A stretch of DNA of 53,943 nucleotides from Alphaproteobacteria bacterium (GTDB lineage Bacteria; Pseudomonadota; Alphaproteobacteria; SHNJ01), in NCBI GenBank assembly GCA_004295055.1, contig SHNJ01000034.1, positions 1-53,943 of the forward strand. Direction: 5' to 3'. Numbering within the stretch: position 1 is the first letter of the stretch; every line of letters begins with the position of its first letter. The translations under genes were made by a program, and so were the position numbers. Shown here one piece after another: positions 1 through 53,943 of the stretch. A model generated the notes under the pieces. It saw only the letters and a list, made by a program, of their open reading frames with translations. It did not search any database and had not been told where the DNA came from.

Positions 1-613
1 TCGCGTATGCGAGATGGTAAAAGGCGTCAGCGACATGGGCATGGAAGCCTGCGTCACGCTGGGCATGTTGAATGAATCTCAAGCACAGCGCTTGGCCGAT
101 GCCGGATTGACCGCGTATAATCATAATTTGGATACTAGCCCCGAATTTTATGGCGAGATTATCACCACACGCGATTACCAAGAACGTCTGGATACGCTGG
201 CGCATGTACGCAAAGCGGGTGTGACGGTTTGTTGCGGCGGCATCATCGGCATGGGTGAAAAAATCACCGACCGCGCGCATATGTTGCAAATCTTGGCAAC
301 CATGAATCCACATCCGGAAAGCGTGCCGGTCAACGCGTTGGTTGCGGTCAAGGGCACGCCGCTGGAAAAACAAAAACAAGTCGATCCGATCGAATTGGTG
401 CGCATGATCGCGGTTGCGCGCATTTTGATGCCGCGCGCCCGTGTGCGTTTATCGGCAGGCCGTAGTGCATTATCGCGCGAAGCACAAATTTTGTGCATGA
501 TGGCCGGCGGCAATTCGATTTTCTATGGCGAAAAATTGCTGACCACCGCAAACAACGATGCGCTGGCCGATCAGGAATTGATCCGTGACGCGGGATTGAA
601 AGTCGCCGCGTAA
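1..613 (+). CDS. bioB: biotin synthase, C-terminal part (5' end outside window)
   Basis: Biotin synthase is a radical-SAM enzyme that inserts sulfur into dethiobiotin, the last step of biotin synthesis. The reading frame is open to the window's left edge, so the first ATG at 14 is internal. The visible part covers about the last 200 residues and closely follows the E. coli protein: the [12 protein letters not shown] segment, the TTRDYQERL motif, a glycine-rich GGIIGMGE strand, ESVPVNALV, the VRLSAGR motif with the conserved active-site Arg, and the [12 protein letters not shown] tail. The N-terminal CxxxCxxC iron-sulfur motif lies upstream of the window. A strong hairpin follows the stop codon. 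Nothing suggests truncation other than the window boundary. Confidence 0.95.
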
Positions 614-636
614 CGCACTACAAATATATAAATTTA

Positions 637-663
637 AAAGGCGGCCATTGATTGGCCGCCTTT
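637..663 (+). terminator. Rho-independent terminator after bioB
   Basis: Perfect 11-bp stem (637-647 pairs with 653-663, core GGCGGCCA/TGGCCGCC) with a 5-nt loop, starting 23 bp after the bioB stop. It is flanked by A- and T-rich tracts, so it may also act on transcripts from the opposite gene at 711. Confidence 0.85.
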
Positions 664-710
664 ATGTTTTCTCAACCGAACCTACCCCGAGTTGGGGTCT
701 GATGAAAAAT

Positions 711-1151
711 CTAATGCGCCTTGCGCCGTTTGCCGTGCGGTTTCAGTTCAACCACTTTCTGATCGGGCTTATGTTCCGGTTCCGGTGGTAATTCGGTACC
801 GGTGACGCGCGCAACTTCGCTGACCAGTTCCCGCAAATTGAACGGCTTGGACAGCAAGCAGGCTTTGGATTTCGGATAATCTTTATCTTGTTTTGCAACT
901 TGGGCAAAGCCGGATACAAACATGACCTTTACATCCGGATTATTTTTCCAGGCGAGTTTCGCCAATTTCATACCGTCAAGACCGGGCATGACGATGTCCG
1001 TCAACAATAAATCGTATTTCTTGCTTTTCAGTGCCTGTGCAGCTTCGTGACCATCGCTGACCGGCCAGACTTTGTGTCCGGCGTTTTCCAGCAGGCGGGT
1101 CATTACCGCACGCATCGGCATATCATCTTCCGCAATAATGATATTGGCCAT
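711..1151 (-). CDS. single-domain response regulator, CpdR-like
   Basis: A receiver domain (residues about 3-120) with the acidic pair Asp9/Asp10, the phospho-acceptor Asp52 in LLLTDIVMPGLDGM, a Ser/Thr switch region (VMFVSGF) and the Lys of LSKPFNLREL. The stretches LLTDIVMP, IKVMF-type strand and LSKPF(H/N)LR resemble alphaproteobacterial CpdR, the phospho-controlled adaptor that directs ClpXP proteolysis in the Caulobacter cell cycle. There is no output domain; a basic, Pro-rich tail of about 25 residues (ending KRRKAH) extends beyond the usual CpdR length of roughly 118 residues. The ATG follows a GGGAGAG ribosome-binding site. It is monocistronic with no kinase gene nearby. The CpdR assignment is from remembered family motifs; a generic CheY-like role remains possible. 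Confidence 0.75.
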   Translation of the reverse strand: MANIIIAEDDMPMRAVMTRLLENAGHKVWPVSDGHEAAQALKSKKYDLLLTDIVMPGLDGMKLAKLAWKNNPDVKVMFVSGFAQVAKQDKDYPKSKACLLSKPFNLRELVSEVARVTGTELPPEPEHKPDQKVVELKPHGKRRKAH

Positions 1152-1458
1152 GTTTATTTGCTCTCCCTTGTCTTACAGTGATCCTGGCTTTTGACAAAGA
1201 CGGGCAACCTAATTCGGTTATCCTTTAATCAGGATAAGGCGTGAATGGTTAACAAAGGGTTGTGAAAGCCGTTTTTTTATATTGCATACAGGCTCTGTGG
1301 CAATCCTAGAACAACCCATATTTTTTCATTATATTTCAAATAGTTATTATATTGTCTAGCAATAGCTTAACGATGGATCATGTTAAAAATGCCAAAATAC
1401 CGGCGGAATTTTAATGTGCCCGCGCTATACTATAGGAAATACCAGCAAAGCAACCGAG
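1152..1458. other. intergenic region with divergent promoters
   Basis: AT-rich spacer of about 300 bp between two divergent genes. It holds a short dyad (TTATCC at 1218-1223 facing GGATAA at 1232-1237) that could be a regulator site. I see no convincing small gene or RNA here. Confidence 0.4.
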
Positions 1459-2325
1459 ATGACCCTACCCTATTTATTGCAAAAACCGGCGGTTCAAGCC
1501 GTTCCCATCATTCTGACATCCCCCCATTCCGGCACCATCTATCCGCCCGAATTACTGGAATTATCGTGTCTGGAATTACAGGATTTGCGCAAATTGGAAG
1601 ATTGCTTTGTCGATGAATTATGGGAATTCGTCACCGCGCGCGGCGCCCCATTATTGGCGATGAATTATGCCCGCGCCTATATCGATGTTAATCGCGATGC
1701 GCTGGAACTGGATCCGAATATGTTTCGCGCGCCATTGCCGGTGCGCACAGTGCATGATTCCGGGCGGACCAGGGCCGGCTTTGGATCTATCCCAAAATTG
1801 GCAGGGCAAAATTTAGAAATTTATTCCGATAAACTGCCGTTTGTCGACGTGTTGCGCCGGATCGATTCGATTTACCGGCCATTCCATAATGCGCTGTCCG
1901 ACCTTATTACATCAATACAAAATCAATATGACAATTGTCTTTTATTAGACTGTCATTCCATGCCGAATATAGCGGCGCCAATCGATAATAATAACTACAC
2001 AGCTTTTGACATAGTATTAGGCGATAGGCATGGACGAAGCTGTAAATCCGACACATTGCAAATGATCGAAAGCGCATTTCTGAACGCTGGTTTTACGGTA
2101 AAACGCAACGATCCTTATGCCGGCGGATATATCACGCAAATATATGGCCAGCCGAACACCGGCATGGAAGCGGTGCAGATTGAAATCAATCGCCGTCTTT
2201 ATATGAATGAAGATGATTTCACCAAGAACGATTTATTCGATCAGACCCAGAAACGTTTGCACCATGTCTGGGATTATGTAATGCGGCAATTTGCGCAAGA
2301 CACACAGCTGATCGCCGCCGAATAG
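1459..2325 (+). CDS. N-formylglutamate amidohydrolase family protein
   Basis: Members of this zinc-dependent family hydrolyse N-formyl-L-glutamate (last step of one histidine degradation route) or related N-formyl amino acids. Family signatures seen: TSPHSG near the N-terminus, the LLDCHSMPN metal-site segment, the NDPYAGGYIT motif and the C-terminal QIEINRRLYMNE segment. The frame is open from 1414, but the ATG at 1459 begins the conserved region; no strong ribosome-binding site separates the choices, so the start is tentative. Length from 1459 is 288 residues, usual for the family. No other hut genes are nearby, so involvement in histidine degradation is not shown. Confidence 0.85.
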   Translation: MTLPYLLQKPAVQAVPIILTSPHSGTIYPPELLELSCLELQDLRKLEDCFVDELWEFVTARGAPLLAMNYARAYIDVNRDALELDPNMFRAPLPVRTVHDSGRTRAGFGSIPKLAGQNLEIYSDKLPFVDVLRRIDSIYRPFHNALSDLITSIQNQYDNCLLLDCHSMPNIAAPIDNNNYTAFDIVLGDRHGRSCKSDTLQMIESAFLNAGFTVKRNDPYAGGYITQIYGQPNTGMEAVQIEINRRLYMNEDDFTKNDLFDQTQKRLHHVWDYVMRQFAQDTQLIAAE

Positions 2326-2421
2326 ATACAAAGTCCAACGGTCATATATTATTAACCTTTGCGGCCCAAAATAGAATGATTGGCACGGAATTTGCCACAT
2401 TACCTATGGCAAAGGATCATA

Positions 2422-3237
2422 ATGAACGCGAAAAGCATCATATATTTTATTTCCTTGGGCCTGTTTTTGGGGACCATAATTACCGCTACGCCAGCGATGG
2501 CGGAAGTGTTAAGTACTTCTGAAAACAGCAAAATTTGCGCTTCGGCAATTGCCCACGAAGAAGTGGCGAGCCAAATTCCAAAGAATGTTTTAAAAGCTAT
2601 CGCGCATACAGAATCCGGCCGGTATGACAAAAAAAGCAAGGCATTTTCTGCCTGGCCATGGACAGTCAATACCGGCGGCAAAGGGTATTTCTTCGACACC
2701 AAGTTAGAGGCAGTAAATTTTGTGCGCGATCTGCAATCGAAAGGCGTGAAGTCGATCGATGTGGGTTGCATGCAAATCAATTTGCATCACCATAAAAACG
2801 CCTTCCAAAATCTGGATGAAGCGTTTGATCCAAGCACCAATGTGGCTTATGCGGCGGAATTTTTGACCAATTTGCATAATGACAGCAAATCCTGGTTAAA
2901 AGCGATTGGCGATTATCATTCCGCCACCCCATATTATCATGAAGAATATAAAAAACGCGTGCTGGCGAGATTGGATGACATCAACACCGGCAAGAAACTG
3001 GTTCAAGAAGTTAAAACTGCCGTATACCGGCCCAAGACCTATTACAGTTCCACCGCAGAATTGCGGCAAACGGTGCGGTTCACCGGCCTGACCATTGTCG
3101 AGGCCGATGCCAAACGCAAAGAAATGGTTATGAAAGCCTGGCAGGAACGCCAACGCAAATTATCGGCCAAATTACCCAAAGTATATCGCCCGATGCAAGT
3201 GGCCAGCGCCAAACCAGCTGGCAATTCCACCCGCTAA
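2422..3237 (+). CDS. secreted lytic transglycosylase (SLT family)
   Basis: Peptidoglycan lyase-like protein of 271 residues. The ATG at 2422 is preceded by AAAGGATC and begins a clear signal peptide ending near TPAMA (residue 27). The SLT domain (about 45-180) shows the catalytic Glu64 in HTESGR, the GCMQIN motif, NVAYAAEFL and GDYHSATP. The last ~90 residues are basic and rich in Lys/Arg/Pro with no recognised domain. It is paralogous to the transglycosylase at 36426 (same GCMQ, NVAYAA and YHAAT/YHSAT blocks). VirB1-type and PilT (R64-type) transglycosylases open the wall for secretion systems, and this gene lies only one gene from virD4, so a role in that machine is plausible but inferred. 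Confidence 0.85.
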   Translation: MNAKSIIYFISLGLFLGTIITATPAMAEVLSTSENSKICASAIAHEEVASQIPKNVLKAIAHTESGRYDKKSKAFSAWPWTVNTGGKGYFFDTKLEAVNFVRDLQSKGVKSIDVGCMQINLHHHKNAFQNLDEAFDPSTNVAYAAEFLTNLHNDSKSWLKAIGDYHSATPYYHEEYKKRVLARLDDINTGKKLVQEVKTAVYRPKTYYSSTAELRQTVRFTGLTIVEADAKRKEMVMKAWQERQRKLSAKLPKVYRPMQVASAKPAGNSTR

Positions 3238-3238
3238 A

Positions 3239-4270
3239 TTATTTTAAAACTTCATCCGCCCAAGCATAATCATGGCTGTATTTCATGCCCATAACGGTTT
3301 CGACCATGAATTGCGTTACTATGTGGCTCGCGAATAATTTGTGATATTGTTTCCAACCGGCTTCGGCGACAGCGCGGCGATGGGCATCGTCCGCTTTAAA
3401 TTGCATGATTTTTTTTCCAAGCTCGTCAAAATCGTTGAAAAACACGACTTGCGATTCATTGAAAAATTTGTCGAATCTGATGCCGCGCGGCTGAAACGTC
3501 AGCAAACCATTGCCCATCAAACCGGCGCATCGGTCGGAACAATATAAATACACATCATTCCGGCGGGATAAATTCAATCCCATGCGCGCCTTGTTTTGAA
3601 TAGTATCCAAGAATCTTCCACCCAGTAAATTCGGCGCGCCTAGCATGCCATAATAATCGATTTTTATATCGGGATAATTGGCCAATAAATGCTGAACCGC
3701 TACCACACGCGGATCGCTGTCCGATACCGCACCGCCGATACATTGAAACACGTCGAATTCCTGCCCGGTTTTTTCAAACACCCGGCCGGAATCTATGCCG
3801 ATATCGGTTGGATTCGGAATAAAACTGACAATATTCTTGGTTGTTTTAAACTGTTTCAATCCTTCGCCACCGGTCGTTATAAAAATCGCATCGGCGACAT
3901 CCATACGATCCTTGATGGCGGCAACATTGTTGGGCGTGAATAAAGGATCGAAATTATAAACGATAATTTTAGTGTTCTTATAATTGCGGCGTACTTCGGC
4001 CAGCGTATCGCTGCGAATAATATCGGCGTGTGCCAATAAAATAATATCGGGCAACAAATTATCGACTGCCTGCAAAAATTTTCTATTGGTCGCGCCCACG
4101 CCCATTTTTCGGCTGCCAAACGGATTCGAAGCGCGGGAAATATCGCGATCGCTGAAATCCCACACCAAATGATTGGCGCGGATCAAACCGCTTGTGATGC
4201 GGCGATCCGAGTTATAACACCATAGACCTAAGGATTTCTGGGCAAAATTGGCATCAAGAAGAATACGCAT
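3239..4270 (-). CDS. glycosyltransferase-like protein (GT-B fold, CgeB-like)
   Basis: A 343-residue soluble protein. The C-terminal half resembles the Glyco_trans_1_2 / CgeB-type domain: NARMGLNLSRR-like segment, a GLLTFQPRG strand, a FDELGKKI helix and the terminal RRAVAEAGW segment that in the family follows the nucleotide-sugar pocket. The N-terminal half has Rossmann-like strands (IILLAHAD, KIIVYNFDPLF). There is no signal peptide or membrane segment, so it is presumably cytoplasmic and might modify an envelope polymer or protein. It ends 2 bp from the convergent transglycosylase gene. Acceptor and sugar cannot be deduced. An inverted repeat lies in its upstream region. Confidence 0.6.
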   Translation of the reverse strand: MRILLDANFAQKSLGLWCYNSDRRITSGLIRANHLVWDFSDRDISRASNPFGSRKMGVGATNRKFLQAVDNLLPDIILLAHADIIRSDTLAEVRRNYKNTKIIVYNFDPLFTPNNVAAIKDRMDVADAIFITTGGEGLKQFKTTKNIVSFIPNPTDIGIDSGRVFEKTGQEFDVFQCIGGAVSDSDPRVVAVQHLLANYPDIKIDYYGMLGAPNLLGGRFLDTIQNKARMGLNLSRRNDVYLYCSDRCAGLMGNGLLTFQPRGIRFDKFFNESQVVFFNDFDELGKKIMQFKADDAHRRAVAEAGWKQYHKLFASHIVTQFMVETVMGMKYSHDYAWADEVLK

Positions 4271-4287
4271 GATACTGGATAGTCGTT

Positions 4288-4367
4288 AGTGGATAGTAGC
4301 TAGGAAGATCTTGCAAATATATAGACGAGAAAACCGATACAAGACAGGGAAATATTCCCTATCCACT
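4288..4367. repeat. intergenic inverted repeat downstream of virD4
   Basis: Arms AGTGGATAG (4288-4296) and CTATCCACT (4359-4367) enclose an inner palindrome AGGGAA-ATA-TTCCCT (4346-4360). Degenerate copies of GTGGATAGT/ACTACCCAC occur on both sides. The element fills the gap between the virD4 stop and the next start and may terminate or process the virD4 transcript. Confidence 0.5.
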
Positions 4368-4385
4368 GATCTCTAACACTACCCA

Positions 4386-6404
4386 CTATTGAGCCGCTTG
4401 TTCAATTTGTTCCTGCGGAATTTCAATATAGCCTTCTTCTTTCAGGCGTTTTTCCACCATCCATTGCGGCATTGGAGGCGCTGGCGGATATTTACCGCCA
4501 TTTTCCGGATTAACCAGGTGTTTGAACTTCGGATGTTTAAAATAATATGGCGTATCGCAAACAATCGGGAAACGCGAATAGTTTTGATATAACAGAACGT
4601 GCGTGCCTTTTGGCTGCGTCATAAAATCGTTGATACCGTATAGCGGCTGGTTTTTCCACGATACCGTCCGGTTGACCGCAAACGGGTTGGCGTTTTTCGA
4701 CAAGCCTTCGGTCCGGGAATCCGACCAATCGCGGGCGGTCATACCACCGATCATTTTGGAAAAACGGTCCGCGGTATTTTCGTTATTCAGCGGCAAGATA
4801 ATTTTCGCCGCAGTCGTCGAAATAATGGTTTCGGTCTGGTCTTTGCCATACACCGCCGCCACCTGGCCCAAATCCTGGCCAATCATCAAATAGCACACTT
4901 TCTGGCCGCGGCCGACCGCCGGACCGTCGATCAACGCCTGCAATTTAGGCATCTGCGGGAATTCGTCGAGAACGAACATCACCGGATATGGACCAACCGG
5001 TTCGCCATTGCGGGTGCGGCTGTTTGGACGGTGGGCCACCAAAAACGCCGACAAAGTTTCGACCAGCAAACCGGTAATAACACCCAAAGCCTTTGCGTCT
5101 TCCTGATTGACGCATAAATACAAAGTCAGCGGCTTCATTTTGCCGTCAACAGGATCTTTCATTCCGCGCACATCGAGGAAGGCAAAATCGCTTTTGCAAG
5201 TGCGTGCGCGCACGGCCGAGTTTTTAAAGATGTTCAAACCGGCATCCATGGTCGATAGAATCGATCCGCGTTCTTTATCCGGTGTGTTGGCCAATTGGGT
5301 CAATTCCAAAACGCATCGCGGCGCATAACCGTTATTGCGCGCTTCTTTTACCGCCATCAGCATATAATTTTTAATAGGATCGGCAAACAAAGCCGCGTTT
5401 GGATCTTCCTGGCGCAGACGTTCAATTTCATCCTGTGCCGCCAATGTCGCCTCGGTAATCCAATCAAGCAGCATCGGCAAGCAGGCTTCTTCGCCATACC
5501 ATTGTTCCGGAATGCCGTCATAATTGCCGGTTTCAGCCTTGGATACCAGAAAGTGAATGAAACCGGCCAAGGCGGCACGGCCCTTTTTGGTCCAGTGAGG
5601 ATCGGCATCGCCCTTTGGTTCTTCGATAATAACGTTAACCAACCGGTCGATATACAAGTCGCGGTTTGGACCCATCTCTGGAATTGATTTCGGCGATAAT
5701 GGATTCCAACGTGGATAAAAAACACCTTCTTCCGGACGATCCGAAGCCGCCCATTCCAGACGCAAACATGTGCTGAATTTCGAGCGATAACCCGACGTAA
5801 TATCCGCCAATTCCGGCTTAACGTCATTAATTACCATCGATACTTGATCGCAACTGAAAATGGTGGGAACAACGATACCGACCGTTTTACCGGTGCCGGG
5901 AGGCGCAACGCATAAAGCCGACAAGGTTTCGCTGAACATTAAAATCTTGCCCTCGAACATACCAAGGACCATGATCCAGCCGCTGAACAATCCCATTTCC
6001 TTGACGTCTTCCGCCCGCGCTTTACGCGCACCCCCAACGTGCATCGGGTTAAAGGTATAAGGGTTGGAACCGATTCCGGTAAACAGAACGGTCAGGAATA
6101 AAATGAATGGCATTAAAAAGCCAAGCGGTGGAAATGAATCCTGCGAGCTGACTGTAGCAACCCAATTGCGGTACTCGTTAAACCAAAATAATCCGCCGCC
6201 TGGGGCTGGGGCCAATAAGTTGCCAAAATAATCGTGCAACACCCAATGAACCATCCGTTTATTAAAACCCTGATTCACCATCATTTCGATAGGGTAACCC
6301 AATGGCAAAGTCACCAATAGCACGATAAACGCCCACAGGACGCTCAACTGCACCCAACGGACGGCTTTATCCTTTTCGGTTTGATAAATTCTGGACTGGC
6401 TCAC
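4386..6404 (-). CDS. virD4: type IV secretion coupling protein VirD4/TraG
   Basis: The coupling ATPase recruits substrates to a type IV secretion channel at the inner membrane. The 672-residue protein has two N-terminal membrane segments (about 17-39 and 94-112), a Walker A motif APPGTGKT (167-174) and a Walker B strand VMFVLDEFPQM, with the family segment NDVKPEL after the first ATPase strand and LMIGQDLGQ after Walker B. The start is GTG at 6404, preceded by AAAGGA at a good distance; the overlapping ATG is out of frame. It lies at the left end of the virB/pil cluster, after virB11, separated by a divergent ATPase gene. The acidic/glutamine-rich C-terminal tail (about 30 residues) has no clear domain. 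A conjugative role is possible, but no relaxase is visible. Confidence 0.95.
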   Translation of the reverse strand: MSQSRIYQTEKDKAVRWVQLSVLWAFIVLLVTLPLGYPIEMMVNQGFNKRMVHWVLHDYFGNLLAPAPGGGLFWFNEYRNWVATVSSQDSFPPLGFLMPFILFLTVLFTGIGSNPYTFNPMHVGGARKARAEDVKEMGLFSGWIMVLGMFEGKILMFSETLSALCVAPPGTGKTVGIVVPTIFSCDQVSMVINDVKPELADITSGYRSKFSTCLRLEWAASDRPEEGVFYPRWNPLSPKSIPEMGPNRDLYIDRLVNVIIEEPKGDADPHWTKKGRAALAGFIHFLVSKAETGNYDGIPEQWYGEEACLPMLLDWITEATLAAQDEIERLRQEDPNAALFADPIKNYMLMAVKEARNNGYAPRCVLELTQLANTPDKERGSILSTMDAGLNIFKNSAVRARTCKSDFAFLDVRGMKDPVDGKMKPLTLYLCVNQEDAKALGVITGLLVETLSAFLVAHRPNSRTRNGEPVGPYPVMFVLDEFPQMPKLQALIDGPAVGRGQKVCYLMIGQDLGQVAAVYGKDQTETIISTTAAKIILPLNNENTADRFSKMIGGMTARDWSDSRTEGLSKNANPFAVNRTVSWKNQPLYGINDFMTQPKGTHVLLYQNYSRFPIVCDTPYYFKHPKFKHLVNPENGGKYPPAPPMPQWMVEKRLKEEGYIEIPQEQIEQAAQ

Positions 6405-6420
6405 ATTAATTCCTTTGTAT

Positions 6421-6578
6421 CAAAACCCTTACTTACATCTAAACCCTTATTTATAAAGGATTATTTACGAGGGTATATAGTACCATATCCTTATAAAAAA
6501 TTCTTAAACCAAATACGTAAAAAAGTAAACAAAAATTTATGATATTCCAGTATCTTAGCTTTTATATAGGATGTTCCA
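6421..6578. promoter_or_regulatory. divergent promoter region between virD4 and the GspE-type ATPase
   Basis: Very AT-rich 174-bp gap between divergent genes. It contains a direct repeat AAACCCTTA at 6423-6431 and 6441-6449 (18-bp period), which would place both copies on nearly the same side of the helix. This is a possible regulator site; no experimental support. Confidence 0.35.
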
Positions 6579-7739
6579 ATGTTTCTTGAAGGTTTCGAGA
6601 CCGCCAAAGATTACCTCGATAATTTTATCGACCGCGCTTTGAAGGGCCGGGTTTCCGATATCCATATGGAAAATCGGGGGGCCGAAGGCATTATGCGCGT
6701 GCGCATCGAAGGTGAAATGCGCGAATGGGCGCGTTTTCCGCTCGACCGGATGTCGCTGTTAATTCGCCGGATTAAATTTATCAGCGGACTTGACCCGGAA
6801 CATAGCGGCCGCACCGGCGAAGGAAGATTCGAATTCGATCTGAACGGCCAAAAAATCGTTATGCGTTTAAGCGTTCTGCCGACACAAGGGTCGGACGATT
6901 TGGTTATCCGTATTTTGGGATCCGCGCCAGATATATTTGGATTAAAACAATTAAATTTTGACGACACTATTCGCGAAGGGTTGGAATTTTGCGTCCATAA
7001 ATCGATGGGTTTGATTTTGGTCACCGGCCCAACAGGTTCCGGTAAAACATCGACCCTGTATGCCGCAATTCAAGAAATCAACGACGGCAGCAGAAAAATC
7101 ATCACTGTCGAAGATCCGATTGAATATAAGGTCCAGGGCCTTAGCCAGATTAAAATGGACCCCAGATACAATGTTACTTATGCCAATGTATTGCGCGGCG
7201 TATTGCGGCACGATCCAGATGTGATTCTGATTGGCGAGTGCCGTGAATTGGAAGCTGCCGAAATTGCCGTCGAAGCCAGCATGACCGGCCATTTGGTGTT
7301 GACCACATTGCACACCAATAACGCCGTATCCAGTATTTTACGGATGATCAATTTGGGCGTGCAAGAGATTGATGTTAGCAACAGCCTTACGGCTGCTTAT
7401 GCGCAACGCCTGATCCGAAAATTATGCGACGATTGCAAAAAAGAAACCCCAGTGCCAGAAGCCTTAAAAATTGCACTTGGTGGCAAAGCGCCAAAACATA
7501 TTTATACGCCTGGAACCTGCGATGCGTGCGGTCACACCGGGTTTAAAGGCCGGATGCCGGTTGGAGAATTATTGATTATCGATGACGATGTGCGCGATGT
7601 GATTATCGCCCAACCGAATTTAAGTTCGCTGAATAAAGTCGCCAAGCAAAAAAACATGCGCACCATGTTGGAATACGGACTGCAATTAGTGGCTAAGGGC
7701 GAGTTGGATTATATGGATGTCCTGCATTCGGTAACGTAA
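6579..7739 (+). CDS. GspE/PilB-type secretion/pilus ATPase (short form)
   Basis: A 386-residue ATPase of the GspE/PilB family that powers pseudopilus or pilus extension. It begins directly with the N2 domain (SDIHMENR, RIKFISGLDPEHSGR, GRFEF) and lacks an N1/MshEN domain. Walker A is GPTGSGKT (150-157), the Asp box is TVEDPIEY, the Walker B region reads DPDVILIGECRE and the His box LTTLHTNNAV. A zinc-binding tetracysteine (Cys283, 286, 314, 317) argues for PilB/GspE rather than retraction ATPase PilT. The Walker B segment has Cys-Arg-Glu where most family members have (I/M)RD. It stands alone on the plus strand inside the cluster, back to back with virD4 and convergent with virB11 (no gap), so it has its own promoter. 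It could be a second motor for the pilus-like part. Confidence 0.88.
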   Translation: MFLEGFETAKDYLDNFIDRALKGRVSDIHMENRGAEGIMRVRIEGEMREWARFPLDRMSLLIRRIKFISGLDPEHSGRTGEGRFEFDLNGQKIVMRLSVLPTQGSDDLVIRILGSAPDIFGLKQLNFDDTIREGLEFCVHKSMGLILVTGPTGSGKTSTLYAAIQEINDGSRKIITVEDPIEYKVQGLSQIKMDPRYNVTYANVLRGVLRHDPDVILIGECRELEAAEIAVEASMTGHLVLTTLHTNNAVSSILRMINLGVQEIDVSNSLTAAYAQRLIRKLCDDCKKETPVPEALKIALGGKAPKHIYTPGTCDACGHTGFKGRMPVGELLIIDDDVRDVIIAQPNLSSLNKVAKQKNMRTMLEYGLQLVAKGELDYMDVLHSVT

Positions 7740-8750
7740 TTACCGCAATACATCCCGCAAGACATCTTCGACCATATCGGGCACTTCGACGCCGGTAATA
7801 ATCCGCTGGCCGGACGAACGGTCGATTTGCACAATACGGCCAAAGGCCATCGAGATGATCTCAATCGCCGCCTTGGGATCCAGATTAATATCGTTTTGGG
7901 TCAGGTTCTGCCAGAATGCCTTGATTGCCATTTGCGGGGAATCCGCGTGAATGGTCGCGAAGAAATTCGAATGGCCTGTGGTCATCAAACGATAAATGCT
8001 TTTTACGTTGCCGACCGAAATCTCGCCGCAAATAATCGCATCCGGCGTCAAACGCACCACCGAATCCAAAATATGCGAATAGCTGACTTGGTTAGCGCTG
8101 GAAGTCCGCGAGATAATCAAATGCACCCGGTTGACGTGCGGCAACAATACCTCGCGCGTGTCTTCCACCGTGATAATGCGGCGGTTTTTTGGAATGAATT
8201 CCACCAAAGCATTTAAAAATGTAGTCTTACCGGTTGCTGTTGCACCGCTGATTAACACCGCTTCGCCATGTTCGACCGCACCAATCAAATCTTCGTATGG
8301 CGTTTCCGCATATTTGCGGCGCTTCACCGCATGGTCGGGCAAATCCGACAACTCCTCGCCGGGACGCAACATATAATCGGCCAGAGAAAATTTCTTTTCT
8401 TTCTTAAAACAACGGATACAAATCGCCATGCCATGCGTATCGGCGATTTCATAACGCACGTTTGGGCCAATGATGGCTTGAAAACGGTGGCCGCCCGGCA
8501 ATGTCGCCGCCAAAATCGGTACGCGGTCACGGTCAAAATCCTGTTCGGTAATATTGGCCAATAACCGGCAAAGCGAAAGTATGTATTTATAGGTTATTTC
8601 CGGCGCCTGTTCCGATTCCCAGCCCTGCCCGGTTTTTGTCCAGACCTCGTTAGGGCGATTGATCGCAACTTCCTCGATGCCAGGACGCTCGTAGTAAAGC
8701 GATAAAGGCTTTAAGGCTTGATGTAAAAGTTCATTGCCTAAACCGGTCAT
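7740..8750 (-). CDS. virB11: type IV secretion ATPase VirB11
   Basis: A hexameric traffic ATPase at the cytoplasmic side of the type IV secretion channel. The 336-residue protein shows the VirB11 N-terminal domain (about 1-140; EEVAINRP, PGGHRFQAI, ICIRCFKK) and a RecA-like domain with Walker A GATATGKT (169-176), TVEDTREVLLPH, a Walker B region RLTPDAIICGEI and the His box TGHSNFFATIHADS. These are VirB11 rather than GspE features: there is no tetracysteine. It starts 8 bp after the virB10 stop, so the two are almost certainly co-transcribed. Confidence 0.95.
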   Translation of the reverse strand: MTGLGNELLHQALKPLSLYYERPGIEEVAINRPNEVWTKTGQGWESEQAPEITYKYILSLCRLLANITEQDFDRDRVPILAATLPGGHRFQAIIGPNVRYEIADTHGMAICIRCFKKEKKFSLADYMLRPGEELSDLPDHAVKRRKYAETPYEDLIGAVEHGEAVLISGATATGKTTFLNALVEFIPKNRRIITVEDTREVLLPHVNRVHLIISRTSSANQVSYSHILDSVVRLTPDAIICGEISVGNVKSIYRLMTTGHSNFFATIHADSPQMAIKAFWQNLTQNDINLDPKAAIEIISMAFGRIVQIDRSSGQRIITGVEVPDMVEDVLRDVLR

Positions 8751-8758
8751 AAATCACG

Positions 8759-10276
8759 TTACGGCGCATAGCCGGGCTGCGCTCCACGATTAGGGGTTGG
8801 AGGCGCAGGTACGGTCCGCGGAGAAGGATTAGGTTGCGCGCCGATCGGTTGCTGTTGTTGTGGCACAGGTGGCGGCACCGCTGTTGCCACTTGTTGATTG
8901 CCGGGCTGCGGAACGGCGCCTGGAACACCAACCAAGTTAAAGCCCTGCAACATAATGTCGCGGGTTGGCATAATATAAAATCTGGTACCGCCAGGAATGG
9001 TAATGATCGGCGCCAAGTTCAAATTTTCTTCAACAAGACGTTGCGAAATATAGGACAAATCTGTCGCAAAGTTTTGGTAGGCTTGTTCTTCCGCCGATAG
9101 AGTTTGCGAAGTGGTTACGTTACCCGCACCATCGCTGCTGATGATAGTTTCCGGGGCGGTGGCATAGGTACCAACCGCGTTGATCAGGCTGATCAATAAC
9201 GGTCCTGCGAAACGGTCAAAATAACGATTATCGACATCGCCAATTAAACCCAAACGCCCCATCGGATCGGCGGCTGGATCGCCTTCAATCGCAATCGCGG
9301 CGCCATCCGGACGCATTACGCGGACAAAACTGGCTTTTAATCTGGTATCGCCCTGACGGCTTAAGGATTCATAAACGCCTATGGCGCGGCTTCCGGCCGG
9401 GATTAATACAAACCTTCCGTCACCGCCATAAACATGGTTTTCAACCACGCCGACAATACGTCCACCAGGCAATTGCGAGTTGATCGTATTTTCCAGCACT
9501 GCCGGAATATATTTATCCGCAGTTACAAGGCGCGAACGATCCACCGGTAAAGTGGAAATGGTGGGAGTAAATCCAATCGGAGTATAATCCTGGTCTTTAG
9601 TAATAATATTGTTTGGATCGGCTTGAGGATCTATCTCGCTGTCAATTACCATCATTTGTCCGCCGCGACGCTGGCGATACATAGAAACAGCATTTTCCAA
9701 GGCCGGCGATGGCGCGTAAACGGTTGGCGGCGGCGCTGGTGGAGCAACAGGCTGCATCGCCTTCACCGCGACTACGGGGATAAAAGCGGGTGGGTTATCG
9801 CCTTCCGGCGTAATGACAACTTCGCCTTGAATTTCACCGCCAGCCTGAATAGGCACAAAAATCAAATTGATGTCGCAACTTTCGCCACGACCCAATACTT
9901 TGGCGGAAGACGCCGAAGACTGCAAACATGATCCAGCCGCGTTCAATTCGGTTGGATCGGCATCCAATCGAACTTCATTGATGGTTAAAACCTCTTCGCC
10001 TTCGTTGGCAATAGTAATAGTCTTTGTCTCGCTGCTGCCCGGCAATAATGGCCCCATGCGAATGCTGGATGGACGAACCACCATTTTTGCCGGCTTTAAA
10101 GTTTGAATGACTGCTGGCCCAACGGGAGAGGTGGGAATAGCGGCATTGCCCTCTTGCGCGGGCGGAGTTGGCGCTTCCGCCGGTTTTTCTTCGTCTTTGC
10201 CGCAAGCGGTAAGCGTCAACACAAAGAACAGAGCCAATGTAAGACCAAATTTCGATAGAGATGGGGAAGAGAACAT
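8759..10276 (-). CDS. virB10: VirB10/TrbI-like protein with lipoprotein signal and ASH/Hydin-like domain
   Basis: VirB10 normally spans both membranes: cytoplasmic tail, one inner-membrane helix, Pro-rich linker, C-terminal outer-membrane domain. Here the C-terminal domain is typical (about 255-450: ILPAVLENTINSQLPGG, RFVLIPAGSRAIG, a G-L-GDVDN(R/H) motif, then GPLLISLINAVG). The N-terminus is different: a lipoprotein signal with lipobox LTAC (Cys25; Gly at +2, which in E. coli directs sorting to the outer membrane). Residues about 65-172 match the ASH/Hydin ('choice-of-anchor') Ig-like pattern: PSSIRMG, KTITIANEGEEVLTI, then GRGESCDINLIFVP and GEVVI, with two Cys (117, 134) likely forming a disulfide. 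No inner-membrane helix remains. The C-terminal 60 residues are Pro/Gln-rich. It lies just after the prepilin genes and before virB11. Confidence 0.9.
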   Translation of the reverse strand: MFSSPSLSKFGLTLALFFVLTLTACGKDEEKPAEAPTPPAQEGNAAIPTSPVGPAVIQTLKPAKMVVRPSSIRMGPLLPGSSETKTITIANEGEEVLTINEVRLDADPTELNAAGSCLQSSASSAKVLGRGESCDINLIFVPIQAGGEIQGEVVITPEGDNPPAFIPVVAVKAMQPVAPPAPPPTVYAPSPALENAVSMYRQRRGGQMMVIDSEIDPQADPNNIITKDQDYTPIGFTPTISTLPVDRSRLVTADKYIPAVLENTINSQLPGGRIVGVVENHVYGGDGRFVLIPAGSRAIGVYESLSRQGDTRLKASFVRVMRPDGAAIAIEGDPAADPMGRLGLIGDVDNRYFDRFAGPLLISLINAVGTYATAPETIISSDGAGNVTTSQTLSAEEQAYQNFATDLSYISQRLVEENLNLAPIITIPGGTRFYIMPTRDIMLQGFNLVGVPGAVPQPGNQQVATAVPPPVPQQQQPIGAQPNPSPRTVPAPPTPNRGAQPGYAP

Positions 10277-10418
10277 GCCGGGAAAACCACGAAGTAGATA
10301 AAGATGGAAAATTATAATCCAATCAAAGACATTTTACACAGCAAAAAGTAAAAAAACACCGGGGAATACGGTCCATCAACAGGTTTTTAGCGATTAGAGA
10401 TCAAAATATAAGAATCTA

Positions 10419-11168
10419 CTAAAGTGGCTCACCTATCTCCCCGTTAGGGATTCCATTTGGGTTATTACCGCCACCCCCGCCACCGCCATCGCCGGGAAAA
10501 GTGCCCCGATAAATATAAACCCCGATTTGATTGTTGTTATTGCTAACAATTGTTTCAGGTGTCAGTTCATTGTCTGGAAAAGCCGCACGAACCTGGCTTA
10601 GCACCGCGGCAAAATGACTATTATCCGCGCTTGCCTGTATCTGGGCAAAAACACCATTGCCGTCCACTTTTTGATATGTCCAACGGCTAAAACCGGATAC
10701 AGATTTCAAATTAAAAGCGGACTCATTGGTATCAAAGGCATATTTATTTGTTCCTTCACACCAAATATTTTTTAAATCGGCGGATAAAACCGCGCCACCC
10801 TGCGCGGCCGATCCCAAAGAACAACTTCCTGCGGTGTCATCATTGGCCAATTCCTTGCACCCGGGATACTGTAGATAAGGCTGATCGGCAACAGGCTGTG
10901 TAGCGGTTACATTGCCTGAATTCATTCTGGCGGCACAGCGGCGGATTACATTACGAATAATTTCCGCCTGTTGCACCACCGATGTGCCCTGGGTCGTTTC
11001 ATCGGCGGTTACTTGATCTTGTTGCGCCGTATAAGTGGCGATCGCAACGCTGATACTTAGCAGAGCGATAAGCCCAATAATCATGGCAACAACGCCAAAT
11101 CCGGCGTTGGCCGGTTTTCTATCCGCGTTGCTGTTTATTTTGCCAACCAAACTTGCAAAGTATTGCAT
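10419..11168 (-). CDS. type IV prepilin-like protein 3
   Basis: The ATG at 11168 is preceded by GGGGA; an in-frame ATG at 11186 has no such site. The 249-residue product has a short basic leader ending in NAG followed by Phe and a hydrophobic helix (FGVVAMIIGLIALLSIS), the G/F junction cut by prepilin peptidases. The Glu expected at mature position 5 is Ala. The globular part holds several Cys (RRCAAR, YPGCKE, GSCSLG, IWCEG) that may form disulfides, and a glycine run near the C-terminus (DGGGGGGGN). The start lies inside the previous prepilin gene (34-bp overlap), so the two are translationally linked. Probably a minor pilin; the exact role is unknown. Confidence 0.75.
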   Translation of the reverse strand: MQYFASLVGKINSNADRKPANAGFGVVAMIIGLIALLSISVAIATYTAQQDQVTADETTQGTSVVQQAEIIRNVIRRCAARMNSGNVTATQPVADQPYLQYPGCKELANDDTAGSCSLGSAAQGGAVLSADLKNIWCEGTNKYAFDTNESAFNLKSVSGFSRWTYQKVDGNGVFAQIQASADNSHFAAVLSQVRAAFPDNELTPETIVSNNNNQIGVYIYRGTFPGDGGGGGGGNNPNGIPNGEIGEPL

Positions 11169-11842
11169 ATGCTGTTCCCCACACATGGACTGACGTTAAT
11201 TTTGCCGTCGTTCGCATCATCGCCATTTCTGATTAAAACCTGGGCTTCGTTCGGTCCGAATTTGTCCCGGACCTTGCGCAACACCCAGTCGGTATCGGTC
11301 GAACTGGTGCGCCCTTGGGTTGTAATTAACAACGAAACGCCCTTATATGCATCATTCGAATCGCCTATAATAGCGTATTTCCAGGGTTCAAATCCCGGGA
11401 TAGGATCGGGAAAGAAATTACCTTCGGAATTATCCCAAACCGAAGCGCTGCTAGGCGACAGACAACGTAAATTTTTGGCATTAGCAATTATAGGATTGCT
11501 GGTCGAAACATTGGTGCAATATCCATCGGCAGTATAATTGGTGTTGGCCTGAGTTCCACCCTGAGTCGTATCATCGCATGCCGGAAACCGTTGATAAGCG
11601 GTAGGCCCCACGCCGCTAGTTTGCACTTGTACCTCGGTCATACACAACAGTATATCGGACCGGATCTTCGATGCCTGGCCATAAATTTTGGATACTTGAA
11701 TATCGTTATTTTGCACGCGGGTATTGCTGCGGCTGCCGACACTGATCGCCGTAGTCAGGGCCGCCAAAAGCGCAATGGACATGAGGATATAGGCAAAGGC
11801 GCCGAATCCAGCTTGGTTTTTATCATTAGCCTCTAAAATCAT
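11135..11842 (-). CDS. type IV prepilin-like protein 2
   Basis: The best start is the ATG at 11842, with GGGGA six bases upstream; earlier in-frame ATGs (11875, 11869, 11854) lack good sites. The 235-residue protein has a leader ending NQAG, then FGAFAYILMSIALLAALTTA, a type IV prepilin N-terminus with a G/F cleavage site but Ala, not Glu, at mature position 5. The globular region has Cys pairs (FPACDD, DGYCTN, NLRCLSP, SPCVGNSICN). It is shifted to a separate transcript from prepilin 1 by a terminator and is followed by overlapping prepilin 3, virB10 and virB11. Resembles prepilin 3 in layout; likely a minor pilin. Confidence 0.75.
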   Translation of the reverse strand: MILEANDKNQAGFGAFAYILMSIALLAALTTAISVGSRSNTRVQNNDIQVSKIYGQASKIRSDILLCMTEVQVQTSGVGPTAYQRFPACDDTTQGGTQANTNYTADGYCTNVSTSNPIIANAKNLRCLSPSSASVWDNSEGNFFPDPIPGFEPWKYAIIGDSNDAYKGVSLLITTQGRTSSTDTDWVLRKVRDKFGPNEAQVLIRNGDDANDGKINVSPCVGNSICNTLQVWLAK

Positions 11843-11964
11843 TATTTTCCCCATTTTTAAGCCTAACATTCGCATCTTAATACAATATTAACATAAACTT
11901 GATTTAAATCCGGCAAGATACGAAATATTGTTTATTTTCAGTGATTTTAACGTGTTCCAAGAAA

Positions 11965-11990
11965 AAAGGGGCCTGAAATCAGGCCCCTTT
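11965..11990 (-). terminator. Rho-independent terminator after prepilin 1
   Basis: Stem of up to 12 bp (11965-11976 with 11979-11990, core GGGGCCTGA/TCAGGCCCC), 22 bp after the minus-strand prepilin 1 stop and followed in that direction by a TTTTTTCTT tract. Confidence 0.88.
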
Positions 11991-12012
11991 CTAGATAACG
12001 TGGTATGGAAAA

Positions 12013-12765
12013 CTATTCCGATACGACTTTGTACCAGAGATATTCCCGAGCATCGTCAGCAGCGCCAGCGTCCAATTGAACGCAGGCTTCTGGCCATGCT
12101 TGCAATACTTGGCCGTTGATGAAATCCGCACCAACAGGAAGCGTTACTTCTAAGGTTGTACCATCGCCTTCCAAAATTGCGCCAACAGCAGCCAAAGTAG
12201 TTGCGGTGACCAATAAAGGAGGATTGGCGGTTAATAACATACCATTCACTTGGTTGTTGATTTGGCGGCAAACATCCAATTTCAAATCACCAATTACCAT
12301 AACAGCGCTCGCGCCCGTGCTAGCACCTCCCGTGAAAGTGCCCACGCCAGTAACGTTTACACTGCGTAATAGGTGATAACGGCTAAAGTTGTTGGCATTG
12401 GCGGTATGGAATGCCTGCGTGCTGACTTGTTGTACGGTAGTACCGCCCTCGGTTGTGTGATACAAACAGGTGGTATTGGCTGGGAAGTTGTTATTATCGC
12501 AATTATTGAGCTGATCGTTAGCAGCATTGGCGGTAATCGAGGTTTTATCCGTGCCGTTGGCAACCATACGTTCGAAACCGGAACGCAAGTTAGCGCCTTG
12601 TTGTAACAGGGTCGATGCTTGAACGCGCGCTTGTTCGCGACCGGACTGGGTCGAAGAACCGCGGCTGGCGATTGCGATCGCCGAAACGATTGCGGCAATC
12701 AAAATGACGGCCAGCAAGATAGTACCAATCGCGAAACCGGACTGGCGGTTGATGGTTTTGGACAT
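12013..12765 (-). CDS. type IV prepilin-like protein 1 (probable major pilin, PilS-like)
   Basis: The ATG at 12765 follows a perfect GGAGG site; the longer frame to 12822 lacks one. The product is 250 residues with a nine-residue leader MSKTINRQS, then G/F and a hydrophobic helix FAIGTILLAVILIAAIVSAIAIA. This is the class of prepilin processed by PilD/PilU peptidases; mature position 5 is Thr rather than Glu. The globular domain has Cys residues in NNCDNN, TTCLYH, DVCRQ and EACVQ and ends in DAREYLWYKVVSE. It has its own strong promoter, an upstream dyad and a dedicated terminator, which fits the most abundant pilin. R64 PilS, with the same gene neighbours, is the closest concept I can offer; direct similarity cannot be tested here. 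Confidence 0.8.
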   Translation of the reverse strand: MSKTINRQSGFAIGTILLAVILIAAIVSAIAIASRGSSTQSGREQARVQASTLLQQGANLRSGFERMVANGTDKTSITANAANDQLNNCDNNNFPANTTCLYHTTEGGTTVQQVSTQAFHTANANNFSRYHLLRSVNVTGVGTFTGGASTGASAVMVIGDLKLDVCRQINNQVNGMLLTANPPLLVTATTLAAVGAILEGDGTTLEVTLPVGADFINGQVLQAWPEACVQLDAGAADDAREYLWYKVVSE

Positions 12766-12864
12766 GAATTTCCTCCGTGCTGTTAAAAACCAAACTGTTG
12801 AAATCTCCCTATAAACTCGCAAATTCGTGATTACAGGGTAATAAAATTCGTTGTATTACCTATA

Positions 12865-12894
12865 AATATAACACAACTGTGACCAAAATGTCAA
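12865..12894 (-). promoter_or_regulatory. sigma-70-type promoter of prepilin 1
   Basis: On the minus strand a perfect -35 TTGACA (12894-12889) and a -10 TATATT (12870-12865) are 18 bp apart, giving a leader of roughly 90 nt before the prepilin 1 start. A dyad GGTAATA/TATTACC (12837-12843 and 12854-12860) sits at the expected transcription start. Confidence 0.7.
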
Positions 12895-12905
12895 ATATAA
12901 TCACA

Positions 12906-12931
12906 TTTTATTCACAAAATCGTGAATAAAA
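12906..12931. promoter_or_regulatory. palindromic operator-like site upstream of the prepilin 1 promoter
   Basis: Perfect 10-bp arms TTTTATTCAC and GTGAATAAAA around a 6-bp centre, nested in wider arms AATCACA / TGTGATT. It begins 12 bp upstream of the -35 element, the usual place for an activator. Confidence 0.55.
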
Positions 12932-12978
12932 AGTTAATTGTTTGTGATTTCTGAAGGTTAGATCAAGAAAAGAGAGAA

Positions 12979-13437
12979 TTAATTTTTAATATTAATTTCC
13001 CGGCGAACGGCCGACATCACGATGCGGTATTTAACCCGTTGGCATCCATCACCCGCGCACATTTCAACCGTAGTCCAACGGGCATTAGGTATGGCCGTCA
13101 TAATATCATAAATGGAAATCAGCCATTCATAATAAGCGGCCAAGTCGGACGCTTCGGTAAAAATGGATTTGGATGGCGAGTCATACCCGACTTTTAATTG
13201 TGGATGCATCTGCCGGACCATATCCGCCACTTTTTCATATTCTTTTTGATCGATCGGAACGTCTTTTACCTCGACCGACGGCGGCGCAGTTGCCTCCGCC
13301 ACTTGCAAAGACTGGCGCGATGTAACCAGCAATCGCGCCTCGTTCACCGATCCCAGAATCAACACGGCTGTCAGGCCCCATACGATCATGGTTGCGCCCG
13401 ATGCGCCAGCCTTAGCAATGGATTCCATTAAACTCAT
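12979..13437 (-). CDS. small bitopic membrane protein, PilM-like (R64-type pilus)
   Basis: A 152-residue protein with a single N-terminal membrane helix (about 14-31, SGATMIVWGLTAVLILGS) and a periplasmic domain containing two nearby Cys (EMCAGDGCQ). In size and topology it matches the R64 thin-pilus protein PilM (about 145-150 residues, inner membrane), and its neighbours are PilO-, PilR- and PilQ-like genes. The identification rests on context and topology, not on clear motifs. It starts 8 bp after the preceding PilO-like gene ends, and ends upstream of the prepilin 1 promoter region, so it closes the pil sub-operon. Confidence 0.45.
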   Translation of the reverse strand: MSLMESIAKAGASGATMIVWGLTAVLILGSVNEARLLVTSRQSLQVAEATAPPSVEVKDVPIDQKEYEKVADMVRQMHPQLKVGYDSPSKSIFTEASDLAAYYEWLISIYDIMTAIPNARWTTVEMCAGDGCQRVKYRIVMSAVRREINIKN

Positions 13438-13445
13438 ATACTATC

Positions 13446-14312
13446 CTATTTTTTCTTAGTGTCCTTAGGTGGCAATTCCACAACCAAAACATTTTTATCG
13501 ACATCGCGGCGCAATACCAGACCTTTGCCGAATTGTTCGATATAATCGTTCAATACGAAAGTGGGCAATTCGACTTTCCAAGACATATTGCCACCTTTTT
13601 CAATTTTAAAATAATTGACGAAGCCGCCCGTATTCGATGTTAACGCAATAATTTTCTGCATCGCATAAACATCCTGCAAGATAGGCTGCGTTGAAATATT
13701 TTTTAACTGGGCAACGGAATTGGAAATCGAAGTTTGCGATTTTTGCCGCAAGGCATCGACATCGGCATCGATATTGGCCGACCAGCTGGCAAAACCAATC
13801 CAGGTCAAAAATGACAATACCGCCAATACAAAACCGATTAAAATCGTGTTGCGAGCGGTTTTTTCGGCGCGCTTGATTGCGCCCATGCGGAATCCTTCCC
13901 ACGGAAGGGCGGCCGCATCGTTAGCGCTGTACGTTGGAACATCGTGCGATGCGATAAACGCATCGACCGATTGCCGGTCGCCAACATAGGAATATAATTC
14001 ATCACCCTTGCGAACGACAACCGCATAACCAGATTCAGAAATGGCCAGATATGCGCCATCGCCTTGATGGCCTTTCATACCAGGCAAAGAGGCGGCCAGT
14101 GGAGTAACCGCGTTCATATGCGCCGAAAAATCTTCGGATGCGGCGGCAATATAAAATACTTTTTTGTTTTCAATGTTGCAAAGCAAGTGCACGTCATCGC
14201 GATCCAGCGCATAGGCCGCATTGTTATAGGCTGCTTCGCGCGGATCCTCGTTACCATAAGGTACGGCGGCGGCGATGATCGAATCGGGGGTAAAAACGTC
14301 AAGATAACGCAT
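13446..14312 (-). CDS. PilO-like type IVb pilus accessory protein
   Basis: 288 residues with about 170 cytoplasmic residues, one membrane helix (about 176-198, TILIGFVLAVLSFLTWIGF), and a periplasmic part of about 90 residues beginning with a predicted coiled segment (DADVDALRQKSQTS). The N-terminal part carries β-rich stretches such as VFYIAAAS and GYAVVVRKGDELYSYVG. This layout, with an N-terminal cytoplasmic domain and a middle transmembrane helix, recalls the R64 pilin accessory protein PilO, which recruits the pilus motor. Context supports it: GspF/PilR follows upstream and a PilM-like gene downstream. No catalytic motif is visible; function by similarity is tentative. Confidence 0.5.
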   Translation of the reverse strand: MRYLDVFTPDSIIAAAVPYGNEDPREAAYNNAAYALDRDDVHLLCNIENKKVFYIAAASEDFSAHMNAVTPLAASLPGMKGHQGDGAYLAISESGYAVVVRKGDELYSYVGDRQSVDAFIASHDVPTYSANDAAALPWEGFRMGAIKRAEKTARNTILIGFVLAVLSFLTWIGFASWSANIDADVDALRQKSQTSISNSVAQLKNISTQPILQDVYAMQKIIALTSNTGGFVNYFKIEKGGNMSWKVELPTFVLNDYIEQFGKGLVLRRDVDKNVLVVELPPKDTKKK

Positions 14313-14426
14313 ATTTATTTCATACCTTTTCCAGTCCCAAGGTGCAATTATTTTCTAATTATAGCGAATAGTGGATTTTAAATAGGGATTAAAAAGCAGC
14401 AATCGGCAGATACCCACAATTATGCG

Positions 14427-15653
14427 TTAATAGGCGCCGGACATACCTTCGAGAGATTCGGTGAGGCCTCTGTTCTGCACCCATAAGACCCACATAGCGG
14501 CGCCAGCGGCCAGGAATGTATATAGAATAACGAAAGCGACACCGCCCACCACAATCTGGCGCAAGCCGCGCTTAGCCTGATCGCCGCGTTCATGCGCAAT
14601 ATTCATTAACATATTGGCCAATTGCTCGCTGTTTTGGTGCGCGCCAATTTCAATCAACTCGGCACGGGTCATGATTGGATTGCGGAACGCGCGGTCGATC
14701 GTATCGCCGCGCATGACGCGATCCAGCACCTGCCGCCAAAGCGCCTGTACGTGTTTCACCGGCGTGGAATCGGCGGCAACCTTACATGCTTCATCAAACT
14801 GCACTTTTCCTTTGACCATACGGCCAACGATACCAAAAGTTTCGGCCATAGCCGTATTTTCGATAAAAGTTTTAATTACCGGCATTCTGCGCACCATTGC
14901 CGATGAAATTTCTTCCAGCTTGCCACTGCGCAACACCAAGGAAACCGCCAGGAATACGCCGGCAATACATAATAAAATCGCTACAATTAGCAAAAATCCA
15001 TTGATAAAATAGGCTGTGTCTAAGGCGCTTTTAAATTCCGCCATCATTTTTGCATCTTTGGTATCGACACCATTTGTTTCCAGCCAAGGCAAATAACCAA
15101 ACTGCACGCCGATAACCGTGGAAATCGATGTCGAAATATCGAACCACAGCCAGCCGATCGCCGCAGACATCATTTTCCAGGTTTTGCCTTTTTCTTCCAT
15201 ATGCTGCAGCGCGGATTCGATAACTTCTTTCAAAGCGCCGATACGTTCGCCGGCGGATAAAATAGCCAGAACGCTTCGATCAAACATACGCAATTCGCGG
15301 ATTGCGGTAATGAATCCGCCGCCGCGGCGTAAAACTTCGACGCCTGGTTCCAATTCAATCCGTTTTTTACGGTCGCCCTCCCCTTCGATCACGATCCATA
15401 ACGCGCGGCCTGGCGACATGCCTGCCTGCACGTGGAATGACAGCGATCTTAGAAAGCTGCGTTTAAATTTAGGGCTGATATATTCGCGTTCATACCAAGC
15501 CGGTTTCCGCTGACGAATCGACAAGGGAATGCCGCCCATATTGGCGATTTCCTCACGCACCGATTTGGCATCGGGAAGGAAAAAATCTTGAGCGACCTCT
15601 TTCATGCCCATCGAGGTTGGCTGTAAATATTTTGCGGTATAAAATAGCGCCAT
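14427..15653 (-). CDS. GspF/PilR-type inner-membrane platform protein
   Basis: The inner-membrane platform of type IV pili and type II secretion couples the ATPase to pilin insertion. The 408-residue protein has the two T2SSF domain halves: FLRSLSFHVQAGMSPGRAL with ILSAGERIGALKEVI (first), and MAETFGIVGRMVKGKVQFDEACKVA with IGAHQNSEQLANML (second). Three membrane regions occur near 165-190, 215-240 and 375-400. It starts 3 bp after the GspE/PilQ stop, as expected for an ATPase-platform pair, and corresponds by order to R64 PilR. Confidence 0.9.
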   Translation of the reverse strand: MALFYTAKYLQPTSMGMKEVAQDFFLPDAKSVREEIANMGGIPLSIRQRKPAWYEREYISPKFKRSFLRSLSFHVQAGMSPGRALWIVIEGEGDRKKRIELEPGVEVLRRGGGFITAIRELRMFDRSVLAILSAGERIGALKEVIESALQHMEEKGKTWKMMSAAIGWLWFDISTSISTVIGVQFGYLPWLETNGVDTKDAKMMAEFKSALDTAYFINGFLLIVAILLCIAGVFLAVSLVLRSGKLEEISSAMVRRMPVIKTFIENTAMAETFGIVGRMVKGKVQFDEACKVAADSTPVKHVQALWRQVLDRVMRGDTIDRAFRNPIMTRAELIEIGAHQNSEQLANMLMNIAHERGDQAKRGLRQIVVGGVAFVILYTFLAAGAAMWVLWVQNRGLTESLEGMSGAY

Positions 15654-15656
15654 AGT

Positions 15657-17507
15657 TTATCCGTGTTCGTCTGCTTCGCCGCCACGATCTTGGATCGAGA
15701 AAGATGGGACATCCGAAGAATTCGATTCCAATGTCTCGGTACCGGCCAATGCAATTTCAGGATCGATAACGCCGCGCCGCAACAAAGCCGCGGCGCTTTC
15801 CGCGCGGGATTGGAAGATAACGCCTTGCAGACGTTTGATATCCGCTGTATTGCCTTCCAGCATGTAGTCGGCAATGCGATGCCGCAATTCCGGATCGAAT
15901 GGAATAAACAAAGTTTCCGGCAGCAAAGCGCGGCCGCGATACCCGGTATATCCGCAAGAATGGCATCCCGATGGGTTGGCAAGGAAAATGGTTTCTTCCG
16001 GATCAAGATTGAAGATAAACAGATTCTTTTTCAAATGCTGTTCGGCTTCGCGTACGGTCGCCGGCGTTTTGCAAGACTGGCACACGCGTTTAATAAGGCG
16101 CTGATTAATGGCCGCCCAAAGATAATGGCCCAGAACATAGGTACCGCTGTTACGGTAATCTGGCGGGAACATGCCGGACAGACGTTCGATTGTTTGCAAA
16201 GCATCCGCGGCGTGGATGGTGGTCAACACAAAGTGTCCCGATTCCGCCGAACGCAGCGCGGTTTCGGCAGTAATACTGTCCCGCAATTCGCCGACAACCA
16301 GAATATCAGGGTCATGACGCAACTGGGCGCGAAGCAATGCCGAGAATGTGGTGCCAATTTCCGGCAAAACCTGTGCCTGGCGAACCAGGGGAATTCGGTA
16401 CTCCACCGGATCTTCGACGGTCATCACGTTCAAACGGTGGCGATCGAGTTCGCGAATAATCGCGTATAGAGTCGTTGTTTTACCAGAACCTGTCGGCCCG
16501 GACAGGATAACCACACCGCCGGTTTTATTTTTAATGCTGGCAAGCGCACGCATCCGTTTCAATAGAACGGGAGAATCTTTAAACAGGTCATCCAGCGATA
16601 ATAGCGATTCCGGATCGAGCAAACGCATGGTGATGGTTTCACCGCCATCAATTGGCATCGCCGCGCAACGCACGTCGATCTGCCGCCCCTGATATTGGAA
16701 CGGAAAACGTCCGTCCTGCGGACGGCGGGAATCGGAAAAATCCATACCCGCGTCGTTTTTCAAACGGGTGCAAAGACGTTTCGACGCCTCTGGCGACATT
16801 AAGTAACGATACTTCAAGTCACCGTCGATACGATAAGAAATCCAGCAACCGATATTATCTTCGACGTTATCGACGTGAATATCCGATGCGCGCGATTGGG
16901 CGGCGTCAATCATCAGATCGGTAATAATTTGTTGCAATAACACGCCTTCATCCGGTTGCGAATTCAGACGGTCGATTTTACGGCCCAAAGCCTCTTCGTC
17001 GACATGGGTTTCGGTACGAAGAACCGCCAATGTTTCTTTTTTATCGCGAGGGTCAATGACAACGTCATCGATGTCCAAGCGTGCGGTGCGCGCCGCGATA
17101 ATCAATTCGTCTTTTTCCGCTTCTGTCAGAGAACGTGTCGCGGCAACATATAATTTTTTTCCAACACGACGCAAAGGACGCACGCCCAAGCGGCGGCACA
17201 AATTGTATGGCAAAGCCAAGCGCAAAAAAGTGGCGCTGTTTTGCGCCGAATTGGCGGGATCGCCGCCTTCTTCCGCGGCCTTGGCGCGCTGTAAATCCAC
17301 CAACGCTTCTGCCACTTGCGCCCGCGTGGCAAATCCATTGCTGACGATAATATCTTCGATAGATCCGCGCGCGCCCAAGGATTGCAAGCGGCGATGCTGA
17401 CGCAAAACGATATCCAGCTGCGCCTGGCTGATGACTCCTTTTTCAATCAGGATATCGCCAGTAGTAGCGGTTTTAACTCTGGTTTCTGTTTCTGCAGCAT
17501 CTAGCAT
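15657..17507 (-). CDS. GspE/PilQ-type ATPase with N-terminal domain
   Basis: Pilus or secretion assembly ATPase, 616 residues. An N-terminal MshEN-like region (about 15-80; ILIEKGVISQAQLD, DIIVSNGFATRAQVAEAL) is followed by the N2 domain (RASDIHVDN, RPQDGRFPF) and the ATPase core: Walker A GPTGSGKT (337-344), TVEDPVEYR, Walker B DPDILVVGELRD, His box LTTIHAADAL. A tetracysteine zinc site (CQSC ... CHSC) is present. It directly precedes the GspF/PilR gene, so this is the cognate motor of the platform. By order it corresponds to R64 PilQ. The last 90 residues (RALLPETLFIPF and after) continue the usual C-terminal subdomain. Confidence 0.92.
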   Translation of the reverse strand: MLDAAETETRVKTATTGDILIEKGVISQAQLDIVLRQHRRLQSLGARGSIEDIIVSNGFATRAQVAEALVDLQRAKAAEEGGDPANSAQNSATFLRLALPYNLCRRLGVRPLRRVGKKLYVAATRSLTEAEKDELIIAARTARLDIDDVVIDPRDKKETLAVLRTETHVDEEALGRKIDRLNSQPDEGVLLQQIITDLMIDAAQSRASDIHVDNVEDNIGCWISYRIDGDLKYRYLMSPEASKRLCTRLKNDAGMDFSDSRRPQDGRFPFQYQGRQIDVRCAAMPIDGGETITMRLLDPESLLSLDDLFKDSPVLLKRMRALASIKNKTGGVVILSGPTGSGKTTTLYAIIRELDRHRLNVMTVEDPVEYRIPLVRQAQVLPEIGTTFSALLRAQLRHDPDILVVGELRDSITAETALRSAESGHFVLTTIHAADALQTIERLSGMFPPDYRNSGTYVLGHYLWAAINQRLIKRVCQSCKTPATVREAEQHLKKNLFIFNLDPEETIFLANPSGCHSCGYTGYRGRALLPETLFIPFDPELRHRIADYMLEGNTADIKRLQGVIFQSRAESAAALLRRGVIDPEIALAGTETLESNSSDVPSFSIQDRGGEADEHG

Positions 17508-17522
17508 ACAAAGACCTGCCTA

Positions 17523-18062
17523 TTATTTCTTGACGCCTGGCGTTGCCGGTGGTGGCGTTGTGGTAGTGGATTTATTTTCAGCGGTTTTAGTTTCCTCGCG
17601 TTCTTTCTTTTTGGTTTCAGGAGAACGCGATACAACCACGCCATTGCCAACCTCGGCTAAATAAACTTCATCACCGGTTTTTTCAGCGAATAGCTGCACT
17701 TTATTGCCGTTCACTTTTACTTTGACGCGTGTGCCTTCATAGGTGAAATAATCACCGCTACGCAGGTAATAAACCGTGTCGCCTGCTTTTAATACCGCTC
17801 TTGATCCAGCAGTAGCTACCAAATTTAAATCGCTAAAAGTATTTTTCAGTTCATCTTCGTCCGGTTCCAGCAATTTTGGCGGCATAACGGGAACAGGCGG
17901 AGTTGTCTCTACTTTTTTTTCTGGCGCTTTTGGTGCCGACGCCGCCGCCGATGGCCGTGCAAAAGGATTTCCGGCTTGCGCGAAACTTGGTGTCACTTGC
18001 CCCAAAATCAGTAACAATGTCAGGGAGAATAAAATAATTTTTTTCTGACCGGCGACATTTTT
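17523..18062 (-). CDS. periplasmic PilP-like pilus assembly protein
   Basis: The ATG at 18062 has GAGG seven bases upstream and begins a signal peptide ending near PSFAQA; a longer frame to 18125 is not supported. The 179-residue product has a Pro/Ala/Lys linker, a core of β-strands (DTVYYLRSGDYFTYEGTRVKVKVNGNKVQLF, seen as several short strands), and a charged, Thr/Pro-rich tail. Size, signal peptide and position between secretin and PilQ genes match PilP of R64-type pili, a periplasmic factor that contacts the secretin. Sequence motifs alone are too weak to be sure. Confidence 0.5.
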   Translation of the reverse strand, partial: KNVAGQKKIILFSLTLLLILGQVTPSFAQAGNPFARPSAAASAPKAPEKKVETTPPVPVMPPKLLEPDEDELKNTFSDLNLVATAGSRAVLKAGDTVYYLRSGDYFTYEGTRVKVKVNGNKVQLFAEKTGDEVYLAEVGNGVVVSRSPETKKKEREETKTAENKSTTTTPPPATPGVKK

Positions 18063-18267
18063 CATGATAAACCTCGAATCCACTATAGCAAAGGGAAGTA
18101 AATTTTTAATAATCAGACCAAGCACTCTTTCCCATCATTCCTGATCTGCTTTCCGCACGCAAGCGTAAGATAAATTATTGATATTATTTGTTTTAATCTG
18201 TGCTTTGGATGCCGAGCCCTGGTTTACTTATGGTATCATAAATATCGGGGCAAAATATGGAAAAACC

Positions 18268-20256
18268 TTATTGCCGCGCGCCGCTTTTACCATAATATCC
18301 GAAACTGTCCGCCAATGGATCGGCGGGAGCCTGTGCGGCTGGCGAAACCACGGGAGCAGCAGATTCTGTAGTTGGCAATCTGCCACGGGATTTGGAATAT
18401 GTATCCCCAGCTGTTACCGCATCATACATACGGTCATTGGGCGCTTGAGAGGCCGATGGAACGGATTCCATCACTGGCGCGGAACCATTGTCCCACGAAT
18501 TTTGACCTTTATTAGGAATCGTGGTCATCGATGGATTATAGTCCTGATACCACCCGCCATTCGATGTTGTATTTAATGTTACAGATGGTTGAGGCTGAAC
18601 GGTCGATTGAATCGGTGCGCCCCAGGACTGTTTCCAATCATCATTCGCCGGAGACATTGTAGGAACGCTAACCGCTCCATCCGGGGTGTAAATCATCTGC
18701 GAACTGATATTTGGATCGGCGGCGACCCCCGTCAAAAGATTGTTTGTTCCCTGCGGAGGCACCAAGGCGGAAGACCCCATAATAACCGTGGGTTTTGTGT
18801 CCGCAACCGTTGGTTCAGGATGCTTAAACCGAACAATGCGCGGCTTCAAAACAATCACCAATTCCGAACGTTCCAGAGCATCGGTTTTAGAATTCAGCAG
18901 CGGAATCCAATCGCCAATCGAAAATGGGCCGGAACGGTCTTTTTGATCGCGAGTTTGATTGATACCTGCGATCAGTATGGCATCGCCTGGACGCACCCGA
19001 ACGCTTGTGTTCAATTCGCGCTTGGTGGTTTCAGGCAACCGGATCTGGGTATCCTCGACTGAAACCGGTTCCAAATTCACCAAGTCATCGATACTCAGAC
19101 TGATGCTGGTAAAAATGCTATTGTCGCTATAATCGCCAAGAATCTCCGTTTTCAAACCCAAAGACAAATCTTCAGTTTCAACCGATTTTGAGTTGCCGCT
19201 AACGCCTTCGGTGGTGGTTACAGAAACCTTGGACACATACCGTTTTTTGCGGCCAACCTCAAATTTTGCTTTGCTGCCCGACAGGATCGTAATCGTCGGA
19301 CGAGAAATGGTTTGCACATTGCCTTGCGAGGATAGGAAATCGAATAAAACGTTAATATTAAAACTGCCGGACGTAAATAGTGCGCCAAAACTTAATCCGC
19401 CAGCGGCAATCGACTCGGCACCGGCATTGACAATGTTCAAAGCGGGAGTGCCCCGGCCCAAACTTTGGTCGAAACTGAAAGTGCTGTTGTCAACAGAGGT
19501 GGCCAAGCTGCTTTTGCTGACTTGCTGCCAATTAATACCGGTGGCTTCGCGGTTGTTTAATGCAACTTCCAAGAAATAAGTTTCATAGACGATCATCACT
19601 TTGGAATCGCGCAACCGTTCTAAATAAGAACTGACATTATCAAATACTTGGCGGCTTGCGCGGAAAGTGATCATCCGGCTTGATTTATCAAGCTTCACTT
19701 CCTGTGCGCCAAGATTGGTAATGACATCCGACATTTCTGTCAAAGCATCCGCCAGTGGCGGCAACGGTAAAATAAAGCTGCGATCCTTGGAAAGACGAAC
19801 CAAACCTTTGCGGTAGGTATAAAATACTCCGGCCGTCTCGCTAATTCTTTCCATTACATCTTGCAACTTGCCGGTGTAATTGGTGATATTCACCTTAACA
19901 TCGTTGGCGGTTTCATCCGTAGAAACGGCGATTCCTTTATCCATCATCAACAAACGAAACGCCTCAACCGCGGTCGCATCGATCGCGCTGAAATTATCGA
20001 CCATAATTTCCGGCAAGGCGTCGGATTGTTCCAAAGCCGTTGGAACCAACATATTATCGGTCAATTCCAAATCCAAAATCGCTTCTTTGCTTTCTTTAGC
20101 AATGACATTTTCAGGCAAGGTTGGACGTTCCACAGTCTTTGGAACATCTGCCGGGATATTTTCCCGCGGCATGGTACATGCCGCCAAAAGCAAACAACTA
20201 AACAGCAGAATATTTTTTAATTTTTTGGTTTTAATGCTTTTGTTGCTGCCGATCAT
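18268..20256 (-). CDS. lipoprotein secretin, PilN-like
   Basis: Secretins form the outer-membrane gate of type IV pili, type II and III secretion. This 662-residue protein starts with a lipoprotein signal (lipobox LLAAC, Cys near residue 27), as in R64 PilN and TcpC/BfpB. An N-terminal ring-like domain (residues ~75-180; DVKVNITNYTGKLQDVMERI) is followed by the secretin core: VYETYFLEVALNNREATGINW, FLSSQGNVQTISRPTITILSGSKAKFEVG, the signature VRVRPGDAILIAGI, and ELVIVLKPRIV. A Ser/Pro/Asn-rich tail of about 150 residues follows, unusually long. The gene begins 2 bp after the virB9 stop, so two outer-membrane components of different machine types are in one transcript. Confidence 0.9.
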   Translation of the reverse strand: MIGSNKSIKTKKLKNILLFSCLLLAACTMPRENIPADVPKTVERPTLPENVIAKESKEAILDLELTDNMLVPTALEQSDALPEIMVDNFSAIDATAVEAFRLLMMDKGIAVSTDETANDVKVNITNYTGKLQDVMERISETAGVFYTYRKGLVRLSKDRSFILPLPPLADALTEMSDVITNLGAQEVKLDKSSRMITFRASRQVFDNVSSYLERLRDSKVMIVYETYFLEVALNNREATGINWQQVSKSSLATSVDNSTFSFDQSLGRGTPALNIVNAGAESIAAGGLSFGALFTSGSFNINVLFDFLSSQGNVQTISRPTITILSGSKAKFEVGRKKRYVSKVSVTTTEGVSGNSKSVETEDLSLGLKTEILGDYSDNSIFTSISLSIDDLVNLEPVSVEDTQIRLPETTKRELNTSVRVRPGDAILIAGINQTRDQKDRSGPFSIGDWIPLLNSKTDALERSELVIVLKPRIVRFKHPEPTVADTKPTVIMGSSALVPPQGTNNLLTGVAADPNISSQMIYTPDGAVSVPTMSPANDDWKQSWGAPIQSTVQPQPSVTLNTTSNGGWYQDYNPSMTTIPNKGQNSWDNGSAPVMESVPSASQAPNDRMYDAVTAGDTYSKSRGRLPTTESAAPVVSPAAQAPADPLADSFGYYGKSGARQ

Positions 20257-20258
20257 AT

Positions 20259-21563
20259 TTATTTTTCCACTGTCGGGGCGGGGGTTACATAGGTGTTGCC
20301 ACCGAACCAGTTAGAAATACCACCAAGGAAGCCCGGCATGCTAGGGGCAGAGCTACGTGGCATTGGTCTTGGACCCATTGGCTGTGGCGGACGCATCACA
20401 ACAACTTGATTCGGCATGGATGGTGCGACATTGCGCATACGATCCTGAAACTCCGCACTGCGTGTAGATAAAGGACGATCCATACGGTGCACACAAACGA
20501 CGCGATTGCCATTACGCATAGTGAAATCACCCACCGCTTCCGCAATTAAAATATTGCCGGTTGGACCGGCAGTTCTGGTATTCACCATGGTGTCTACACC
20601 GTCAACAACCTGATACAATACTGGACGGCGGACATATTCCGCCTTTTTGCCAAAATCAAAATACGTCCAGATACCGTCGTTAAAAACACGCTCTGGCGCG
20701 ATTTCAGCGTCATCCATAGTCGGCGCCAGGATACGCATATCAAATTTCAAGTTTTCCGGCTTAAAGGCGATTTCACGAACATAATCCGGTGGTGTTGTTG
20801 CGGTTTGCTTAGCGCCGGCAGGGCCAGTCGCAGCGGAATCCATGCTGGCGTTGATAACATCATTTACTGTGGCGCCGCCCGATACCGTAGCCGGGCGATT
20901 GGCGTCAACATAAACGGTGATATCCGTTACTTGATCGGAATTCCAGCCTTCGGAACGGATATAGAAGCTGTATACGTTACCAGAACCGCCAATAGCCGTA
21001 ATATTGGTATCGGCACCGGCGTGCGTCGGACGAACAGCCATCATATTCGGCTTAATGCGCTTAGCATCAAATACAACCGGATCGCCGACAATGATATTGG
21101 TGATTTGTTCCCATGCGGGCAATTGAATGGTGGTTACCATATATTCGCGGGTACGAACGGCCATTACATAATCCGGACGCCAAACATAACGCATCACGCC
21201 AGGAGTAAATTGTCCGGCGGAAGCGTATGGAGAGTCCCAAGCTTTCTGCAACGCGCCCAGCGAATAGCTGGCGGAGCGTTCCATGACCGGATATTTGCCA
21301 TCCGATTGATCCATAATATCGCGCTCTACCTGACTTTGCATCATATCGGGCGGTGGCGGCGGTGTTGGAACGCCGCCTGTTGTTTGCGGCGGACGCGGCG
21401 GCGTTGCCACCTGAGGAATAGAGCCTGGCGCGGATAAAACCGCATTTGGCGAGGATGGGGATGGTGGCGGCGATGGTGGAATATATTGCGCGGCCGCGAT
21501 GCTAGCCCACGCAACGGTTGCAACTAGTACCAAACTGAAAGGGAGGGTTTTTATAGGTTTCAT
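20259..21563 (-). CDS. virB9: VirB9/TrbG outer-membrane core protein
   Basis: VirB9 forms the outer-membrane core complex with VirB7 and VirB10. The 434-residue protein has a signal peptide (cleavage near IAAAQ), a long Pro-rich linker (residues 28-75), the N-terminal VirB9 domain (MRYVWRPDYVMAVRTREYMVTTIQLPAWEQI in shorter blocks, SFYIRSEGWNS) and a C-terminal domain with the ILAPTMDDAEIAPERVFNDGIWTYFDFG region and GNRVVCVHR. It is longer than many VirB9 proteins (about 250-300 residues) because of the linker and tail. The start overlaps the virB8 stop by 4 bp (ATGA), so translation is coupled. Confidence 0.9.
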   Translation of the reverse strand: MKPIKTLPFSLVLVATVAWASIAAAQYIPPSPPPSPSSPNAVLSAPGSIPQVATPPRPPQTTGGVPTPPPPPDMMQSQVERDIMDQSDGKYPVMERSASYSLGALQKAWDSPYASAGQFTPGVMRYVWRPDYVMAVRTREYMVTTIQLPAWEQITNIIVGDPVVFDAKRIKPNMMAVRPTHAGADTNITAIGGSGNVYSFYIRSEGWNSDQVTDITVYVDANRPATVSGGATVNDVINASMDSAATGPAGAKQTATTPPDYVREIAFKPENLKFDMRILAPTMDDAEIAPERVFNDGIWTYFDFGKKAEYVRRPVLYQVVDGVDTMVNTRTAGPTGNILIAEAVGDFTMRNGNRVVCVHRMDRPLSTRSAEFQDRMRNVAPSMPNQVVVMRPPQPMGPRPMPRSSAPSMPGFLGGISNWFGGNTYVTPAPTVEK

Positions 21564-22327
21564 TGTCTTTTCTGTCTTGCGTTGTAGGAGGTAACGGTGA
21601 AGCCCAAAGGATTGATGTACTGCTCACTAAATGAAACTTTGCGCTCCACATAATCAACAGTTAAGGTTGCCTGCCAAGTCAGTTTCTGCACTTCCCTGCC
21701 AGTATAGTCCACATCGGTAGTTTCGAATTCCACAATATATCCACTTCCTTGACGATTCACTACAATAATATCCACATACCTATTAATGCGCCGGGTACGG
21801 AATTCATTGTAAACTTTGGAAGCCGTCTGCTGGAATATAGCAAATTGTTCCTGGGAAGTGCGGTTATAAAGATAGGTAGAATAACGTTCGCCCATTTCCT
21901 TGTCGTCGGGAAGAATTTCTTCGCGGATCTTAACATATTCGCCGACCAATTTTTCGGTCATAACGTCAAAACCCATGGTCCCGCGGACAAAAGGTTCGAT
22001 TTTGACGACTTGTTCGCTTTTGGGTGAAAAAGTAACCAGCATTGGTTCCACCCGTTTTAACGGGGCCAGCATAAATATGGCCGCGGCCAAGGAAATATTG
22101 ACCAAAAGGCTTAGATACAAGGCGATCGCATAGGCGCGCGCGGTCCATAAATAACGCCGGCTTTCCAATGCAGGCACATGTACCCCGGCCGGATATCGCC
22201 CAACCTTATCGGGATTTTTGTTTTTCTGCTCCGGCGAATTGGATGTGACAACGCCAGGAACACCATCCGTAGCGGATGGGGCTGCGTCCTCTTTTTTATC
22301 GCCGGATTTCCGGAAAGTGAAAGCCAA
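21560..22327 (-). CDS. virB8: VirB8/TrbF-like inner-membrane protein
   Basis: 255 residues: a cytoplasmic N-terminal region of about 65 residues with charged and Pro residues, one membrane helix (about 66-88, AIALYLSLLVNISLAAAIFML), and a periplasmic NTF2-like domain with the family patterns REEILPD, YLYNRTSQEQFAIF, YNEFRTRRIN and the conserved C-terminal NPLGFTV(T)SY motif. VirB8 nucleates assembly of the type IV channel in the inner membrane and contacts VirB9/VirB10, which follow in the same transcript. Confidence 0.92.
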   Translation of the reverse strand: MAFTFRKSGDKKEDAAPSATDGVPGVVTSNSPEQKNKNPDKVGRYPAGVHVPALESRRYLWTARAYAIALYLSLLVNISLAAAIFMLAPLKRVEPMLVTFSPKSEQVVKIEPFVRGTMGFDVMTEKLVGEYVKIREEILPDDKEMGERYSTYLYNRTSQEQFAIFQQTASKVYNEFRTRRINRYVDIIVVNRQGSGYIVEFETTDVDYTGREVQKLTWQATLTVDYVERKVSFSEQYINPLGFTVTSYNARQKRQ

Positions 22328-22366
22328 GGAAAACCTATATTTTACAAATCACCAAAAACGGCGGAA

Positions 22367-22537
22367 TTAGCCGTTGATCATCCATTCATTATAATTTTGT
22401 GGAATTTCGATGCAGGCACATGGGCTTTTTTTCAATTCGTCAACATCGCTGCCAATACCGATTGGTTCAGGCACCGTGGTAGAACCGCAGCCGCTTAATG
22501 CCAAAGCAAACATGGAAATTAAAAATAGCTTTTTCAT
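22367..22537 (-). CDS. VirB7-like small lipoprotein
   Basis: A 56-residue lipoprotein. The ATG at 22537 has CGGAG eight bases upstream; the signal has lipobox ALSGC (Cys17). The mature part of about 40 residues has a CxC pair (SPCACIEIP). VirB7 lipoproteins stabilise VirB9 in the outer membrane; size, lipobox and position just before virB8 support that role, though VirB7 proteins share little sequence. A possible -10 box (TATAAA, complement of 22598-22603) lies about 60 bp upstream, so this gene probably starts the virB7-virB8-virB9-pil transcript. Confidence 0.6.
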   Translation of the reverse strand: MKKLFLISMFALALSGCGSTTVPEPIGIGSDVDELKKSPCACIEIPQNYNEWMING

Positions 22538-22705
22538 CAGACACTCCGAGTGGAATAAATAGAATCTTGCCAAAGAATATCCGACAAGAGTCTATCATTT
22601 ATACAGGTTTCGGGGGATAAAAAAACAAGAAATATAAGGTTTTCAACAAGCTATTATAAAAAATGACCCGGATTTGGCGGTTTATTCGATTGTAGCAGCC
22701 AAGAA

Positions 22706-22733
22706 AAAAGGGGAATCCTAAGATTCCCCTTTT
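22706..22733 (-). terminator. Rho-independent terminator after the 319-residue lipoprotein gene
   Basis: Perfect 12-bp stem (22706-22717 with 22722-22733, core GGGGAATC/GATTCCCC), 16 bp after the minus-strand stop at 22750 and followed in that direction by TTTTTTCTT. Confidence 0.9.
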
Positions 22734-22749
22734 CTATTCGTATTAAATT

Positions 22750-23709
22750 CTACCTGCCGCCATTTGTCTTGGATTTATCGAACTTCAAACCAGTGCCCGG
22801 TTGTTTTGGCGCGGTATTTGGCGGCGGGGCCGGTGTCGAAGAAGTTGGCTGTTGTGGCGCAACCCCTGCAGCTGGTTGTTGCTGTGATTGTTGAGAACCG
22901 GAACCATTGACATCAACATTCACCGGCGAATTCTGATATATGGATGGTGTTGGGTAAGGACGGCCGGCGCGTAAATTTGCCCGATGCAAATCCCGTTGTT
23001 CCGATACGTGCTGCCATGGGCTGTAATTACGGACGCGGGTAAAATCAGCTGGCGAAATATTTCTACCCCAAGATGGACGTGTTTCAGAAACCACTATTTC
23101 CTCGCGCGTAGCGGGACGAACTCCTTGCAAGCTGCCGTCCCAGCCGGAAATTTGCATCATCCAGGCCTGTCCAGGCGCAATATTTAAATTGCGAACCAAC
23201 ACAAAATCTATGTCTTTAAATCCTTGCAACAAACCGCCGGGTCCGTCTTCCATCAATTTGGTAACGGTTCCCTGTTGTTGGAAAGTATAGGCTAACAACT
23301 CCCGCTGGGTGGGTTGATAGTTAAGGATAGGCACATATTCATGCTGACCCGTCAATGCATGCACGCTTTCTTTTCGAAATGTTCCATCCGCTTCAAAATA
23401 TAGAAAACTTAGATAACGGTTATTGCGTTCGTTGTTATTAGAAACAACATCGGCGATCAATCCTGTCAATGCATCATTGGCTTTGGAATCGACGCTGGCA
23501 AAGCCCGGACCCATTTGCCGAATACCGGCCATAATATCGGCAACGGCAACCGTGTCCATAACACTAGCCGGTGCGGTGCGGCCGATTTCTGCCGGTGCGC
23601 TGCCCGATTGTGGCCCCGATTGGCATCCCACCAATCCGGTTAAAACAGTTGCGCCCGTCAACCACGCGGCGGCTACATTTGCAGATAATCCGTTTTTAGA
23701 CCTTGCCAT
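22750..23709 (-). CDS. predicted lipoprotein of unknown function in the virB cluster
   Basis: 319 residues. The N-terminus has a basic region and hydrophobic stretch ending in a lipobox-like LVGC (Cys29) followed by Gln, so the mature protein is probably outer-membrane attached. The body (about 60-235) has no family motif I recognise; segments include RYLSFLYFEADGTFRKES and LNIAPGQAWMMQISGWDG. The last 70 residues are Pro/Gln/Ser-rich and disordered. It has its own promoter and terminator, placing it as a single-gene transcript between the virB5-like and virB7-like genes. Co-location suggests an accessory subunit; function unknown. Confidence 0.7.
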   Translation of the reverse strand: MARSKNGLSANVAAAWLTGATVLTGLVGCQSGPQSGSAPAEIGRTAPASVMDTVAVADIMAGIRQMGPGFASVDSKANDALTGLIADVVSNNNERNNRYLSFLYFEADGTFRKESVHALTGQHEYVPILNYQPTQRELLAYTFQQQGTVTKLMEDGPGGLLQGFKDIDFVLVRNLNIAPGQAWMMQISGWDGSLQGVRPATREEIVVSETRPSWGRNISPADFTRVRNYSPWQHVSEQRDLHRANLRAGRPYPTPSIYQNSPVNVDVNGSGSQQSQQQPAAGVAPQQPTSSTPAPPPNTAPKQPGTGLKFDKSKTNGGR

Positions 23710-23745
23710 CTCTATATTTCCTTTGATTTTTAATTGTAATTTTCA

Positions 23746-23774
23746 ATTGTACCCCAAATAGATACAACTGTCAA
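23746..23774 (-). promoter_or_regulatory. consensus promoter with embedded inverted repeat
   Basis: On the minus strand: perfect TTGACA (23774-23769), 17-bp spacer, TACAAT (23751-23746), 37 bp upstream of the gene ending at 22750. The spacer and -10 contain a 7-7-7 inverted repeat, TTGTACC-N7-GATACAA at 23747-23767 on the plus strand, which would let a bound protein block RNA polymerase. Confidence 0.75.
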
Positions 23775-23814
23775 TGTGACCAATATAGCATTTTTTGTAA
23801 TGATTTCAATGACT

Positions 23815-26514
23815 TTATTCTCGGAAATCGTCTTTGATTTCCGGGCTGAAATAGACCGCTGGACGCGAGGTGAACGGTTTGTTCAAGCATAAAAATTCAC
23901 GGGCGATATTGGTTGGGCATTTTGGCGGCAATGGCCGGTAATTTTCATAATACTCCGCTTCTGCGGTACCGAGTGGAATCTCGGTATTAACTTTCAAAAC
24001 GCCATCATGAACAGTGGTCACATCCGCGGAAGAATCCACGTAAACGCCAAAGCCCAACCGGCAGCTGCGATTGTTGGAATCCATCACCTGATTGGCAAAG
24101 GCCAGCAAGTTGTTCAACTGCGTTCTGTTGATTTCGATTTGTTCTAGCTGCCGCTGTCTCCAGGTACGATAAGCTTCGGAATTGGCGTTACCGTCCGCCG
24201 TCGCATCTACATGGGCGACAGCGGCGTCTAAATTGCGCAACCGTTGTTGCACATCCTGGCGCAAACGGCTGATTTGATCGGCGATGGCAATGGCAGCGTT
24301 CGCAGCCCCTTCCGATGTCGATAAATCGCGGCTTGGAACATACGGCGATAAAAACGCGGTCTCGCCGCTATCCGTGCCGCGTGGGTTTTGTTCAAAGGCC
24401 AAACGATCGTCCGCATCGTTCAATCCTTGGACCATGGCCCAGAATTTTTCATTTAACTTCTTGATATCTTCATTCACGCGATCGCGATTGATTTTCGCGC
24501 TGAACACATCGGGATTGCTGCCGCATTCCCGGCCGCTGCGGCGGCCAACGCCGCAAGCATCTTCGTACCATTTATCGGCAACTTTTTCCGACTGGAACCA
24601 TTTACCCATCAACCCAAGCGGTGGATTAGCCACAGCGCCCCGGAAAGAATATTGAATGCGGCATTGATCGCCGACAATAACTTTGTGGTAATTTGGATCG
24701 CTGGCATCTTCCAACCGGTCATTAGGCACATTTGCCGGAGCCAATGTCATCCGCGTGCCGCTTGGATAGTTGTTATTGATACAATAGACATAACGCGGAT
24801 TTTCGCAATTGCCTCGATACCAGCCACCATTATAATTGCGGCACCAGGTTTGCATGGTGCAATTATGTCCGCCTGGTTCCAAATTCAAAATATCGCGCGG
24901 CGATGCCATCAAGGTTTCCGATACCCGGCAGGCTGCATTGCTCATCCGTTGGAATCGGCTCATTAAATTCGATGCGTGCTGGGTTGCGGATTCCACCGTC
25001 GGTTCCGGCAAATTATAAGCAAATGGATCGATCGATATCATCCGATTAAGCAAAGAAGCTTTTGCCATATTTGGATCCGGGAAAGGCGAATGGCCCAATG
25101 TGGCGGCAACCTGCCCCCAGAAATGATCGGCTTGCGTTTGCGACCATGCCTTACATTGCATAATATCGTCGAATCCAAGCGCGGCCTGTTGCATATCCGC
25201 TATTTGAATGACGGTATTGTGCAGTTCTGCGATCACCGCGGCGCGTGACGAAGCCGTATTAAACAATGTTTCTTGAGGTTGCGCGCCGCTATGGCCGTTT
25301 TCAGAATAATAAACGCAATGCGATGGGTTGCCTAAACGTTGCAAACGATCCATGGCCGCCGCGGTGAAATCGGCATGGCCTGGATGATCCGGATCTTGCG
25401 GACAATATCCATCGCGGCCCTGATCCAGTTGCGTAGCATCCAACAAGGCTCCTGGATGAACATCCGGCACACCGCCATGATTTGGCAATTCTTGCATGCC
25501 GCCATTGCCATCGCTGGAACGGAAGCCCATATTGAGATTCAAATTATGAACCATCTCAAATCGGATCAAATAATCGCCAGAACCTGGCGATGGATTGTAA
25601 ATATGGCTTGGCGACGCATCCGGGCCAGCATTGGCGATTTCATCCTGGGCCGCACTATATCTTTCATATGGATCGATAATCGGCGCATCATCTTTCATAT
25701 AAGCCTGCGGGGCGGCGACGATCGGAGCACTTTGCAGTTGTTGCAAACTTAAAAATTGATTTCGTGTCGCCAATAAATCCGCAGTGACAACATGCAACGC
25801 CATCCGCAGCCGTAACCCGGCAGCCACCACGCCATACAATCGGCCGATGGTATCGGCGTGCGTAATTTCCCATTCGTATGCTTCGATGGCTCGTTGTGTA
25901 TGCGATTTCTCGCCATCTGGTGATGGCTGTACGATCGCTTTTACCGCTTCCGCCTTTGCCAACATTAACCCCACACTTCTGGCATATGCTTCGGCGCGGC
26001 GTTTACGAATAGCCAGCTGGGTTTCCATATCCGGATGTTCCCGGCTGTAATAAGTTTGCAGCACGCGGGAGTTTACCTTGCGAGGATCGCGCATTTCCTG
26101 TGCACTGAGATTGATATGAATCAAGGCGCGATCTTCATGATGATAATCCGCGATGGCGGCAATACTTTGCGAATAGAAATCGGTACGAAAATCATCCGTA
26201 TCGTGATCGCCAGTCAGCGTGCTGGTAATATCATCCATAATTTCATTTAATTTTTGGTACTGTTCGACGATATGATTGACCTGTTCTAGCAACGCGCGTC
26301 CTTTCGCGAGCTGTTCATTATCATCAGTCAATTTCAACATCCCCGGATTAGGGCAAAGTGGGCAGCGTTCGAAATCGTCCACCGGTGGAGGCAAACAAAT
26401 CGGCGTGCCGACAGGCGTAAATTCGCATTCATATTGCGCCAAAACAGGCGGCGCCTGCAGAACACAAGCTGCAAGCGCAACCAAAAAACCGCATGTTTTG
26501 GCAAAGCGGAACAT
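23815..26514 (-). CDS. very large secreted VirB5-like protein
   Basis: 899 residues with a signal peptide ending near PVLAQ. The first ~230 residues parallel the VirB5-like protein that precedes it: a helical segment with QLAKGRALLEQVNHIVEQYQKLNEIM, and the block METQLAIRKRRAEAYARS versus IETQLGVRKRRQTKFQRD in its neighbour. VirB5/TrbJ proteins are minor, tip-located subunits of the secretion pilus. The remaining ~650 residues have no recognised domain and hold most of about 18 Cys, including clusters ERCPLCPN, NCTMQTWCRN and KCPTN, suggesting disulfide-bonded extracellular folds; a late helical stretch (residues ~745-810) resembles a coiled coil. The gene starts 15 bp after its neighbour's stop in the virB3-virB4-virB5 transcript. 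A tip adhesin is a reasonable guess, not shown. Confidence 0.65.
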   Translation of the reverse strand: MFRFAKTCGFLVALAACVLQAPPVLAQYECEFTPVGTPICLPPPVDDFERCPLCPNPGMLKLTDDNEQLAKGRALLEQVNHIVEQYQKLNEIMDDITSTLTGDHDTDDFRTDFYSQSIAAIADYHHEDRALIHINLSAQEMRDPRKVNSRVLQTYYSREHPDMETQLAIRKRRAEAYARSVGLMLAKAEAVKAIVQPSPDGEKSHTQRAIEAYEWEITHADTIGRLYGVVAAGLRLRMALHVVTADLLATRNQFLSLQQLQSAPIVAAPQAYMKDDAPIIDPYERYSAAQDEIANAGPDASPSHIYNPSPGSGDYLIRFEMVHNLNLNMGFRSSDGNGGMQELPNHGGVPDVHPGALLDATQLDQGRDGYCPQDPDHPGHADFTAAAMDRLQRLGNPSHCVYYSENGHSGAQPQETLFNTASSRAAVIAELHNTVIQIADMQQAALGFDDIMQCKAWSQTQADHFWGQVAATLGHSPFPDPNMAKASLLNRMISIDPFAYNLPEPTVESATQHASNLMSRFQRMSNAACRVSETLMASPRDILNLEPGGHNCTMQTWCRNYNGGWYRGNCENPRYVYCINNNYPSGTRMTLAPANVPNDRLEDASDPNYHKVIVGDQCRIQYSFRGAVANPPLGLMGKWFQSEKVADKWYEDACGVGRRSGRECGSNPDVFSAKINRDRVNEDIKKLNEKFWAMVQGLNDADDRLAFEQNPRGTDSGETAFLSPYVPSRDLSTSEGAANAAIAIADQISRLRQDVQQRLRNLDAAVAHVDATADGNANSEAYRTWRQRQLEQIEINRTQLNNLLAFANQVMDSNNRSCRLGFGVYVDSSADVTTVHDGVLKVNTEIPLGTAEAEYYENYRPLPPKCPTNIAREFLCLNKPFTSRPAVYFSPEIKDDFRE

Positions 26515-26529
26515 TATATAATCACCACC

Positions 26530-27408
26530 CTAGCAGGCGTTATTATTGCAAGTACCCAATCGCCCATCCGACCCCCTTGGATCATCGGTGGGCAATTGCG
26601 TTAACGCTTGCATACCCAAAGCCGCGTTTTGATCGGCAAGCAGACTCATAATTTTAATGTTTGTATCCGCATCTTCCTTAATCTGTTCCGACAACAGAGT
26701 TAACTGGGCAATCTGGGTATCCGGCTTTGTCCGGGTCATTTCATTGGCGATCATAATTTTATCCGGCGCAGTCGCTTGAGCTGTTGTCGAATTGGTCAGC
26801 ATGTTCTGCATGTCGCGCTGGAATTTGGTTTGGCGTCTTTTTCTCACGCCCAATTGCGTTTCGATGGATTTGTCATTTGGATCGGACCATAACGATTCCC
26901 GCATAACGGACAATGCTTTTTGCGGATTACGCATAACCTTATGGACTTTAGCGGGATCATTCAGCGTCTGGTTAATGTTACCGACAAATTCGGTGTAATA
27001 ATTGGTGTCATACGGCAAGAACGTCAGGGCGATATCGCAAGGATCGTCTGGAAAATCCGGCAAACGAAAATCAAAATTGAAATTGAAAAAGAACGGCGGA
27101 AAACGAGTATTACAAATGGTATTGGCAATATTGCCCAACGTTCTTAAAAATGCGATCTGATCTTCTTTCAAGCCTAGCGTTTTGGTAATCAATTTTTGAT
27201 AATTGGTGATATCTTGCAATTCCTTGACCGCTTGATAGGCTTTGTATAATTGCTCATTTTCTTTTAAAAAATTCTCAATATCGAAATTCATAATGACGCC
27301 GCCGCCGCCAGCGCCGCCGCTTTGCGCATGCGCTTGGTGCGGAGTGAAAATGATACTTCCTAAAAACAAAATACCAAGGATTGCTAGAAATTTTTTACAA
27401 TTCGTCAT
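26530..27408 (-). CDS. VirB5/TrbJ-like protein
   Basis: 292 residues. The ATG at 27408 overlaps the virB4 stop (ATGA) and has GGAG eight bases upstream, so translation is coupled; a longer frame to 27462 is inside virB4 and is rejected. A signal peptide ends near QAHAQ, then a Gly-rich stretch, a helical region (ENFLKENEQLYKAYQAVKEL), and the block ETQLGVRKRRQTKF shared with the next gene. Such helical, secreted proteins after virB4 are usually VirB5 (minor pilus subunit). The C-terminus (TCNNNAC) carries two Cys. Confidence 0.7.
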   Translation of the reverse strand: MTNCKKFLAILGILFLGSIIFTPHQAHAQSGGAGGGGVIMNFDIENFLKENEQLYKAYQAVKELQDITNYQKLITKTLGLKEDQIAFLRTLGNIANTICNTRFPPFFFNFNFDFRLPDFPDDPCDIALTFLPYDTNYYTEFVGNINQTLNDPAKVHKVMRNPQKALSVMRESLWSDPNDKSIETQLGVRKRRQTKFQRDMQNMLTNSTTAQATAPDKIMIANEMTRTKPDTQIAQLTLLSEQIKEDADTNIKIMSLLADQNAALGMQALTQLPTDDPRGSDGRLGTCNNNAC

Positions 27409-29849
27409 GATGGAATCTCCAGATATTGCCTTAACCAATCCGCGCCATATTTGCGCATACACATTTCCGCTTCGGCCTTCGATGGTTCGTCCGAGCGGAA
27501 AATTTTCAATAACGGTCCCAAAGGACTTAAATCTACATCAAGTATAACAGATTCGCCGGTGGCCCGCTTGACCAAAACGGCGCGTCTTAACCTTCTGGAA
27601 ATAGACAATCTTCCCTTAATAAAGTCCATTTCCCGGTCGGTTAGGCCCCAATCGGCATATTCGCTTTCCTTGGCTTGAGGGTTGGGCAGGAAAAAGGTGG
27701 TTTGGGCCTGGCCCCGAATAGCCTCGCCAAGGCCGGCGGCGGCAATCGCCTCTGGACGCTGGAAAGCGGAAATAATCGCCGCGCCTTTTTTCCGGTATTC
27801 CTGCAGCATTTGCAAAAAGAACTGGCGGAACAATGGATGCCTCACCACAGGTTCAGTTTCATCGATAAAGATCAACGCTGGCGAACGTGTTTCGGTAATT
27901 GCCGCCTGGATACGGTGCATTAAATACAAAATAACCGCTCGGGCCAGATCTTCATGTTCGTAAATTTTGGTAAAATCCAAAGTCACAAGGCGCGTATTGG
28001 TTAAATCCAACGAATCGGTGGCGCCATTGAAAATTTTTCCATAAACCGCCGGATCGACCCATTTGTTCAACTGCTTGCGCAAAGGTTTGGCCTTGCTGAA
28101 CACCGCATCGTAAATATTAGCAAGACTACGCTGTTCTTTGGTAATACCGACATCGAACGCGGCTTCGACGGCAAAGCCAATTTCTTCGATTGCTTCGGAA
28201 TCTTCGGATTCCGACAGGGCTTGCAAAAATCCGCGCAAGAAAGACCGGTTTTCGGCATTATCCGTGCAATAAAACGGATTCAATTCTGTCTTGCGCCCAG
28301 GCAAATCCGATCCTTCAAAGGTAACATAACTGCCGCCAACCGCATTGGTGAAAATATAGGCGCCGCCATGCCGGTCGATCATATAACAACGCAATTTCGG
28401 ATGACGCATCGCCATTGCCGTCAAGAAAGTAACCAGCGTGGTTTTACCGCCGCCGGTTGGACCGATGGTAACCGCATGCGCTACCGCAGCCACTTCGTCG
28501 GTGACATGAAATTGGAAATTATAGGCCGTGCCCATGGCCGTGCGGAACAATGAAATCGGCCCTGGGCCCCAGTCGCATTTCAATAAACCTTCCGGCGGCT
28601 TATCCAGCGTCACATGGCAAGAAACATTGTTGGAAAAAAGTTTATAGACGCGCGGCCATAAATTATATCCTGGGAATTGCGCGAACCAGGACGATTGCGT
28701 TGCCGCGCCTTCCCGTACCGCGGTGACGCCATAACCCGCCGCTATGCGTTTAATTTCCGCTTCGACAAAAGCCAATTCTTCTTTGGTTTTGGCGAACATA
28801 AAAATGGTCATGGTATAAAAACTTAGTACCGCCGCATTGGCATCGCTGCCTTCGACCATATTCATCGCTTCGTGAAATTGCGCGTGAACGCCGGCGCTGT
28901 ATCTTGTCGCCAAGGACATTCGTTGGTGCTGCACCAAGCGCAATTGCGCTTCGGTGCGCGGCATTGGGTCGAACGTATGCATCATAATCACTTCGCCTGG
29001 AACGGCGGATAATTCCGAAACAAATCCTTCGTTGGTGAAATCGCCGATCGAACGCAATCCCATAGAGGCGCAATACAAAGTTTGCTCGCCATTTTGAAAG
29101 GTTATGATCCCATCTTCCTTGCCAAACTCCACCGTATCGGCGCATATGGCATCGCGCACGCCTTCGCCAATGCCATTGGGATGCGGCCGGGTAAGAGGAC
29201 TTGCGATTCGCGCCCAAATCCAAGTCGGACGATGGATAGGTTCCGGATCAAACTGGGACAACACGCGTGGACGGTATGGATTTAGCACAGAAGCAGTGAT
29301 ATCCGCCGCGTCGTTTAATTTAACGATATTATTTTTGGTTTTACCGGAAACGGACAGAACGATAATTTGCCGGTTCCGGAATGTGTTGCGAAAACTATAT
29401 TCCCAGCGCCGGGCCATTTCCCGCAAAATAACATTTTCATGTTCCAGCCCGGCATTTGGATCAATCCGTTCGCGCACAATAAAAACGCGCACCATCACGC
29501 CGGTTTCCGCCAGCGCATCGATCCAGTTTTTGCGCGAATAATAAAACGCTTCGCGCTCGCCGGGGGTAAGAAAAGTAATATCCCGGCCTGCCACCTCAAG
29601 ACACTGTACCACCGTTCCATCGCGGCATAAAATAGTCTTGCCATCTTGCAGAACCTGATCGAACGGCAAAAAATCCGCCAATTTGGTTTCCTTGGGATTG
29701 GGCAACATCGTATGCGCAATCGCCGGCGTCAAAAGACCCGCGAATAAAACACCGCCAGCAATCATGCCAGCGGATCCCGCCAGTATCGCCGTGGTACTTA
29801 CGGTTGACCGTAACGCTTCAAATAAATTGGTGGACAGTTCAAGGGACAA
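27405..29849 (-). CDS. virB4: type IV secretion ATPase VirB4
   Basis: The largest and most conserved ATPase of type IV secretion, needed for pilus assembly and substrate transfer. 814 residues with a short hydrophobic N-terminal segment (about 18-45), a CagE/TrbE-like middle domain, Walker A GPTGGGKT (463-470), the following MIDRHGGAYIF strand, Walker B ALIFIDETEPV and a late Arg/Gln-rich motif (SAFQRPEAI). The start is TTG at 29849 with AAAGGA upstream, overlapping the virB3 end by 11 bp; no ATG lies nearby. Downstream it overlaps the virB5-like gene by 4 bp. Confidence 0.96.
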   Translation of the reverse strand: MSLELSTNLFEALRSTVSTTAILAGSAGMIAGGVLFAGLLTPAIAHTMLPNPKETKLADFLPFDQVLQDGKTILCRDGTVVQCLEVAGRDITFLTPGEREAFYYSRKNWIDALAETGVMVRVFIVRERIDPNAGLEHENVILREMARRWEYSFRNTFRNRQIIVLSVSGKTKNNIVKLNDAADITASVLNPYRPRVLSQFDPEPIHRPTWIWARIASPLTRPHPNGIGEGVRDAICADTVEFGKEDGIITFQNGEQTLYCASMGLRSIGDFTNEGFVSELSAVPGEVIMMHTFDPMPRTEAQLRLVQHQRMSLATRYSAGVHAQFHEAMNMVEGSDANAAVLSFYTMTIFMFAKTKEELAFVEAEIKRIAAGYGVTAVREGAATQSSWFAQFPGYNLWPRVYKLFSNNVSCHVTLDKPPEGLLKCDWGPGPISLFRTAMGTAYNFQFHVTDEVAAVAHAVTIGPTGGGKTTLVTFLTAMAMRHPKLRCYMIDRHGGAYIFTNAVGGSYVTFEGSDLPGRKTELNPFYCTDNAENRSFLRGFLQALSESEDSEAIEEIGFAVEAAFDVGITKEQRSLANIYDAVFSKAKPLRKQLNKWVDPAVYGKIFNGATDSLDLTNTRLVTLDFTKIYEHEDLARAVILYLMHRIQAAITETRSPALIFIDETEPVVRHPLFRQFFLQMLQEYRKKGAAIISAFQRPEAIAAAGLGEAIRGQAQTTFFLPNPQAKESEYADWGLTDREMDFIKGRLSISRRLRRAVLVKRATGESVILDVDLSPLGPLLKIFRSDEPSKAEAEMCMRKYGADWLRQYLEIPS

Positions 29850-30126
29850 ATTTATTCCTTTTTGTTTGGATCAGATTCTTGGTTCTTACGTTGGCCTTGC
29901 TCCAGCACATCAAGATTCTATAGGCATGCGGTTCGCGCGCGCCGATAATAGCCAAAACGATATGGTTTCCGGCCAGAACCGTCAGCGCCCATAGTGGGTT
30001 CAGTTCAAACGCAAACCCAAAAATCATGATCGAACCTGCGATCAGAAAGTTCATCAGCGCCAATTCCACCGGCGCCCAAAACATCAAAGGCGGGTTGGCA
30101 ATCGATCGCATAACGCGTTGCGGCAT
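29839..30126 (-). CDS. virB3: VirB3-like inner-membrane protein
   Basis: 95 residues from the ATG at 30126, which has AGGAG six bases upstream; the longer frame to 30177 is less likely. The sequence RSIANPPLMFWAPVELALMNFLIAG and a second hydrophobic segment (LTVLAGNHIVLAI) give two membrane helices and the RP/NPPLM start typical of VirB3/TrbD. The end (AYRILMCWSKANVRTKN) is basic. VirB3 associates with VirB4, which overlaps it downstream. Confidence 0.88.
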   Translation of the reverse strand: MPQRVMRSIANPPLMFWAPVELALMNFLIAGSIMIFGFAFELNPLWALTVLAGNHIVLAIIGAREPHAYRILMCWSKANVRTKNLIQTKRNKFVP

Positions 30127-30156
30127 ATAATACTCCTGGCCGCCGGAAAAGGGGGC

Positions 30157-30200
30157 GGTTCTTGGATTGTCTCTCAAATGATATTAACGAATCAAGAACC
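30157..30200. promoter_or_regulatory. dyad upstream of virB3
   Basis: Perfect 8-bp arms GGTTCTTG (30157-30164) and CAAGAACC (30193-30200), 28 bp apart, 31 bp upstream of the virB3 start and after the virB2 terminator. Could be an operator or leader hairpin for the virB3-B4-B5 transcript. Confidence 0.4.
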
Positions 30201-30246
30201 AAACGTGGGGAGAAAAATTAATTTATGGTTTCGTGGCGATAAAATA

Positions 30247-30275
30247 AAACCGCCAGTCTTTTGGACTGGCGGTTT
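30247..30275 (-). terminator. Rho-independent terminator after virB2
   Basis: Perfect 12-bp stem (30247-30258 with 30264-30275, core CCGCCAGTC/GACTGGCGG) 24 bp after the virB2 stop and followed on the minus strand by TTTTATTTTATC. It separates virB2 from virB3-virB4. Confidence 0.9.
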
Positions 30276-30299
30276 GTGAATTACATATTAGATTTTACG

Positions 30300-30638
30300 T
30301 TAGCAAGCTAAACTGCTTTCGGAATAAGTACCGCCAGCGCCAGCATATTGTAAAATTTGATCGAAGATAGCGATCACGAAGATGCCACCGACCAATGCAA
30401 AGAATGTGGTCCATTTAAAGCGGCCGAAGAATGCCAGAACGCCTAAGCTGAGAGCAGCTATACCGCCAATGATATAAACAATTTTGCGGCCTTTATCCCA
30501 AGCGATGTCTACGCGACCGCATAGGGCATCGAATGGACCGGAACCGCCGCCACCAGCGGCCCAAACATCAACTGGCACCACCAACGCCAATGCCGCCACC
30601 AAAACCACCGCTAAAATACGCCAATAATTAATTTTCAT
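30300..30638 (-). CDS. virB2: VirB2/TrbC-like pilin subunit
   Basis: 112 residues: signal peptide ending VWA-A (about residue 27), a Gly-rich mature start, and two hydrophobic helices (about 54-70, KIVYIIGGIAALSLGVLAFFG; 77-96, TFFALVGGIFVIAIFDQIL) with a short basic loop between. This is the standard layout of the major conjugative-pilus subunit VirB2/TrbC. Cys40 and the C-terminal Cys112 could pair. A strong AAGGAG site, own promoter and terminator indicate high, separate expression. It starts the minus-strand virB2-virB3-virB4 order. Confidence 0.92.
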   Translation of the reverse strand: MKINYWRILAVVLVAALALVVPVDVWAAGGGGSGPFDALCGRVDIAWDKGRKIVYIIGGIAALSLGVLAFFGRFKWTTFFALVGGIFVIAIFDQILQYAGAGGTYSESSLAC

Positions 30639-30710
30639 CGAACGACTCCTTAAAATTTTGCCATACCTAAGTTATTACCAGAAAAGGTTTTTTCCTCTAT
30701 CCTGCTTTTA

Positions 30711-30739
30711 ATTGTATCCCAAAACGCACAGAAAGTCAT
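30711..30739 (-). promoter_or_regulatory. putative virB2 promoter carrying the shared TTGGGATACAAT element
   Basis: Minus strand: -35 ATGACT (30739-30734), 17-bp spacer, -10 TACAAT (30716-30711), about 70 bp upstream of virB2. The -10 region TTTGGGATACAATT repeats that of the promoter at 23746, but only one half of the inverted repeat is kept. Confidence 0.55.
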
Positions 30740-30925
30740 CAAAAAAAGATGATAACCTATATTTTTTATTATTCTTGCCCTGCTCCTTAAAGATTAATCC
30801 ATGCTTCTTATAATATCTTGTAATAAATATCAAAATCAACAATATTGTAATTTTATTACCATAAATAATTAAAAATAGCCCTGTTTATAATATTAACACT
30901 ATATCCCAAACAGCAAATTTTTTGC

Positions 30926-30954
30926 TTGTACTATCGCCGAAATAGCGCTATATT
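30926..30954 (+). promoter_or_regulatory. putative promoter of the XRE/S24-like regulator
   Basis: -35 TTGTAC (30926-30931), 17-bp spacer, -10 TATATT (30949-30954). A perfect 10-bp palindrome ATAGCGCTAT (30942-30951) overlaps the -10 and could be an autoregulatory site. The wider 480-bp intergenic region (30639-31120) is very AT-rich and holds no gene I can support. Confidence 0.5.
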
Positions 30955-31120
30955 TCCCCTACGGTTCCAATGTACGGTATTATATTAAGTCGCAGGGTAT
31001 GAAGTGAATGCGCTAAAAAACAAAGAAAAACCTTATGATATCACGATCAAAAGAACCCGGTTTAGAGACTAACAAGACGCACAATCACAGAGTGAAGTTG
31101 TAATGGAAAAGGAGAAAGAA

Positions 31121-31846
31121 ATGGGAGTTGTAAAACTAGCGAAAAAACCAGGAAGCGATGCCGAAGGCAGCGATAGCGCCGCATCGAGCCCAAACCTGGT
31201 GCCGAACCGTATCAAGGAATGGCGTATGAAGCGCGGCCTGTCATTATCGGAAATGTCCGAATTGACCGGTTTGACCCGCTCGGAATTGCACAAATTGGAA
31301 AAAGGCGTACGCCGTTTGCGTACCGATCACTTGCCAGTGCTGTCGAAAGCATTGCGCTGCGATCCAGAAGAATTATTGTCCCCGGAATTGGCCGAACAAT
31401 TGATGGGCAACCGTTTGAAATACGGCGGTGGCGCAGGCAATTTGATTTCGTCCGACAACCCGACCCCGCGCGCCGATCTGCCAATTTTGGGCAGCTTTAG
31501 CGCCGAAGGTAAATTCATTTCGGATGAAAACACCCCGCAAGCTTTCGCTCCGCGTCCACCACAATTGGTGAACGTAAAAGGTGCGTATGCCGTTTATATG
31601 CCAACCACCCGCATGGAACCACGTGTTCCAGTCGCCAGCATGCTGTATGTCAATCCAGTATTGCCAGCCCGTCCGGGTGATCTGGCCGTTGTACGCATGG
31701 CCGATGGCCGCACCGAAGTGTGCGCCGTTGAACGTGGCAAAACCGGCGCTTTGGTAGGCCGTCTGTCCAATCCCGATGAAATCATCGAGTTGGATCCAGA
31801 AGCAGGCACCAAAATCAACCGCGTTACCGGCGTTATGTTTGCATAA
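31121..31846 (+). CDS. XRE-family regulator with degenerate S24 (LexA/CI-like) domain
   Basis: 241 residues. ATG at 31121 is preceded by AAAGGAG; an ATG at 31103 has a poorer site. The helix-turn-helix is at about residues 28-85 (IKEWRMKRGLSLSEMSELTGLTRSELHKLEKG, as two helices around TGLTRSEL). The C-terminal part has the S24 fold pattern VKGAYAVYMPTTRMEP...PGDLAVVRMADG...VERG. In LexA/CI the dyad is Ser (GxSMxP) and Lys (VKR); here the aligned residues are Arg and Glu, so self-cleavage is unlikely and ligand sensing or dimerisation is more likely. It is divergent from virB2 across a promoter-rich gap and is followed by a terminator, so it is the best candidate regulator of the cluster. Targets are not shown. 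Confidence 0.8.
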   Translation: MGVVKLAKKPGSDAEGSDSAASSPNLVPNRIKEWRMKRGLSLSEMSELTGLTRSELHKLEKGVRRLRTDHLPVLSKALRCDPEELLSPELAEQLMGNRLKYGGGAGNLISSDNPTPRADLPILGSFSAEGKFISDENTPQAFAPRPPQLVNVKGAYAVYMPTTRMEPRVPVASMLYVNPVLPARPGDLAVVRMADGRTEVCAVERGKTGALVGRLSNPDEIIELDPEAGTKINRVTGVMFA

Positions 31847-31874
31847 TTAACAAACATCCCAATAGAACCATATT

Positions 31875-31896
31875 AAACCCGGCGAAAGCCGGGTTT
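31875..31896 (+). terminator. Rho-independent terminator after the regulator gene
   Basis: 9-bp stem AAACCCGGC/GCCGGGTTT (31875-31883 with 31888-31896), GAAA loop, followed by a T tract. Confidence 0.92.
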
Positions 31897-32036
31897 TTTT
31901 ATGCCTAAATATCAATAAAATAACAGCTTTAAATCGTGCACCAAAGGGATATGTTGGTTGACTTTTTACCTTATTTCCATTAAAATCAAAGCACGATATT
32001 TTGAAATAAAATTATAGCTTATGGCGGAGGGTGGTG

Positions 32037-33560
32037 ATGGGATATGTCACCAATGCTTTATTCAGAAATTCTCAAGGTCACTATAGCATACCCAAAATAA
32101 TTGGGGTTAGCGCTGTTGGGCTGTTTATCGGGCCATTCATCCCCGCCCTTTTAGCAATTACATGGCCGGCAGGCCCACTGATCGCAACCACTTTGGTGGG
32201 TGGCGGATTAATAATTAAAGGAATTTCCGGCGGCGGATCTAAAAACGTCGTAATTCCGCAATCCGAAAAATTTGGCGCACCGACTGCCGAAGAAACAAGG
32301 GATGACCAAAAACAATCCAGCAATGGAAAATGTTACGTTAATTTCCGCACTTTAGTTCCGAAAATATCCGAAGCGTATCGCCAATCCATATTGGGTGAAT
32401 TTACCCCAACCAAATTGGGATTTGTTTATACTCCCGATCAAAAAGCGGAAAAATTATCGGAGGAAACTACCGAAAAGGCCAAGGGTAAGTTCTGGCAAAT
32501 CGCCAGGGATCAATTGCGTGCGCTGGTAGAGTTGCATACCACCGGCGATTATAATAAGCCGGTTCCGACCACTTATTGGGATTCTGCTACCAATTCCGCA
32601 AAGCCCGTGAATGCACCAATGCAATGGGTGGTTGCGGCACAGCGCGGCGCGTTATTGGACATGATTGCGGTCGACCGCGCGGCCAACATGATTCCATTGC
32701 CGGAATACACAGGCGAGAAAAAAGCGGAAGAACTGAAGAAAAGCCTGTTTTCCGAAGGTCAAAGAGTAGATCCCCAAAACCCTAAATCGCCGCAATGGTT
32801 TGACGTTGCCGGAAAAATTAGGCAAAATGGCGACTGGTCGAAAAATACCCCGGAAGGCCAGGCATTGGCCGGCATGTTTTATAATTATGCGGTGGGCAAA
32901 CTTAGCAATCTGATCAATAATGATAAAGCCGGCGCCTTTGATAGAATATTTTCGGGCCACGCTTCGCGGGAAGATGCATGGTTAAATTGCCAAATATACA
33001 GCGATGCTTGCCGGTGGGGTTTGGTGGATCGTCACACACGGACATTAATCGCGCAGCGCGCGCACCAGGTGGGACGGGACAGCGGCGATTATACGCTTTA
33101 TAATTTCTGCATGCATTGTTTGGCGGATGAAAAACTGCTGCAAGACAATGCGCCGGTTTTTGCGCAGGTAGCAGCGGATACAAAATCCAGCCGCGATGCC
33201 TTTATGAATAATTTGCGCGGTAACGCCCCATCAACGCCGCAAACGGAGGCTGGTAATCACACCGCTTTGTTACAAAGCGAAACTGTAGGCGATAGAAGTT
33301 ATGCGAAAGCCCTTGACGCCGTTAAAGCGGAAGCAACAAAAACCGCATTTGGCAAAGGCACACAAGATCTTGCAACCAACATTGCTGCCTTGCAAGGTTT
33401 GGCGAATGGCATTGAAGATGAAGTATTCTTGGGCAAGACTGGCTGGGATAAAATCAGAACGGCCCTACAAAATCCAAGAACAAGAATCTTTGTGGCTCAA
33501 GGCACGGCGCGCACTCTTATTGGTTATATTAAAAGCATTGTCGACATGCAAAGACGATAA
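32037..33560 (+). CDS. unknown membrane-anchored protein inside the secretion cluster
   Basis: 507 residues; ATG at 32037 has GGAGG six bases upstream (the frame is also open from GTG 32031). The N-terminus has two hydrophobic segments (about 17-35 and 37-57, IGVSAVGLFIGPFIPALLA then PAGPLIATTLVGGGLIIKG), forming a probable hairpin. The rest (60-507) is soluble and mostly helical with no domain I recognise; Cys appear in KCYVNF, LNCQIYSDACRWG and FCMHCLADE. It is transcribed opposite to the virB genes, after the regulator's terminator, and converges with virB6 (8 bp between stops). An effector, an anchor protein or an accessory subunit are all possible; no function is assigned. Confidence 0.65.
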   Translation: MGYVTNALFRNSQGHYSIPKIIGVSAVGLFIGPFIPALLAITWPAGPLIATTLVGGGLIIKGISGGGSKNVVIPQSEKFGAPTAEETRDDQKQSSNGKCYVNFRTLVPKISEAYRQSILGEFTPTKLGFVYTPDQKAEKLSEETTEKAKGKFWQIARDQLRALVELHTTGDYNKPVPTTYWDSATNSAKPVNAPMQWVVAAQRGALLDMIAVDRAANMIPLPEYTGEKKAEELKKSLFSEGQRVDPQNPKSPQWFDVAGKIRQNGDWSKNTPEGQALAGMFYNYAVGKLSNLINNDKAGAFDRIFSGHASREDAWLNCQIYSDACRWGLVDRHTRTLIAQRAHQVGRDSGDYTLYNFCMHCLADEKLLQDNAPVFAQVAADTKSSRDAFMNNLRGNAPSTPQTEAGNHTALLQSETVGDRSYAKALDAVKAEATKTAFGKGTQDLATNIAALQGLANGIEDEVFLGKTGWDKIRTALQNPRTRIFVAQGTARTLIGYIKSIVDMQRR

Positions 33561-33567
33561 TTATAAA

Positions 33568-35790
33568 TTATTTTTTCGGCGGTCCGCTGCCACCGCCCTG
33601 GTTAGCTTTATCAGCATTAGATCTCCTTAAAGCTTCTTCCAATGCTTCCCTATCCGCTCTTTCTTTGGATAATGCATCGGCATCACCGCCGCCTGCGCTG
33701 CCACCAAATCCGCCGCCTGCAAATCCGCCACCACCAACGCCACCTGTTTGTGCTTGACCGCTAGGTGAAGTGCCATCGAGACCTAAACCTTGCGCTACAG
33801 CATGGCTGCTATTTTGGAAAGCAGCAGCTACTTGACCTGCCGTTGGCGGTGGAGGTGGCGAAGTTGGTCCTGATCCACCACCGGAACCGCCAGTCGAACC
33901 GCCGCCAGGAGTATTAATAGTGCCTGTAGCCGTAACATTGCCAGTGGCTGTTACAGGACCGGTAATAGTGGAGGGTCCGCCGCCACCTTGTCCTCCACCT
34001 CCAAAATTGCCAGTGGGCATGTTGGTGCCAAAGCCAGGAGGCAATGGGCCCAGTGTGGTTTGCCCAGCCACATTGGATGTCACGGAACCTGAAAAACCCG
34101 GGCCCGTGATGGTGCTGCCATAGGCAGGGAAGCCGCCTCCAGATCCTGGGGATGGAGAACCACCACCAGTACCACCCGCTGGGGATGGTGAATTGAAATT
34201 TTGCGGAGCAAGCGCGCCAGTTACACCCCCGCCGCCAGTGCCGCCCCCACCGCCTGCTGGTGGTGTGGGAGGTGGTGGAGAGAAATTTTGTGGAGCAAGA
34301 ACACCGGTTACACCGCTGCCTCCGGCCGGCGATCCGCCGCCGCCAGTGCCCAAGGCTGGAGCCGGACCACCGCCCGGCGGTCCGCCAGCACCTGCGACCG
34401 CGCCAGATTCCGGCAATGCCCCGGCACCAGCGCCGGCGGCCAAGGAAGCGCCGCCAGTCGCGATAGCTGCGCCAGCGTAAACCGCCATAGTTGCCACTTT
34501 CTGAGCCGCGCCGACCACGCCGCCGCGAATATCGTCGCCAACGCCCATGCCGACAAATTCTTGCGCAATTTTAGACGCGCTTTTCATCATATATAATACG
34601 AGGAAACCAGCCGTGAAAAAGGAAAACCATACTAACATTATGCTGTCTTGAAAAGCGAACGCCGCTTTGACGGCGGAGTGTTCAAGAAAACTACCGATAG
34701 AATTGGCGCCTTGGCCAACCTCGGTAATGGTAGTGGTAATTATTGTCACGCTGATGCCAACCAGGATCGATTGAAACAACAATGTCGCGGCAATACCAAC
34801 CAACATCTTGATGGCTTGTACCGCCCATCCTCGCGTCATTTCAAATAAATATGATGCTATCAGTAAAGGGGATATAGTAATGATAATCCCCAATCGGAAC
34901 ATCGCATCAAGCAGGTATATGGGATAAATCAATATGGCAAGAACGAATACGATTGCCAGAACAATACCCGCGATAAACATCATCAGCATTTTTACTAAAT
35001 TAGCAATTGTATCTCCAAGATTGGGAACCGGAATATCAACCGAAGGCAACCATCTGCCCCCACCGATAGTATAAGTATCATAGGCGATTACCACATCTGA
35101 TCCCGCCAAGAACATCCCCATCATGCCCATGGCCGCGCCAACACCCATAACACGCTGTACATCGTTAGCAAGACACAACATACGTCTGCCGGCCGCCCGC
35201 ATTTCTTCGAGATGGCCTGCATCCACATTCACCAATGCATCAAATCCAACAAAAGGGGTGGTATTATAGGCGCAGTTATCGCTGCCAATAGTGCCTGCAA
35301 ACACCCCCGTATTATTGGCCGTTTCTTCTAAAACCTTACTGGAAAGATTTAAACCGGTAATGTAAATCGGATTGATAATATATTCCCACACCAACCCGAA
35401 CCCGGTATTTGACAAAAACACCAACAAGAAAATAAACAAAGCCAGTCTGCTGGCAATACGGTTGAATACTTCGCCAATACCGGCTGCAGAACCAAAAGGC
35501 ATAAAAATTTTTGCGATATTCCACAATAACCATAGACCCAACGCTCCGCCCAAAATCTTTTGCAGCGGATTTACTATGGCTTGCGATATTTTGTATCCCA
35601 ATACTACGCTGGATTCATAAAAAACGCCCAGTGCGGGACAAGCCCAACACAAACGCGCAATTGCATTATCGTATACACTTTGCGCCGTATTTTGTGCAAA
35701 AGCTGGATTATGGTCGGCGATAACAAATTGCAAAGCAATAATAACGCCAACAATCAAAACGATTTTTTTAAGGGACGAAAAAATATTCAT
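33568..35790 (-). CDS. virB6: VirB6/TrbL-like polytopic protein with long Gly/Pro-rich tail
   Basis: 740 residues. The ATG at 35790 begins a hydrophobic, signal-like N-terminus ending near AFAQ; then a Cys-containing loop (LCWACPALG) and membrane segments at about 85-100, 113-140, 215-245, 265-300, 310-370 and 395-415. This arrangement, with the KTTIxxGQG-like TTTITEVGQ loop region, is typical of VirB6/TrbL, the polytopic channel component. From about residue 430 to the end the protein is low complexity: Gly, Pro, Ala, Thr with a duplicated block GVTG(V/A)LAPQNF, then a charged end (ADALSKERADREALEEALRR in part). It begins the run toward 33568 after the small genes at 35807 and 36049. Confidence 0.85.
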   Translation of the reverse strand: MNIFSSLKKIVLIVGVIIALQFVIADHNPAFAQNTAQSVYDNAIARLCWACPALGVFYESSVVLGYKISQAIVNPLQKILGGALGLWLLWNIAKIFMPFGSAAGIGEVFNRIASRLALFIFLLVFLSNTGFGLVWEYIINPIYITGLNLSSKVLEETANNTGVFAGTIGSDNCAYNTTPFVGFDALVNVDAGHLEEMRAAGRRMLCLANDVQRVMGVGAAMGMMGMFLAGSDVVIAYDTYTIGGGRWLPSVDIPVPNLGDTIANLVKMLMMFIAGIVLAIVFVLAILIYPIYLLDAMFRLGIIITISPLLIASYLFEMTRGWAVQAIKMLVGIAATLLFQSILVGISVTIITTTITEVGQGANSIGSFLEHSAVKAAFAFQDSIMLVWFSFFTAGFLVLYMMKSASKIAQEFVGMGVGDDIRGGVVGAAQKVATMAVYAGAAIATGGASLAAGAGAGALPESGAVAGAGGPPGGGPAPALGTGGGGSPAGGSGVTGVLAPQNFSPPPPTPPAGGGGGTGGGGVTGALAPQNFNSPSPAGGTGGGSPSPGSGGGFPAYGSTITGPGFSGSVTSNVAGQTTLGPLPPGFGTNMPTGNFGGGGQGGGGPSTITGPVTATGNVTATGTINTPGGGSTGGSGGGSGPTSPPPPPTAGQVAAAFQNSSHAVAQGLGLDGTSPSGQAQTGGVGGGGFAGGGFGGSAGGGDADALSKERADREALEEALRRSNADKANQGGGSGPPKK
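34195..34314. repeat. direct repeat within the virB6 tail
   Basis: Two copies of a 33-bp unit (34195-34227 and 34282-34314, about 85% identical) 87 bp apart, encoding GVTG(V/A)LAPQNF. Marks tandem growth of the low-complexity tail. Confidence 0.7.
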
Positions 35791-35806
35791 CAAATAGGTT
35801 TTGCCT

Positions 35807-36046
35807 TCAGCTTTGCGGAAAGTGGCGTTCCACGTACATTTTCAATGTTTGTGGAGTGACCGCCGGGGTTAACTCGCCAGTGAAGACCGCCAGGATTTCA
35901 TATTGCGGGGCGCTTTGACTGATTTCGCCCCAATGACGCAAAACTTCGTAATGCACATCGGCGCCATTAACTTCGATGTAATTGATCACCGTTCCTCCTG
36001 TGTCTTCGTACCGCCCAATAATGGTAAATCGCCGTTTCTGACCCAT
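35807..36046 (-). CDS. small conserved-looking protein upstream of virB6
   Basis: 79 residues from the ATG at 36046 (AAGGGG seven bases upstream; an earlier ATG at 36061 is less favoured). Soluble, β-rich start (RRFTIIGRYEDTGGTVINYIEV) and charged middle, ending in YVERHFPQS. No signal peptide, membrane segment or recognised domain. It lies 16 bp before virB6 and directly after a 34-residue reading frame, so all three are probably co-transcribed. Function unknown. Confidence 0.55.
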   Translation of the reverse strand: MGQKRRFTIIGRYEDTGGTVINYIEVNGADVHYEVLRHWGEISQSAPQYEILAVFTGELTPAVTPQTLKMYVERHFPQS

Positions 36047-36048
36047 AT

Positions 36049-36153
36049 CTACCCCTTCCATTCCACGGTATCATAACCGTATAAATGGCCGAGGTGCGCC
36101 ATCATTGCGCGAGCCGTTACGACCGATCCTGGTGCGATATTGTTATCTATCAT
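36049..36153 (-). CDS. very small reading frame (34 codons)
   Basis: ATG at 36153, TAG at 36051-36049, just before the next gene's ATG at 36046. The predicted peptide begins MIDNNIAPGSVVTARAMMAH and ends YDTVEWKG; composition looks protein-like, with a helical centre. No strong ribosome-binding site is visible, so it may be untranslated or the remnant of a longer gene. The near-contiguity with the 79-residue gene is the main support. Confidence 0.35.
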   Translation of the reverse strand: MIDNNIAPGSVVTARAMMAHLGHLYGYDTVEWKG

Positions 36154-36425
36154 ACCACAAACTAATGCGATTTTATATGAACAAAACATGGTAGTAGCGA
36201 ATGGTGCCAATCCCTGAGCGGCATTTTCTTATTCCGGCAATATTGTAACCTTTATATAAGAAAGGCCTGATACAATACCCCCAGATAGGAATTAATAGAT
36301 GTAATCTATCCGGCTGTAAAATACAGCTTAAAAATCGCCTCCCCATTCTATTTTCCCCTATTATCGGATTTTTCTATACTATAGAAATATCCTAGCTTTA
36401 AGGGTACTTTACAGTCGATGACAGG
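36154..36425. other. divergent intergenic region
   Basis: About 270 bp between the small minus-strand genes and the plus-strand transglycosylase gene. It holds a hairpin GCTGTA-AAA-TACAGC (around 36314-36330) and AT-rich promoter-like sequence toward both sides. No further gene seen. Confidence 0.4.
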
Positions 36426-37202
36426 ATGATGACAATAACCCAATACTTACACATATTTTCACCCAACCGGCGGTCAAAGCCGATCTTAAATTATACTAAG
36501 ATATTGATTTTAATGTGTTTATTCGGTTGCTTCTGGGCGCTTCCCGCCAATGCCGCCGAAAATGCCGCGCCGTCGGCCAGAGAAGTGGATTATTGCACCC
36601 CTTATATTCAACGCGCCGAGAAAAAATACAAAATTCCGCGCGGTCTTTTACAAGCTATCGCGTTGGTGGAATCCGGCGTCAATGGACGACCCTGGCCATG
36701 GGCACTGAATGTGGGCGGCGAAGGGATTTACCCCGAAACTTACGAAGCCGCCACCAAAGCCTTGCGCGATAAAGCCGGCAACGTACGCAAGGACGTGGCG
36801 GTAGGATGCATGCAAGTTTATCTGGCATTCCATGCGCATAAATTTTCCGCGCCGGAATGGCTGTTGCATCCTGAATATAATGTCGCTTATGCCGCGCAGT
36901 TGCTGCGCAAATTATATCGCACGCATCATAATTGGACATCGGCCGTTGCGTATTACCATGCCGCAACGAATAAACGCGCCCAATATGATTATGTTTGCGC
37001 GGTTTTTTCGCGGGTCAATAAGATCCGCGGCACGAAACCGGATCCCGAAGGCCAGCGTTATTGCAAAATCATGCCTAAAACCAAAACTTCCACAAGCGTT
37101 AAAAAACCGGCCGCAGAAGCCATAACCCAACCCAACGATTCTATGGAATCCAGCGGCATGCCGGCCATTAACGGGCTGATTAAACCGGCCGAGAAAAAAT
37201 AA
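36426..37202 (+). CDS. lytic transglycosylase, VirB1/PilT-like
   Basis: 258 residues with a signal-anchor or signal peptide (hydrophobic about 24-40, cleavage near PANAAE). SLT domain: catalytic Glu in IALVESG, GCMQVY (the family usually has MQIN or MQVNP here), NVAYAAQLL and YYHAAT. Later residues are Lys/Pro-rich. It is paralogous to the gene at 2422. VirB1-type muramidases open peptidoglycan for type IV secretion; R64 PilT is a transglycosylase of the pilus. Its position between virB6-side genes and the prepilin peptidase (1 bp apart, convergent) supports either role. ACAGGA precedes the ATG. Confidence 0.85.
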   Translation: MMTITQYLHIFSPNRRSKPILNYTKILILMCLFGCFWALPANAAENAAPSAREVDYCTPYIQRAEKKYKIPRGLLQAIALVESGVNGRPWPWALNVGGEGIYPETYEAATKALRDKAGNVRKDVAVGCMQVYLAFHAHKFSAPEWLLHPEYNVAYAAQLLRKLYRTHHNWTSAVAYYHAATNKRAQYDYVCAVFSRVNKIRGTKPDPEGQRYCKIMPKTKTSTSVKKPAAEAITQPNDSMESSGMPAINGLIKPAEKK

Positions 37203-37203
37203 T

Positions 37204-37710
37204 TTAGAGATAAAAATCGAAAATTACCCGGCCGATCGGGCCAATTAAAACCGTGATTAAAAATCCGGCACAAATACCGGGACCAAATGGGATTTCATCT
37301 TTCATACTGCCCTTGCGGGTCCACAACCAACGCAACCCAATCACCAGAATAGTCAGCACCGACCCGACCAAAGCGGCGGAAACAACGCCTTCCATTCCAA
37401 CCCAAACGCCGACGGCGCCAAATAATTTGACATCTCCCAGCCCCATCGCCTCGACTCCCTTGATACGATAAACCGCTTCTCGGAAAATCCAGGAACCCGC
37501 AAAACCCGCCAGAAATCCATAAAACGGTTCTTGCCACCCATACAGGCGGATGGGATCGTAGATGGCCAGAATAATGCCGATAATAAATACGATCAGCGTT
37601 AAATAATCGGGAAGAATTTTTTGCTGTAAATCGATGACGCACGATGCGGTCAACGCAATCGTCATCAACAAAACACAAATCAATTGGAAATCGGAGAAAT
37701 GGTAAATCAT
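37204..37710 (-). CDS. type IV prepilin peptidase (PilU/CpaA type)
   Basis: Aspartyl membrane protease that cuts prepilin leaders. 168 residues with about six membrane segments, the first catalytic Asp in SCVIDLQQKILPD and the GxGD motif in MGLGDVKLFG (second Asp). It lacks the N-terminal cytoplasmic methyltransferase domain of PilD, like R64 PilU and CpaA. It would process the three G/F prepilins at 10419-12765. The start ATG is 8 bp from a tandem heptamer array (37719-37751); no clear ribosome-binding site is seen. Confidence 0.92.
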   Translation of the reverse strand: MIYHFSDFQLICVLLMTIALTASCVIDLQQKILPDYLTLIVFIIGIILAIYDPIRLYGWQEPFYGFLAGFAGSWIFREAVYRIKGVEAMGLGDVKLFGAVGVWVGMEGVVSAALVGSVLTILVIGLRWLWTRKGSMKDEIPFGPGICAGFLITVLIGPIGRVIFDFYL

Positions 37711-37718
37711 GGAATGAA

Positions 37719-37828
37719 TAGTACCTAGTACCTAGTACCTAGTACCTAGTATTTTATATTTTGTTCATAATATTTATGGGTAACGGGACATATCCGTTAC
37801 TAGGAACTAGGCATCTAGGAACTTGGAA
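37719..37828. repeat. tandem heptamers and nested hairpin between the 336-residue protein and prepilin peptidase genes
   Basis: TAGTACC occurs four times in a row plus a partial copy (37719-37751), abutting the prepilin peptidase start. After an AT-rich gap a hairpin GTAACGG/CCGTTAC (37780-37786, 37794-37800) follows, then degenerate CTAGGAA heptamers (37800-37828) in the inverse sense. Together they form a long imperfect fold-back. Confidence 0.85.
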
Positions 37829-38839
37829 CTATCGACGACCCTGTTCGCCACGTGGGAAAGCCTGAGTATTCATTGGGCCCATATTCCAGCTGGGCTTGCC
37901 GTGTCCGCCGCCAGCGCCGGCGCCGCCGACACTGCCGCCGGTAGTATCTTCTTCGGTTTTATCTTTTTTGAACGTCGCGCCGTGATAATTTTTCACGTTA
38001 TAGGCCGCATAGGCCGGTTTACGCGCCACCGGCGCTTCCGCCGGCCTGGCCGACTGCACGCCCATCAAACGCAACAATATCGTCGTGATCGCTTTGGGTA
38101 CGGCATAAAACGGCTTTAAGACAGCATTCAAAATTTTCCGAAATTCCGGCGCGGCCTTGATAGCAATCATAATGCCAAATAATGGCACGACCGCGAACAT
38201 CAGCATATAGAACATGACAAAACTCCATTGCAGCGTACTTCCTTGGTTATACAATTTGTATACCATCTGCCAGTTGCGCGGAAAAAACGGATCAAAGTCA
38301 AAAAAGGCGAGCGAAGCGAAACGCGTGCATAACAACGCCACAACGTTCCAGGCCAGAAAAATAGCGCCAGCGGAAACCACCAATTGCGCGCGGCGATTCA
38401 AATTTTCGAAAAAGCTTGTAATTTTTTTCAGTGGCGTGGAATCTTGCGCCCAAATCACGCGCGGCATATTGGATTGCTGAGAACGGATAGTTACCGGGCC
38501 GGGCGCCTGACTTAAAACCGGACGGCGGCCGACATTGATTTTAGGAACTTCCATCGTTGTCGAAGACGAAAACCCCTGACCCCAATCCACCAAATGTGAA
38601 GCGGCTTGATCGCTAACTAATTTTTCTGCTTGGTCCAAAGCGCGATGCGCGGCATCTTCGCGTTCTTCCTGCCGGCGTTCTTCTTCGACGCGATCCAACA
38701 GCGGCCTGAAGATATCATCATCGATATCCCACAAATCCTGTTTTGGCGTGCGCGACGGATTGACCTCCACTACTGCGGAAGCGGAATCCGCAACATGGTC
38801 GTCATCGCGCCGTTGAACAACGTCGTTTGAATCGCTCAT
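37829..38839 (-). CDS. unknown bitopic/hairpin membrane protein at the edge of the virB/pil cluster
   Basis: 336 residues: an acidic, helical N-terminal region (about 30-85; many Glu/Arg, EEERRQEEREDAAHRAL), a linker, two membrane helices (about 152-172 and 205-228), a cytoplasmic-type loop, and a Gly-rich C-terminal tail (SVGGAGAGGGHG). No domain recognised. A -10-like TATAAT is found upstream on the minus strand (near 38870). It is separated from prepilin peptidase only by the heptamer repeat region, and no other function is suggested by neighbours. It may be an accessory cluster subunit. Confidence 0.65.
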   Translation of the reverse strand: MSDSNDVVQRRDDDHVADSASAVVEVNPSRTPKQDLWDIDDDIFRPLLDRVEEERRQEEREDAAHRALDQAEKLVSDQAASHLVDWGQGFSSSTTMEVPKINVGRRPVLSQAPGPVTIRSQQSNMPRVIWAQDSTPLKKITSFFENLNRRAQLVVSAGAIFLAWNVVALLCTRFASLAFFDFDPFFPRNWQMVYKLYNQGSTLQWSFVMFYMLMFAVVPLFGIMIAIKAAPEFRKILNAVLKPFYAVPKAITTILLRLMGVQSARPAEAPVARKPAYAAYNVKNYHGATFKKDKTEEDTTGGSVGGAGAGGGHGKPSWNMGPMNTQAFPRGEQGRR

Positions 38840-39049
38840 AACCCTACACTATCCTAATCAGATACAATTATACCTTTAATGCTTAGTATATCCGAAAACA
38901 GGAATAATTACCATACTTATTTTAAATTTATTGCGTAATAACAGTGGGTTAGAATATATGCTATTAAGCCCATCCTATGCGGGTCTGAAGTAATTGAAAA
39001 ATATGCATTTCTTCAAAAACTACAAGGCGGCTTGAATAAAACAAAATAT

Positions 39050-40330
39050 CTACTTTTTGCCGCCCGCAACTTTCTTAGCAAATCCACCGGTATTGGCCGC
39101 CATATTTTGCCCAGCCGCTTGGCCACGCGCCAAACTGCCCAATCGTAAGCGCAAGGCATTCAATTTAATGAAACCTTTGGCGTCTTTTTGATCATAGACC
39201 GTGTCATGTTCAAACGTGACATAGGCCTGGCTGTACAAACTGACCGGCGATTTGCGGCCAGCAACCATACAATTGCCCTTGAATAATTTCATTTTCACGG
39301 TGCCGGTGACATGTTGCGAAGCTTCATCGATTGCCTGTTGCAACATCACCCGTTCCGGCGCAAACCAGAAGCCGTTATATACAAGCGACGCATAACGCGG
39401 CATTAATTCATCTTTTAAATGCATCGCGCCGCGATCCAGCGTGATCGATTCCATCGCCCGGCGTGCAGCCAATAAAATTGTTCCGCCCGGCGTTTCATAA
39501 ACACCGCGCGATTTCATGCCGACAAACCGATTTTCCACCAAATCGATCCGGCCGATACCATTGCGTCCGCCAATTTCATTTAGTTTGGTCAGTAATTGCG
39601 CCGGCGACAATTTTTGGCCATTGATCGCGACCGGGTCTCCCGCTTCAAATTCAATTTCCACATATTCCGGCGTATCTGGCGCTTTTATTGGATCGACCGA
39701 ACGAGTGTAAATATCGGCTGGTGGTTCAACCCACGGATCCTCGAGGATTTTTCCTTCATACGAAATATGCAGCAAGTTCGCGTCGATAGAATATGGCGCT
39801 TCGCCGCGCTTATCTTTGGCGATTGGAATTTGGTGTTGTTCGGCAAATTCCAGCAATTTGGTACGCGAAGTCAATTCCCATTCCCGCCATGGCGCAATCA
39901 CCTGCACATCTGGCTTCAAAGCATAATACGTCAATTCAAACCGGACCTGATCGTTGCCTTTGCCGGTGGCGCCGTGCGCAACCGCGTCAGCGCCAACCAT
40001 ATTCGCAATTTCAATTTGCCGTTTGGCAATCAGCGGCCGCGCAATCGATGTGCCCAGCAAATAGGTTCCTTCGTACAAGGCATTGGCGCGGAACATCGGA
40101 AATACGAAATCGCGCACAAATTCTTCGCGCAGATCTTCGATAAAAATTTCTTTGACCCCCATCCCTTCAGCTTTTTTGCGCGCCGGTTCCAGTTCCTCGC
40201 CCTGGCCAAGATCGGCGGTAAAGGTTACCACCTCGCAGCCATAATTTTCCTTAAGCCAGCGTAAAATCACCGACGTGTCCAGTCCGCCGGAATAAGCTAA
40301 AACGATTTTTTTAATATTGGGTTTGGTCAT
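39050..40330 (-). CDS. argG: argininosuccinate synthase
   Basis: Joins citrulline and aspartate using ATP in arginine synthesis. The ATG at 40330 follows GCGGA; an earlier in-frame start at 40375 is unsupported. Signatures: PP-loop [12 protein letters not shown] at the N-terminus, [20 protein letters not shown], and [23 protein letters not shown]. Length about 426 residues fits the long-form family. It ends with Lys-rich AKKVAGGKK. It appears monocistronic; the 210-bp upstream gap to 38839 contains no gene seen. Confidence 0.97.
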
Positions 40331-40481
40331 AATAATTCCGCCTTGTTGAAATTGCGCATATTTTATCGCAATCACTTACGGTAACAAAGCCTATTCTTGC
40401 ATAAAAATGCGTATGATCTGCATAAAGCAATGCGGATTTTGATCCAACTTTATGGAGATACCAGTCTAGTGGGATATCGGA

Positions 40482-41447
40482 TTATTTCCCGCGGCCAAAA
40501 CGGGACATAAGAACCATCGCGGCGGCAGCGGTGCCGATTAACGATCCGAACGAAGTACCGGGATTATGCGTGATTGTATCCATAAAATTGGATTGCCGCA
40601 CTCCGGTGAAAGATTGTCCATAAATTCCCGCCACCTGATCGCCGCCAACAAAATGTTGCGGCCCGGCAAAAGCGGATGGGCCTTGGGCCTTTTGTTCCGG
40701 CAATGCGCCCAGCGCTGCCAAAAATATTTTCCCGGTCACATCGGTGGCCTGCAAAGACGATGTGGCTAACGTAACTGCGAAAGAAGGTGTGTTTTCACCT
40801 TGTTTTGCCTTAACGTGCGAGGCCACAACATCTATTACCAGATCATTGCCCACTTGGCGCATATTGCCTAATTTTACAAAATTATTGGATGCGGTGTAAT
40901 GCACCACGTGCGGTGGAGCGCTTTTTTCTGACAATGATTGCAATCCGGTATTGGCGGCATTTCTTTCGGCGGCCACTAAATCGATAGCTTGCTCAACTTG
41001 CGGAATAACTTTTGCCTGCATAACCATTTGCCGGTTACCCGACAAAGCCCATCGTATTTCCGGTTTTCCCTGTAACAAGGCATAGCTTCTGGGTCCGCCA
41101 TTGGAGGGGGTGAATTGAATTTTAAGTGACATTCCCTCGGCCAATGCGTGATCGGTAATATTGATCTGGCCTAAACATGCGGCGCTGTGGGAAGTGGACA
41201 CAACCTGATCCAGCATGCCAAGATCGACATTACGGTCAATAACATATCCCAAACCGCCTACGGCCGCGGGCGACAGCAAAGCGGCTGCGACCGCCAATCC
41301 CCTATTACGGCCAGTAACCACACCGTGCCAACGCACAAAAGGACTAGCAGCCACTTTGACTAAAGTGACTAGAAAATTTTCTTTACGACGATGGCCAACC
41401 GTTAAAATGCCTACCGCAGACTGGGGTGAAGTTGAATAAGTAGTCAT
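40482..41447 (-). CDS. unknown protein with N-terminal and C-terminal hydrophobic segments
   Basis: 321 residues. A hydrophobic stretch at about 50-69 (LAVAAALLSPAAVGGLGYVI) and another at the end (GSLIGTAAAAMVLMS before a short basic tail GRGK) suggest two membrane passages with a soluble middle. The middle is β-rich with Ser/Gly/Asn (e.g. MSLKIQFTPSNGGPRSYALL). No family recognised. It is on the opposite strand to the secreted protein gene at 41626, sharing an AT-rich gap with it. The proximity to the secretion cluster may be chance. Confidence 0.55.
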   Translation of the reverse strand: MTTYSTSPQSAVGILTVGHRRKENFLVTLVKVAASPFVRWHGVVTGRNRGLAVAAALLSPAAVGGLGYVIDRNVDLGMLDQVVSTSHSAACLGQINITDHALAEGMSLKIQFTPSNGGPRSYALLQGKPEIRWALSGNRQMVMQAKVIPQVEQAIDLVAAERNAANTGLQSLSEKSAPPHVVHYTASNNFVKLGNMRQVGNDLVIDVVASHVKAKQGENTPSFAVTLATSSLQATDVTGKIFLAALGALPEQKAQGPSAFAGPQHFVGGDQVAGIYGQSFTGVRQSNFMDTITHNPGTSFGSLIGTAAAAMVLMSRFGRGK

Positions 41448-41625
41448 TATTCCTCGATCTTAAGATGTTTTAAGATACACGATACAGAAACAAATATCCA
41501 TCGGTCGATTATCATTTTCTTTTAAAGAAATAATATTACCTAAATTCGAAATAATATTTTTATTGTCAATGCGAAATAAAATTGCTTTACTTCACTACCA
41601 TCAACTAACACAGGGGCACACTCTT

Positions 41626-42162
41626 ATGAAAGCCAAACTTTTTTTAATTGCAGTTGTGTGTTTAGGTTTATTTTTATTTGCTTTGCCACAAACGACTTCG
41701 GCGCAAAATCGTAATGCGTACGAAATTATTCAGGATACCAATCACAATAATGGCGGTTCTGCAATGCACTCGGGTGGAGGCGCCGTAGGCACTCCTGTAT
41801 CCGGTGTTATTACGCCTCCTGCCGATCCCGATAATCCACCGGATTTCCGCGATCCAAACGATCCTAGAAAAATTCTGGATTATAATTGCGGCGGCAGAAC
41901 CAAAATCACCACTCCTGGCCGGATTTATGGTTGGAATTGCACCGCCAGCATGAGCTGTTCTTGTTCCATGACTTACCGGGATGATAATGGGGTTGTAAGA
42001 ACATGCGCCGCATCGCCAATGTCTCGCTCTTTATCGGGTTCTGGCGGCGATAGCAATCGCAACACTTGCATTAGCGAAGCAGATACGGATTGGATAGCGC
42101 ACGCGATTCATTTTTCGCAGAATGCCAAGCAGCTTTGGCTAACTGCCCTCCGTAAGCTATAA
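41626..42162 (+). CDS. small secreted Cys-rich protein
   Basis: 178 residues from the ATG at 41626 (CAGGGG upstream; a longer frame to 41563 is less likely). Signal peptide ends near TTSAQ. The mature protein is Pro/Asn/Asp-rich, then holds Cys in YNCGG, WNCTAS, SCSCSM, RTCAAS and NTCIS, about six to seven in all, suggesting disulfides and an extracellular or periplasmic location. No family recognised. A terminator follows. No relation to the secretion cluster can be shown. Confidence 0.6.
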   Translation: MKAKLFLIAVVCLGLFLFALPQTTSAQNRNAYEIIQDTNHNNGGSAMHSGGGAVGTPVSGVITPPADPDNPPDFRDPNDPRKILDYNCGGRTKITTPGRIYGWNCTASMSCSCSMTYRDDNGVVRTCAASPMSRSLSGSGGDSNRNTCISEADTDWIAHAIHFSQNAKQLWLTALRKL

Positions 42163-42176
42163 AGACTATCAACGAA

Positions 42177-42202
42177 AAACCCTTTGTGAAAACAAAGGGT
42201 TT
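42177..42202 (+). terminator. Rho-independent terminator after the secreted protein gene
   Basis: 11-bp stem AAACCCTTTGT/ACAAAGGGTTT (42177-42187 with 42192-42202) followed by a T tract. Confidence 0.9.
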
Positions 42203-42208
42203 TTTTAT

Positions 42209-43354
42209 TTATGCTGATGCAGCGGATTGTTCCAGTTTGATCCGTTCACTGGCGCGCAACTTTGTACTTTCGGACTTTAACTGGCCGCATGCCGCCAGAA
42301 TATCGCGGCCGCGCGGGGTACGAATGGGCGCGGAAATACCGGCCTGATATACGATTTCGGAAAATTCCTGAATTACTTCCCAATCCGAACATTCATAATC
42401 CGTTCCCGGCCAAGGGTTGAATGGGATTAAATTGACCTTGGACGGCATATCCTTGATCAAACGCACCAATTCCCGCGCATCGGCGGCGGAATCATTCACG
42501 CCTTTCAGCATGACATATTCAAACGTGATACGGCGCGCATTGTTTGCACCCGGATAATCTTTACAGGCTTGCAGCAAATCCTTGATCGGGTATTTTTTAT
42601 TCAGCGGCACCAGAATATTGCGCACATCGTCGCGCACCGCATGCAACGACACCGCCAGGTTTGTTCCGATTTCTTCGCCGCATTTTTGCATCATCGGCAC
42701 AACGCCGGATGTCGACAGCGTGATTTTACGTTTGGATAGCGAGATACCGTGGCTGTCCATCACGATATGCAAAGCCTGTTTGACATTGTCGAAATTATAC
42801 AGCGGTTCGCCCATGCCCATCATCACGATATTCGATAAAAGACGCCCATCCATAGGCGATGGCCATTCGCCCAGCGAATCGCGGCAGACCATAATTTGCG
42901 CCAGAATCTCGCCTGGCGTCAAATTGCGTACCAATTTTTGCGTGCCGGTGTGGCAGAATTTACAAGTCAACGTGCAGCCCACCTGAGACGACACGCATAA
43001 TGTGCCGCGATCGTCATCAGGAATAAAAACGCTTTCTATTTCATTTCCATCCGGCAAGCGCAGCAGCCATTTGCGCGTACCATCGTTGGAAATCTGCTCC
43101 ATGGAAATTTGCGGACGGTCCAGCACATAATGTTTGGCCAGCAAATCCCTCACCGGCTTGGCAAGATCGGTCATGCCTTCGAAATTTTTGGCGCCCCTAT
43201 GGTAAATCCAATGCCATAATTGTTTCGCGCGGAAACGCGGCAAATCGTGCGAAGCCAGTTCCGAAACCAGCTCGTCCAAACTTTTACCAATAAGATTTTT
43301 ACGCCCGTCAAACGCCGTGTCTGGCGCTATCAAAGCTGTCGTGCAACCTGCCAT
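42209..43354 (-). CDS. rlmN: 23S rRNA/tRNA adenine-C2 methyltransferase RlmN
   Basis: Radical-SAM enzyme that methylates C2 of A2503 in 23S rRNA and A37 in some tRNAs. 381 residues with the radical-SAM Cys motif ([12 protein letters not shown]), [34 protein letters not shown] and a late conserved Cys ([10 protein letters not shown]) that forms the covalent intermediate. C-terminal residues are basic and unstructured. Monocistronic. Confidence 0.96.
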
Positions 43355-43475
43355 TATTAAACTCGTTATTATTAGTGTAATATTATTACTATAATTGCTC
43401 CTTTTTGTCTACAAACTAATATGATAATATTGCCCAATAAAATAAACTAAAAAAAAGTCCTGGAGACGTGTACGA

Positions 43476-44102
43476 ATGGCTACTAAAGCCCAAAGACGGA
43501 AACCCCCAGCCTCGGCGGCCCGTGTGAAACATCCTCAAGATTATGCGTTAATGCAACGCGTGGCGGCGAATGACAGTGCAGCAGTAGAAGAACTTTCCCA
43601 AAAGTTTAAGCCTTTAATTCTTAATGTCGCTTGTAAAAGAGGTTTTCGCAACGAACAAGAAGATGTGTTGCAGGAAGTTCTGGTAAAAGCTTGGAAAACT
43701 GCCGGGAGATACGATGGCAATCAGTCTAAATTAACCACTTGGATGTTTCGCATAGTGGATCGTCATACAATCGACCTTCTTAAAAGCAGAAACACTCTAT
43801 CGAGAAGTGCTAGAAAAACATGTTCGCTGAATGGGTCTCAAATAGTTTCTGCCTCTACCGCTGCCGCGCCGGTGGATTTCCATCTGGCAGACTTGTTAAA
43901 TAGAGCGCCTATTGCAGATCATGAACGCGAAATATTGGGTTTATATTACGGAGCGGGGATGGGTTTTTCCACTATTGCTGCAATGACTGGCTATACAACG
44001 CCCGGCGCCAAATCCGTCGGTCATCGGGCCTTGCAAAAAATAAAACACATGCCTGAAGTAAGGAGAAATATTAATGGAGGCAGAATAAAAACCCGTTCCT
44101 AA
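43476..44102 (+). CDS. ECF-like sigma factor
   Basis: 208 residues. Sigma region 2: AVEELSQKFKPLI, EDVLQEVLVKAWKTAGRYDG and TTWMFRIVDRHTIDLLKS. Region 4-like helix-turn-helix: ADHEREILGLYYGAGMGFSTIAAMTGYTTPGAKSVGHRALQKI. The N-terminus is basic and the spacer between regions 2 and 4 is about 45 residues. No anti-sigma factor gene is next to it; the next gene converges 7 bp away. Targets and stimulus unknown. Confidence 0.8.
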   Translation: MATKAQRRKPPASAARVKHPQDYALMQRVAANDSAAVEELSQKFKPLILNVACKRGFRNEQEDVLQEVLVKAWKTAGRYDGNQSKLTTWMFRIVDRHTIDLLKSRNTLSRSARKTCSLNGSQIVSASTAAAPVDFHLADLLNRAPIADHEREILGLYYGAGMGFSTIAAMTGYTTPGAKSVGHRALQKIKHMPEVRRNINGGRIKTRS

Positions 44103-44109
44103 TATAAAA

Positions 44110-46107
44110 TTAGGATTTCAATTCCGCCAAATCCTTGAAATATTCCAGCGCCTCGGCATTGGCTAAGGCCTCTTTATTTTTTACCGGCCGTCCGTGAATC
44201 ACTTCGCGCACCGCGAGTTCGACAATTTTTCCGGATTTAGTACGTGGAATGTCGGCAACCGGAATAATTTTTCCGGGCACATGGCGCGGACTGGCGTTAT
44301 TGCGGATTTGGGTGGATATTTTTTTCTTCAATTCGTCGTCCAGCGCAACGCCATCGCGCAGTTTCACGAATAAAATTACCCGCACATCATTATCCCATTC
44401 CTGGCCGACCACCAGGCTTTCAATAACCTCGTCCAGCTGTTCCACTTGGCGGTAAATTTCCGCAGTGCCAATCCGTACGCCGCCGGGATTTAACACCGCA
44501 TCGGACCTGCCGTAAATGACGAATCCGCCGCGCGGCGTTTTTTCGGCATAATCGCCATGGCACCAGATATTCGGGAAATGCGCGAAATAAGCACCGTGAT
44601 ATTTGGCCCGGTCTTTGTCGTTCCAAAAATAAATCGGCATGCTGGGAAAAGATTTCTGGCAAACCAATTCACCCTTTTCACCGATAACCGGCTTACCGTC
44701 ATCGTTATAAACCGCCATATCGAGCCCCAATCCCGCCACTTGAATTTCGCCGCGATACACAGGACTGATCGGGCTGCCCAAAACAAAACAGGATATGATA
44801 TCGGTGCCGCCCGATATGGAAGATAGACAAATGTCGGATTTAATCCGGTCATACACAAACTCAAATCCTTCGGGACTTAATGGCGATCCGGTCGACGTAA
44901 TCAATTTCAGATTGGATAAATCATGGGTTTTCGACGGGGTTAAATTCAATTTGGCCACTGCATCGATATATTTAGCGGCTGTGCCGAATACGGTCGCTTT
45001 CTGATCGGCGAGAAAATTGAAAATAATCTGACCCTTATTTTGAAACGGGAATCCGTCGAACAACAGCAACGCGGCGCGGCTGGCCAACGCGGTAACCAAC
45101 CAATTCCACATCATCCACCCACAAGTCGTATAATAAAATACGCGGTCACCCGGTTTAATATCGCACTGTAATTGATGTTCTTTCATCAATTGGATCAATG
45201 TACCGCCCTGCCCGTGCACAATGCATTTCGGAACACCGGTAGTGCCAGATGAAAACATGATGAACAGCGGGTGATTGAATGGCAACCGCGCAAATTCGAT
45301 TGGCTTGTCCGAACCGGTTTTAGCGATATCGGTGAACAAAACCGCATTCTTTAATCCCGTTAAATCCGGGTTTGGATTGGTATAAGGAATGACGATAACG
45401 CGTTCGATACTGGGCATTTGGGCTACTATTTCCCGGGCTTTTTCCAGGCAATCGATCGCCTGGCCTTTGTAATAATACCCATCGACGGTGACAAAAACTT
45501 TGGGCTCTATTTGACCGAAACGGTCCAACACCCCTTGCGTGCCAAAATCCGGAGAACATGACGACCACACCGCCCCAAGGCTGGAAGTTGCCAGCATGGC
45601 TATAACGGTTTCAGCCATATTGCCGACATAGGCTGCGACACGATCGCCCGGCTTAATGCCCGATTTTTTTAAATAATGATGCACACCGGCGGTCTGACGA
45701 TATAAATCATCAAAACTGAAACTGCTTTTAACTTTCTCTTCGCCCCAGAAAACGATCGCTTGTTCCGACCCGCGATGGCGTAACAAATTTTCGGCGTAAT
45801 TCAAACTGGCTTCGGGGAAAAAATTGCTTTGCTCCATTACATCTGGATTGTTCAAAATTATTTTGCCCTTATCCCCGATAATGCCGAAAAAATCCCAGGC
45901 CCTGGACCAAAAATCCTCGCGTCTATCGACGCTCCATTGCCATAAATCGGCGTAATTTTGCAAATTCAGACGGAAATCGCGGTTTACTTCCTGCATAAAC
46001 CGGGTAATCAACGCGGATTGCTTTTTCGCTTCCGTCGGCTGCCATAACATTGGCGGGTTTGTTTGCGAAGGATCGGTTTGCGTCATTGATGTCGCGGTTT
46101 TTGCCAT
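44110..46107 (-). CDS. acetoacetyl-CoA synthetase (acetoacetate-CoA ligase)
   Basis: Adenylate-forming enzyme activating acetoacetate, often with polyhydroxybutyrate/ketone metabolism. 665 residues: IMFSSGTTGVPKCIVHGQGG (AMP-binding P-loop), YTTCGWMMWNWLV, GGTDIISCFVLGSP, FHGDY-like NIWCHGDYAE, GRSDAVLNPGGVRIGTAEIY and the catalytic Lys in RTKSGKIVELAVREVI. The segments specific to acetoacetyl-CoA synthetase, such as the long N-terminal ACAS-like region and the final KNKEALANPEAL-type stretch, fit better than acetyl-CoA synthetase. It is divergent from the EamA gene; the 100-bp gap holds the promoters. Confidence 0.9.
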   Translation of the reverse strand: MAKTATSMTQTDPSQTNPPMLWQPTEAKKQSALITRFMQEVNRDFRLNLQNYADLWQWSVDRREDFWSRAWDFFGIIGDKGKIILNNPDVMEQSNFFPEASLNYAENLLRHRGSEQAIVFWGEEKVKSSFSFDDLYRQTAGVHHYLKKSGIKPGDRVAAYVGNMAETVIAMLATSSLGAVWSSCSPDFGTQGVLDRFGQIEPKVFVTVDGYYYKGQAIDCLEKAREIVAQMPSIERVIVIPYTNPNPDLTGLKNAVLFTDIAKTGSDKPIEFARLPFNHPLFIMFSSGTTGVPKCIVHGQGGTLIQLMKEHQLQCDIKPGDRVFYYTTCGWMMWNWLVTALASRAALLLFDGFPFQNKGQIIFNFLADQKATVFGTAAKYIDAVAKLNLTPSKTHDLSNLKLITSTGSPLSPEGFEFVYDRIKSDICLSSISGGTDIISCFVLGSPISPVYRGEIQVAGLGLDMAVYNDDGKPVIGEKGELVCQKSFPSMPIYFWNDKDRAKYHGAYFAHFPNIWCHGDYAEKTPRGGFVIYGRSDAVLNPGGVRIGTAEIYRQVEQLDEVIESLVVGQEWDNDVRVILFVKLRDGVALDDELKKKISTQIRNNASPRHVPGKIIPVADIPRTKSGKIVELAVREVIHGRPVKNKEALANAEALEYFKDLAELKS

Positions 46108-46208
46108 GGCGGATTTATATGAATGATCGGTGGTTGAAAATTGCCGGAAATTATAGTCCTATGTTTATTCGTTTTACGGCAAAATAACCGATATTTAAAG
46201 GCATAATC

Positions 46209-47117
46209 GTGCAGGCAGTCACCGCTTATTGGATGCGTTTTACCCCCCGAACACGCTCTATTTTGTGGAATTTGCTGTCTGGCGTGCTGTTTTCGGTGAT
46301 GAGCACCTTGGTAAAATACACCGGCCAGCAATTGCCCAGCATCGAAGTGGTCTTTGGCCGCAGCATATTCGGATTATTATTTATTTTTCCATTTATTTTA
46401 TATTTCGGGCCGAAACAGGTATTCGTTACCGACCGGTGGAAACTGCAATTGGTCCGATGCCTGATCGGCACTCTGGCGATGACCTGCACATTCTATTCTT
46501 TGGCCAAACTGCCGATGGTAGACGTGACGGCCATCAATTTTTCGAAACCTATTTATATTTTATTGATCGCGGCGATTTTTCTGCGCGAACGTGTCCGCCC
46601 GATACAATTTATTCTGACCATTATCGGATTTATCGGAATTCTGGTTATTTTGCGCCCGGCGCCGGAAACTTTCGATGCCAATTATCTGATCGCGGTATTC
46701 GCCGCCGTCTTGGTGGCTTTTGCCATTACCATAGTTAAAGAATTAACCGACAGCGAAACGCCTTTTTCTGTACTGGCCTGGTTCAGTTTATTATCGACCG
46801 CTATCTCGCTGCCTCTGGCAATATATTTCTGGCAAGAACCGACGCCGCGCCAATGGATCGAACTGGTATCGACGGGATTTGTAGGCATTATCGCCCAATT
46901 CTGCGTTATTCGTTCTTATGCGCTTGCCCCGGCAAGTTATCTGGCGCCGCTAGGATATATCAATATCTTCTATACCGGTTTTTTCGGATTTATGGTTTTC
47001 GGCCACGTGCCTGACGCGCCCAGTATTATAGGCGCCGTTATAATTATGGGCAGCACGTTTTATTTAATGCGCAAGGGAGGAAAGCGGCGCGAAATCGTCG
47101 AAGATCAAACCAATTGA
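46209..47117 (+). CDS. EamA/DMT-family inner-membrane transporter
   Basis: 302 residues, about ten hydrophobic segments in two EamA repeats ([32 protein letters not shown] in the first; [23 protein letters not shown] in the second). GTG at 46209 has AAAGG eight bases upstream; no better ATG. Family members export metabolites such as amino acids; substrate unknown. The 3' end overlaps the convergent pterin dehydratase gene by 13 bp. Confidence 0.85.
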
Positions 47118-47395
47118 TCCATTGCCGCGGCAAGCTTAACATCTTTCTCGCTCAGTCCGCCGCAATCATGCGTCGTCAACAGAACATCGACACGATTATA
47201 AACATTGAACCATTCGGGATGATGATTCATTTTCTCCGCTACCAAAGCGCAGCGGTTCATGAATCCCCAAGCCTCGTTAAAGTTTTTAAATTTAAATTCC
47301 TTGGCAATTGCATCCCGATCGGCGCGATACTGCCAGCCTTTTAATTCTGCTAAGGCTTTGTCGCGCGCATTGGAATCCAGTTTTACGGGTGGCAT
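47105..47395 (-). CDS. pterin-4a-carbinolamine dehydratase
   Basis: Recycles the tetrahydropterin cofactor of aromatic amino acid hydroxylases. 96 residues; ATG at 47395 follows AAGGAG. Family pattern: [29 protein letters not shown] followed by [20 protein letters not shown], with the His-His-Pro-Glu-Trp active-site segment. A longer frame to 47545 is rejected on the ribosome-binding site and usual length. No hydroxylase gene is nearby. Confidence 0.95.
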
Positions 47396-47474
47396 GGAAA
47401 CTCCTTCATTGTTCTGATTAGTGTCTGGAAAAGGGTCCGGATGCAAGCGAAACCAGCCTTGATAGCCCCATAAT

Positions 47475-47495
47475 TTGTATCCCAATAAGATACAA
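47475..47495. promoter_or_regulatory. 7-7-7 inverted repeat between two divergent genes
   Basis: Perfect TTGTATC-N7-GATACAA (arms 47475-47481 and 47489-47495), about 80 bp upstream of the pterin dehydratase start. Same layout as the repeat at 23747-23767. A regulator binding site is the simplest reading. Confidence 0.55.
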
Positions 47496-47638
47496 TCAGG
47501 GCTTGGAAGCCCTTGTTTTCCGGCAGTGGAACGCACTTCGCCCAAAATAATTCATAAAATGCCAGCTATTAACGGTCTGTTCATGGCCCCTATTTATTCT
47601 GGAAATAAGAGAGAGCAATAACAAAGGAAGACCCCATT

Positions 47639-47875
47639 ATGTATTACGACTACGGCTTTGGTTCTTGGAAATTGGCATTGTCTTTGGCCATGATGATCAA
47701 CATATCGATGTTGGTCGGATTGACTCAACGCGATTCGATGTTCGAATTATTCAGCGATCTACGCACCATTCGTAAAGCCGCCGTCGAAATCAAAAAACAT
47801 GAACCCGATGCCATTCGTTGGCATAATGAATTGGCCAATGTAGATAAAATCGCCACCGAAGCGGCCGGCCAATAA
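47639..47875 (+). CDS. small membrane protein of unknown function
   Basis: 78 residues; one N-terminal membrane helix (about 8-28, GSWKLALSLAMMINISMLVGL), then a helical, charged tail. ATG at 47639 is preceded by AAAGGAAG. No domain recognised. It abuts the convergent sirtuin gene (no gap). Unknown function. Confidence 0.6.
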   Translation: MYYDYGFGSWKLALSLAMMINISMLVGLTQRDSMFELFSDLRTIRKAAVEIKKHEPDAIRWHNELANVDKIATEAAGQ

Positions 47876-48607
47876 TTATTTTCCAGTTAATATTTTTTCG
47901 ACCAATTGCGGTACCGTCTCGCTAGCAGGGCCGATAATATATTCATCGAAATAATACGAACTGTCGGATCGTTCCAGGTTTACTTCCATAGCGCGGATGC
48001 ACCCATGGGCTTTGGCTTCGGCAACAAATCCAGCCGCCGGATAAACTGTTCCCGATGTGCCGATAGAAATGAATAAATCGCAATCGGCAAGGCGCGTGTA
48101 TATCTCATCCATGGCATAAGGCATTTCACCGAACCAGACGATATTGGGGCGCACGCTGCCTTTGGTACCGCATTTATGGCAAACCATATCGGTATTAAGA
48201 TCGTGATTGATTTCTTCGACGACACCGCATTTGGTGCAAAGCGATTCCAGCAATCGCCCATGCATTTGAATGATGCCATCCGGCAGGTCCAAGGCGGCAG
48301 CGGCGCGATTATGCAAATTATCGATGTTTTGCGTAACCAAAGTTACATCGCCGTTCCATTCTTTCATCAATTTTGCGATCGCATGATGGGCTGGATTCGG
48401 CTGTACTTTGGGATCCTGCAATTGCTGGCGGCGGCCATTGTAAAATTCATGCACCAGCGCGGGATTGCGGTCAAATCCTTCCGGAGTAGCCACGTTCTCA
48501 ATTTTGTATTTTGCCCATATTCCGCCTTTATCCCGGAATGTATCCAGACCCGATTCTTTGGACACCCCTGCCCCGGTTAAAATAAAAATGTGGCCGCCGG
48601 ATTTCAT
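47876..48607 (-). CDS. cobB: NAD-dependent protein deacylase (sirtuin, CobB-like)
   Basis: Removes acyl groups from lysines using NAD. 243 residues: GAGVSKESGLDTFRDK (NAD-binding), TQNIDNLHNRA, QMHGRL with the catalytic His, zinc-binding Cys pairs (CTKCG and CHKCG) and NIVWFGEMPY, GTSGTVYPAAG. Bacterial CobB type. Its first codon overlaps the end of the ThpR gene by 4 bp, so the two are co-transcribed with coupled translation. Confidence 0.95.
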   Translation of the reverse strand: MKSGGHIFILTGAGVSKESGLDTFRDKGGIWAKYKIENVATPEGFDRNPALVHEFYNGRRQQLQDPKVQPNPAHHAIAKLMKEWNGDVTLVTQNIDNLHNRAAAALDLPDGIIQMHGRLLESLCTKCGVVEEINHDLNTDMVCHKCGTKGSVRPNIVWFGEMPYAMDEIYTRLADCDLFISIGTSGTVYPAAGFVAEAKAHGCIRAMEVNLERSDSSYYFDEYIIGPASETVPQLVEKILTGK

Positions 48608-49143
48608 GATTGCAGCGGATAGGTGGCTTCGGGAATATAGATCCGGCCATTATTGCCGGCGCTGGATGAAAATAACGCAAATTCGTTTACTTCGAATGGC
48701 TGACTGCGGAAGTTATCATGGTTCACTAAATAACTTTCAACCCAATCGATTGGCGCGCGGTTCAATTTCGCCAATGTAACATGCGGCGTAAAGCGGCGAT
48801 GATCGGGTTCGATGCCGCTGCGCACAACCGCCGATTCCACTTTGTCCCGTAAATGATACAAAGCATCATTGCGTTCCACGCCTGCCCAGATCGTATGCGC
48901 CTTTTCCATCGTGCCAAACTGCCCAACGCCTTTTAATTCCAGGGTCAGAGCGCGGGCATTGATCGCGGCCAAGTTAGCATCCAAATCTTCCGCCTTGCCA
49001 TTATCAATTTCACCAATAAAACGCAGTGTTAAATGAAACCCGTCTGGATTTACCCATTTCGCGCCAGGAATTCCGGCGCACATGTTGCGCAGGGTAAAAT
49101 TAATCGCTTCTGGAAAGTGGATGCCGACAAATAAACGCAACAT
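48604..49143 (-). CDS. thpR: RNA 2',3'-cyclic phosphodiesterase (2'-5' RNA ligase family, ThpR)
   Basis: 179 residues with two HxTx motifs (HLTLRFIGE and HVTLAKL) of the 2H phosphoesterase fold, and typical FVGIHFPEAI start and PHVTLAK strand. The family hydrolyses RNA 2',3'-cyclic phosphates in vitro and was first known for 2'-5' ligation. Overlaps cobB by 4 bp. Confidence 0.92.
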   Translation of the reverse strand: MLRLFVGIHFPEAINFTLRNMCAGIPGAKWVNPDGFHLTLRFIGEIDNGKAEDLDANLAAINARALTLELKGVGQFGTMEKAHTIWAGVERNDALYHLRDKVESAVVRSGIEPDHRRFTPHVTLAKLNRAPIDWVESYLVNHDNFRSQPFEVNEFALFSSSAGNNGRIYIPEATYPLQS

Positions 49144-49240
49144 AGGTAAGTTCTTTACAGTAAAATATTTTCAATTTTTACATATGGGACGATGTAAAGT
49201 ATATCAAAAAACCGATCGTTAGAATTAAACAATAATATCC

Positions 49241-49273
49241 GGCTTTGCGCGCATGCAATATTGCCGCAAAGCC
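49241..49273. promoter_or_regulatory. hairpin in the intergenic region before the Bax-inhibitor gene
   Basis: Perfect 9-bp arms GGCTTTGCG (49241-49249) and CGCAAAGCC (49265-49273) with a 15-nt loop, in the 217-bp gap between the divergent ThpR and Bax-inhibitor genes. May be an operator or leader structure; no T tract follows on either strand. Confidence 0.35.
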
Positions 49274-49360
49274 TTAATCCTGCCGTTTTTACGCGCCGAT
49301 TTTGCTTGAAAATCCTGCAAAATATCCCACATTAAAGAAAGTAAATAAAAGGAGTTTTAC

Positions 49361-50080
49361 ATGGAACGTGATTACACACAATTCGGCAGCGGGTCTGCCA
49401 GCAATGCGATTGCGCAAGGAATTGACGCAGGCTTACGCGGATTTATGATTCGTGTTTATAATTATATGATGGGCGCTTTGGCGCTTACAGGCATTATCGC
49501 TTACTATGTGGGCAACAACCAGCTTATGGTTGAAAATATGGCCGCTTCCGGATTTATGTGGGTGATTTTACTGGCCCCAATCGGATTGGTGCTGTTTCTT
49601 AGCTTTCGTTTACACGCCATATCCCTGGCCACGGCGCAATTTGTATTCTGGCTGTTCGCCGGCTTAATTGGACTTAGCCTCGCCCCAATTTTCCAAGTCT
49701 TTACCCAGGAAAGCATCGCCCGTACATTCTTCATTACCGCTGGAACTTTTGGCGGCATGAGCTTGCTGGGCTATACGACCAAACGCGATCTGACTTCGAT
49801 GGGATCGTTCCTGATCATGGGCGTGTGGGGATTAATCCTCGCCTCACTGGTTAATATTTTTGTCGGTAGCACCGCGCTTGGTTTTGCAATTTCTGTATTG
49901 GGCGTTTTGATTTTCACCGGTCTTACCGCCTATGATACGCAAAAAATCAAAGAAAGCTATTTTGCAGACGATAGCGCCGATTTTTCAGGCAAAAAAGCGA
50001 TCATTGGCGCCTTAAATCTGTATATGGATTTTATTAATATCTTTATCCAGTTACTGCGTCTAATGGGCGACCGCCGTTAA
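49361..50080 (+). CDS. Bax inhibitor-1 family membrane protein (YccA-like)
   Basis: 239 residues, seven membrane segments, with the family patterns YNYMMGALALTGIIAYY and FGGMSLLGYTTKRDLTSMG, GLTAYDTQKIKESY. The N-terminal segment SNAIAQGIDAGLRGFMIRVYN resembles alphaproteobacterial YccA/BI-1 homologues. The family includes E. coli YccA, which modulates FtsH, and pH-dependent Ca leak channels; no specific role shown. AAAAGGAG precedes the ATG. Confidence 0.92.
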   Translation: MERDYTQFGSGSASNAIAQGIDAGLRGFMIRVYNYMMGALALTGIIAYYVGNNQLMVENMAASGFMWVILLAPIGLVLFLSFRLHAISLATAQFVFWLFAGLIGLSLAPIFQVFTQESIARTFFITAGTFGGMSLLGYTTKRDLTSMGSFLIMGVWGLILASLVNIFVGSTALGFAISVLGVLIFTGLTAYDTQKIKESYFADDSADFSGKKAIIGALNLYMDFINIFIQLLRLMGDRR

Positions 50081-50101
50081 TACAAAATATACTTTTAATT
50101 T

Positions 50102-50126
50102 AAACCCCACTGAATTAGTGGGGTTT
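50102..50126 (+). terminator. Rho-independent terminator after the Bax-inhibitor gene
   Basis: 10-bp stem AAACCCCACT/AGTGGGGTTT (50102-50111 with 50117-50126) followed by a T tract. Confidence 0.92.
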
Positions 50127-50202
50127 TTTATTGCCAATTACATACAATCATACAGGCCTCGATTCCGGTTTATTAACCCTTGTTGCGTATAATAAATTTG
50201 CA

Positions 50203-51585
50203 ATGACGGCCTATATACCCAGCCTTTTATTGATCGAAGACACGCCAAGTTTGGCGCAGCTTTACAGCGCCTATTTAAAAAAAGAACCATTGCGCCTGAC
50301 GCATGAATCGACCGGTCAAGCCGCATTGGAAAGCATCAAAAAGCAAGCGCCGGATTTAATTTTGTTAGACTTGAATTTACCGGACATGAACGGTCTGGAT
50401 ATTCTGCGCCATGTGATGGAACAAAAACTGCCTTCCATCGTGATTATTATTACCGCGCATGGTTCGATCAATATCGCGGTCGATGCGATGCGCATGGGTT
50501 GTTATGATTTTATTGTAAAACCGTTTACCGAGCATCGTTTGCGCGTTACAGTACGCAATGCTTTGGAACGATTCCGCCTGATTCATATTTTAGAAAAAAT
50601 GCGCGATCAAATCGGCCAAGACCGGTATTGCGGATTTATCGGCGGATCGCCACCAATGCAGGTTGTTTACAAAACCATCGACAACGCCGCCAATTCCAAG
50701 GCTACTATTTTTATCACCGGAGAGTCCGGGACCGGCAAGGAAGTTTGCGCCGACGCCATTCATCGCCGAAGCGGCAGGGCGGCGGCGCCATTTATTGCGC
50801 TTAATTGCGGCGCAATTCCAAGCAATCTTATTGAATCTGAAATTTTCGGCCATGTGAAAGGCGCGTTTACCGGCGCCATCGCCGATCATGCGGGTGCCGC
50901 TTCCCGCGCCCACACCGGCACATTATTTCTGGATGAGATTTGCGAAATGGACCTGAACTTACAGTCCAAATTGCTGCGTTTTATTCAAACCGGCAGTTTT
51001 ACCAAAGTCGGCGGCAGCAAGGTCGAAAATGTCGATGTGCGTTTTATTTGCGCCACGAACAGAGATCCATGGGTCGAGGTCCAGCAAGGTAGATTCCGCG
51101 AAGATTTATATTATCGTTTGATGGTCATTCCAATTGATTTACCGCCGCTGCGGGATCGGGAAGAAGATGTTATTCTGATAGCACGGCACTTCCTTCACAA
51201 ATTTGCCCATGAGGAAAACAAGAAATTCGAGGATTTTGAAAGTGATGTGGAATTGGCCATTTCACATTACGAATGGCCAGGAAACATTCGGCAACTGCAA
51301 AACGTGATCCGCAATATAGTGGTGCTAAACGATGCGCCAAAAGTCACCAAATCCATGTTGCCTGCGCCTTTAAACCAAATATCCGGCGATAATATCGCGC
51401 CAAGCAACGATCCGCGCCCGGACATTGGAATCGCGGCCTTGCGCCAAATTCAGCCTTTGTGGCGGGTGGAAAAAGATACTATCGAGGAAGCTATCGCATT
51501 ATGTGAGGGTAATATTCCAAAAGCCGCCAATCTGCTGGAGGTCAGCCCATCGACCATTTACCGTAAAAAACTAAGTTGGGAATAA
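50203..51585 (+). CDS. sigma-54-dependent response regulator (NtrC/LuxO class)
   Basis: 460 residues from the ATG at 50203; the frame also opens at 50131 via TTG, less likely. Receiver domain with phospho-acceptor Asp56 ([15 protein letters not shown]) and Lys in [13 protein letters not shown]+ domain: Walker A GESGTGKE, the sigma-54 contact loop GAFTGA, Walker [12 protein letters not shown], and [18 protein letters not shown]-terminal Fis-type helix-turn-helix ([21 protein letters not shown]). LuxO is the nearest remembered homologue. No histidine kinase is adjacent, so its partner is unknown. Confidence 0.93.
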
Positions 51586-51608
51586 ATCAATTTTAAGGAC
51601 AAAGAAAA

Positions 51609-51630
51609 GGGGCACCCTTGCGGGTGCCCC
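51609..51630 (-). terminator. Rho-independent terminator after the surface protein gene
   Basis: 9-bp stem GGGGCACCC/GGGTGCCCC (51609-51617 with 51622-51630), followed on the minus strand by TTTTCTTT. Confidence 0.9.
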
Positions 51631-51660
51631 AATCCTTATGCTGTTTCTACAGCTGGTCGG

Positions 51661-53943
51661 TTATTGGCCGGTCCAGGTAGAATCAGCAGCGTTCAAGTAC
51701 ACGAAGTAGGCTTTGCCGGCTTCAAGAGCGGTCAAGCTGTTGTTCGTGGTACCGCGGATCCAGGTGCGAACACCGGTGCGAACTGCACCAGCGCCATCAC
51801 CGTTCCGGCGAGCGCCAGCTTCGATAATCATGCCGACTGCGGTGTTATCCGAGCCAGAGTTACCGAGGTTGCCTGGGCTTGCTACGGCAGCTTGGACAGT
51901 TACCAAGTGCCAGCCAGCGGCCAAGCTTGTGCTCGTCGCGGTGGATGCGGTGACTGGGTAGAACAGGGTGTCACGGTTTAATACCGTTACGCTGTTGCCC
52001 GAGTCTTTGTACGCAATACCGTAGTGAGAAGCAAAAGAGCTTCCGATATTGTCTACGTTGTGCTCGTTAACCGAGAACGACGATTTCACAGCATTACCAA
52101 CCAAGGTAAAGGCTTCATCATCGGTCGCTTGGTTAAACTTCCACAGAGCGTATGGAGCACCAGTATCGGTGTTGATGGTGGTAAAGAAGCGATAGGCACG
52201 GAAATCCGAAGCCGTAGCGCGAGCTAAATCACCTTTTGTACCGACCAACTGGTAGCCAGTCGAGTCAGCCAAATCGGTCGACAAGATGCGATCCAAACGG
52301 AAAGCGGCAGTCAACACGCCGTTCGTTCCAGTGTTGTTCTGGAAGTCGATGAACGGAGAGTCGGACACGCCAGCCGATACCGTGGTTTTCACGTCTTGTG
52401 CGAACGGCAAGTAACCAGAGAAGGATTTGTCAGCAAATGTGACAGGAACCCAAGAGCTGGTGGTGGTGCCGTTTTGACGTACCGAAACGATCACAAACAT
52501 ATCGCCACTGGATAGTGGGGAGCTGTTTGTACCAACGTTCAGACGGAAAGCGCCGCCAGTGCCGACGATGGCATAACGAGCCGATTCAACAGCCGTGTAA
52601 GCCAAAGGACCGGTGCGGAAGACGATCGAACCACTTACGGTCGAACCAGACGACGTAATTGCGCCGGTCGAAACGTTCATGGAAGCGAGGTAAACCGTAA
52701 CTTGGCCAGTACCTGCGCCCGGATTGGTTACCGAGATAGCGGCACTGACGCCGGTTCCTTGTTCGCCGTTGGCACCGTCATGCGTTACGCTGACCCAAAC
52801 TGGGATCGAGGTAGCGCCGCGGATGCTGGCTTCATACAAGGCAGTGTCAAAAGCGGAGGTACCGCCAGTAAAGGTCAAGGCAACGTCTTTGGTGCTGCCA
52901 GTGCAATTACATGGAACGGTGGCCGAGCCACGATCAACAACCGAGGTTGTGTTAAAGCGCATCAAGTCCGCACGGACCAATGTACCTTCAGCAACTGCGG
53001 TGCTGCCATCGGTGGTTACAGTACCACGGATTTCCATAGTGAACAGGTTATCGCTGTTCGCTGGGATATCGATGGAGCTTGGACCGAAGTCAGCTACGTC
53101 GTTACCATCACTGTCTTCAACGCCAGAAGTGGTTTGACCATCATAAGTGATTTGATTGGTCGTACCTTCTACTTGACGCAAGGAAACGCCGTTACCTGGC
53201 AAAGCCAAGTTGATTACGTTGCTTGCAATCGTTGCGGACGATGGGGTCACGGTCGCACCGTTGAACGACAACGAGAAGCGTTGGTTCAAGTTGGTGCCGA
53301 TCGCCACCAAGTTTTCGGTCATAAACACGAGAACGTTGGTGATGTTGCCACTGGAGTTCACAACCGCGACAGCTTTGTCGAAGGTTGGAGCAACGGTGGT
53401 GATCGCTGCAGCTGCGTCTGGGGAGATAGCATGTTCGCCCGAGAAGTTGCCAGCGGCGTCTTGGAAGCCGTTGCCGCCCGAGTTACCTGCGGTAACACCG
53501 ACCGAAGTCAAGGCAGTCAAGACATCGTTGTCAACATCGCTGAAAGTTGCAGTGTTGTTGGCTGCGTTGTAGGTAACGCTGCCGACCGTAAAGCTGGTGG
53601 TCGTGCGTGTACCTGTTGCCGAAGCCGTGCCGCCGTCATCAACATTGTTCAAGATATCCAAAGCGAGCGAGCCGTTTTGGGTTTTGACAAAGCCGATTGC
53701 CGGGTTGGCTGCCATACCTTCAGAGGTATAGATAACCAAAGTACCTTCTGGGTCATTGGTCAAGCCAGTGTTACGGGCAACTTTAACTACAACTGGAGCA
53801 GCACCGTCCGAGATCGTGCCAGCGGCAGCGATGTTCGGCAAGGTTTTCAACGCACCGGAGGTGCTGTTGTAAACGCGAGCGTAGGTCATCGTCGCAGAAG
53901 TCAGCGAGAAGTCATACGGAATCGGAGTTGCGCTGGTCGAAGC
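51661..53943 (-). CDS. large Ser/Thr/Gly-rich probable surface protein, C-terminal part (5' end outside window)
   Basis: The frame is open to the right edge, so the visible 760 codons are only the C-terminal part. Composition is dominated by Thr, Ser, Gly, Val, Asn and short β-strand-like stretches. Two segments (about 53,140-53,340 and 53,440-53,640) resemble SwmA/SwmB-like Ig-type repeats seen in surface-layer and motility proteins: a FMTENLV-like strand followed by GNGVSLRQVEGTTNQITYDG and a closing SGVEDSDGNDVADFG, and the related GFQDAAGNFSGEH. Cys are few (one CNC). The C-terminus ends GKAYFVYLNAADSTWTGQ with no recognised anchor. Codon choice (frequent GTT, AAC, ACC) looks like a highly expressed gene. 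An S-layer-like or adhesin role is inferred. Confidence 0.6.
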   Translation of the reverse strand, partial: ASTSATPIPYDFSLTSATMTYARVYNSTSGALKTLPNIAAAGTISDGAAPVVVKVARNTGLTNDPEGTLVIYTSEGMAANPAIGFVKTQNGSLALDILNNVDDGGTASATGTRTTTSFTVGSVTYNAANNTATFSDVDNDVLTALTSVGVTAGNSGGNGFQDAAGNFSGEHAISPDAAAAITTVAPTFDKAVAVVNSSGNITNVLVFMTENLVAIGTNLNQRFSLSFNGATVTPSSATIASNVINLALPGNGVSLRQVEGTTNQITYDGQTTSGVEDSDGNDVADFGPSSIDIPANSDNLFTMEIRGTVTTDGSTAVAEGTLVRADLMRFNTTSVVDRGSATVPCNCTGSTKDVALTFTGGTSAFDTALYEASIRGATSIPVWVSVTHDGANGEQGTGVSAAISVTNPGAGTGQVTVYLASMNVSTGAITSSGSTVSGSIVFRTGPLAYTAVESARYAIVGTGGAFRLNVGTNSSPLSSGDMFVIVSVRQNGTTTSSWVPVTFADKSFSGYLPFAQDVKTTVSAGVSDSPFIDFQNNTGTNGVLTAAFRLDRILSTDLADSTGYQLVGTKGDLARATASDFRAYRFFTTINTDTGAPYALWKFNQATDDEAFTLVGNAVKSSFSVNEHNVDNIGSSFASHYGIAYKDSGNSVTVLNRDTLFYPVTASTATSTSLAAGWHLVTVQAAVASPGNLGNSGSDNTAVGMIIEAGARRNGDGAGAVRTGVRTWIRGTTNNSLTALEAGKAYFVYLNAADSTWTGQ

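Follow-up and report, generated by a model that had tools for sequence, protein, structure and literature searches.

Among envelope-spanning channels, secretins represent one major design and the VirB7/VirB9/VirB10 rings another. A link between the two had been hinted at by N0 domains, which are present in DotD and in VirB7 of Xanthomonas citri. DotD is an N0-domain lipoprotein in the outer-membrane ring of the type IV secretion system (T4SS) of Legionella, Dot/Icm (PMC2951367), and in X. citri VirB7 the N-terminal part binds VirB9 (PMC3093366). A different kind of association is found in R64/IncI and IncI2 (TP114), where a T4SS and a thin type IVb pilus (T4bP) with a secretin lipoprotein and GspE/GspF-type genes are encoded close together on one conjugative element. 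The type IV pilus (T4P) of TP114 acts in mating-pair stabilization beside the T4SS (PMC9045228).

Of the known T4SS parts, DotD and X. citri VirB7 come closest to the proteins described here, and the IncI plasmids provide the nearest known pairing of a T4SS with a T4bP. Like our proteins, DotD and X. citri VirB7 are T4SS-encoded lipoproteins with a secretin-type N0, and the structural model of a secretin-like protein from a related locus matches DotD with a Z score of 8.3. They consist, however, of N0 only and have no secretin domain, whereas here either a full secretin or, in a pilus-less gene order, a larger N0-N1 relic lies beside virB9, in both cases on top of a separate VirB7-like gene. 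The transfer genes of IncI plasmids are Dot/Icm-like and those here are VirB-type; moreover, the pil module here lies between virB9 and virB10 of a chromosomal-looking locus, and its secretin scores below the PilN cut-off.

To our knowledge, a secretin between VirB9 and VirB10 is known neither from DotD or X. citri VirB7 systems nor from IncI plasmids, and no published description of such a cluster was found in a search of mostly open-access journal literature. A full secretin beside VirB9, together with relatives keeping the N-domains only, offers an intermediate series on which the link between secretins and VirB rings can be tested.

A type IV pilus module between virB9 and virB10

The window, by which we mean the whole analyzed stretch of 53,943 nucleotides from an uncultured alphaproteobacterium, contains a T4P assembly module placed between virB9 and virB10 of a VirB/VirD4 T4SS locus. 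All genes of this series lie on the minus strand and are given here in their order. The first ones encode a VirB6/TrbL-like protein (33568-35793; PF04610, 2.9e-9), a VirB2-like pilin (30300-30638; PF04956, 18.8 bits, under the cut-off of 27.9), VirB3 (29839-30177; PF05101, 1.6e-6), the VirB4 ATPase (27405-29849; PF03135, 3.9e-15), and a 310-aa protein which has no family above cut-off and is VirB5-like by position alone (26530-27462). They are followed by two genes without a Pfam match and without an assigned function, one for an 899-aa protein with a signal-like N-terminus (23815-26514) and one for a 319-aa protein (22750-23709), by the gene of a small lipoprotein that is conserved in the clade and was taken as VirB7 from its position and lipobox (22367-22573), and by virB8 (21560-22327; PF04335, 6.8e-25), which overlaps virB9 by 4 bp (21560-21563).

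Behind virB9 and the secretin gene, the T4P module continues with a 200-aa periplasmic protein without a Pfam match, PilP-like by position and found after the secretin in two further genomes (G001 and G020) too (17523-18125), a GspE/PilB-type assembly ATPase (15657-17507; PF00437, 3.9e-84), a GspF/PilC-type platform protein (14427-15653; PF00482, 6.2e-15), and two small membrane proteins with homologues in window-type T4P clusters, one of them PilO/PilM-like with no Pfam match (13446-14312) and one of 152 aa (12979-13437). Three pilin-like genes with a prepilin-type N-terminus and homologues in stand-alone T4P clusters close the module (12013-12822, 11135-11875, and 10419-11186); the first of them gave a weak NCBIfam prepilin match. 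Their products share a Gly-Phe cleavage-like site (GFAIGTILL, GFGAFAYIL, and GFGVVAMII), and Glu at mature position 5 is absent from all three. The series ends with VirB10 (8759-10276; PF03743, 1.8e-43), a predicted lipoprotein with the lipobox LTAC and an Ig-like domain (PF22544, 1.8e-4), the VirB11 ATPase (7740-8750; PF00437, 1.5e-23; TIGR02788, 210.7 bits at a cut-off of 250), and the VirD4 coupling protein (4386-6404; PF02534, 2.8e-53). Between VirD4 and VirB11, a second GspE-family ATPase of 386 aa without the N-terminal part is encoded on the plus strand (6579-7739; PF00437, 3.2e-100).

One locus thus holds VirB4, VirB6, VirB8, VirB9, VirB10, VirB11, and VirD4, the set by which a VirB/VirD4 T4SS is recognized, and also a secretin, GspE, GspF, and pilins, the set of a T4P, the pilins being identified by their N-terminal motif and by homologues in other T4P clusters. 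With the VirB/VirD4 system of Agrobacterium it shares homologues of VirB3, 4, 6, 8, 9, 10, and 11 and VirD4 and a VirB2-like pilin; it differs in the extra T4P module and in its VirB10. Judging from the flanking genes, which include argininosuccinate synthase and rlmN, the T4SS locus looks chromosomal. No prepilin peptidase was seen in the cluster, no relaxase was present among the 40 window proteins scanned, and a search against Rfam gave no match. The cluster is also flanked by two lytic transglycosylase (SLT) genes on the plus strand (2380-3237 and 36426-37202), which could act as VirB1.

The virB9-secretin junction

An earlier note on this DNA had described virB9 and a lipoprotein secretin gene as lying 2 bp apart in one transcript. 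Both open reading frames were found on the minus strand, and the family matches agreed with the description. VirB9 (20259-21563; 434 aa) belongs to the CagX/TrbG family (PF03524, 5e-26, 92.2 bits at a cut-off of 34.2) and reaches 76.9 bits with the equivalog model TIGR02781, under the cut-off of 217.7; by these scores it is a divergent VirB9. The secretin (18268-20256; 662 aa) has the lipobox LLLAAC, N-domains, a secretin domain at residues 308 to 476, and a low-complexity tail of 185 aa. Its match to PF00263 (1.4e-20, 74 bits at a cut-off of 27.5) places it in the secretin superfamily, and its full-length relatives also exceed this cut-off.

The two genes are joined as GTGGAAAAATAA-AT-ATG, with a gap of 2 bp (20257-20258). 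A promoter at this position would have spoken against the proposal of the earlier note, and a simple scan of the minus strand gave no promoter-like match between the two genes. With the short gap and a conserved gene order, a single transcript is plausible from the sequence. The 142-bp gap after the secretin gene (18125-18268) carries a promoter-like match, which places the secretin gene nearer to virB9 than to the remaining pilus genes.

The label PilN, which the earlier note implies for the secretin, finds no support, as the protein scored only 83 bits with the PilN model TIGR02520 at an equivalog cut-off of 287.65. The best curated model was that of MshL (TIGR02519), with 113 bits at a cut-off of 250.2. 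The long Ser/Asn/Pro tail that had been remarked on is real (Ser 12%, Pro 12%, Ala 11%, Asn 6%), but among relatives it varies from 3 to 302 aa, and G133 has none. Because of this variability the tail was discarded as an indication of function and given no weight as evidence. Two more secretins are encoded on other contigs of the same genome.

As to what the secretin does, we give a probability of roughly 0.4 to a double role, in which it gates the T4P and also docks on the VirB ring through its N0/N1 domains. In the window organism the protein would form an outer-membrane lipoprotein ring, most likely the gate of the T4P, while its N0/N1 domains in the periplasm would contact the ring of VirB7, VirB9, and VirB10. 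The base of the pilus and the channel of the T4SS would in this way be linked or have an outer-membrane assembly in common. The pilus might then be used for contact with the target before VirD4-dependent transfer.

Hybrid loci in other genomes

In a sample of 385 genomes of the class, the adjacency of VirB9 and secretin recurred in G001, G033, G020, and G133, with 40 to 75% identity of VirB9 to that of the window; the gap between the two genes ranged from 1 to about 75 bp. Pilus genes follow the secretin gene in G001 and G020, and the contig of G033 stops inside the secretin gene. Elsewhere in the sample, VirB9-bearing genomes had their listed matches for secretin and VirB9 more than 10 kb apart or on different contigs. 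With its recurrence in these four genomes, the adjacency goes beyond chance. Relatives were not found on viral contigs. Between the window and G001, identity over the interval 15657-22327 was 91% for the pilus ATPase, 74% for VirB9, 67% for VirB8, and 53% for the secretin, the envelope parts changing much faster.

G133 had been considered as a case of a full secretin without a pilus ATPase, a combination that would have decided the question, but this was rejected, as only one more gene follows the secretin before its contig C5 breaks off. Contig C2 of this genome ends in PilO/PilP homologues beside VirB10, VirB11, and VirD4, and the ATPase of G133 therefore probably falls into an assembly gap. 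G133 also has a second, distant T4SS locus (L145, G133:C11) with VirB10-, VirB4-, and VirB11-like genes.

A scan of named genomes added the cultured Telmatospirillum siberiense 26-4b1, together with related records of Rhodospirillales. Here a TcpQ-like gene comes after VirB2 to VirB9, and behind it are the gene of a true PilN secretin (312.7 bits with TIGR02520) and further pil genes in an R64-like order, and in the records checked VirB10, VirB11, and VirD4 are on a separate contig. The names TcpQ and PilO/PilP were read from the sequence in this type and were confirmed by no curated family. In a secretin tree, the Telmatospirillum secretins fell with the PilN group (100/100), and the window-type hybrid secretins formed a group of their own (87/87) with T4P secretins from plasmids of Rhodoferax ferrireducens and Methylibium petroleiphilum as their nearest neighbors. 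The Telmatospirillum-type T4P, of the R64 type, differs from that of the window, and related VirB9 operons have been joined by T4P modules of two different types. As a named strain, T. siberiense makes the analogous join accessible to experimental work.

These loci bear on the possibility that the junction is a chance operon fusion without functional meaning. In the Telmatospirillum-type genomes virB9 ends the VirB2-9 block, and anything could follow it. However, the order has been kept over 40 to 75% VirB9 identity and in several families, and the same kind of modules was joined twice, and we regard a chance fusion as very improbable.

Harder to set aside is the explanation that two separate machines are made together. 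The secretin would then be only the gate of the T4P, the pilus would bring target cells near, as do the thin pilus of R64 and the T4P of TP114, the T4SS would use its own VirB7/VirB9/VirB10 ring, and the operon would only time expression, as with the separate, co-expressed machines of R64/TP114. The T4P module has its own secretin, ATPase, platform, and pilin-like genes, and the T4P of TP114 works in mating-pair stabilization alongside a T4SS (PMC9045228). In Telmatospirillum, likewise, the T4SS is paired with a pilus operon, there of the true PilN type. Related T4P clusters also stand alone: eight other genomes have one with no VirB genes near, and the plasmids of R. ferrireducens and M. petroleiphilum, which carry the nearest secretins outside the hybrids in a similar gene order, have no adjoining VirB genes in the stretches read. 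Two observations count against docking: the full secretin is accompanied by T4P genes, and T4P clusters that have no VirB genes in their neighborhood also contain related secretins. We consider separate machines nearly as likely as docking. The T4P cluster on the R. ferrireducens plasmid (L112:14524-17953) contains a tandem pair of secretin-family genes.

The pilus-less order and its secretin-like lipoprotein

All four sampled genomes of one order (G011, G144, G242, and G323) have the gene order VirB7-like, VirB8, VirB9, secretin-like lipoprotein, VirB10-VirB11, the lipoprotein in the slot between virB9 and virB10 having 380 to 508 aa. At this locus none of the four has a homologue of the pilus ATPase or platform protein, and no homologue of the window pilus ATPase was found in their whole genomes at 1e-10. 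Their other GspE-family matches were VirB11. G011 had in addition a Tad-like ATPase, the best match to this family in that genome and encoded on the same contig as its one full secretin. Order-level searches around G011 and G133 gave no further genomes.

A full-secretin HMM picked up the slot proteins of G011 (2e-21) and G323 (8e-15) over the lipobox and the N-domains, and none of the four slot proteins matched PF00263 at E values up to 1. The proteins of G144 and G242 were undetectable as secretins when searched alone and were assigned by position and by alignment with those of G011 and G323; that sequence detects only two of the four as secretins counts against docking. A profile of the four degenerate proteins matched a secretin profile with a probability of 99.2% (E value, 1.7e-19), compared to 0.7% for a VirB9 control. 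A structural model of the G011 protein, whose alignment contained true secretins and which is thus not fully independent, had a pLDDT of 68 overall and of about 80 to 93 in the N-domains. Its best match was the T4bP secretin BfpB (4.6e-11), and it also matched the N0-N1 domains of T3SS secretins and PilQ (Z scores of about 9 to 10) and DotD (8.3), so the degenerate protein of G011 is predicted to fold like secretin N0/N1. The model of the G144 protein, made without true secretins in the alignment, was poor (pLDDT of 46), and its best PDB match, again BfpB, was weak (3e-4). The degenerate gene is intact, and between G144 and G242 it showed a dN of 0.19 and a dS of 0.98, and the resulting dN/dS of about 0.19 indicates purifying selection.

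In a tree of concatenated VirB8, VirB9, VirB10, VirB11, VirD4, and VirB4, rooted on the Telmatospirillum type, the pilus-less order was nested within the hybrids of the window type; hybrid G133 fell outside, a split supported at 100/100, and the inner order was weakly resolved. As the pilus-less order is nested in this way, the pilus module was probably lost there and the shrunken N-terminal part of the secretin kept, and the secretin gene probably adjoined virB9 before the pilus was lost. A shrunken copy that stays in place where the pilus genes are gone suggests that the secretin became part of the secretion machine.

Separate machines alone would leave unexplained why a secretin-derived lipoprotein is kept under purifying selection between virB9 and virB10 where the pilus module is absent. 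One could instead assume a late co-option, in which the window protein is a plain T4P secretin and leftover N-domains became a VirB7/DotD-like ring component in the pilus-less order only, so that nothing would follow for the window protein. In agreement with this, only the N-domains can be detected in the degenerate proteins, and DotD and X. citri VirB7 are examples of N0 lipoproteins in T4SS rings (PMC2951367, PMC3093366). Yet co-option would be easier for a protein that already touched the ring, and the gene probably stood beside virB9 before the loss; we consider an exclusively late co-option unlikely.

The docking of a pilus-gating secretin on the VirB ring remains our preferred reading. 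The retained relic lends support, short of proof, to a putative contact of the secretin with the VirB7/VirB9/VirB10 ring. Extending this, we tentatively place the secretin in the outer-membrane ring of the T4SS itself, a view to which we give somewhat less than even odds: the T4P base and the VirB channel would form one hybrid envelope machine, and in the pilus-less order the N-domains, placed between VirB9 and VirB10, would be an extra and fixed part of the core. The suggestion in the earlier note of a single outer-membrane complex is supported in part, being favored by the degenerate lipoprotein kept between virB9 and virB10 in an order nested among the hybrids, and weakened by the T4P genes that accompany the full-length secretin, with which it would have the ordinary function of a gate for the pilus.

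The N-terminal lipobox of the window VirB10 is also present in its homologues from all four genomes of the pilus-less order, from G020, and from L105, L106, L108, and L109. Three of these genomes contain, in all, five other VirB10 copies, which lack a lipobox and have the usual hydrophobic helix.
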